DNA of 37,284 nt from an uncultured Holophagaceae bacterium (GTDB lineage: Bacteria; Acidobacteriota; Holophagae; Holophagales; Holophagaceae): positions 1-37,284 of the forward strand of contig CAIPUA010000239.1 in the NCBI GenBank assembly GCA_903868115.1, written 5' to 3'. Under the pieces are notes generated by a model. That model made no database searches. It was not told where the DNA came from and saw nothing but the letters and a program-made list of their open reading frames with translations. Positions 1 to 37,284 of the stretch are shown here, one piece after another. Made by a program: the position numbers and the translations under genes. Each line of letters opens with the position of its first letter. Position 1 is the stretch's first letter.

Positions 1-1444
1 CATCGTCCAGGTAGCCTCGGGCCGCGGCCACGAAGGGATTGGCGAACTTCTCCTTGTAGGTTTCGATGAGCTCCGCGCGTTTGGTGACGGGATCAGCGGC
101 TTCCTGGAGTTCCTTGCGGAAGATGATATTCACCGCGCCATCGGGACCCATCACAGCGATTTCCGCCGTGGGCCAGGCCACGTTGTAGTCGCCTCGGATA
201 TGCTTGCTGCTCATCACATCGTAGGCACCGCCGTAGGCCTTGCGGGTGATGACGGTGAGCTTGGGCACCGTGGCCTCGCAGTAGGCATAGAGCAGTTTGG
301 CGCCGTGGAGGATGATGCCATCGTGTTCCTGGTGCACGCCGGGCATGAAGCCGGGCACATCCTCGAAGGTGATGATCGGGATGTTAAAGGCATCGCAGAA
401 GCGCACGAAGCGCGCGCCCTTCACGCTGGCCTTGATGTCCAGCACGCCCGCCAGCACCATGGGTTGGTTGGCCACAATCCCCACCACATTGCCGTCCAGG
501 CGGGCGAAACCCACGAGGATGTTGCCCGCGTAGGCGCCGTGGATCTCGAAGAAGTCGCCGTTGTCCACGACCTTCGAGATGACCTCGTGCATATCGTAGG
601 CCTTGCGCGGATCATCGGGCACCACGCTGTTCAGGGCCTCGTCCCGGCGGTTGGGATCGTCACCGGTGTCCAGGTGGGGCGCATCCTCCATGTTGTTGGA
701 GGGCAAGTAGCTCATCAGCGTGCGGATCTGCTCGAGGGCGTCCTGTTCGTCCTCGCAGGCCAAGTGCGCCACGCCGCTCTTGGTGGCATGCACATTGGCG
801 CCACCCAGATCGTCCATGCTCACATCCTCGTGGGTCACGGTCTTCACCACATCGGGGCCCGTGATGAACATGTGGCTGGTCTTTTTCACCATCACGATGA
901 AATCGGTGAGAGCGGGACTGTAGACCGCACCTCCGGCGCAGGGACCGAGGATGGCGCTGATCTGCGGGATGACGCCCGAGGCCAGGGTGTTGCGCAGAAA
1001 AATGTCGGCGTAGGCACCCAGAGAGACGACGCCTTCCTGGATGCGCGCACCGCCGCTATCGTTGAGGCCGATGACGGGGATGCCGTTCTTCACGGCCAGG
1101 TCCATCACCTTGCAGATTTTTTCGGCGTGAACTTCGCCCAGGGAACCGCCAAAGACCGTGAAGTCCTGGCTGAAGACATAGACGGGGCGGCCTTCAATCT
1201 GCCCCCAGCCCGTCACAACGCTGTCGCCCAGGAACTTCTTCTTGTCCATGCCGAAGTCGTGCGTGCGATGCGTGACGAAGGCATCGAGTTCGCGGAAAGA
1301 ACCCTTGTCAAGCAGGGTGTCGATACGCTCCCGCGCGGTCATCTTGCCCTTGGCGTGCTGGGCGTCGATGCGGTCCTGGCCGCCACTCAGGAGGGACTCT
1401 TCGCGCAGCTTGCGAAGCATCTCCTTCTTGGCTTTCGTGTCCAT
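1..1444 (-). CDS. Acyl-CoA carboxyltransferase (propionyl-CoA carboxylase beta / methylmalonyl-CoA decarboxylase alpha), partial
   Basis: The gene runs off the left edge; 481 codons of an expected roughly 510-520 are present. The ATG at 1444 follows a strong ribosome site (GGGAGGA). Translation gives a biotin-dependent carboxyltransferase: the N-terminal stretch has the [10 protein letters not shown] motif, then [19 protein letters not shown] and a [16 protein letters not shown] segment (the oxyanion-hole/CoA region), and the second crotonase half contains EDVPGFMPG and [12 protein letters not shown]. The family moves carboxyl groups between biotin and propionyl-CoA or methylmalonyl-CoA in the cytoplasm. 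Sequence alone does not separate a propionyl-CoA carboxylase beta subunit from the alpha subunit of the sodium-pumping decarboxylase or transcarboxylase; the downstream genes that would decide lie outside the window. It is separated by 174 bp from the upstream TPR gene and probably has its own promoter. Confidence 0.93.
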
Positions 1445-1537
1445 CCGATGTCCTCCCTCGCATTTGAAATCTTTAAGTGGAGGTCCGCCAGGCACTGACA
1501 AACCTCTCGCGCAATGTGTAGAGCGCCGTACCCGCAG

Positions 1538-1567
1538 ATTGTAGGAGAAATGCAGTCACAGCGCCAA
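1538..1567 (-). promoter_or_regulatory. Candidate sigma-70 promoter of the carboxyltransferase gene
   Basis: On the minus strand TTGGCG (1562-1567) and TACAAT (1538-1543) are separated by 18 bp, about 95 bp upstream of the ATG at 1444. The -10 box matches five of six consensus bases, the -35 box four of six. The position in the only sizeable gap of this gene set supports it, but it is a motif match only. Confidence 0.4.
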
Positions 1568-1618
1568 AGAGCCTGGGGCGTCCGGGCTTTCGTGACCGTT
1601 AGCACACTGCGAATGCCT

Positions 1619-2203
1619 TCAGCGCGGGGTCGGGTTGGCCTTGAGTTCCTCGAGGGCCTTCCGTGAAAGTTGAGCCTGCTGGCTGGTGGGTTCCATCTCG
1701 ATGATACGGCTCCAGGTCTTGACGGCCTTGTCTCTGGCATTCATGTCGTGGGCGTAGACGATGCCGAGGTTGTAGAGGCTTTGCAGGTGCTTCGGATTGA
1801 CCTTGTTGGCTTTCTCAAAATTGGCGACAGCCTTGTCGAAGGCCTTGATTTCGCGATACATGATGCCCTGGTCCGTCAGCACATCCGCATTGCTGGGATC
1901 CAGTTCGAGGGCCTTGCCGTAGGCGTCAATGGATTTCTGTGGCTGATGGGAATCGAAATAGCCGTTGCCCAAAGCGATCCAGGCCTGCAGGTTGCGCGGG
2001 TCCCGTTCCACGGCCTGTTGAGCGGTGAACATGCCCTGCTGGAGTTCGAGGGAACCCGGCGGCATGGCGGGCACGGCCCCGGCGGTGGCGGGCATCGGCA
2101 GGGGCGCTGGAACGGGAGTGCTGCGATTGGAACCCGCGAAATAGCCAATAAAACAGCCCACCAAAAAGCCTGCACCAACCCCGATCCAGATGTTGCGGTC
2201 CAC
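1619..2203 (-). CDS. Membrane-anchored TPR protein
   Basis: A protein of about 194 residues with an N-terminal membrane segment (IGVGAGFLVGCFIGYFAG), a Pro/Ala-rich linker and then three to four tetratricopeptide repeats (for example AWIALGNGYFDSHQPQKSID, LYNLGIVYAHDMNARDKAVK). I place the start at a GTG at 2203 because GGGAGGTGG lies just upstream; an upstream ATG at 2248 is possible but has no such site and would add a basic tail. TPR domains bind partner proteins; the topology suggests that the repeats face the periplasm, in the style of CcmG/CcmI-type assembly or scaffolding proteins. The specific partner is unknown. Confidence 0.8.
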   Translation of the reverse strand: MDRNIWIGVGAGFLVGCFIGYFAGSNRSTPVPAPLPMPATAGAVPAMPPGSLELQQGMFTAQQAVERDPRNLQAWIALGNGYFDSHQPQKSIDAYGKALELDPSNADVLTDQGIMYREIKAFDKAVANFEKANKVNPKHLQSLYNLGIVYAHDMNARDKAVKTWSRIIEMEPTSQQAQLSRKALEELKANPTPR

Positions 2204-2261
2204 TTGCCACCTCCCGTGCCGGTCGTGCCGGCCCTTGGATTTTCGCATGTTCCGGTCGAAC

Positions 2262-2642
2262 TTACTCCCGCTCCTCGACCTCGAAGACCTTCACGGCCCA
2301 GGGATATTTATAACGGGCGCGGTCTACGGCATTCCCATCCACGGTGTCGACCCGGACTCGGTAGGTATCGCCCCGCCGGACCTGGTAGTGGGTGGGGCAG
2401 GATTCATCCCCCTGGCGCCAGAAGGCCTCAATCTTGCCCTCGTAAGCGTGCTTGTGGCCCCGCTCCGAGCACCAGGAAATGCGCGTACCTAGGGGCAGCG
2501 GCTCCTCCACCGTGCGGGCCTTGAGGCGCCCCTTGAAACTGTCGGTGTCTGGCCCGAAGAGTCTCTGGACGGCAGGGGCGAGGATCTTCCGGCGCTCCTC
2601 CCGGGAGATGCCTTCAAGTATTCTGGTCCTCGTTTTCACCAC
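2262..2642 (-). CDS. Hypothetical protein
   Basis: About 126 residues, starting at GTG 2642 or the next GTG three bases on; no ATG is available in this frame. The protein is hydrophilic and without a signal peptide or membrane segment. It has a basic N-terminus (VKTRTRILEGISREERRKIL) and a C-terminal half rich in Tyr, Arg and Val that reads like a small beta-barrel domain (YQVRRGDTYRVRVDTVDG). I do not recognise a family. It sits between genes on the same strand and its codon use is like that of its neighbours, so I judge it real. Confidence 0.55.
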   Translation of the reverse strand: MVKTRTRILEGISREERRKILAPAVQRLFGPDTDSFKGRLKARTVEEPLPLGTRISWCSERGHKHAYEGKIEAFWRQGDESCPTHYQVRRGDTYRVRVDTVDGNAVDRARYKYPWAVKVFEVEERE

Positions 2643-2702
2643 CCCACCCCCTGGCCCGGCGTTCTTCTTATCGGAGTCGCCGAACTTTCATTGAATTGTG
2701 CC

Positions 2703-3809
2703 CTACCCTGCACCAGGAATCTCCGTCCGACGGCTACTGAGGGTGATCCGGCTGATCTCACTGCGCCGCCACAGGCGCATCCTCGGGCCCCAGGTGCCCG
2801 TGCCGCGGTTGATGATGAGGGTCATGCCCTCAATTTGTGCCTTCCCCGCCAGGGTGGGATAGACCCGCCCTGTCAAGTAGCTGAAGGGCCAGATCTGGCC
2901 GCCATGGGTGTGACCGGAAAGCATGAGGGTCGCGCCGGAACGGGCCGCTTCCTCCACCTGCTGCGGGATGTGGGCCAGCAGCACCAGGGCGCCTTGGGGG
3001 CGCTCTGCGGGAACATTCCAGATCGCTTCCTGTGCGGCGCCATGGCGACCCGATTCCGATCGTCCGGCCAGAGCCAGCCCTGGAACGGCCGTCGCACAGG
3101 CATTCCGGAGGACGCGGACGCCGGCCTCGTCCAAAGGTGAAAGGGCCGTGCCGTGGCGCTCGTGGTTGCCATCCACTCCCCAGATGCCCAGCGGGGCGTG
3201 AAGGGTGCGCAGCGTCTTGATCACGCGTTCCTCGGGCCGACCGTGCCCCTCGAATACATCCCCCAACAGCAGCACCAAATCGGGGCGCAGGGCGTGCACC
3301 TGGGCGATGCGCGCCTCGAGCCACCGCGGCCCGAGGGTGGAACCCAGATGGAGATCGGCCAGAGCCACCACTACGAGGCCATCACGCTCCTGGGGCAGTC
3401 CCGGGAGCTGCACCTCGTACTCGACGACCTCGGGCTCACGCAGTCCCTGGAACGAGGCAAAGCCTGAAAGGGCGAGGCCACCCAGCAAAGCCCAACCGCG
3501 CAGACGAGGGGCGGAGGCGCGGCACCCGAATCCGAACCCTGTGGCCAGATCCACCACCAAGAGCGGCATGAAGCACAGGAAGAGGATTCCCAACAGGGTC
3601 ATGCCTGTGAATTCCAGGAACGCGGAACCCGGGAACGACGCGTCATGCCCCAGCGTTCTTCCGGCAGCCATCAGCGCCCAAAGACAAGCGAAGGCTATCC
3701 AAAGCGTCCGCCTGCCCACACGCTTGGCAAGCCACGGAACCGAGGTGCTGCGCCAGGCCACATAGGCCAGAACCAGCGTTGAGAGAAGGGTGAGCCCCCA
3801 TCCGAACAT
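2703..3809 (-). CDS. Membrane-bound metallophosphoesterase
   Basis: 368 residues from the ATG at 3809, which follows AGAGGGTGA; a longer form from 3872 would overlap the upstream gene. The first ~135 residues form about four membrane helices. The rest is a calcineurin-like phosphoesterase of the YkuE/YaeI type, with the metal-binding motifs in order: DLHLGS, GDVFEG, GNHE, and GHTHGGQ. Family members hydrolyse phosphodiester or phosphomonoester bonds in lipid or envelope substrates using two metal ions. Its substrate cannot be told from the sequence. The gene begins four bases after the stop of the bestrophin-like gene, so the two are probably translated from one message. Confidence 0.88.
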   Translation of the reverse strand: MFGWGLTLLSTLVLAYVAWRSTSVPWLAKRVGRRTLWIAFACLWALMAAGRTLGHDASFPGSAFLEFTGMTLLGILFLCFMPLLVVDLATGFGFGCRASAPRLRGWALLGGLALSGFASFQGLREPEVVEYEVQLPGLPQERDGLVVVALADLHLGSTLGPRWLEARIAQVHALRPDLVLLLGDVFEGHGRPEERVIKTLRTLHAPLGIWGVDGNHERHGTALSPLDEAGVRVLRNACATAVPGLALAGRSESGRHGAAQEAIWNVPAERPQGALVLLAHIPQQVEEAARSGATLMLSGHTHGGQIWPFSYLTGRVYPTLAGKAQIEGMTLIINRGTGTWGPRMRLWRRSEISRITLSSRRTEIPGAG

Positions 3810-3813
3810 GGAA

Positions 3814-4644
3814 TCACCCTCTACTTGTGCCAACGTCTGGCGGCGATAGGCGTTGCTGTTCGATAGCCACACGGGCCTGAAGTTCTGCTAGGGCGTCTTC
3901 CAGGGGCTTCAGGGACACATCCTCGGAGGAGGCCTGCTCGTAATAGCCAAAGGGGTTGTCAAGGTCGCGGATGAGGAACATGAGGAAGAGCAGCAGGAAA
4001 CTGACCACCACCAGGAAGAAGAGGGATTCGTAGAAGGGTTCGATGCGCGCAAAGACAAGGCCCAGCAGCAGGAGGAGGGTGGTGCGACTGGCGATGAAGT
4101 AGCCCGAGGAAATGAAATCCGTTTCACGGATGGTGTGGATGCGGATGATGATCTTCCGCAAGGCGCTCTGCTCCTGCTTCAGGCGAGCGATGAAATTGGC
4201 CTGTGTGAGGGGCTCCACGGCCAGAAAGTGAGCGTTCAAGCTGGCGATCTGCGCCATGACCACCATACTTCGCTCCTGCTTGAACAGCCATCGCCGGATG
4301 GTGAGCCCGAGGTCGCGGACATGCTCCAGCGCGGCCAAGGCGAGAGGTGAGCCGCTGCGATGGTGGATGCTCTGCATCTCATCGGCCAGCGTGAGCAGGA
4401 TGGCGGACATTTCTCCGGGAATGCGCTCACTTTCCTTGAAATCCGATAGCACACCGCTCAACAGAAAACCCATCAGGAACACATTGGCACCGATGAGGCC
4501 GGAGAAGATGGTGTTGATGGAGAGCAGTTCCAGATTGAAGCGGTGCAGCACGAGTTTGGCGAGCACCAGTAGCGCGATGCAGGGAAGCACGCGGTAGAAA
4601 ATGCGTTGCTCCTTGGGGATGCGACGGGCGAGGGCAGCGATCAT
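3814..4644 (-). CDS. Bestrophin-like / DUF4239-like membrane protein
   Basis: 276 residues with two pairs of membrane helices (about residues 18-66 and 185-228) separated by a mostly helical soluble section. The fourth helix ends in IRDLDNPFGYY, which resembles the conserved D-x-P-F-G motif after the last helix pair of bestrophin-like (DUF4239) proteins. Those are proposed ion channels or their relatives. The start overlaps the stop of the lipoprotein gene by ATGA (4641-4644), so the two are translationally coupled. I assign the family from topology and this motif only. Confidence 0.55.
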   Translation of the reverse strand: MIAALARRIPKEQRIFYRVLPCIALLVLAKLVLHRFNLELLSINTIFSGLIGANVFLMGFLLSGVLSDFKESERIPGEMSAILLTLADEMQSIHHRSGSPLALAALEHVRDLGLTIRRWLFKQERSMVVMAQIASLNAHFLAVEPLTQANFIARLKQEQSALRKIIIRIHTIRETDFISSGYFIASRTTLLLLLGLVFARIEPFYESLFFLVVVSFLLLFLMFLIRDLDNPFGYYEQASSEDVSLKPLEDALAELQARVAIEQQRLSPPDVGTSRG

Positions 4645-5081
4645 TGAGGCAGCTTCAGCTGGATGGACACAATGTCTCCTGTGGGGATGGATGCGGCGAT
4701 TCTGAACTCTAGTTCCTTGGGTGAACCATCAGTCTTGATGTGCTGTTGTGTCCGCCCCAGTTGCACTCCCTTGGAACCGAGGAATCGGGCGACCACATCT
4801 CCTTCGAGCGGATGATCGAAGGTGCAGCGCACCTGGAGAAGATGGGCGGGGTGGCCCTGGAGGGTGGCCGAAGCGGGGTGGATGCCGAGCAGTTCCAAAG
4901 CTCCATCCGAAGAGGCTGGCACGGTTCGAATTTGAGGTGGCTCGATGGGCCTGGCGATCTCGAATTGGGAGGTTAAACTTTCGGTTGGTTTGGCGGCCAG
5001 GTCGGGCTTCCCGCCCGACCTGCCGCAGGCTGCACCAAACAGTGCGAGCCCGAGTCCCAGGAGGAGGATCCTGGTGTCCAT
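4641..5081 (-). CDS. Small lipoprotein of unknown function
   Basis: 146 residues with a lipoprotein signal peptide (ILLLGLGLALFGAAC; lipobox cysteine at about residue 19). A short Gly/Lys/Pro linker follows, then a beta-rich domain with the pattern ASATLQGHPAHLLQVRCTFD and a C-terminal EFRIAASIPTGDIVSIQLKL. It should be anchored in the inner or outer membrane facing the periplasm. The linker is encoded by a perfect 10-bp inverted repeat (4998-5022). It forms a probable operon with the bestrophin-like and phosphoesterase genes. I do not recognise the domain family. Confidence 0.75.
   Translation of the reverse strand: MDTRILLLGLGLALFGAACGRSGGKPDLAAKPTESLTSQFEIARPIEPPQIRTVPASSDGALELLGIHPASATLQGHPAHLLQVRCTFDHPLEGDVVARFLGSKGVQLGRTQQHIKTDGSPKELEFRIAASIPTGDIVSIQLKLPQ
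4998..5022. repeat. Perfect inverted repeat inside the lipoprotein gene
   Basis: CAGGTCGGGC and GCCCGACCTG form a perfect 10-bp stem around a 5-base loop. It lies in the codons just after the lipobox, where the protein is a flexible linker, so an inserted element would be tolerated there. Confidence 0.7.
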
Positions 5082-5144
5082 GAATGGGCCTCCCTTCTCA
5101 ATGAAGTGACCGAAAATGTCTCGAACAGGGGATTCCGGGAGAGG

Positions 5145-5453
5145 TCAGCTCCTGAATAGTTTCTGGAAGCTCCCGAGGACTCCTGTCTTGTCCGCCTCGG
5201 TAATGGCGCCCAGTTCGCCCGCATCCAGCCACATTCCGCCACAGGTGGAACAAATATCCACCTTCACTCCCCGGAGTTCGGTTTCCAACAACTCCGACCC
5301 GTCCTTGGGACAGCGCATCCAGTGCAGCTCCTTGAGCCTGGCCTGCTCTTCTGTGGCTAACTGTGCGGCCTGCGTCTGTGCCATTAATTTTCGGCGTTCG
5401 AATTCCATCTGCGCGAAGTGTTCTTCTTCCTTACTGCTGGGCTTCACAGGCAT
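5145..5453 (-). CDS. Small zinc-ribbon (TFIIB-type) protein
   Basis: 102 residues. The N-terminal half is charged and helical (EEEHFAQMEFERRKLMAQ). The C-terminal half is a zf-TFIIB domain: MRCPKDGSEL, then DICSTCGGMWLDAGEL, giving three clear cysteines plus a shortened first knuckle (C-P-K-D in place of C-P-x-C). The conserved GGxWLDxGEL tail is typical of the family. The ATG at 5453 follows GAGGAGCTCCC. Function of these proteins is not established; they are cytoplasmic and probably bind zinc. The upstream reading frame ends inside the first codons of this gene. Confidence 0.8.
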   Translation of the reverse strand: MPVKPSSKEEEHFAQMEFERRKLMAQTQAAQLATEEQARLKELHWMRCPKDGSELLETELRGVKVDICSTCGGMWLDAGELGAITEADKTGVLGSFQKLFRS

Positions 5454-5695
5454 GGGAGCTCCTCAGGGGTTGGTTCCGTCAATGGTTTCAAGGATCTCGC
5501 GATATGGCGGGATTTGGGATTGCGGGTTCGGCCCTCGTCCAGGACGGATTCGAGGGACCGTTCCAGTCGATGTGCAGCCATGGTGATCGCGGTGTAGAGA
5601 TCGGTGTGCCGACCCTCCGTATTGAGGGAGGGATGGTTGCTGCGACGAGCCACGAATGCTTCGGATTTGAACGCTCTTGGACAGGTTCCGGGCAT
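5444..5695 (-). pseudogene. Fragment resembling the end of a ribosome hibernation factor (HPF/RaiA)
   Basis: An 83-codon frame whose central part, HTDLYTAITMAAHRLERSLE, matches the last helix of the HPF/RaiA (S30AE) domain, usually of the form DMYxAIDxAxDKLERQL. The preceding EAFVARRSNHPSLNTEGR fits the last strand. The first three strands and the first helix of the domain are missing, and the sequence just upstream is a block of palindromic repeats. I read it as a 5'-truncated remnant rather than a working gene. The alternative is a real small protein with a chance match. Confidence 0.45.
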
Positions 5696-5777
5696 CCTTC
5701 CTCTGCTCGACTGAAGCCGAGAGGAAGGTCTGGCCTATCCCCTCCGCGGAGGGGGATTCCTTGGATCCCGGTCCGGG
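5696..5777. repeat. Cluster of three palindromes (REP-like)
   Basis: Three inverted repeats follow one another: CCTTCCTCT/AGAGGAAGG (5696-5704 and 5720-5728), the 16-bp perfect palindrome CCCCTCCGCGGAGGGG (around 5739-5755), and CCCGG-T-CCGGG (5767-5777). There is no T-run, so this looks more like a REP/BIME-type element than a terminator. It overlaps the end of the small secreted-protein gene and abuts the truncated HPF-like fragment. Confidence 0.6.
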
Positions 5778-6040
5778 TCACTCAATCCCTCCGGTGGGGG
5801 CGCTGCATAGGTGGATTCAGGTTCAGTCAGGGAGGGGAGTTCTGTGGTGATCTCAACAGGCAGGCGTTCCTGCTCATCCAGTTCGCACATCACCTGTATC
5901 TCCGCCACTCCCGTATGGCAGGCACCTTCGGAAGACTGGGGGGCCGATACCAGCGCGATGAAGCAAACGGCCACGAGCACCAGCATCCATCGCAGCAACC
6001 GGAATCTGGCATTGGGTCTTGGGTCGGCGGGTTTGAGCAT
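5735..6040 (-). CDS. Small secreted or membrane-anchored protein
   Basis: 101 residues from ATG 6040, with GGAAGTGA just upstream. There is an N-terminal hydrophobic segment (WMLVLVAVCFIALVSA) followed by CHTGVAEIQVMCELDEQER, with two cysteines, and a proline-rich tail. The tail is partly encoded by palindromic repeat sequence, so the original C-terminus may have been altered. The gene follows the RND pump gene on the same strand after about 105 bp. No family recognised; it could be a periplasmic accessory of the pump, but nothing beyond position supports that. Confidence 0.5.
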   Translation of the reverse strand: MLKPADPRPNARFRLLRWMLVLVAVCFIALVSAPQSSEGACHTGVAEIQVMCELDEQERLPVEITTELPSLTEPESTYAAPPPEGLSDPDRDPRNPPPRRG

Positions 6041-6145
6041 TCACTTCCTTGATGAGATGAATTCAGACATCGCGGATATCCCTAAGGCCATCCAGCTGTC
6101 GCAAGCCTGCTTCCCAACCATCCTGAACCATCCTGCGGAGCGTGG

Positions 6146-9100
6146 CTACTCGCATGGCTTCGGTCTTCCCACCCAGGCATAGAAACTGGGCAGGGCCAGC
6201 AGGGTGAACAGCGTGCTGGTCACGAGGCCACCCACCATGGCGATAGCCAAGGGGCGCTCCAGTTCGGATCCCCCGAAACCGAAGAGCATGGGCATCAGGC
6301 CGAGGATGGCGGCACCAGCGGTCATGAGCTTGGGGCGCACGCGGCCCAGGCTGGCCTCCCGCAGGGCCTCCTCGAAGGGCATGCCCTGGGCCATCAGGCC
6401 CTTGGCCTGGGTGATGAGCACCAGACTGTTCTGCACAGCGACGCCGAAGAGCCCGATCATTCCCACCGTGGAGCTGATGTTCCAGGTCTCTCCGGCCAGC
6501 CATAGCGCGAAGATTGCCCCGGCGAAGGCGTCCGGTAGCGTGGCGACGACCACGAGCACCTCTCGCCAGCGCTTGAGGGCGAGGTAGAGCAGCCCCACCA
6601 CCAGCGTCAGGGCCGCCGCGATCGCGATGCCAAGGCGGCGCTGAGTTTCGCGAGCCTCCTCGATCTTCCCGCCCAGCTTCACGAAGGTGCCTTCAGGGAG
6701 CTTCAGGCCCTCCAATGCCTTCTCGATGCCTTTGGCCGTGCCGCCCAGGTCGCCCGTGGTGCGGATGTCGAGGCCGAGGCGCCGCTGGCCGGACTCGCGG
6801 CGGACCAGGGTGGGCGTGGAGGCTTCCTCGAAGCGGACCACCTGGCCCAGAGCCAGGGCCCGGCCATCCTCCAGGATCAGCGGGGTGTCCTTGAGATTCT
6901 CGGGACTCACGCGGCCATCGTTGGGGAAGCGGACGATGCGTTCGATGCGCTGGGGGCCCTCGAAGCGGATCTCCGATTCCAGGCCTTGGAGCGCGGCCTG
7001 GAGGGTCTTGGCCACCAGGGGACGGGGCACGCCCAAGCGCCGCAGGGCCTCCTCATCCAGCACCGCCCGCCAGCGGGGCATGGGGTCCGGCGTATCTGGC
7101 GTCACACTGCGCACGCCCTCGAGCTTCGCGAGTCGTGCGCGGAGTTCGGGCAGAACGACCCTCACGGCTTCCAGATCGCGGTTGAAGAGCTTCACTTGGA
7201 TATCGGCGGGGGTGCCGCCGATACCCTCGGCGATGCGCTCCTGCATGGGCGTGTTCATTTCCACGGGGAAGGGCATCGCCTCCGCGGCTTCCAGCACCTC
7301 GCGGCCCACGCTGCGTTCATCGGCGTCGGGTCTGAGGATCACCATGACTTCGCTATCGGTCATGGGACATGGATCTTCGGTGACATCGGCGCGGCCGCTG
7401 CGGCGATAGACGGACTCCACCCCGGGGATGGCCTTCAGGCGCAGATCCAGGTGGAGGTTGGCCTGATCCACGGCGTCCAGACTGCTCTCCGCAGGGACCT
7501 TGGAGAGCAGCATGAAGGCCCGCTCATCGAGGCTGGGCAAGAAGTTGGTGCCGAGGTGGAAGGCCAGCCAAATGCTCGGAATCGTCAGTCCCAGGGCCAG
7601 CACCCGCACCAGGGGGCCATGGTGCAGCGCCCAGTCGAGGGCGGGCCGATAGACCCGCTTGATGGCCTTGACGAAGCGAGGTTCCTCCAGGGCACTGCCC
7701 GGAGGCAGGAAGCGCTCCACCAGAGCAGGCACGAGCGTGAAACTGAGCACGAGACTGATGGTCATGGCCGAAGCCACGGCCACCGCCAGGGGTGCGTAGA
7801 GCTTGCCCGCGATGCCGCCCATGGAGAGCAGCGGGATGAAGACCGCCAGGATCACCAGCACCGCGATGAGGATGGGCGTAGCCACTTCGGCGGCGGCGCG
7901 GGTGAGGGCCACTCGTCTTGGCTCCACATGCTCCTGGTGCGTGTGGAGCCGATGGGCGAGATTCTCCACCATGATCACGCTGGCATCCACCAGCAGACCC
8001 ACGGCGATGGCAAGCCCGCCCAGGGTCATGGCGTTGATGCCGAGCCCGGCGAAATGCAGCGGGATCGCGGCGCCGAAGGTGGCCAGCGGCAGGACCACCA
8101 ATACCAACGCGGCCCCCCGGACGCTACCGAGCAGCAGCACGAGCACGAGGGCCACGAAGATGCCGCCCACGAGCAGCGCCAGGGTGACGCCATCCAGGGC
8201 CTGGGTGACGAGGCGGCCCTGGTCGTAGATCAACTCCAGGCGCATGCCTGCGGGCAGGCCCTTCTTCAGTTCGTCAACGGCGCTCCGGACGCCCTCCGCC
8301 ACCTCCAGGGTGGCTGCGTTGGGCTGCTTCACGATGCGGATGCTTACGTCCTCGTGCGACCCCTCCGTGGGTCGCACCCTTCGGGCGGTATCGCCTCCGG
8401 CGATACCGTGGCCCTCCGCTCCTGCTCCGGGCTCATGCGAGCCGAGCGTGGGTCGCACCCTTCGGGCGGTATCGCCTTCGGCGATCCCGTGGCCCTCCGC
8501 TCCTGCTCCGGCCTCATCGGTGCCAACCGCATGCCGGGCCAAACCGCGCCGGAAGGCCGGAGCCTCGCGGATTTCGGCCACTTCACCCAGCGTGACGATG
8601 CCTTTGGCCGCTTGCACGGGCAGGCGGCGAACTTCTTCGGGAGTCGCGGCCAGGTTGCCCACTGACATGTACCAGCCCTTGTCCTGGATCTCCAGCACGC
8701 CTGCGGCCAAGTCCTGATGGCTCTGTTCCAGGGCGGCCATCACACGATCCAGGCTGACCCCGAGATTACGCACCTTCTCAGGGATCAGCACGATCTGCAG
8801 GGAGCGCTCCTGCCCACCCAGCTTCTCCACCCGCGCCACGCCAGGCACGGCCTGGAGTCGCGGTGCCAGGACCTGATCGGTGTGATCCCGCAGACGCATG
8901 GGATCCACCTGCTCGCCCTCCAGCACGATCTCCATCAGTTCGTGGAGACGCCCGGAAGCACTGCTCATGAGGGGCGGGCGGGTGCCGGAGGGGAAGCTCC
9001 CGACCACACCGGACAGCCTCTCGGCCACGAGCTGCCGAGCCCGCCAAGGGTCGGTGTCTCCCTCGAAGGTGACCACCACCTGAACCAGTTCGGGCAGCAC

Positions 9101-9454
9101 CACGGTGTTTACCCGCCGGACCCCGGGCATGCCGCCCAGGGCTTGTTCGGTGGGCTGAGCGACGGAGAGTTCCAGTTCGGGCGTGGCCCGGCCTGGACTC
9201 TGGATGAGCACGCTCAGGATGGGCAGGCTCATGTCCGGAAAGAGATCGCGCTTGAGGCCTTGAAAGGTGAGCACCCCCGTCAGGCCCCAAACGATGCTCA
9301 GGGCAAAGACCCAACCCTTGCGGGGCAGGAGCCACTCGAACCAGCGGCGGATGGGTGTCCGGTGCTGGGGCGTATAGACCTCGTAGGGATCGTGGGACAA
9401 GGTCCGGTCCAGAGGAATATCAGAACCGTTCGGGAAGTTGGGATCAGTGGCCAT
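6146..9454 (-). CDS. RND efflux pump, CusA/CzcA-like inner-membrane transporter
   Basis: 1102 residues from ATG 9454, with GGAGAGG six bases upstream. The architecture is that of an RND pump: helix 1 near residue 50, a large periplasmic domain, a block of helices around 400-560, a second periplasmic domain and a final helix block. It uses the proton gradient to export substrate through the adaptor and channel encoded beside it. The helix-4 motif reads AVGLLVDASVIMVEN. Heavy-metal pumps normally have IDFG-x3-DGAVVxVEN, so the first of the usual charged residues is missing and metal specificity is doubtful. Residues 315-368 are two copies of a 27-residue unit, encoded by the 81-bp repeats, which look like an insertion in the first periplasmic domain between VAEIREAPAFRRGLARH and EDVSIRIVKQ. 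The start overlaps the adaptor gene. Confidence 0.92.
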   Translation of the reverse strand: MATDPNFPNGSDIPLDRTLSHDPYEVYTPQHRTPIRRWFEWLLPRKGWVFALSIVWGLTGVLTFQGLKRDLFPDMSLPILSVLIQSPGRATPELELSVAQPTEQALGGMPGVRRVNTVVLPELVQVVVTFEGDTDPWRARQLVAERLSGVVGSFPSGTRPPLMSSASGRLHELMEIVLEGEQVDPMRLRDHTDQVLAPRLQAVPGVARVEKLGGQERSLQIVLIPEKVRNLGVSLDRVMAALEQSHQDLAAGVLEIQDKGWYMSVGNLAATPEEVRRLPVQAAKGIVTLGEVAEIREAPAFRRGLARHAVGTDEAGAGAEGHGIAEGDTARRVRPTLGSHEPGAGAEGHGIAGGDTARRVRPTEGSHEDVSIRIVKQPNAATLEVAEGVRSAVDELKKGLPAGMRLELIYDQGRLVTQALDGVTLALLVGGIFVALVLVLLLGSVRGAALVLVVLPLATFGAAIPLHFAGLGINAMTLGGLAIAVGLLVDASVIMVENLAHRLHTHQEHVEPRRVALTRAAAEVATPILIAVLVILAVFIPLLSMGGIAGKLYAPLAVAVASAMTISLVLSFTLVPALVERFLPPGSALEEPRFVKAIKRVYRPALDWALHHGPLVRVLALGLTIPSIWLAFHLGTNFLPSLDERAFMLLSKVPAESSLDAVDQANLHLDLRLKAIPGVESVYRRSGRADVTEDPCPMTDSEVMVILRPDADERSVGREVLEAAEAMPFPVEMNTPMQERIAEGIGGTPADIQVKLFNRDLEAVRVVLPELRARLAKLEGVRSVTPDTPDPMPRWRAVLDEEALRRLGVPRPLVAKTLQAALQGLESEIRFEGPQRIERIVRFPNDGRVSPENLKDTPLILEDGRALALGQVVRFEEASTPTLVRRESGQRRLGLDIRTTGDLGGTAKGIEKALEGLKLPEGTFVKLGGKIEEARETQRRLGIAIAAALTLVVGLLYLALKRWREVLVVVATLPDAFAGAIFALWLAGETWNISSTVGMIGLFGVAVQNSLVLITQAKGLMAQGMPFEEALREASLGRVRPKLMTAGAAILGLMPMLFGFGGSELERPLAIAMVGGLVTSTLFTLLALPSFYAWVGRPKPCE
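8351..8512. repeat. 81-bp palindrome-rich unit, two tandem copies, in frame within the RND pump gene
   Basis: Copies at 8351-8431 and 8432-8512 differ at 8 of 81 positions by eye. Copy one contains two perfect 9-bp hairpins: GTGCGACCC/GGGTCGCAC (8354-8377) and GGTATCGCC/GGCGATACC (about 8388-8408). Copy two keeps them imperfectly. 81 is a multiple of three and the unit boundary falls on codon boundaries, so the pump frame is kept. Confidence 0.9.
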
Positions 9455-10571
9455 GACCACCCTCTCCTTCCGGCTCCGTGCGCTTCTGCTGGTAGGCCTT
9501 GAGGAGGTAGGCGCCCTCGGCCACTACCGTCTCGCCGGGTTTCAGCCCCTCCAGCACCAGAACTTCGTCCTTGAGTTCCATCCCCCGTTGGACGGGTCGG
9601 AATACAGCCTCGTGCTTTTCCACCGCAAAGACACCCCAGCGGCCCTCCATCTGCTGGAGCGCGGCCTGGGGCAGGTAGATCCCCTTCCCCAAGGGCACCT
9701 GCACCTCAACGGGGGTCCCGGGCATGGGCAAGGCCCCTCCGATGAGGCGCAGGCGGTAGTTGAGGCGCCGGGTGTCCGTGGTGAGCGTCGAAGGGGTGCC
9801 TTCCAGGCGAGCCTTCCAGGTCCTGCCGCTGGCCTGACGGACTTCGCACGGCGTGCCTGCCTTCCATCCGATCGGCCCGGGCTGGGTGAGTTCGAGTCGC
9901 ACGACCGCGGCCTGGGCCGCCTGGAAATTCCCCAGTTCCTGGCCCGCCTCAACGCCTTGTCCCCGCTGGACCTTCCAGGCCACCACGACCCCGTTGTTGG
10001 GGGCCTTCAGGGCGTAACTGGCACCGGCCTCACCGGGTTTCAGGCCCACGGCCTCCAGGCCCAGACGGGCGGCTTCCTCCTCGGCCTTCGCCGTGGCGGC
10101 TTCACTCAGGACGGCCTCCAAATCGCGGCGGGCCCCGGCCCCGGCCTGGAACAGCCGCTCCTCGCGTGCCAGATCGGCCTGGGTGCGCTCCAGTTTGGCT
10201 TTGGCTGCGATCCAGCCGGCCTTGAGATGGGCCAGTTCGGGACTCTGGACGAGGGCCAGGGTTGCGCCCGCCGCCCGGTGCTGTCCGGGGATGGCCACGA
10301 GGTGGCTGATGATGCCCTTCACGGGACTACTGAGCAGGGCCTGGGCAGCCTCGTCCCCCGCGGCTTCCCCCGGCAACCACCGGCCTTCCAGCCGCGGTTC
10401 GGGAACCTGCATGAGGCAGAGGCCCCGGATGCCTTCCAGAGGAATGTGGCTTGCCCCGGCTTCAACAGGCGCCTGCCTCTCGGCTTCATGCGCGGGAGGG
10501 GGCTGCTTCGAGCAGCCCACCCCGGCCAGAAGCAGCAGGGCCAGGGAAAGGATCAGCGCGGGGCGGTTCAT
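9444..10571 (-). CDS. RND efflux adaptor (membrane fusion protein), lipoprotein
   Basis: 375 residues with a lipoprotein signal (LILSLALLLLAGVGC, cysteine near residue 20). The protein follows the CusB/CzcB plan: a first lipoyl-like half (SPVKGIISHLVAIPGQHRAAG), a helical hairpin (residues about 120-175, Ala/Glu-rich), the second lipoyl half (YALKAPNNGVVVAWKVQRGQ), and beta-barrel and membrane-proximal domains (TDTRRLNYRLRLIGGALPMPG). It bridges pump and outer-membrane channel in the periplasm. The C-terminus ends in a His-containing GEGGHGH tail, which could touch metal. The gene start overlaps the TolC-like gene by ATGA (10568-10571), and its end overlaps the pump gene start. Confidence 0.9.
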   Translation of the reverse strand: MNRPALILSLALLLLAGVGCSKQPPPAHEAERQAPVEAGASHIPLEGIRGLCLMQVPEPRLEGRWLPGEAAGDEAAQALLSSPVKGIISHLVAIPGQHRAAGATLALVQSPELAHLKAGWIAAKAKLERTQADLAREERLFQAGAGARRDLEAVLSEAATAKAEEEAARLGLEAVGLKPGEAGASYALKAPNNGVVVAWKVQRGQGVEAGQELGNFQAAQAAVVRLELTQPGPIGWKAGTPCEVRQASGRTWKARLEGTPSTLTTDTRRLNYRLRLIGGALPMPGTPVEVQVPLGKGIYLPQAALQQMEGRWGVFAVEKHEAVFRPVQRGMELKDEVLVLEGLKPGETVVAEGAYLLKAYQQKRTEPEGEGGHGH

Positions 10572-11749
10572 CGGGGCACCTCGAAAAGGGTCTGGAGTTC
10601 GGCAGTGAGCAGGTGCTGGGTCTGGAGGCGGCGCAGGGAGGCCAGTTGGGCCTCCAGCAACTGGCGACGAATGGGCAGGGCCTCGGAGGGCCGTTCCCGG
10701 CCCTCCAGGAGCCGCAGCCCTACGGCGGCCACCGCCTGGGTGAAGTCGGGCGGCTGCTCATCGGAGAGGATCGAGATTTTGCGGGTTAGGGCGGCCTGGG
10801 CGCGGGCATCGAGTTCGGCCAGGGCCTGGCGGGTCTCACCCCGCACGGCCTGGAGCTGGGCCTCCATGCTGCGATGGAGGGCGCTGTTTTCTCCGGGGCG
10901 AGGCAGGCGGACTGCCACCCCGAAACGCGTGACCTGCTCTTCGCCTTCCTGGGCGTGGCTGCCGCGCAGACTCCAGCGGCTCAGGGCCTGGGCTTCCTTC
11001 AGACGGAGACTGCGGACTTCAAGCTCCGCCTGGGCCTGCAGAGCCTTGCGGAGGGGCTCCTGGCCTAGGTTCTGGGCGAGATCTCCCTCGGGCAACCTTT
11101 GGGCCGGGCCCGGATCCGCCAAGGGGAGAGGGCTGCGGGGCAGATCCGCGAGGGCGGCCAGGGCGCCCCAGGCCCGAGCCTGGCGGATTCTGGCTTCGTC
11201 AAGGTCCTGCTGGGCCTGGAGGCGTTCACCCTGCACCAGGCTGACCTGGAACGCGGGGTCTGCCCCGGCCTCAAAGCGAGCCCGGACGGTTTTCAGCCAG
11301 CGGTCGACGATCTCCAGGTCGGTCTCCCGCAGTGCGAGTGTGCGCGTGGTGACCCATGCCTCGAGATAGGCGGCCCGCAGCCGCAGGGAGCCTTCTCTGC
11401 GAGCGGCTTCCTTCAGGAACGGATGGGCCGCGCCCAGAGCCGCTTCGAGGCCGGTCCGCAGGCGGGGGGAAAGAAACAGGGGAACATCCACCTCGAAAGC
11501 GCGGTCGGTCGCTGTGGGCAGCCCGACGGTCCTCCGCGGCCCGGCACTCAGGGCGACCGTGGGCCCTTCCCGGAGGAAGCCCCGGCTTTCCTGGAGCTGA
11601 AGGCTCCGCTCGGCCAGCAGGGCCTCCGCGCGCCACTGCTCGGGGGCCGGCCAGGCCTTGGCCTGGATGTCTTGAAAGGTGAGCGGCGTCTGGGCCGCAG
11701 CCTGCACCATCAGCAGGCAGGGCACAGCCCCGAAAGGCGTGAATCGCAT
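10568..11749 (-). CDS. TolC/CusC-like outer-membrane efflux protein
   Basis: 393 residues with an N-terminal signal peptide ending near AAAQ. The remainder is dominated by long Ala/Leu/Glu/Arg-rich helices (for example AYLEAWVTTRTLALRETDLE and RARFEAGADPAFQVSLVQ), the hallmark of the outer-membrane factor family, whose trimers form the exit duct of tripartite pumps. It is shorter than typical family members of roughly 420-480 residues, mainly because each repeat is compact. It is the first of three overlapping genes (channel, adaptor, pump) in a CzcCBA-like order, preceded by a small Cys/His-rich protein. Confidence 0.88.
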   Translation of the reverse strand: MRFTPFGAVPCLLMVQAAAQTPLTFQDIQAKAWPAPEQWRAEALLAERSLQLQESRGFLREGPTVALSAGPRRTVGLPTATDRAFEVDVPLFLSPRLRTGLEAALGAAHPFLKEAARREGSLRLRAAYLEAWVTTRTLALRETDLEIVDRWLKTVRARFEAGADPAFQVSLVQGERLQAQQDLDEARIRQARAWGALAALADLPRSPLPLADPGPAQRLPEGDLAQNLGQEPLRKALQAQAELEVRSLRLKEAQALSRWSLRGSHAQEGEEQVTRFGVAVRLPRPGENSALHRSMEAQLQAVRGETRQALAELDARAQAALTRKISILSDEQPPDFTQAVAAVGLRLLEGRERPSEALPIRRQLLEAQLASLRRLQTQHLLTAELQTLFEVPR

Positions 11750-11813
11750 AGTTTCCTCGAATCAGGGGAGTGGCAGGCCCCGCGCGGGGCCGAATCGGGC
11801 TCTGAGGGCAGCG

Positions 11814-12083
11814 TCAGGCCCGAGGCGGTTCCTTTTCGGGTTCGAGGTCGAGATTCAGGATGGGACAGACCACCGTTTCCGCGAAGGCGGGCTTGGGCAT
11901 GGGGTCGGGAGGTGGAGGGGCGGGAGCCTGCGGAATCAGGGCCGGCGCACAGTCGTCCACACAAAATATGTGCTGGGATCGATGGCAGTGGCCGCTCGGC
12001 GCATCATCACAATGATCCGCGCCCGATGCCGCCAGGAAGGTGGCAGCCACCACCAGCAGCAACACCGCGACCCAGCGCCTCAT
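11814..12083 (-). CDS. Small Cys/His-rich secreted protein (CzcI-like position)
   Basis: 89 residues from ATG 12083; a TTG at 12110 would give a longer form. An N-terminal signal or anchor (WVAVLLLVVAATFLAAS) is followed by a Cys/His-rich stretch, DHCDDAPSGHCHRSQHIFC, then VDDC and a proline-rich segment. Its position directly upstream of a channel-adaptor-pump operon recalls CzcI and similar small periplasmic proteins in heavy-metal efflux operons, which also carry Cys/His after a signal peptide. I did not see enough similarity to call homology. The Cys/His cluster is the best hint in the operon that the substrate is a metal ion. Confidence 0.65.
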   Translation of the reverse strand: MRRWVAVLLLVVAATFLAASGADHCDDAPSGHCHRSQHIFCVDDCAPALIPQAPAPPPPDPMPKPAFAETVVCPILNLDLEPEKEPPRA

Positions 12084-12172
12084 GAGCGCGAGGCATTCAG
12101 GTTGGGCCAAAGGGCCGGGGCGGGAGAGGCGGTAGTCACGAGATCAGTATTCCATACCTGTTTATGCCGTCG

Positions 12173-13102
12173 CTAATCCAAACCAGGATCAAGGTCGTGC
12201 AGGGATGGATCAAACTGGGTTTGAAGCTCCTGGGCGTGGGCCCGCAGGAACCCCTCGTCGGTAGCCGTCAAGTTCTGCGCCCGAAGTTCCTGGATCAGAA
12301 GGCCGCAAATTGCTTCCACGGTTCGGGAGGTTTCTTGGGGGTCTGTGCATGGATGTTGGATGAGGCTCTCCAGCAGGGGATGCAGGGCAGGCCCCGGACC
12401 AGGAAGGCTCAGGAGGCTGCGGTGCATCCATTTGTAGAAGGGCCGATAGCGCCGAGCCAAAAGGTGGGCCGCAGAGATGGCGTGGCGCACGAATTCCGCC
12501 TCTGCCAAGCGAGCGGCCACGCGTTCTCCTCTCTGAAGGCAGCGGGGCAAATTGTACTGGCCGGACTGAGCCAGGCCCGCGCATCGGGCTTCGAGTTTTC
12601 GGAGGCGGACAGGTTCGGGATAGTAGGCGAGTAGCTTCATCCGGAATTGAGAAAAGGTGCCCAAGGGGTCGGAGAAGACCCGCCCATTGGTGCAGGCAGC
12701 CAAGGCTTGCTCGGGAATTCGGAGCCATTCATGGGGGTGTAGGGGTGGTTGCTCCCGTCCCGTAAAGCGTCGATAGAATCGTCCGATTCCGAAGGCGCCC
12801 ACCCTTTCGCCAAGGGCCATGGCTTGCGGCCTCGCGGGGATTCCCGCCCATTCTGGGGGAAGGCTACCCAACACCTCGCGGAACCGGGGGCCGAAGTGCT
12901 GAAAATCATCCTCCTCCAGCCAAAGGCAGAAGGCAGGCCCCCAGTCGTGGTCTCGACTCCAACGGTCATCAAAACCGAAACACTCAGAGCCCTCCCCCAC
13001 CAAGCCGACGGCAACCCGAGGCATGACTTCCAGAAAACGGGAGGCCAGCATGGGAGCGCCAAAAAGGGCGTAGTAATGCTCGGAAAGGGTCAGACCATCC
13101 AC
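12173..13102 (-). CDS. DUF4037-family protein
   Basis: 309 residues from a GTG at 13102 (no in-frame ATG nearby with a good ribosome site). The N-terminal region contains GSECFGFDDRWSRDHDWGP, the signature of DUF4037 proteins. Its S-x-D-H-D-W core resembles the metal-binding aspartates of nucleotidyltransferases, and the family is placed near that fold. The rest is helical. The gene follows a DUF4125 gene after 22 bp; these two families are often adjacent or fused in bacteria, which supports both calls. Function is not established; nucleotidyl transfer is an inference from the motif. Confidence 0.82.
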   Translation of the reverse strand: MDGLTLSEHYYALFGAPMLASRFLEVMPRVAVGLVGEGSECFGFDDRWSRDHDWGPAFCLWLEEDDFQHFGPRFREVLGSLPPEWAGIPARPQAMALGERVGAFGIGRFYRRFTGREQPPLHPHEWLRIPEQALAACTNGRVFSDPLGTFSQFRMKLLAYYPEPVRLRKLEARCAGLAQSGQYNLPRCLQRGERVAARLAEAEFVRHAISAAHLLARRYRPFYKWMHRSLLSLPGPGPALHPLLESLIQHPCTDPQETSRTVEAICGLLIQELRAQNLTATDEGFLRAHAQELQTQFDPSLHDLDPGLD

Positions 13103-13124
13103 GGGTAGCAGGGCTCGCAGAGTG

Positions 13125-13703
13125 CTATTGGCTTCGACAACACTTGATCATAGCGAGTCGGCTTTGATGCTCGCGGGCCTCAATAGAGGCGTGGCCCATG
13201 CGCTGGAAGAGCAAGGTGTAGCGCTCCTCCACCAAGTTGCGGCCCTCGGCCTCCGCGGCCAGGAGCAGGGCGTGGTAGCCCTCCAATACCTGCGTGGAGA
13301 GGGTTTCCAGTTCGCAGGCCAAGTAGCTCTGGAAGCGATTTCCCATTCCCGGAAAGGTGAGTGGGTAGCGCCGGTTCAAGGCCTGCATCCAGGTGCACTC
13401 AAGGGCGACGATCTCTGGGATCAGGGGACTTTCGTTCAAGGAAGGGATCAGACCTTCCATGCGAGCGTACTTTTCAGTCATGAGATTGCGTCCTGCCTGT
13501 GCGGCCTCCAGTAAGTGAAATCTGAGCGCTTCCAGTAATTCATTCGGGAGCACGGCGTGACTCATCCAGCGCATCGTGCGAAAGGTGCCTTCCTCTTCCT
13601 GACAGGCCGCGGGTTCAGAGGCCTTGACGCTGCGAAACATTTCCCATTCGGCATCGATGATCCGGTTGAGCAGGGCTGCACGGAGAGGTGTGGTGTCAGG
13701 CAT
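13125..13703 (-). CDS. DUF4125-family protein
   Basis: 192 residues from ATG 13703, preceded by TTGGAGC. The sequence is acidic and helical, with IIDAEWEMFRSVKASEP near the N-terminus, FRTMRWMSHAVLP, and the LIPEIVALECTWMQALNRRYP block, which match the DUF4125 family as I know it. No catalytic motif is evident. It lies between a TPR gene and a DUF4037 gene on the same strand with short gaps, and probably forms one transcript and perhaps one functional unit with them. Confidence 0.75.
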   Translation of the reverse strand: MPDTTPLRAALLNRIIDAEWEMFRSVKASEPAACQEEEGTFRTMRWMSHAVLPNELLEALRFHLLEAAQAGRNLMTEKYARMEGLIPSLNESPLIPEIVALECTWMQALNRRYPLTFPGMGNRFQSYLACELETLSTQVLEGYHALLLAAEAEGRNLVEERYTLLFQRMGHASIEAREHQSRLAMIKCCRSQ

Positions 13704-13728
13704 GTAAGCTCCAAGGGAATGAAGACGA

Positions 13729-14310
13729 TTAAGGCAAGGACTGGGACGCGAGAGTTTGCCCCAGACGCTCGGCGTATCGGGGGGAGAGGATTTGAAGAAT
13801 CCGCCACTGTCGATGGCTCTCTTCCAGATCACCGATGGCGAGACAGAGGATGCCCAGATGGAAGTGGGGCGCGGCAAAATTCGGGGCCAGCCCGACGGCG
13901 CGCCAGAGGGGTGCCAACCCTTCCTCTGGATGTCCCGCCATGCCAAGGGCCAACCCCAGACCCCACAGGGCCCCCACATGGTCCGGGTCGAGTTGCAGGG
14001 CCTCTTCGTAGCGCAGGATGCCTGCGTCCAGGTGCCCGAGGGAGCGAAGGGTAGTGCCCAGGTAGGCGCGCACCTCTGCAGAGTTGGGGAAGTGGACGAT
14101 GGCCTCCTCCAATATCTCCTGGCTGGCCTCCAACTGCTGGAGTTGCCCGAGGGCAAGACTCAGATGAATGCACCCATCCTCCGTAGGCCCCAGGGCCGTG
14201 GCTTGCGCCAGGATTTCTGCAGCTTCCGCATATCGCTCGGCACGGAAGAGAGCCATGCCTCTGCTGTGCAACCCCTCAGCGTCCAGGTTCTCCGGATTAG
14301 GTTGGAACAA
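13729..14310 (-). CDS. TPR-repeat protein
   Basis: About 193 residues containing four to five tetratricopeptide repeats (AEGLHSRGMALFRAERYAEA, AEVRAYLGTTLRSLGHLDAG, VGALWGLGLALGMAGHPEEG). There is no signal peptide, so it should be cytoplasmic. The start is uncertain: I prefer the TTG at 14310, which has AGTAGGGGG just upstream; a GTG at 14358 is the alternative. The gene heads the TPR-DUF4125-DUF4037 set and faces away from the decarboxylase cluster across a 590-bp gap. It probably serves as a protein-binding partner of the two downstream gene products. Confidence 0.75.
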   Translation of the reverse strand: MFQPNPENLDAEGLHSRGMALFRAERYAEAAEILAQATALGPTEDGCIHLSLALGQLQQLEASQEILEEAIVHFPNSAEVRAYLGTTLRSLGHLDAGILRYEEALQLDPDHVGALWGLGLALGMAGHPEEGLAPLWRAVGLAPNFAAPHFHLGILCLAIGDLEESHRQWRILQILSPRYAERLGQTLASQSLP

Positions 14311-14676
14311 GGGGCCCCCTACTGCTGTTGAAGTTGCGTGAACACCCGGTTGACACACCGTGCCGTCATTGTCTGAGCACGAACAGTGCCAGTGCCTCGA
14401 TGGGATCAGATGGATTGCACGAGCACCCTGGCTATCCCGCGTGAAAGTTGGTACCCATGGGGCTTGGCCAGCCTTCAGAGGTTGCGCGCGACGCAGAGGA
14501 TTTCCTTGTCGCGCCGGTTGGCCTCAAACCGAGGACGCCGACAGATCCCAGACTGTATCGATTCCGAGACATGACTGTTGCGCAAGCGGACAGGCCCCTA
14601 CCTTCCGGGTGAGGTCAAGATTTAATTACTACCATTTCTAATATTTACTTGCATATTTGCACACAAATTTCGAATG

Positions 14677-14701
14677 CCTTCTGAATTTCCGACCCAGAAG
14701 G
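14677..14701. promoter_or_regulatory. Candidate enhancer site for the sigma-54 activator
   Basis: CCTTCTG (14677-14683) and CAGAAGG (14695-14701) form a perfect 7-bp inverted repeat with an 11-bp spacer, centred about 125 bp upstream of the -24 element. That is the normal distance and symmetry for an enhancer-binding protein site. It is the clearest inverted repeat in this interval. Confidence 0.4.
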
Positions 14702-14813
14702 TGTTGCGGGACTGAGACACCCGGTTGCGGGGAGGAACGCAATCGTGGGATTTCTGTCAAAATATTGCGCTTAACATGTTTAATTTCAATTATTTAATAT
14801 CGCATTTCCGACG

Positions 14814-14830
14814 TTGGCCCCTTCCTTGCT
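14814..14830 (+). promoter_or_regulatory. Sigma-54 (-24/-12) promoter of the decarboxylase genes
   Basis: TTGGCCCCTTCCTTGCT has the invariant GG (14816-14817) and GC (14828-14829) exactly ten bases apart and a full TTGC at -12. Transcription should begin near 14841, about 60 bp before the ATG at 14902. An IHF-like site lies just upstream, and a sigma-54 activator gene lies at the end of the same cluster. Confidence 0.75.
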
Positions 14831-14901
14831 TTGCCTGCATACATCTTCGCCCCGTGACATGGGTCCCCGGGTGACCCCTAAACACCAATCAGGAGGAAGC
14901 A

Positions 14902-17615
14902 ATGCCCAAAAAACTTAAAGAGGTGTTGGCAGACGCTGGCATCTCCATGGACTACGAGTCCGGCGGGAAGTCTCCAGAAGGCTTGACAGACCGTGAGGTG
15001 CAGCCCAATTGCCACCCCAGGGTCCAGAAGCTGAAGGACATCTTCATGCAGACCCTGTCCTCGGCAAACAGCGAGTTCCCCTACTGGTACACACGGGAAT
15101 GGGTGCTGCGGGACGGTGAGGTTCCGGTCGTTCGCCGCGCCATGGCCCTGAAGTCCGCCTTTGCCCACGCCACGCCGGTCATCTTCCCTGGCGAGCTGCT
15201 GACCATGCACAAGGCCGCCTTCTTCCGTGGTTCGTTTCCCATGCCCTGGCTCTCCGAGGGCTACTACATGGTCCAGGAGGATGCACTCTATCAGGACGCC
15301 CTCAAGCGTGGCTCCGCCTCGGCGGACGAGCACTCCAAGTTTGGGACGGGCGGTGGCAACGTCGTACGCAGCTTTGGCAAGGTCGTCTCCATCGCCGGCA
15401 AGTTCGGCATGCGCCAGGAAGAAATTCCCGTCCTGCTCAAGCTGGCCAAGGCTTGGGTCGGCAAGTCGGTGGACGATCTGGGGCATAAGTACGAGCAGAT
15501 GGTCCCTGGCTACGACATCAAAGAAGCGCTCATGCGGAATGTCATTTGCATGTTCGATTCCGGCTACACCCTGCCCCAGGGCCGGGAAGTGATCAACTAT
15601 TACTACCCACTGGAATACGGCATCGACGGCATCATCAAGATCGCCACCGAGAAGAAGGCCGAGGTTGCAGGTCGCGCCGATGGCGATGGCATGGTGGGCA
15701 CCAACCGTCTCTATAACTACGAAGCCGTCATCCTGATGATGGAGGGCCTCAAGGCCTGGTTCGAAAACTATGCCAAGGAGGCCACCCGTCTAGCCTCCAT
15801 CGAGCAGAACGCGACCCAGAAGCGGGAGTACACGGATATGGCTGAGCGCCTCCAGTGGCTCTCCCACGGCAAGCCCCGCAACTTCCGCGATGCCTTCCAG
15901 ATGATCGAGAGCATCCATCTGGGCGTGCTCAACGAAGACGCCATCTCTGGCATGTCCCCCGGACGCATTGGCCAGGTGCTCTTCCCCTACTTTGAGCAGG
16001 ATATTGCCGCGGGTCGCCTCTCCGAGGACGAGGCCATCGAACTCCTCGAACTGGATCGCGTGGTCAAGACCTCCATCGATTGCTTCGCCTCCATTGGCGT
16101 GGTCGGCGGTGTGCTCTCTGGCAACACTTTCAACACCGTGAGCGCTGGCGGCCTGAACAAGGATGGTGGCCACGCCTGCAATCGCCTCGAGTACCTGCTG
16201 ATGGAAGCGGGCATGCGCAATCCCATGCCGCAGCCCACCATCGCCCTGCTCTACGACGAAAAGCTCCCCGAGGACTACCTCCTGCTGGCCATGGAGTGCA
16301 TCAAGACCGGGGTGGGCTACCCGGCCTTCATGAACAACCAGGTCGGCATGACGTTCATGAAAGAGCACTACGGACCTGAAGGCATGAACGCCGAGGAAGC
16401 CCGTGCTTGGGCCATCGGTGGTTGCCTGGAGTCGAGCGCCTGCTGCTGGAAGCCCCTGCACCTCAACGGGAAAGAGTATTTCATTCCCGGCGGTTGCGGC
16501 CAACCCACCTCCGTGGGTGTCCACTTCCTCTCCATGCCCAAGATTCTCGAGACCGTGCTTTGGAACGGCGTGGATCAGCGCACCAATGAGCGGGTCTTCC
16601 CGGCCCATGATCGGGAACTGGATTCCTACGAGGTGATCTGGGACCAGTTCAAGCTCTACTGGCAGAAGTCCGTGGATGTTCTGGCGCTCACTAATAACCT
16701 CCAGCACGATATCTGGCGCAAGAACAACATGGCCGTGCTCAATTCCTTGTTGAAGCCGGACTGTCTCGATACCGGGCACCTGATCAACGAGCTGGGCTAC
16801 CGCTACAACGCCACCTTCAATGTGGAATCCGCAGGCACCACCACCTGCATCAATTCGCTGGCCGCCATCAAGAGGCTGGTCTTCGAGGACAAGGTCGTCA
16901 CTCTCGACGAACTGAAGACCGCCATGAGGACAACTTCGGCTTCAAGACCGCCAAGGAAGTGAACTCCTTCTCGCTGGCCGATCAGGAAAAGCGCGAGGAC
17001 GGTCCCGGCAAGTGGGACAAGCTCCACTTCGCCTGCCTGCAAGCCCCCAAGTATGGCAACGACGAGATCGCCGCCGACCAGATCCTCCTGGACTGGGAGA
17101 ACTGGTTCACTCGTGACTGCTACACCTACGAGTCCCTCTACGGGCATCCTATGTATGCCTGCCAGATTTCTGTGTCGAGCCACGGCGCCCTGGGTTCCGT
17201 CACCCTTGCCACCTCGGATGGTCGCCTCGCTGGCACCACCTTCGCCGACTCTTCCATGTCTGCCTACCCGGGCACGGATCGCAACGGCGTCTACGCGCTG
17301 CTAACGTCGGCCGCGATCTGGGACCACTCCCTGAGCCAGAATTCCCAGTTGAATGTAAAGATCCATCCCAGCGCGATCATGGGCGCCGAGGGTTCCCGCA
17401 AACTGCTGGATCTCATCCGGGGCTACATGCGTCAGGGTGGCTTCCACATTCAGTTCAATGTCGTGGACAGCAAGGTCCTCAAGAATGCCCAGGCCCAGCC
17501 CGAGAACTATCGCGACCTGATGGTGCGCGTCGCCGGATTCACCCAGTACTGGGTCGAGATCGGCAAGCCCGTTCAGGATGAACTCATCGCCCGCACTGAA
17601 TACGAAGGGATCTGA
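14902..17615 (+). CDS. hpdB: 4-Hydroxyphenylacetate decarboxylase, glycyl radical subunit (frameshifted)
   Basis: Two frames together encode one glycyl radical enzyme. The first runs from ATG 14902 to a stop near 16962 and holds the catalytic [10 protein letters not shown] motif, with the thiyl cysteine at residue 508 and a glutamate two residues on, the C-x-E pattern of aryl-acetate decarboxylases. The second frame resumes around 16926 with [19 protein letters not shown] and carries the glycyl radical site [10 protein letters not shown] (about residue 879 of the joined protein). One missing base in GCCATG-AGGAC (about 16926-16928) accounts for the break. Restoring it gives about 904 residues, close to the 902 of the clostridial enzyme. 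The enzyme turns 4-hydroxyphenylacetate into p-cresol and CO2 in the anaerobic cytoplasm. The small-subunit gene follows three bases later. As read, the radical glycine is lost, so the gene is either mutated or misread. Confidence 0.88.
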
Positions 17616-17617
17616 TC

Positions 17618-17890
17618 ATGACGACCAAATTCAATCACCGCGACTGCCGCAACTTCGCTCCCGTGGATGTGGCCAAGGGCATCTGCCATCTCAGCAAGGA
17701 ATTCGTCCAGGCGGACGGGGAACAGTGCGACAAGTTCACCCTTATGCCCAAGTGCAAGCACTGCAAGAGTTTTAAGGCAGATGCGACGACCATCGAAATG
17801 GGCACTTGTGAATCTTCCATGCATGAGCCCAAGTTCTTCGCCTATCCGGACATGGTTTCCGTGACCTGTGAGATGTTCGTCAAGAACTAA
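17618..17890 (+). CDS. hpdC: 4-Hydroxyphenylacetate decarboxylase, small Fe-S subunit
   Basis: 90 residues from ATG 17618, preceded by GAAGGGAT. It has the eight ligands known for this subunit in the right order: His7, Cys10, Cys23, Cys37 for the first 4Fe-4S cluster and Cys46, Cys49, Cys64, Cys84 for the second (motifs HRDC, KGICHLSK, MPKCKHCKSF). In the characterised clostridial enzyme this subunit completes the hetero-octamer and is needed for stable, regulated activity. Indoleacetate decarboxylases lack it, so its presence favours 4-hydroxyphenylacetate (or its 3,4-dihydroxy form) as substrate. It is intact, in contrast to the large subunit. Confidence 0.93.
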   Translation: MTTKFNHRDCRNFAPVDVAKGICHLSKEFVQADGEQCDKFTLMPKCKHCKSFKADATTIEMGTCESSMHEPKFFAYPDMVSVTCEMFVKN

Positions 17891-17932
17891 GCACCGGGAG
17901 ACCGGCGGCCCTCTTTGAAAGCAGCACCCACC

Positions 17933-17966
17933 CAACCTGCAGCGCCTCGCAGGGCGCTGCAGGTTG
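17933..17966. repeat. Strong hairpin between small subunit and transporter genes
   Basis: CAACCTGCAGCGCC (17933-17946) and GGCGCTGCAGGTTG (17953-17966) form a perfect 14-bp stem with a 6-base loop. No T-run follows on either strand, so a simple intrinsic terminator is unlikely. It could protect the 3' end of the decarboxylase message and lower read-through into the transporter gene, or be another dispersed palindrome. Confidence 0.75.
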
Positions 17967-18021
17967 AGGTGTGTGCTCGCGGGATTTATGGGCTGGGGTG
18001 TCCCCATCCAAGGAGGATGAT

Positions 18022-19440
18022 ATGGAAGATCGAAAAGCAAAGTTATACGGATGGTCAGTGGTGTTTGCGTCCTGGCTGGCAGTGTTCTGCCTCTTCGGCT
18101 ACCGCGCCACCTTTGCCATCCTCAAGGGACCCATGGGCATCAGCCTCGGCTGGACCACGGCCCAGGTGACCCTTGGATATTCCCTGATGATGGTGTGCTA
18201 CGCCGTGACAGCCTATTTCAGCGGCATGATCCTCGACAAGTGGGGAACCAAGCCCGTATATAGCATTGCTGCCATCTTCGGCGCCATGGGCTTCTTGTTG
18301 ACGGCTACGATCAGCACTCAATTGGCCTATCTCTTCACCTTCGGATTGCTGGGCGGCGTGGCCACGGGCATGCTCTGGGTCACCTCCACCGTCTCCGTCC
18401 GCAAGTGGTATGTGGGACGCACCTACGGAACGATGTGGGGCATTGCCTTCGCGGGCGCCCCCATGGCCCAGTTCGTTCTGGCTCAGGTGGTCAAGCCCAC
18501 CCTAAGCGCCACCCAGGGCAGGTTGGACATGGCCCTCCAGGCCCTCATTCCAAATGCCGCGTCCCTGCCTGGCAAGGAAATGGCCGTGGCCATGGCCGCC
18601 AAGCTCAAGGAGCCCGCCACCCGGCTGGTTCCGGCCGTCAAGGAAGCCATCGAAGCCTTGGACCAGGCCTGGCGCACCCAGATGACCATCCTGGGCGTCA
18701 TCGTCTTCATCGCCCTCGTGGTTGCGGTCCTGGTCGCGAAGAAATCTCCCGAAAGTTATGGCCTCAAACCTTTCGGTGCTCTTCCCGCTACCAGCGGCGC
18801 GGCCCCGGTGGAATACGATTGGACTGTCCGCGAAGCTTTCTCCAAGTGGGCCATCTGGGCCGCCATCCTCACCTTCCTCACCAGCATGATGGCGGAGTTC
18901 CTGATCTGGACCCAGGTGGTGAGCTATTGGACCTCCGATATCGGGTTCACTCTCAAGAAGGCCACCAATACCTACGCCATCATTGGCCTCATTGGCATCT
19001 TCTCCATGCCCATCATGGGTAAGGTAGCCGACAAGGTTGTCCAGGCCATCGGCAACGAAGTCATGGGACGCAAGATCATGCTCATCATTGGTCCCCTGAC
19101 AGGCGTCATTGCCTGCCTGTTCCTGCTGGCCACGGGCAAGAGCGACATGTTCGCGTATGTCGCCTGCTTTGTCTTCGCGGTCTATTGGGCCATCGTGCCC
19201 GGCGGCGTGGTCGGCTACACCGGCGCCATCTATGGTCGCAAGACCCTCGGAAAAATCTGGGGTCTGGCCACCATGATCGTAATGGGCATTGGCCCCTTCC
19301 TCGGCTCCTTCATCGGCGGCTGGATGAAGGATGTTTCCGGAAAGTTCACCTACTCCATTTACTTCGCCCTTTTCTCGTTCATCGTTTCAATCCTGCTGGC
19401 AACTTCCCTGCCCCTCAGGGCGGACCCCAAGCAGCGCTAA
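18022..19440 (+). CDS. MFS transporter of the OFA (oxalate/formate antiporter) type
   Basis: 472 residues from ATG 18022, which has a near-perfect AAGGAGGATGAT ribosome site; a longer frame starting upstream lacks one. Twelve membrane helices are visible, split by a soluble central segment (about residues 165-220) rich in Ala and Lys. The helix 2-3 loop reads SGMILDKWGTKPVYSI, the G-x-x-x-D-K/R-x-G signature of the superfamily, and WVTSTVSVRKWYVGRTYGTM fits the OFA group, which exchanges small carboxylic acids. Between the decarboxylase and its activase, the likely cargo is 4-hydroxyphenylacetate or a related aromatic acid; that is inferred from position. Confidence 0.88.
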   Translation: MEDRKAKLYGWSVVFASWLAVFCLFGYRATFAILKGPMGISLGWTTAQVTLGYSLMMVCYAVTAYFSGMILDKWGTKPVYSIAAIFGAMGFLLTATISTQLAYLFTFGLLGGVATGMLWVTSTVSVRKWYVGRTYGTMWGIAFAGAPMAQFVLAQVVKPTLSATQGRLDMALQALIPNAASLPGKEMAVAMAAKLKEPATRLVPAVKEAIEALDQAWRTQMTILGVIVFIALVVAVLVAKKSPESYGLKPFGALPATSGAAPVEYDWTVREAFSKWAIWAAILTFLTSMMAEFLIWTQVVSYWTSDIGFTLKKATNTYAIIGLIGIFSMPIMGKVADKVVQAIGNEVMGRKIMLIIGPLTGVIACLFLLATGKSDMFAYVACFVFAVYWAIVPGGVVGYTGAIYGRKTLGKIWGLATMIVMGIGPFLGSFIGGWMKDVSGKFTYSIYFALFSFIVSILLATSLPLRADPKQR

Positions 19441-19471
19441 TTTTCCGGTTCAGCGCTCTAAACAAAGGGAT

Positions 19472-19581
19472 GAACCACAGAGGACGCAGAGAAAGAATGG
19501 AGGGCACAGAGGACGAACAAAGACAGAAGCGGACTTTTTTCTCGGGGTCCTCTGGCTTTTCCTCTGTGCCCTCTGTGGTTC
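19472..19581. repeat. Long imperfect inverted repeat of the 'accacagagg' type
   Basis: The left arm (19472-19513) starts GAACCACAGAGGACGCAGAG; the right arm (about 19548-19581) is CCTCTGTGCCCTCTGTGGTTC and a little more. The two arms can fold into one long stem with bulges. Tandem 'cacagaggacacagagg' words of this kind are common dispersed repeats in several Gram-negative genomes. A T-run (19585-19590) follows the right arm, so it may end transcription after the transporter gene. Confidence 0.75.
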
Positions 19582-19644
19582 CTCTTTTTTATCCAGGCGG
19601 CAACATAACCGGCCCCATCTGAACCCATCGGTGGGGTCGGCGCC

Positions 19645-20622
19645 ATGCCCACGACTCCGGGAGTTATTGTGAATGCTGCACCCCTTCCAACCAAGGACCC
19701 TACGGGGCTGATCTTCGATATCCAGGCTCATTCGGTCCACGATGGGCCCGGCACGCGGACGACGGTTTTCTTGAACGGGTGCCCCCTTGCCTGCACTTGG
19801 TGTTGCAACCCAGAGGGGATGTACAAAAAACCTGTAATGATGCACCGCGAGGCACGCTGCGTCCGCTGCGGCAACTGCGTCAAAGCCTGCCCCTCTGGCG
19901 CGGCCACCCTGGACCCCCAGGGAAAGATCCACTTCGATCGCACCCGGTGCGATGTCTGTGTAGACCCCCACTGCATCACCGACTGCTATCACGAGGCACT
20001 AGTCATCAGCGGCAAGCGCTACACCGTGGATGAACTGGAACGCATCTTCCAGCGGGATCGACACTATTGGGGACGTGGGGGAGGGGTCAGCTTCTCGGGC
20101 GGAGAGCCCCTGCTGCAGAAGGAATTCATGCTGACCCTACTGCAGCGTTGCAGGGATCTCCGGATCCATACCTGTGCAGAGACGACAGCTTGCCTTGAGG
20201 GCGATTACTTCATGAAGGCGGCGGCCCTGCTAAGTTGGATCTTCGTCGATCTGAAGCACATGAATAGCGAGGCGCACCGCAAGATGACGGGGGTCGGCAA
20301 CGAACTGATCCACGAGAACCTGAAGCGCCTCGCTCAATCCGATCTGGATTGCTTCGTCGTGGTGAGAATTCCCATCATTCCAGGCTTCAACGATTCGGAG
20401 AAAAACCTGCGGGCCACGGCCCGCTTCGTTCGCGAGATCGGCCTCGAAGTCATCAATATCCTGCCCTTCCATCGTCTCGGGGAATCCAAGTGGCGCCAAG
20501 TTGGAAAGGATTACACGTTTGCGGAAACGAAAAGCCTCGGACGGGAAGAACTGGAATCGCATGTCCGATGGATAAAAGAGGAAGGCCTCACCTGCTACGC
20601 AGGCTGGGAAACGCCTTTCTGA
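19645..20622 (+). CDS. hpdA: 4-Hydroxyphenylacetate decarboxylase activating enzyme (radical SAM)
   Basis: Up to 325 residues. The radical SAM motif CPLACTWC has cysteines 46, 50 and 53 of the long form. A ferredoxin-like insert (CVRCGNCVKACPSGAA and CDVCVDPHCITDCYHEA) follows, as in other glycyl-radical activases, then FSGGEPLLQKEF and the family tail ILPFHRLGESKWRQVGKDYT, which is very close to the clostridial activase. It uses reduced flavodoxin or ferredoxin and SAM to put the radical on the decarboxylase glycine. ATG 19645 is given as start; a GTG at 19669 with GGGAG upstream would give 317 residues, nearer the clostridial length. The activase is separated from the decarboxylase genes by the transporter. 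Confidence 0.92.
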   Translation: MPTTPGVIVNAAPLPTKDPTGLIFDIQAHSVHDGPGTRTTVFLNGCPLACTWCCNPEGMYKKPVMMHREARCVRCGNCVKACPSGAATLDPQGKIHFDRTRCDVCVDPHCITDCYHEALVISGKRYTVDELERIFQRDRHYWGRGGGVSFSGGEPLLQKEFMLTLLQRCRDLRIHTCAETTACLEGDYFMKAAALLSWIFVDLKHMNSEAHRKMTGVGNELIHENLKRLAQSDLDCFVVVRIPIIPGFNDSEKNLRATARFVREIGLEVINILPFHRLGESKWRQVGKDYTFAETKSLGREELESHVRWIKEEGLTCYAGWETPF

Positions 20623-20669
20623 GCGTCTGCTCGGCTGAATCAACCACTCTATGTGCCCCTGGAGGCCCT

Positions 20670-22043
20670 ATGCAAAGTCTGATCAAACTATCGCGGCTAG
20701 CGACCGCGCTCACCCTGACCTCCTGGGTCTTGGCCCAGGAACCTCCCAAGGGCCAGGCCCCGAAGGGCATCTTCGAAGTTGGTTTCGAGGAGCGCGTGCG
20801 CCTCGAGGACTACGACAACATCATCGATCACAACGACGCCAACGCGTCGGACCTGAAGAGCTATTACCGCTTCCGGACCCGAGCGTGGATCACGGCGAAT
20901 CCGACGTCCGATCTAGAGATTTCCATCGGCGTGAACAATGAAAATCGAAAAATCGTCCATCCAAATGCGGCCATTAACGCCCGCGAAGTCTTCTTCGATA
21001 CCTTCTATGTTGATTATAAATTTTCGAAAGCCTGGTCTGTGAGAGTTGGCAGACAGAACATCATGCGCGGGGAAGGCTTCGTCATCTTCGACGGCGGCGC
21101 CCTGGATGGTTCCCGGGCCGCCTACTTCAATGCCCTCGATCTCACCTATGCCTGGAGCAAATCCAAGCTTGAGTTCCTGGCCATCTCCAATCCTTCGAAG
21201 GACAAGTATCTTCCGAGAATCAACGAGGCGACCGGGTTGGGGGAGAGTCCCCAGCGCCTGAACGAGCGCGACGAGCAGGCCCTTGGTCTTTATTTCACAG
21301 GGAAGGAATGGACCGGGACAAGCCTGGAGGCTTACTACTTCCTAAAGACCGAGACGAACGACTACCGGGCCATTAGCAATGCCCAGTTCCAGGCCGATCG
21401 TCGAATCAGCACCCTCGGCAGTCGCGCTGTGCAGGACTTCCAGGATGGCTGGAGCGTGAACGGCGAATTCGCCTATCAGTGGGGAACCCAGGATGGGCGC
21501 CCGGGCACAACGGAGGCGCGCCGGGATATCGGGTCTTGGGGTGGCTACCTGCGCGTGAAGAAGGCCCTGGATTTGTCCTGGAAGCCCACCTTCTCCGCAG
21601 CCTACATCGCCATGTCGGGGCAGGACCCGAATTCCTCCGTCACCTCAAAGATCACCACCTGGGATCCCATCTTCAGTCGCTGGCCTCGGTGGAGCGAACT
21701 CTACATCTACTCCGAGGTTCCGGAAAAGGGCGTGGCCTATTCCACCAACACGGGCATGTGGGAAGCGGAAGTGCGCCTCACCCCGTCGAAGCCCCTGGAA
21801 CTGAGGGCCACCTTCTACAAGATGGCCGCCATGGAGGCTCCCGGCACCGTGCCTGGAGCGACCTTCAGCACGGGCAAGAACCGCGGCGATATCTTGCAAT
21901 TCCGGGCCGATTACAAGTTCAGCCCCGAATTCAAGGGGCATGTTCTGTACGAGCACCTCACCCCTGGCGATTTCTACACGGGCAAGAATGCGGGACACTT
22001 CCTCCGCCTTGAGCTTTCCTACCTGTTCAAGACCCGCTTCTGA
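20670..22043 (+). CDS. Outer-membrane porin of the alginate-export type
   Basis: 457 residues from ATG 20670 with GGAGG upstream. A signal peptide (LATALTLTSWVLAQ) leads to alternating amphipathic strands ending in an aromatic C-terminus (LSYLFKTRF), the signal for outer-membrane insertion. KSYYRFRTRAWITANPTSDLE and VRVGRQNIMRGEGFVIFDGG are typical of the alginate_exp-like barrel family. In this setting it is probably the entry pore for the aromatic acid or another substrate of the cluster; the substrate cannot be read from the sequence. Confidence 0.8.
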   Translation: MQSLIKLSRLATALTLTSWVLAQEPPKGQAPKGIFEVGFEERVRLEDYDNIIDHNDANASDLKSYYRFRTRAWITANPTSDLEISIGVNNENRKIVHPNAAINAREVFFDTFYVDYKFSKAWSVRVGRQNIMRGEGFVIFDGGALDGSRAAYFNALDLTYAWSKSKLEFLAISNPSKDKYLPRINEATGLGESPQRLNERDEQALGLYFTGKEWTGTSLEAYYFLKTETNDYRAISNAQFQADRRISTLGSRAVQDFQDGWSVNGEFAYQWGTQDGRPGTTEARRDIGSWGGYLRVKKALDLSWKPTFSAAYIAMSGQDPNSSVTSKITTWDPIFSRWPRWSELYIYSEVPEKGVAYSTNTGMWEAEVRLTPSKPLELRATFYKMAAMEAPGTVPGATFSTGKNRGDILQFRADYKFSPEFKGHVLYEHLTPGDFYTGKNAGHFLRLELSYLFKTRF

Positions 22044-22062
22044 TCCTTTGTTCACGCAAGTC

Positions 22063-22103
22063 CCGGAAAGCGCGTTCTCACATGACCTGGGCGCCTTTCC
22101 GGG
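22063..22103. terminator. Hairpin after the porin gene
   Basis: CCCGGAAAG (22063-22071) pairs with CTTTCCGGG (22095-22103), and GCGC next to it pairs with GCGC after a one-base bulge. It lies 20 bp past the porin stop. No T-run follows, so it may act with Rho or as a message stabiliser. Confidence 0.45.
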
Positions 22104-22223
22104 GCTCCACGTAAGGGGGCAGGGATGCCCTTCCATAGCTGGCCCTGAGGATTCCCAATCGGTTCTTCCCCTTTGCACTATGCAGACCCCCGCGGCCCTG
22201 CTCATTTCCGAGGAGCACTCCCC

Positions 22224-23303
22224 ATGACCCTGACCATCCGCCCCCCGCAGTTCCAGGTCTCCACGCAAAACCCCTGCGGACTTGAAGGCATCGACTTCGT
22301 GGAATTCGTCTCGCCGGAGCCCGCAAAGCTCGACGCACTCTTTAGGGGCTTCGGGTTCTCAAAGACGATGACGCACGCCACGAAATCCATCGATCTCTAC
22401 CAGCAGGCCGATATCACTTTTCTTGTAAATCGCGAGCCCAATTCCTTTGCCGCGTCATTCGGGAGCCTGCACGGACCTTCCATCTGCTCGATGGGTTGGC
22501 GCACGAGGGATGCGAAGGTGGCCCTTACCACCGCGATGGAAAATGGTGGAAAGGTATGCGCACAGGGCGATTTCGCGGTGAATGGCAGGATGATGCCGGC
22601 CATCTTTGGGATTGGCGGAAGCCTCATCTATTTTACGGATTGCTGGACCGAGGCGAACACGTGGGAACGCCTGGGCTTCCGAAAGCTCACAACGCCGGAA
22701 TTCACACCGAACAAGGGCTTCACGGCCATCGACCACCTTACGAACAATGTCGAAAAGGGAACGATGCAGCAGTGGGCCACCTTCTATAAATCGGTTTTTG
22801 GCTTCGAGGAGGTGCGCTACTTCAATATCCGCGGTTCGAAGACGGGGCTGACCTCGTATGCCCTCCGTTCGCCATGCGGCTACTTCTGCATCCCCATCAA
22901 TGAAGCCGACGACAAAAAATCGCAGATCAACGAGTACCTCGAGGAATACAAAGGCCCCGGCATCCAGCACCTCGCGTTTCTCACCGAAGACATCCTCGGC
23001 TCGCTCGAGAAACTTGAGGGCACGCCCATCGAGATGCTTGATATGGACGATGATTACTACCTCGATGCCTTCACAAAGGTCTCAAAGATCATGGAAGACA
23101 GGGGCGACCTCCAGAGGCGCAACGTGCTTGTTGATGGCAACGAGAATGGCTATCTGCTACAGATCTTCACGAAAAACCTGATCGGTCCAATCTTCATCGA
23201 GATCATCCAGCGGAATAACCATTTCTCCTTCGGTGAGGGAAATTTCGCCGCGTTGTTCCGCTCCATCGAGCGGGACCAACAGAAGCGGGGCTACCTTGAC
23301 TGA
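22224..23303 (+). CDS. hppD: 4-Hydroxyphenylpyruvate dioxygenase
   Basis: 359 residues from ATG 22224 (GAGGAG upstream), the usual bacterial length. All three iron ligands are present: His171 (AIDHLTNN), His249 (GIQHLAFL) and Glu326 (FIEIIQR). The closing helix, SFGEGNFAALFRSIERDQQ, is the canonical C-terminus, and LLQIFTKNLIGPIFIEIIQR is almost the sequence of the Pseudomonas enzyme. It converts 4-hydroxyphenylpyruvate and O2 to homogentisate and CO2 in the cytoplasm. No homogentisate dioxygenase or other later gene of the aerobic pathway is in the window. An oxygen-using enzyme in a cluster with a glycyl radical enzyme is unusual. The rubredoxin-like gene follows after 38 bp. Confidence 0.95.
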   Translation: MTLTIRPPQFQVSTQNPCGLEGIDFVEFVSPEPAKLDALFRGFGFSKTMTHATKSIDLYQQADITFLVNREPNSFAASFGSLHGPSICSMGWRTRDAKVALTTAMENGGKVCAQGDFAVNGRMMPAIFGIGGSLIYFTDCWTEANTWERLGFRKLTTPEFTPNKGFTAIDHLTNNVEKGTMQQWATFYKSVFGFEEVRYFNIRGSKTGLTSYALRSPCGYFCIPINEADDKKSQINEYLEEYKGPGIQHLAFLTEDILGSLEKLEGTPIEMLDMDDDYYLDAFTKVSKIMEDRGDLQRRNVLVDGNENGYLLQIFTKNLIGPIFIEIIQRNNHFSFGEGNFAALFRSIERDQQKRGYLD

Positions 23304-23341
23304 TTCCTGCCTGGCCTGATGCCATCTAAACGAGGTGAACC

Positions 23342-23545
23342 ATGCCTAAGTGGCTCTGTGATACATGCAACTTCATGGTTGAGACACAGGGAACGACGCC
23401 TCCGCCCTCAGAGGGGCTGAAGCCAACGCCCTGGGATCTCCCCGCAGACTGGACCTGTCAGATCTGCGGTAGCCCACGCGAAGCATTATCGCCAGTCGAT
23501 CCGGCCGATTACCAGAAAGGTGGCGCCTGCAATCGCTGGCAGTGA
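23342..23545 (+). CDS. Rubredoxin-like protein
   Basis: 67 residues from ATG 23342 with GAGGTG upstream. Two knuckles, CDTCNF and CQICGS, are about the rubredoxin distance apart, with the usual LPADWTC before the second pair, so it should bind one iron with four cysteines. It differs from ordinary rubredoxins in the loop (PPPSEGLKPTPW, no YDP motif) and has an added tail, DPADYQKGGACNRWQ, with a fifth cysteine. It probably carries single electrons for one of its neighbours. The next gene starts 4 bp after its stop, or overlaps it if an upstream GTG is used. Confidence 0.82.
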   Translation: MPKWLCDTCNFMVETQGTTPPPSEGLKPTPWDLPADWTCQICGSPREALSPVDPADYQKGGACNRWQ

Positions 23546-23549
23546 GACC

Positions 23550-24788
23550 GTGAAACCCTCGCAATCCGTAGGTATCCCAACACAGTCCGAACGGCGGCCC
23601 AGGCGTGTTCTGAAACTCGTTCTGGGCCTCGATTGCGCGAATGCCTGCTCCTACTGCGCCCTCAAGGGTGCGCATGGCTTCGGGGAGGCACGCGGGGCAC
23701 GCCTCGACCCGCAGATCGCCGAGCCACGAATCCGTCAGGTGATGGACAAATACGAGATCACCGGCCTCGAGGTGGGCGCGGGAGAGATCTTCGATTTCCC
23801 CGATCTCTGGAAGTGGCTCCTGGATTTTAACGCCCGCGAGTTGAAGGTCCCCGTGATGGCCTTCACCTCGGGCCTCTCGCGACACACGCCACGAGTCCTC
23901 GACGCGCTCGCGGCTTCCGGTGTGCCCGTTCTCCTCCTCGTCTCCTACGACGGCCGCCGCTCCGAACGGAACGCCTTGAACTGGCGCGAGGCCGAAGCGG
24001 CCTTCCGCCGTATGCGCACCCGCCTCCCCCAGGCCTCCAATATCACGCTCAAGCTCTCCGCCTGCGTGACACCGAAGGACACACAACACCTGAAGGAGAA
24101 CTTCCTCTCGCTCCTCGAACTCCAGAACGCCCCCTTTGCCTTCCGCCCCATCAAGCGCGCCTTCAGCAAGAACCAGCGGGAGGCCTTCGTGAGCCAGCTC
24201 GCCACTTTTATCGAGGAGGCGGCCGGGGGCGGCGTGCGACTGGTGGAGGCCCCGGTCGGTGACAGCTGGGCCCTTCAGTTGAAGCGCGACTGGACCTGCC
24301 ACAAGCTGGGCATCAGCCTGCTGCCGGACGGACGCTTCACCGATTGCTATGTCGCCTGGTACTGTTCCAATTTCAACCCAGAACGGACGCTTCCGTTCCT
24401 CGACGGCCTCGACCGCTTCTTCACGGATGCCGAAGCACCAGTCGCACCCTTGTGTGGGCAGTGCCTTGACATTTTCGACCTCTGTAACCTCTGCCCGGCG
24501 GGCCTCGCCGACTTCCAGCGAGCAACGGGTCAACCCTTCTATTCTCCGGAATTTTGCCGGATGGTGAACCGCGCCTCACTCCTCCTCCTCAACAAGGCGC
24601 TGGAGCCACATCCGCGGCTTGAGATGATCGTGAAACGAGGGCCTGTGGAGACTCGCATTCGGCGTGAGGCTGGGCGATTGGTGCTGACATTCCCCCACGG
24701 GACTCCCCCGGTCACTATCGACCCGCGTGACCCCTCCGTTACCTGGATGGAAGGCGCGCGGGTCGATCCTTTCGGTGCGACACTATGA
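23550..24788 (+). CDS. Radical SAM/SPASM-domain protein of unknown target
   Basis: 412 residues from GTG 23550 (a GTG at 23520 would overlap the rubredoxin gene). The SAM-binding cluster motif CANACSYC gives Cys29, Cys33, Cys36. The C-terminal third has C-x10-G-x4-C (DWTCHKLGISLLPDG, then FTDC), then CGQCLDIFDLCNLC and a last FC. This is the SPASM pattern with slightly altered spacing (CX2CX6CX2C instead of CX2CX5CX3C). SPASM enzymes usually hold two more Fe-S clusters and modify peptides or proteins (sulfatase maturases, PqqE, MftC). No obvious precursor peptide is nearby. The tight link to a rubredoxin-like gene and a dioxygenase gene suggests the three act together. Confidence 0.85.
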   Translation: MKPSQSVGIPTQSERRPRRVLKLVLGLDCANACSYCALKGAHGFGEARGARLDPQIAEPRIRQVMDKYEITGLEVGAGEIFDFPDLWKWLLDFNARELKVPVMAFTSGLSRHTPRVLDALAASGVPVLLLVSYDGRRSERNALNWREAEAAFRRMRTRLPQASNITLKLSACVTPKDTQHLKENFLSLLELQNAPFAFRPIKRAFSKNQREAFVSQLATFIEEAAGGGVRLVEAPVGDSWALQLKRDWTCHKLGISLLPDGRFTDCYVAWYCSNFNPERTLPFLDGLDRFFTDAEAPVAPLCGQCLDIFDLCNLCPAGLADFQRATGQPFYSPEFCRMVNRASLLLLNKALEPHPRLEMIVKRGPVETRIRREAGRLVLTFPHGTPPVTIDPRDPSVTWMEGARVDPFGATL

Positions 24789-24877
24789 GAAGGTGTCCCT
24801 CCGATCTCCCTTTTCGCTGAAAATCGAGAACTTGATTTGAATGATTGGCCACCTCCTCTCACGGAACGCGAGTCCCG

Positions 24878-26869
24878 ATGAAATCCGCCAAGCCCGTCTC
24901 CTCCCCTCTCCCCGTCAACGAGGAGGGGGTTTGCCTCGACTGGACCCTGACAAAGGTGATGGATCATCTAATCGCCAATGGCAGCCAGGCTGCCCCTCTC
25001 CTAGACCCTTCGGGATGCGCTCCCCGGAGCTTTCATCTGCCTTTTTTCCTGAGGGAGATCGCCCAGGGGAAAAAATGGTCAGGGCAGGACCCCATCGCTT
25101 GGCATCTGCTTCCGGAGGGACAATCATTCCCCGTGGTAGAGGTGGACCCTGGCCCGGAACTAGTTGGACTGGGGTTGGTTCGTCAGGCCGGGGATCACAA
25201 AGGTCTGATCCTGTTCGCGCTCCTCGATGGCGAGGGCGCCATCCCTTATGCCAGCCCGGCATTTCGTGAATTATTTTCTGACTCCTTTCGCAAACCCCAG
25301 CCCAACCTCGAGGATCTTTTTCCGGTGCTGCGGACGAGTCGCGCTGAAGAAGTTCCCGGGATGTGGGGCAGGATTCTGATCTCGGAGCGCCGCAGTTTTT
25401 TCGGACTCTTCATTCCGCTGCAGGACCTCCCCGCCCGTGGGTTCACGGCCCTTTTCCTGCATGAAATCAGTCCACTTCTGGAGGAACATCATCGCCAGGC
25501 TCTTGATGAAATCGACCTGCTGAGACGCGTCCTGGATGTCTCTGCGGATGGGTTGATGGTGGTGGACACTGGTGGCCTCATCACCCTCGTGAACCGGAGC
25601 TTCGAGGAGATCCACAGCGTCACTCGCTCACAGGTGCTGGGTCGCCATGTCTCCGATGTTGTCGAGAACACGCGGATGCATATCGTCGCCCGCACCGGAG
25701 TGGCGGAGGTGGATGATTTCCAGGAGATCGGTGCGCGCGATTTCGTCGTGACCCGCTTCCCGATTTTTCGGGACGGAAAGTGCATCGGCGCCGTGGGCAA
25801 GATCATCTTCTCGGACTTCAAGGAGATCAAGCGGCTGGGCATGAAGGTGGCCCGTCTCCGGGGACAGCTTGACACCCAGCGCGGGACCAAGAATCAGCCC
25901 CGCTCTGATACCAAATTTACTTTCGCCGACATCGTGGCTCGTTCCGAAGCCAGCCTGCAGGCCAAGGAGAGGGCCATGCGCGTGGCGCCGACGCCTGCCA
26001 CGGTCCTGTTGTTGGGAGAGAGCGGCGTGGGCAAGGAGGTCTATGCCCACGCCATCCACAACCTCAGCCTGCGCTGTCAACATCCCTTCATCCGGGTGAA
26101 CTGCTCGGCCATCCTGGAATCCCTCTTCGAATCCGAACTCTTCGGCTACGCCGACGGGGCCTTCACCGGAGCCCGGAAGGGGGGAAGGCCGGGTAAGTTC
26201 GAGCAGGCTGACGGTGGCACGATCTTCTTGGATGAGGTTGGGGACATGCCTCTGGCCGTCCAAGCCAAGATGCTTCGGGTGCTGCAGGAGCGGGAGATTG
26301 ACAAGGTGGGTGGGGAGGGCAGCCTGCCTGTGGATGTACGCATCATTGCCGCCACCAACCAAAACCTTTTGAAGTTGGTGGAGGAGGGCAAGTTTCGCAA
26401 GGACCTCTACTATCGGTTGAATGTGATCCCCATCGTCATTCCCTCGCTTCATGAGAGACCGGAGGATGTGATGGTGCTGATCCGGATGTTCTGGACTGAA
26501 ATGCAGAGATCCCATGGCATCTACCACAAATCTCTCAGCAACGCGGCCATGGACCTGTTGGAGAAACAACCCTGGCCGGGCAACATTCGCGAACTTCGCA
26601 ATGTGCTGGAACGGACCCTCACCATCGTCCTGGAGGACACCATCAGCGCGGAGCAAGTGCGGGCCATCCTGGTGGGTTTGGGCCCGGCCACGGAGACATA
26701 CTGCGAGGAGACTAGCTGTCGGCTGGACCAGGTTGTGGCGAAGGCCGAACGGCAAGCCATAGGCTTTGCACTGGCCCGCGCCAACAACAATCGGCTTCAG
26801 GCCGCCAAACTGCTGGGCGTCTCCAGGCCTCTGCTTTATCGGAAAATGCATGAATATGGCCTGATCTAG
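24878..26869 (+). CDS. Sigma-54-dependent enhancer-binding regulator with PAS domain
   Basis: 663 residues from ATG 24878 (a TTG at 24845 is possible). Residues 1-215 are an unrecognised input region. A PAS domain follows ([19 protein letters not shown] to about residue 320). The AAA+ domain has Walker A GESGVGKE at 380-387, the sigma-54 contact loop GAFTGA at 427-432 and Walker [14 protein letters not shown]. The C-terminal Fis-type helix-turn-helix is [20 protein letters not shown]. It should bind upstream sites and open sigma-54 promoters in response to a ligand or redox signal. The -24/-12 promoter at 14814 in the same cluster is the likely target. There is no response-regulator receiver domain, so control is by direct sensing. 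Confidence 0.93.
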
Positions 26870-26926
26870 CCTGCGCAGGTGGTGGTGAACCCGTTAGCTA
26901 TTCACACTCCACACGGAGGAGCCAAA

Positions 26927-27868
26927 ATGCCCGTCGTCGTCCGCCCCCTGACCATCAACGACCTCTCCGAAGCCGACCGCATCTACCGTCTGGCATTTGG
27001 CACATTCCTGGGTCTTCCCGACCCCGGCCTTTTCGATGGGGATGCCGAAGTCCTGATCAGTCGATGGCATATCCGATCTGCAGTAGCTTTGGCCCTCGAA
27101 GTGGATGCCCGTGTGGTGGGGTCGAACTGGCTGACCCGTTGGGGAACGTTGGGGATGTTTGGACCCCTGACCATTCACCCGGCCCATTGGCTGTCAGGTT
27201 TGGCCCAACGCTTGCTCGAACCGACGCTGGAATTCATGCGACAGCCGGGAATTACCCACGCTGCCTTGTTCACCTTTGGCCACAGCCCTCTCCATGTCGG
27301 GCTGTATCAAAAATTCGGCTACTGGCCGGGGGGCATGATCGCGGTGATGGAAAAGACCGTCCCCCCAAAGGCGGGAATGCAGGGAGCGGTCCGATATTCC
27401 GAGATCCCTCCCGCCCAACGGACAAGCTGCCTTGCAGAGTGCCGAGCGCTTACTTCGGCGCTCCACGATGGGCTCGACCTGACCTCCGAAATCGTTGGCC
27501 TCGACCAAATGCAGCTCGGAGATACAGTGCTCCTGGTAGAGAATTCCCGCGTGATCGCTTTGGCGGTCTGCCATATCGGGGCCAAGAGTGAAGCAGGCTC
27601 GGGGAACCTGTACGTCAAGTTCGGTGCTGTCCACCCCGGCCCGGGGGCTCTAGAGCATTTCACCCGCCTGCTGTCCGCAACCGAAGCATTGGCCGTTTGC
27701 TGGGGCGTCCATCGCCTAGTGGCCGGAACCAACGCCATGAGGGAACAGGCATTTCGCGCCCTCCTGGCCTTCGGCTTACGCCCCTGGCTCCAGGGTCTGG
27801 CGATGCACCTCGACAACAAACCAGTGCTCAACCATCCCGATGCGTACGTGGTCGACGACTGGCGCTGA
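26927..27868 (+). CDS. GNAT-like acetyltransferase
   Basis: 313 residues from ATG 26927, preceded by GGAGGA. The N-terminal half is a GNAT fold: VVVRPLTINDLSEADRIYRL, then MFGPLTIHPAHWLSGLAQRL in the place of the acetyl-CoA loop, and HVGLYQKFGYWPGG, the typical final Y-x-K-x-G-F/Y segment. The second half (LYVKFGAVHPGPGALEHFTR onward) looks like a degenerate second copy. The substrate is unknown. It follows the regulator gene by 57 bp and may be the last gene of the cluster; the link to aromatic metabolism is only positional. Confidence 0.75.
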   Translation: MPVVVRPLTINDLSEADRIYRLAFGTFLGLPDPGLFDGDAEVLISRWHIRSAVALALEVDARVVGSNWLTRWGTLGMFGPLTIHPAHWLSGLAQRLLEPTLEFMRQPGITHAALFTFGHSPLHVGLYQKFGYWPGGMIAVMEKTVPPKAGMQGAVRYSEIPPAQRTSCLAECRALTSALHDGLDLTSEIVGLDQMQLGDTVLLVENSRVIALAVCHIGAKSEAGSGNLYVKFGAVHPGPGALEHFTRLLSATEALAVCWGVHRLVAGTNAMREQAFRALLAFGLRPWLQGLAMHLDNKPVLNHPDAYVVDDWR

Positions 27869-28212
27869 AACCGAAGAACAAAATGCCTGCCGTGGTGAAT
27901 CTGTTCGAGTCTTTGGGCCGCTCGTCTTTCAGGGCTGTTGAACGCAAATGGGTATAACTCCCGGTGGCAGAGGGGAGGTAGTGAAGGTCAAAATTTGAGC
28001 AGTCAAAAATTTTTTTCTTGCATCAAAAAATTTACTTGATTTCGTTATAATTTTGTTTTATAGTGTATTTGGTAAATTTTAAAAAATAATTTCATTGTTT
28101 TATTTTTATTTTACGCTCTGCCGGATCGGTGAGAACCAAATTCATCGATTGAATCCAACCCCGGTTGGCTCACGCTATCCAGACCTGCAACCCCTTTGAA
28201 GGAAGCCTGGCC
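27869..28212. other. AT-rich control region ahead of the purine operon
   Basis: 344 bp without a gene. From about 27990 to 28115 it is strongly AT-rich, unlike the rest of the window. It contains the promoter at 28036-28064 and an untranslated leader of about 140 bases with nested inverted repeats: GTGAG/CTCAC (28130-28173), ATTCA/TGAAT and CCAACC/GGTTGG (28155-28168). Confidence 0.7.
28036..28064 (+). promoter_or_regulatory. Sigma-70 promoter of the purine operon
   Basis: TTGATT (28036-28041) and TATAGT (28059-28064) are 17 bp apart, four and five matches to consensus, in the most AT-rich stretch of the window. A start near 28071 would leave a leader of about 140 bases before the ATG at 28213. 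A second -10-like box, TATAAT (28046-28051), lacks a -35 at normal distance. Confidence 0.55.
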
Positions 28213-30819
28213 ATGGAATTCACCCTCAATGGAACCCGCACGAGCTATGACGCCAGCCTTGAGCTGAGTGTCCTCACCTACCTGCGGGAGGTTGCCAGGA
28301 TCATCAGTCCCAAGGACGGCTGTTCCGGTGAAGGTGTCTGCGGGTGCTGCACCATCCTGGTGGGCGGGGGGGCCCGTCTGAGTTGCCGCATGAAGATGAA
28401 GGACATCGAAGGGAAATCCCTCACCACGCTGGAGGGCTTGTCGACGCTCGAGCGGAATGCCTTCGCCGACGCCTTCGTGCTCAAGGGCGGCGTCCAGTGC
28501 GGCTTCTGCACGCCGGGCATCGTGATGAAGGCCAAGGCGATGCTGGCCAAGAACCCAAGGCCGACCCGCCAGGAGATCACGCACGGACTTACAGCCAACC
28601 TGTGTCGCTGCACCGGCTACAAGAAGGTGGTGGATTCCATCGAATGTGCCGCCGAAGCGATCCGCGAAGGCAGGCCCGTGACGATGACCACGGGCACGGG
28701 CCAGATCGGCAGCCGCCACGGGAAGTACACGGGACGCGAAGCGGTACTCGGTGAGCGGGTCTTCGTGGGCGATATGCAGGAGCCCGGCATGCTCTTCGGC
28801 GCCCTCAAGTTCTCGGATCATCCCAGGGCCAAGGTGCTTCGCATCGATGTCTCCGAGGCCCTTCGGGTGCCGGGCGTGGCGCGGATTCTGGTGGCCGAGG
28901 ACATCCCCGGCACACGGATCGTGGGAATGATCTACAAGGATTGGCCGGTGCTGATCGCCGAGGGCGAGGAGACTCGCTACATCGGCGATGTGCTGGCCGA
29001 AGTGGCTGCCAGCAGCGAAGCCGCGGCAAGAGAGGCCGTGGCCCGCATCCGCGTGGACTACGAGGTACTGCCGCCCGTCACGGATATCTTCGAGGCGCTG
29101 CAGCCAGGAACCCCGCAACTGACTCCCAAGGGGAATGTTCTCTCCGTTTCCGAAGTGAAGGTGGGCGACGCGGCCGCCGCCCTGGATACCTCGGCCTTCG
29201 TCGTGCGCGGACGCTACGCGACCCAGCGCATCGAGCACGCGTTCCTGGAAATGGAAGCCACCTTTGCCATCCCCTGGCAGAAGGACGGTGAAAAGGGCAT
29301 CAAGGTCTTCGACTGTGGTCAAGGCGTCTACGAGGACCGGGTCCAGTTGGCGGCCATGCTGGGCGTTGCCGAAAAGCGCGTGAACGTGGTCCAGGTGCAG
29401 AACGGCGGCGGCTTCGGTGGCAAGGAGGACCTCACGACTCAGGGCCATGCCACGCTGCTCTGTTGGCACACGGACCGCCCCGTGATGGTGCGCCTCACTC
29501 GCCAGGAATCTTTGCGGATGCACCCCAAACGCCATCCCATCGTGATGGATTACGCGCTGGGCTGCGACCCGAACGGCAGGCTCACAGCCCTCGTCGCCAC
29601 CATGCATTCCGATTCGGGTGCCTACGCCAGCGTGGGCATGAAGGTCATCGAGCGCGCCGTGGCCCACGCCGCCGCAGCCTATACAGTGCCCAATGTCCAT
29701 GTGAAGGGCACGGCGGTCATCACCAACAATGTGCCCTGCGGCGCCATGCGGGGCTTCGGTGTGAACCAGTCCTGCTTCGCCATGGAATCCTGCATGGACG
29801 AACTCTGCCGCATGGGCGGCTTCGACCGCTGGCAGTTCCGCTGGGACAACGCGCTGGTGGAGGGCAAGAGCATCGCCACGGGGCAGATCCTGAAGGGCGG
29901 TGTGGGGGTACGCGCCTGCCTGGAGGCCCTGAAGGATCGTTTCCAGCAGGCCAAATGCGCGGGCCTCGCCGCGGGCATCAAGAACACCGGCATCGGTTGC
30001 GGCATGCCGGACTACGGCAAGGCCAAGATCGTCATCGAGGCCCCGGATCGCGTGGTCGTCCATCACGGCTGGTGCGAGATGGGACAAGGCGTCTACACCA
30101 TGGCGCTGCAGACCCTGGTGGAGGAGACGGGCATCGAGCCCGATTACATCGAGATCCGGGTGGATACGGACGAGGAGACCGCCGCTGGGATGACCACGGC
30201 CTCGCGTGGTACCTCCCTGGTGGGCAATGCCGTGCGCGTCACGGCCCAGGGCCTGAAGCAGGATCTGCTTGCGGGCAAGACGCTGGCCGATCTGGTAGGG
30301 CGGGAATACAAGGGCGAATGGGTCTGCGACTGGACCACCAAGGTCGGCCACGAACCCCCGCCGGGCAAGGATGTCGTTACGCACTATTCCTACGGCTACG
30401 CCGCCCAGATGGTGGAACTCGACGAGACCGGCAAGATCACGCGCATCACCGCCGCCCACGACGCGGGCCGCATCATGAATCCCACCCTCTTCGAAGGCCA
30501 GATCGAGGGCGCCCTGCACATGGGCCTGGGCTACGCACTGACCGAGGAGTTCCCCTTCAAGGACGGCTTCCCGGTGTCCTGGCAACTGGCGGACCTTGGC
30601 ATTCTCCGGGCTCGTGATATGCCGCTCGTGGAGGTCATCGGCGTGGAAGTGGCGGACCCCCACGGTCCGTACGGCGCGAAGGGCGTGGGCGAGATCGGCC
30701 TAGTGCCAACAGCTGCCGCCGTGGCCAATGCCCTCTGTCAGTTCGATGGCATCCGCCGCACGACCCTGCCCATGCGGGAAATGAAGGCCCTGGGCAGGCA
30801 GCCCAAGGAAGCGCTGTGA
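28213..30819 (+). CDS. XdhD-type molybdenum hydroxylase (selenium-dependent xanthine dehydrogenase family)
   Basis: 868 residues from ATG 28213 with GAAGGAAG upstream. The N-terminus holds two 2Fe-2S domains: GCSGEGVCGCCTILVGG, then QCGFCTPGIVM and LCRCTGYKKV. A molybdopterin-binding part follows directly, from GKYTGREAVLGERVFVGD, with NGGGFGGKEDLT, PCGAMRGFGVNQ and the final GAKGVGEIGLVPTAAA near the catalytic glutamate. The FAD domain of ordinary xanthine dehydrogenase is absent, as in E. coli XdhD. The enzyme hydroxylates purines such as hypoxanthine or xanthine in the cytoplasm. Family members carry a labile selenium at the cofactor rather than selenocysteine, and no in-frame TGA is seen here. 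The stop overlaps the start of the YgfK-type gene, which may accept its electrons. Confidence 0.93.
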   Translation: MEFTLNGTRTSYDASLELSVLTYLREVARIISPKDGCSGEGVCGCCTILVGGGARLSCRMKMKDIEGKSLTTLEGLSTLERNAFADAFVLKGGVQCGFCTPGIVMKAKAMLAKNPRPTRQEITHGLTANLCRCTGYKKVVDSIECAAEAIREGRPVTMTTGTGQIGSRHGKYTGREAVLGERVFVGDMQEPGMLFGALKFSDHPRAKVLRIDVSEALRVPGVARILVAEDIPGTRIVGMIYKDWPVLIAEGEETRYIGDVLAEVAASSEAAAREAVARIRVDYEVLPPVTDIFEALQPGTPQLTPKGNVLSVSEVKVGDAAAALDTSAFVVRGRYATQRIEHAFLEMEATFAIPWQKDGEKGIKVFDCGQGVYEDRVQLAAMLGVAEKRVNVVQVQNGGGFGGKEDLTTQGHATLLCWHTDRPVMVRLTRQESLRMHPKRHPIVMDYALGCDPNGRLTALVATMHSDSGAYASVGMKVIERAVAHAAAAYTVPNVHVKGTAVITNNVPCGAMRGFGVNQSCFAMESCMDELCRMGGFDRWQFRWDNALVEGKSIATGQILKGGVGVRACLEALKDRFQQAKCAGLAAGIKNTGIGCGMPDYGKAKIVIEAPDRVVVHHGWCEMGQGVYTMALQTLVEETGIEPDYIEIRVDTDEETAAGMTTASRGTSLVGNAVRVTAQGLKQDLLAGKTLADLVGREYKGEWVCDWTTKVGHEPPPGKDVVTHYSYGYAAQMVELDETGKITRITAAHDAGRIMNPTLFEGQIEGALHMGLGYALTEEFPFKDGFPVSWQLADLGILRARDMPLVEVIGVEVADPHGPYGAKGVGEIGLVPTAAAVANALCQFDGIRRTTLPMREMKALGRQPKEAL

Positions 30820-33800
30820 TGGAAAAAGCCTTCCGCCCCGCACCGCTTGAGCTTCTGGCCCGCTGGATTTTCGATGAACTGGATCATCGCGATACGGTCC
30901 TCGGCATCCCCCAGGGCAACTTCCAGATACCCGGCGCCCAGCTCTCGTCCCAGTTGTTTGGCCGCACCCTGGCCGTGCCGCTGGGCATGGCCGCCGGGCC
31001 GCATACCCAGCTTTCGCAGAACATCATCGCCGGTTGGCTTTGCGGGGCGCGATTCATCGAGTTGAAGACCGTTCAAATACTGGATGAGATCGCCGTCAGT
31101 CGGCCCTGCATCGATTCCGCGGACGAGACCTACAACTGCGAGTGGTCCCAGGAACTCACACTCGAGCAGTCCTTCGACGAATACCTGAATGCCTGGGTGC
31201 TGGTGCATGCCCTGGCCCATAGACTGGGCCTGAATCATCCCGGAACTCTCTTCGCCATGAGTGTCGGCTACAACCTGGAGGGCATCCAGAACCCGCGGGT
31301 GCAGCGATTCATCGCCTCCATGCGCGATGCCCGCCATGCCCTACCCAAGGCCGTCGACGCCGTGGCGAAAACCTACCCTGCGGTGCGGGATATCGAGATT
31401 CCTCATCAGCTCTCCGACCACATCACGCTCTCCACCATGCACGGCTGCCCACCAGCGGAAATCGAGCGCATCGCACGCTACTTGCTCACAGACTTGGGCG
31501 TGAACACCTGGGTGAAGCTCAATCCCACCCTACTCGGACCAGAACGGCTGCGCGGCATCCTCAACCATACGCTGGGCTTCGAGATCGAAGTGCCTGACGC
31601 GGCCTTCGAGCACGATCCGAAATTCGAGGCTGCCATGGCCATGGTGCGGAACCTCGCCCAGGTCGCCGAAGGCCTGCCCCAGCAGTTCGGCCTCAAGCTC
31701 TCCAACACATTAGAGGTCATCAACAAGCGCCCGATCTTTCCCGGCACGGAAAAGATGATGTACATGTCGGGCCGCTCGCTGCACCCGTTGACGGTGACAC
31801 TGGCGAAACTCGTCACTGAGGAGTTGGATGGCCAGGTGCCGATCAGTTTCTGTGGCGGCGCCGAGGCCACGAATTTCGCGGATCTCGTGGCGGCAGGCCT
31901 CTCCCCGATCACCGTGTGCACGGATCTCCTGAAGCCCGGTGGCTACGCGCGCCTTCAGCAGTACCTGGTGAATCTCGAAGGTGCCATGACGCAGGTCGGT
32001 GCCGATACGCTCGACGCCTTCGTGCAGCTCCGCTCCGGCGGCCAGGGCGCCCACTTCAGCCTAGCCCGCCATGCCGAATGCGTCCTCGGCGACGAGCGGT
32101 ATTCGCACCGCGACCGTCCCCTCCATTTCAAGGGCGCTCGCGCCCTGGGTACCTTCGACTGCATCGCGGCGCCCTGCCAGGAAGCTTGTCCGGCCCACCA
32201 GAACATTCCGGACTATCTCTGGCTGGTGGCCCACGGCAGGCCTGCCGAGGCCATGGAGGTCATCCTCCACACCAATCCATTGCCCGGCGTGACGGGCAGC
32301 ATCTGCGATCATCCCTGCACCGAACGCTGCGTCCGCAACTTCTACGATGCACCCCTTGGGATCCGGGAGATCAAGCGTTTCGCGTTTGAAAATTGCGGGC
32401 GCAGCCCGCAATTTTCAGAGCAAGCGAAAGAAACGAACGGCGTCAAGGTGGCCATCGTGGGGGCGGGACCGGCGGGGATGTCGGCGGCCTACTTTCTGGC
32501 GAAGATGGGTTTTGAGGCAGAGATTTTTGAAGGCAAGACGCATCTCGGCGGCATGGTGGGCGGGGCGGTGCCGCGTTATCGCCTGGATGATGATGCGCTC
32601 GCAGTGGATCTCGAACGCCTGCGCCAACTCGGCGTGAAGATCCATCTGGGGCAGGTGCTGGGTGGGAATCTCGCCCTTTCGACTCTGCGCCAGGACTTCA
32701 ACTATCTCTTCCTGGGTGTCGGCGCCCAGCGGGGAAAGCGGCTCGGCATCGAGGGGGAAACTGCACTTGGCGTCATCGATGCGCTGGAATTCCTGGACAA
32801 GGTCCGGGCTCAGAAACCGATGGAATTGGGAAGGCGCATCCTCGTCATCGGCGGCGGCAATTCCGCCATGGACGCGGCCCGCTCCGCCCGGCGGTTGGCC
32901 CCGGAGGCCCAAGTTTCCCTGGTCTATCGGCGCACCCGCTCAGAGATGCCTGCGGATCCCGAGGAGGTCCAGGACTGCCTCCTGGAAGGCATCGAACTGA
33001 AGGACCTCCTCGCGCCGGCCCGAGTCGTGGTCGAAGGCGGCAGGGTGGTGGGCCTTGCCTGCACCCGCATGCGACTGGGGGAGCCCGATGCCTCTGGCCG
33101 CCCGCGGCCTGTGCCTGCGGACGGGCCCGAGGAAGTCCTGCCCGCCGGTACGATTGTTTCCGCCATCGGACAGGAAGCCGTGCTGGATTTTCTGGGCGAC
33201 CTCGAATTGAAGCGGCACCGAGACGGCACGCTGGCCGTGGCGCCTGCCACCTGCGAGACGAGCCAGCCAGGCATCTTTGCCGGTGGCGATGTGGCGCGAG
33301 GCCCGGCCTCGGTCATCAAGGCCATCGCCGATGGACGGTCTGCGGCCGAAGAGATCGGCCGCAGACATGGCGTGATTTTGGAGACCGAACCCTCGCTTGC
33401 CAAGACAAGTTCCATCGCGGAAATGCTGGCGAAGAAGGGCCCCAGAGCACTGCCCCAGACGGTTCCCGTGCTGCCCATCTCCGAACGCGGCGGCTTTCAG
33501 GAAGTTCTCCAGGGCTTCAGCCATGGAGACGCCTTGGCGGAAGCCAGCCGCTGCCTCGATTGCGACGAGCTGTGCAGTCTGTGCGTGACGGTCTGCCCCA
33601 ACCGGGCCAACCGCGCTTTTGCCATGGCGCCCCTTGCCCTCGAATGGCCCGTGCTGGTCGCTCGCGGAGGCCAACTGGTCGAGGAAGGCCCGAAGGTCTT
33701 CAGCGTTCAGCAGTCTGTCCAGATCCTGAATATTGGCGATTACTGCAACGAATGCGGCAACTGCGTCACCTTCTGCCCCACCTCCGGCGCACCCTTCCGG

Positions 33801-34154
33801 GACAAACCTCGGTTTTGGCTGGATGCCGAAGGCTTCGAGAATGCTCAGGGTGATGCCTTCCGCCTGGAACTCACGGAGGAGGGCGTGACCCTGGAGGCAC
33901 GGCTGGGCGGCAGCCTGCACCGTCTGGAGCGCCGGGCCGAGGGCACGGAATACCACTCTGACGTGCTGCGGGCCCGCTTCGCCACAGACACCTGGCGGCT
34001 GCTCGACTGGGAACCGGTAGGGCCGCTGGATGATGGGCAGAGGTTCGATCTGGCGCCCTGCGTCACGCTCATCGCCCTGCTCGGAGCGGAACAGGCGATC
34101 CCGACCCATTTCCTGCGCGCCATGTCGTCGGCCACCCGCACGGAGCCAACATGA
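30819..34154 (+). CDS. ygfK: YgfK-type flavin/Fe-S oxidoreductase (putative selenate reductase family)
   Basis: 1111 residues from ATG 30819, overlapping the stop of the hydroxylase gene by one base. In order: a dihydroorotate-dehydrogenase-like barrel (PLGMAAGPHTQLSQNIIAGW, residues 1-430); a helical Fe-S domain (APCQEACPAHQNIPDYL and CDHPCTERCVRNF); FAD and NAD(P) binding folds (VAIVGAGPAGMSAAYF, ILVIGGGNSAMDAARSARRL); and ferredoxin motifs (CDELCSLCVTVCPNRAN and CNECGNCVTFCPTSG). The parts are those of dihydropyrimidine dehydrogenase in another order. YgfK genes occur in purine-degradation clusters and are thought to reduce a purine-ring intermediate; the older name comes from a selenate-reduction phenotype. 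A perfect 29-bp inverted repeat lies in the linker before the FAD domain. Confidence 0.92.
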   Translation: MEKAFRPAPLELLARWIFDELDHRDTVLGIPQGNFQIPGAQLSSQLFGRTLAVPLGMAAGPHTQLSQNIIAGWLCGARFIELKTVQILDEIAVSRPCIDSADETYNCEWSQELTLEQSFDEYLNAWVLVHALAHRLGLNHPGTLFAMSVGYNLEGIQNPRVQRFIASMRDARHALPKAVDAVAKTYPAVRDIEIPHQLSDHITLSTMHGCPPAEIERIARYLLTDLGVNTWVKLNPTLLGPERLRGILNHTLGFEIEVPDAAFEHDPKFEAAMAMVRNLAQVAEGLPQQFGLKLSNTLEVINKRPIFPGTEKMMYMSGRSLHPLTVTLAKLVTEELDGQVPISFCGGAEATNFADLVAAGLSPITVCTDLLKPGGYARLQQYLVNLEGAMTQVGADTLDAFVQLRSGGQGAHFSLARHAECVLGDERYSHRDRPLHFKGARALGTFDCIAAPCQEACPAHQNIPDYLWLVAHGRPAEAMEVILHTNPLPGVTGSICDHPCTERCVRNFYDAPLGIREIKRFAFENCGRSPQFSEQAKETNGVKVAIVGAGPAGMSAAYFLAKMGFEAEIFEGKTHLGGMVGGAVPRYRLDDDALAVDLERLRQLGVKIHLGQVLGGNLALSTLRQDFNYLFLGVGAQRGKRLGIEGETALGVIDALEFLDKVRAQKPMELGRRILVIGGGNSAMDAARSARRLAPEAQVSLVYRRTRSEMPADPEEVQDCLLEGIELKDLLAPARVVVEGGRVVGLACTRMRLGEPDASGRPRPVPADGPEEVLPAGTIVSAIGQEAVLDFLGDLELKRHRDGTLAVAPATCETSQPGIFAGGDVARGPASVIKAIADGRSAAEEIGRRHGVILETEPSLAKTSSIAEMLAKKGPRALPQTVPVLPISERGGFQEVLQGFSHGDALAEASRCLDCDELCSLCVTVCPNRANRAFAMAPLALEWPVLVARGGQLVEEGPKVFSVQQSVQILNIGDYCNECGNCVTFCPTSGAPFRDKPRFWLDAEGFENAQGDAFRLELTEEGVTLEARLGGSLHRLERRAEGTEYHSDVLRARFATDTWRLLDWEPVGPLDDGQRFDLAPCVTLIALLGAEQAIPTHFLRAMSSATRTEPT
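32388..32416. repeat. Perfect 13-bp inverted repeat inside the ygfK-type gene
   Basis: GAAAATTGCGGGC and GCCCGCAATTTTC surround a 3-base loop. It falls in the linker between the Fe-S and FAD domains (protein FENCGRSPQFSEQ), where extra residues would do no harm, and has a different base composition from the gene around it. Confidence 0.85.
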
Positions 34155-35539
34155 GCCATCCTCCCGTCACCTCTCCTGTGGACGAGTTACTGCCCGTCGG
34201 CAAGCTCTCGCTGCTGGGCATCCAGCACGTGCTCGTGATGTACGCGGGCGCCGTGGCAGTGCCCCTCATCATCGGTGGGGCCCTCAAGCTTCCCAAGGAA
34301 CAACTCGCGCTGCTCATCAACGCGGATCTCTTCGCCTGCGGCCTGGTCACGCTGATCCAGGCCATCGGGTTCTGGCGTTTCGGCATCAAGCTGCCCGTGA
34401 TGATGGGGGTCACCTTCGCCGCCGTGAGTCCCATGGTGGCCATGGCGACGAACCCCGACCTCGGCCTCCTTGGCATCTACGGTGCCGTCATCGCCGCGGG
34501 CCTGTTCGGCATTTTGGTGGCACCGCTCATCAGTCGCATGTTGCGCTTCTTCCCGCCGGTGGTGACGGGCACGATCATCACGGTGATTGGCATTTCGCTC
34601 ATGCGCGTTGGCATCAACTGGGCGGCGGGTGGCAACCCCACCCTCCCCGGTCCGACGGGGCCCATGCCTAACCCGGCCTATGGCGCCCCCCTGCATTTGG
34701 CAGTTGCCGGCCTCGTGCTGATCTTCATCCTGGGCATCACCAAGTTCGTGAAGGGCTTCTTTGCCAACATCGCCGTGCTGCTGGGCATCATCCTCGGCAT
34801 GCTCATCGCCATGGCCCTGGGCAAGGTGAGTTTCGCAGGCATCCACGAGGCTGCCTGGATCGCCGTGGTCAAGCCCTTCCAGTTCGGCTGGCCCCGTTTC
34901 AACCTCGTCGCCACGCTCACCATGTGCATGGTGATGGTGGTCGTGATGATCGAGTCCCTGGGCATGTTCCTCGCGCTTGGAAACATCACGGGCAAGTCGA
35001 TTAGCCAGCGGGACCTCTCCGATGGCCTGCGGGTGGATGGATTGGGCACGCTCATCGGCGGCATCTTCAATACCTTCCCCTACACCTCATTCAGCCAGAA
35101 TGTGGGCCTGGTTGGGGTCACGGGCGTCAAGAGCCGCTGGGTCTGCGCCGCCGGTGGCGGGATCCTGATCCTTCTGGGCCTGCTGCCAAAACTGGCCGTG
35201 ATCGTGGCCTCGGTGCCTCAGTTCGTGTTGGGCGGCGCGGGCATCGTGATGTTCGGCATGCTCTGCGCCACGGGCATCCGCATCCTGGGCGGTGTGGACT
35301 TCCAGCACAACCGCTTGAACCTCTACATCGTGGCCATCAGCATCGGCTTCGGCATGATCCCTCTCGTCGCGGACAAGTTCTTCAGTCAGATGCCCAAGGC
35401 CCTCAGCCCGCTGCTCCACAGCGGCATCCTGCTGGCCTCCATCGCGGCGGTCGCCCTCAATGCCTTTTTCAACCACTTGAAAGCCGCCGACCAGGCCGCT
35501 ACGGAAGCCGCCGACGCCAGCCACGGCAGCGAAGCCTGA
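34151..35539 (+). CDS. NCS2-family purine permease (xanthine/urate type)
   Basis: 462 residues; the ATG overlaps the previous stop as ATGA (34151-34154). Fourteen membrane segments fit the family. The first-helix QH motif is present (GIQHVLVMYAGAVAVPLI), the helix-8 glutamate is in VMIESLGMFLALGN, and FSQNVGLVGVTGVKSRWV is the family signature after helix 9, in the N-x-G-x4-TGVxSR form of the xanthine/urate branch rather than the uracil branch. It should import purines with protons across the inner membrane for the hydroxylase encoded upstream. The C-terminal tail is short and Ala-rich. Confidence 0.92.
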   Translation: MSHPPVTSPVDELLPVGKLSLLGIQHVLVMYAGAVAVPLIIGGALKLPKEQLALLINADLFACGLVTLIQAIGFWRFGIKLPVMMGVTFAAVSPMVAMATNPDLGLLGIYGAVIAAGLFGILVAPLISRMLRFFPPVVTGTIITVIGISLMRVGINWAAGGNPTLPGPTGPMPNPAYGAPLHLAVAGLVLIFILGITKFVKGFFANIAVLLGIILGMLIAMALGKVSFAGIHEAAWIAVVKPFQFGWPRFNLVATLTMCMVMVVVMIESLGMFLALGNITGKSISQRDLSDGLRVDGLGTLIGGIFNTFPYTSFSQNVGLVGVTGVKSRWVCAAGGGILILLGLLPKLAVIVASVPQFVLGGAGIVMFGMLCATGIRILGGVDFQHNRLNLYIVAISIGFGMIPLVADKFFSQMPKALSPLLHSGILLASIAAVALNAFFNHLKAADQAATEAADASHGSEA

Positions 35540-35575
35540 ACTGTCCCTGAGACCCATCCATCCAAGGCCTCGACC

Positions 35576-36454
35576 ATGACCCAAACCACCGCCCTCGCTC
35601 TCGCTCTTTGCGCCCTCGTCACCCTGCCCGCCCGCGCCTCCGACTGGAGCGATACATACCTTGGCTATCGGCACGGGACCACGTTTCAGGAGCCCACCAA
35701 CCCCAAGGACATCGAGAAGAATGTCATCAATTTCACCCATGCCAGCGGCTACGCCTATGGCAGCAATTTCTTGAGTGTGGACCTGCTCCGGTCTGACCAG
35801 GCTGACCCCGCGAACAGCGGGGGCCAGGGTGCCCAGGAGATCTATGTCAGCTATCGCCATCACCTCAGTCTGGGCAGGACCTTCACCGGCAAGCCCCTGG
35901 CCTTCGGCATCGTCAAGGACCTCGCCTTCTCCGCAGGTTTCGAGTGGAGCACCAAGAACACCAGCTTTGCCCCCGGCAAGCAGGCCTTCGTGGCGGGTCC
36001 CACGATCCAGTTCAAGCTGCCCAAGGGCTTCTTCGATCTGGGTTTCCTATATTACAAAGAGAAGAACCACAACGCCTTTGGCAACTACCCCACGACCAGT
36101 CCCAAGAACGCTGATTTCGACGGAACCTACCTGATCGCCGCGGCCTGGAACCTGCCCCTCCAGTGGGGCCAAGTCTCCACCAACTTCAAAGGCTTCGCGA
36201 ATTATCAAGGCCCCAAGGGCAAGGATGCCACTGCCGTGGAAACGGCCGGAGAAACCCTTGCCCGCGCCTCGTGGATGTTCGACCTGGGGGCCCTGGTCAC
36301 TGGCCGAAAGGGAGCGCTCCTGTTGGGCCCAGGCTTCGAGTACTGGAAGAACAAGTTCGGCAATCCCACGCCCATCCCCACGAGCAACCCTGCCGTGACC
36401 AAGCCCAACCTCACCACCACCTGCCCCACCGTCCAGGTGGAGTGGCATTTCTAG
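35576..36454 (+). CDS. Tsx-like outer-membrane nucleoside channel
   Basis: 292 residues from ATG 35576 with AAGG upstream. A signal peptide (ALALALCALVTLPARA) precedes a twelve-strand-type barrel ending in VQVEWHF, a C-terminal phenylalanine as needed for outer-membrane insertion. INFTHASGYAYGSNFLSVDL matches the conserved N-F-x-H-x-S-G-x-A-Y-G-x-N-F-F motif of Tsx channels, which let nucleosides through. It fits the purine operon: channel in the outer membrane, NCS2 permease in the inner one. It lies 36 bp after the permease gene. Confidence 0.85.
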   Translation: MTQTTALALALCALVTLPARASDWSDTYLGYRHGTTFQEPTNPKDIEKNVINFTHASGYAYGSNFLSVDLLRSDQADPANSGGQGAQEIYVSYRHHLSLGRTFTGKPLAFGIVKDLAFSAGFEWSTKNTSFAPGKQAFVAGPTIQFKLPKGFFDLGFLYYKEKNHNAFGNYPTTSPKNADFDGTYLIAAAWNLPLQWGQVSTNFKGFANYQGPKGKDATAVETAGETLARASWMFDLGALVTGRKGALLLGPGFEYWKNKFGNPTPIPTSNPAVTKPNLTTTCPTVQVEWHF

Positions 36455-36477
36455 CCCCTGATATGAAAGGTAGCCAC

Positions 36478-37284
36478 ATGACCGCGCTCTATTCCCGCAT
36501 CGCCACCCGCGCCAGGGAACTCGAAGTCGAGACCGCCAACTTCCTGATGGACATGGTCCGCGTGCCCTCCTTCAGCGGAACCGAGAAGGAAGTCATCCAG
36601 GTCATCAAGACCGAGATGGAGAAAGTGGGCTTCGACGAGGTCCGCATCGATGGTCTGGGCAATGTGATCGGCCGCATCGGCAGGGGCCCACGGGTCATCG
36701 CGTTCGACGCCCACATCGACACGGTGTACCCCGGCGATCTGAGCCTGTGGGACTTCGATCCCTTCACGCCCAAGATTGAGAACGGCCAGGTCTGGGGCCG
36801 TGGCACGGTGGACCAGGAGGGCGGCATGGCCGCCATGGTGACCGCCGGGAAGATCATCCAGGAGCTGGGCCTGAACGATCAGTTCACCCTTCTCTTCACC
36901 GGCACGGTGATGGAAGAGGACTGCGACGGCCTCTGCTGGACCTACCTCATCAAGGAAGAAAAGATCCGCCCCGAGCTAGTGGTCATCACCGAACCCACCA
37001 ACATGAATATCTACCGTGGCCATCGCGGTCGTATGGAAATGCAGGTTCGGGTCAAGGGCCTGAGCTGCCACGGCAGTGCTCCCGAGCGTGGCGATAACGC
37101 CATCTACAAGATCAGCCGCGTATCTCTCGAAATCGAGAAGCTCCACGAGCGACTCGCCGTGGATCCTTTCCTGGGCAAGGGCAGTATCTGCGTATCCCAG
37201 GTATTTTTCACGGGCCCCAGCCAGTGCGCCGTGCCCGATAGCGCCTGGATCAATGTGGATCGCCGCCTGACCTTCGGGGAGACC
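36478..37284 (+). CDS. ygeY: YgeY-type metallohydrolase (M20 peptidase family), partial
   Basis: The first 269 codons are present; the gene runs off the right edge (usual length about 400). ATG 36478 follows GAAAGGTAG. The M20 metal ligands are visible: FDAHIDTVYPGD, GRGTVDQEGGMAAMV, and EEDCDGLCWTYL with the catalytic glutamate pair, then the start of the dimerisation domain (MEMQVRVKGLSCHGSAPERG). YgeY-type enzymes occur with YgfK, SsnA and XdhD in purine/selenium clusters and probably hydrolyse a ring-opened purine intermediate or a related amide. It lies 23 bp after the channel gene, so it belongs to the same operon. Confidence 0.9.
   Translation, partial: MTALYSRIATRARELEVETANFLMDMVRVPSFSGTEKEVIQVIKTEMEKVGFDEVRIDGLGNVIGRIGRGPRVIAFDAHIDTVYPGDLSLWDFDPFTPKIENGQVWGRGTVDQEGGMAAMVTAGKIIQELGLNDQFTLLFTGTVMEEDCDGLCWTYLIKEEKIRPELVVITEPTNMNIYRGHRGRMEMQVRVKGLSCHGSAPERGDNAIYKISRVSLEIEKLHERLAVDPFLGKGSICVSQVFFTGPSQCAVPDSAWINVDRRLTFGET

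Follow-up and report, generated by a model that had tools for sequence, protein, structure and literature searches.

Radical SAM maturation of a small protein from the same operon is known from quinohemoprotein amine dehydrogenase, whose small subunit QhpC is modified once per molecule, in a single turnover, by the operon-encoded QhpD (PMC7876137). Thioether formation by PapB gives back an electron that is moved by intermolecular transfer (PMC10470005), and in tetraether lipid synthase a rubredoxin site works with a radical SAM enzyme bearing auxiliary clusters. The 4-hydroxyphenylacetate decarboxylase (HPAD) operons (hpdBCA) described in Clostridium scatologenes and Olsenella encode a large subunit, a small subunit and an activase, and the MFS carrier of HPAD-type clusters is assigned to arylacetate uptake (PMC6181972).

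The locus considered here lies in a window of 37,284 nucleotides, the whole stretch of DNA analysed, from an uncultured Holophagaceae bacterium. Its gene order is hpdB, hpdC, MFS carrier, hpdA, porin, 4-hydroxyphenylpyruvate dioxygenase (HPPD), a rubredoxin-like protein (Rd), a SPASM-type radical SAM enzyme and a sigma-54 regulator. As with QhpC and QhpD, a small protein and a radical SAM enzyme share one operon, and near-stoichiometric amounts would be expected; the candidate substrate here is, however, a rubredoxin, no leader-protease or flavoprotein gene is present, and modification of the partner is putative. PapA/PapB and other SPASM peptide cross-linkers would share with the locus SPASM-like auxiliary clusters, a Cys-bearing possible substrate and a need for an electron shuttle, but the enzyme here has no peptide-recognition domain and its candidate substrate is a folded metalloprotein. 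In tetraether lipid synthase the rubredoxin is part of a fused chain acting on a lipid, whereas Rd is a separate protein with a tail of its own.

The 4-hydroxyphenylacetate decarboxylase operon

Judged by their predicted products, the genes surrounding Rd and the SPASM enzyme are a complete sigma-54-type HPAD operon for the conversion of 4-hydroxyphenylacetate to p-cresol, with hpdB, hpdC and hpdA all present on the plus strand. The large-subunit gene hpdB is split between two frames, an N-terminal part (14902–16962; 1116 bits against NF033715) that carries the GGCLE active-site motif and a C-terminal part with the glycyl-radical domain (16959–17615). The frame breaks near the end of the former (16850–17010), where one base is missing relative to the intact sister genes in the operons L021 and L018, the cause being a genuine frameshift or an error of assembly. 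The small Fe-S subunit gene hpdC (17618–17890) scores 82.8 bits against NF033716, above the cut-off of 50, while the radical SAM activase gene hpdA (19645–20622) reaches 373 bits against NF033717, below the cut-off of 420, yet this is its best family. As a proper hpdC is in place, Rd as a missing HPAD small subunit was ruled out.

Three further plus-strand genes recur in sister operons, namely an MFS carrier, probably for arylacetate uptake (18022–19440; kept in L021 and L018), an Alginate_exp-type outer-membrane porin (20667–22043; PF13372; kept in L021, L024 and L018) and a PrdR-like sigma-54 activator with a PAS domain (24878–26869; kept in L021 and L024), the frame of which is open from 24845 with its first ATG at 24878. 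The operon looks like an uptake and decarboxylation unit for 4-hydroxyphenylacetate. The large and small subunits and the activase are shared with the known HPAD operons, and the MFS carrier with that of Olsenella (PMC6181972); to these the window operon adds the porin, the sigma-54 regulator and the Rd-SPASM pair. The HpdDEFG/J/K set of the C. scatologenes operon (PMC13285125) has no counterpart in the window.

A candidate sigma-54 type −24/−12 promoter, TGGCCCCTTCCTTGCT (14815–14830, plus strand), matches at 10/12 positions and lies ~70 bp upstream of hpdB. Around three matches of such quality are expected by chance per whole window, and the evidence is thus the recurring position: candidates also precede hpdB in the sister operons L018 (10/12) and L021 (12/12), the latter a perfect match, TGGCACGCGGCTTGCA, at L021:7781–7796 in genome G008. 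The perfect match suggests sigma-54 control of these HPAD operons.

The HPAD context was absent from the first-pass annotation of this DNA. A glycyl-radical enzyme 50% identical to the window hpdB was also seen at L019:8159–10852, with a weak hpdC match and without the set of MFS carrier, porin and regulator, and may act on another arylacetate substrate. Elsewhere in the window, two runs were named by translation. Positions 28165–35539, downstream, have the look of a purine operon in its own right, a tight run coding for a xanthine-dehydrogenase-like protein, a fused oxidoreductase resembling YgfK and a permease of xanthine/uracil type. Positions 6146–11749 make up an RND-type efflux operon coding for a pump, a membrane fusion protein and an outer-membrane factor, in which the pump carries a repeated GAGAEGHGIA-type low-complexity insert.

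The rubredoxin-like protein and the SPASM-type enzyme

HPPD (22224–23303), Rd (23342–23545) and the radical SAM gene (23550–24788) are all open on the plus strand and are separated by 38 and 4 bp, exactly as first annotated. Rd has 67 residues and five Cys, and the description of it as an unusual rubredoxin with an extra Cys-bearing tail holds. Residues 1–53 match rubredoxins by sequence, with two CxxC pairs, although the score against PF00301 (17 bits) is under the cut-off of 23. An AF2 model of fair quality (mean pLDDT 75, with low confidence for the last four residues) also has the rubredoxin fold, and its top PDB matches are rubredoxins. Rd departs from classical rubredoxins, with which it shares these CxxC pairs and fold, in having N or S in place of G after the first CxxC and in a C-terminal extension of ~14 residues. 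The extension ends in the ACNRWQ tail and contains a fifth Cys, Cys63, beyond the four metal ligands.

The radical SAM protein (412 residues from a GTG start) carries a CxxxCxxC motif at residues 29–36 (C29-C33-C36). The general radical SAM family PF04055 was the only Pfam model matched, with an E-value of 9e-5 and a score short of the gathering threshold. The protein matched no NCBIfam model at all and no SPASM model of Pfam, and TIGR04085 had no match in genome G000 at an E-value of 1e-6. In profile-profile alignment with 27 SPASM proteins of the phylum (hhalign), the match nevertheless has 95% probability over 272 columns and runs into the SPASM region, with C250, C302 and C305 inside the aligned part; the HpdA control gave 2%. 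Compared with the seven-Cys SPASM motif (Cx9-15Gx4C...Cx2Cx5Cx3C...C), the protein has C250, G261x4C266, C302x2C305x6C312x2C315 and C336, so that all the Cys are there, with an inner spacing of 6/2 instead of 5/3. Eight Cys at SPASM-like spacing are common to this enzyme and its one relative, at the locus L004 described below. An AF2 model of the enzyme was poor (mean pLDDT 47.5), and the best PDB match of that poor model is PqqE; viperin-like enzymes come next, then BlsE, DesII and SuiB, and MoaA is also among the fold matches, in keeping with a TIM-type barrel.

Taken together, these data support a SPASM-type protein that fits no curated subfamily, has no named family and departs from the usual inner Cys spacing (Cx2Cx6Cx2C here). 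The assignment as a radical SAM enzyme agrees with the first-pass annotation; for its SPASM part we prefer 'SPASM-type' to outright membership, since the curated models are unmatched, yet the profile-profile probability is 95%.

Distribution of the pair and the place of HPPD

A GTDB-wide pattern scan combined with searches of ~590 genomes returned a single other relative of the radical SAM protein, 70% identical (68% over the full alignment), at L004 in genome G421. No further copies were found in the window's class (93 genomes), in the class of G421 (149 genomes) or in 396 genomes across the phylum. The scan used 8-residue patterns, which miss distant relatives, and the direct searches lay outside the HPAD loci of Clostridia and Actinobacteria, so the rarity holds for close homologues only. 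The other genomes of the 396 in the phylum likewise yielded no tailed Rd; two weaker matches there are short rubredoxins of the ordinary kind, which have no tail. No further homologue came from plasmids, from viral contigs searched with both proteins or, for the radical SAM protein, from PDB sequences.

The L004 operon runs through hpdA, the porin, the sigma-54 regulator, the tailed Rd and the SPASM enzyme, and the hpdB of that genome is elsewhere, at a contig end. The Rd stop and SPASM start are arranged as TGA-N4-GTG, a 4-bp spacing, at both loci. Rd and the SPASM gene thus occur in exactly two of the genomes found and never singly. The pair is real and rare, and it is novel in its association; no description of a rubredoxin-SPASM, rubredoxin-radical SAM or HPAD-linked pair was found in the openly licensed PMC literature, which is weak evidence of absence.

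HPPD stands apart from this pair. It had been called canonical, and it is: its score of 340 bits exceeds the TIGR01263 cut-off of 277, and it aligns to the Pseudomonas enzyme 1cjx across residues 15–358, nearly its full length. HPPD is present in 22 of the 41 genomes searched, the window's own included, and copies from its genus are ~34% identical to the HPPD of the window. An hmgA-like gene lies near several HPPDs of relatives, including the closest relative found (G012, 59% identity). The window's genome (~94% complete) gave no hmgA match. No HPPD is present at L004. Membership of HPPD in a module was therefore ruled out: the second locus lacks it, its sequence is canonical, and it is common elsewhere without the SPASM gene. 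It is probably a separately placed neighbour with no relation to the pair.

By gene content and order, then, the conserved unit is the Rd-SPASM pair, a putative accessory to HPAD, and not the trio of HPPD, Rd and SPASM enzyme that the first-pass annotation had put forward as a possible module. The trio was found together only in this genome, while its Rd-SPASM link stands, with both genes at identical 4-bp spacing in two genomes. That the three genes jointly make a product derived from tyrosine, a suggestion of the first-pass annotation that the tight co-directional run in the window had made attractive, is now very improbable given the second locus without HPPD. HPPD requires O2 and radical SAM enzymes do not tolerate it, and the canonical character of HPPD and the hmgA-like gene beside its best relative also argue against such a pathway.

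The HPAD setting bears on two further explanations. HPAD was found in 6/396 phylum genomes, and both pair loci are HPAD operons, which speaks against the pair being cargo whose function has nothing to do with HPAD; we consider this quite unlikely, even though only two loci are known and the pair stands before the regulator in the window and after it in L004. The same association, together with the O2 sensitivity of glycyl-radical enzymes and their activases, would suit a role of Rd and the SPASM enzyme in repairing, protecting or activating the HPAD glycyl-radical enzyme or its activase, for instance under oxidative stress. In the phylum sample, five other genomes carry an HPAD without the pair. 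One of them is G008, in the family of the window's bacterium; its operon L021 is the closest sister to the window operon and keeps the gene order except that HPPD, Rd and SPASM enzyme are missing. HPAD therefore does not need the pair, and such a helper role seems unlikely.

A candidate role for the C-terminal tail

Between the window and L004, Rd is 69% identical over the full alignment, a figure that divides into 76% for residues 1–55, 0/6 for the linker (56–61) and 4/4 for ACNR, followed by an aromatic residue. The ACNR[W/Y] motif is present in 2/2 sequences, with Q or K as last residue; with so few sequences, the conservation of the tail is tentative and does not decide between the readings below. 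As the first-pass annotation had noted, no precursor peptide is visible: comparison of the two loci turned up no other short ORF that was recognisably conserved, and a hidden precursor was ruled out on this basis. Conservation of ACNR[W/Y] beyond a linker with none, the conserved coupling of the two genes and the lack of another recognised shared short ORF together favour the tail as a contact point, whether it is modified there or serves for docking.

The reading we rank first, tentatively, and one of the possibilities given in the first-pass annotation, is that the SPASM enzyme acts on its neighbour Rd in the way QhpD acts on QhpC, modifying the Cys-bearing tail, and that the two genes would form an accessory module of the HPAD operon. 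Rd and the SPASM enzyme would be translated together, the enzyme would recognise the folded rubredoxin domain, and SAM would be reductively cleaved at the CxxxCxxC cluster. The 5'-deoxyadenosyl radical, with the auxiliary clusters, could then cross-link or oxidise the C-terminal ACNR[W/Y] segment, most likely by joining the non-ligand Cys63 to a residue next to it. The outcome would be a modified redox protein serving HPAD metabolism, for example through electron supply or protection of radical enzymes. Against this, the CxxxCxxC motif begins at residue 29 and leaves no space ahead of it for a peptide-recognition domain; the two sequences differ at the aromatic position (W or Y) and at their final residue; the model of the enzyme is poor; sister HPAD operons manage without the pair; and a rubredoxin is also sensible as a plain electron carrier.

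That last point leads to the explanation we rank second, again foreshadowed in the first-pass annotation, and hold to be rather doubtful, in which Rd is a dedicated redox partner only, accepting or shuttling electrons of the SPASM clusters, with the tail as a docking element and a small aromatic or other compound as the enzyme's substrate. The rubredoxin fold of Rd is consistent with such a role, as are the rubredoxin domain of tetraether lipid synthase (PMC9433317), the rubredoxin-like Fe site in Mmp10 (PMC8828468) and the requirement of PapB turnover for intermolecular electron transfer that redox proteins are able to mediate (PMC10470005). The fold matches of the enzyme also include BlsE and DesII, which do not act on peptides. 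Rubredoxin potentials are generally too high for reduction of the SAM cluster, so only an acceptor or shuttle role fits, and small-molecule biosynthesis genes do not accompany the pair at both loci.

Returning to tail modification, the bolder form of this proposal, a new radical SAM maturation system in which the Cys-Asn-Arg-aromatic tail of Rd would be converted, next to a mononuclear iron site, into a cross-link or a redox cofactor derived from the protein, for use with a glycyl-radical decarboxylase, strikes us as unlikely, if worth stating. Should the tail be modified, a rubredoxin would be the substrate of a radical SAM maturase, a case not found in the openly licensed PMC literature, and would unite, within 67 residues, a metal site with a group derived from the protein. 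Should Rd be a partner only, it would be the natural electron carrier of a SPASM-type enzyme, marked as such genetically; to our knowledge, the physiological electron partners of such enzymes are mostly unknown. On either reading, the pair would be an undescribed accessory part for HPAD (p-cresol) operons.
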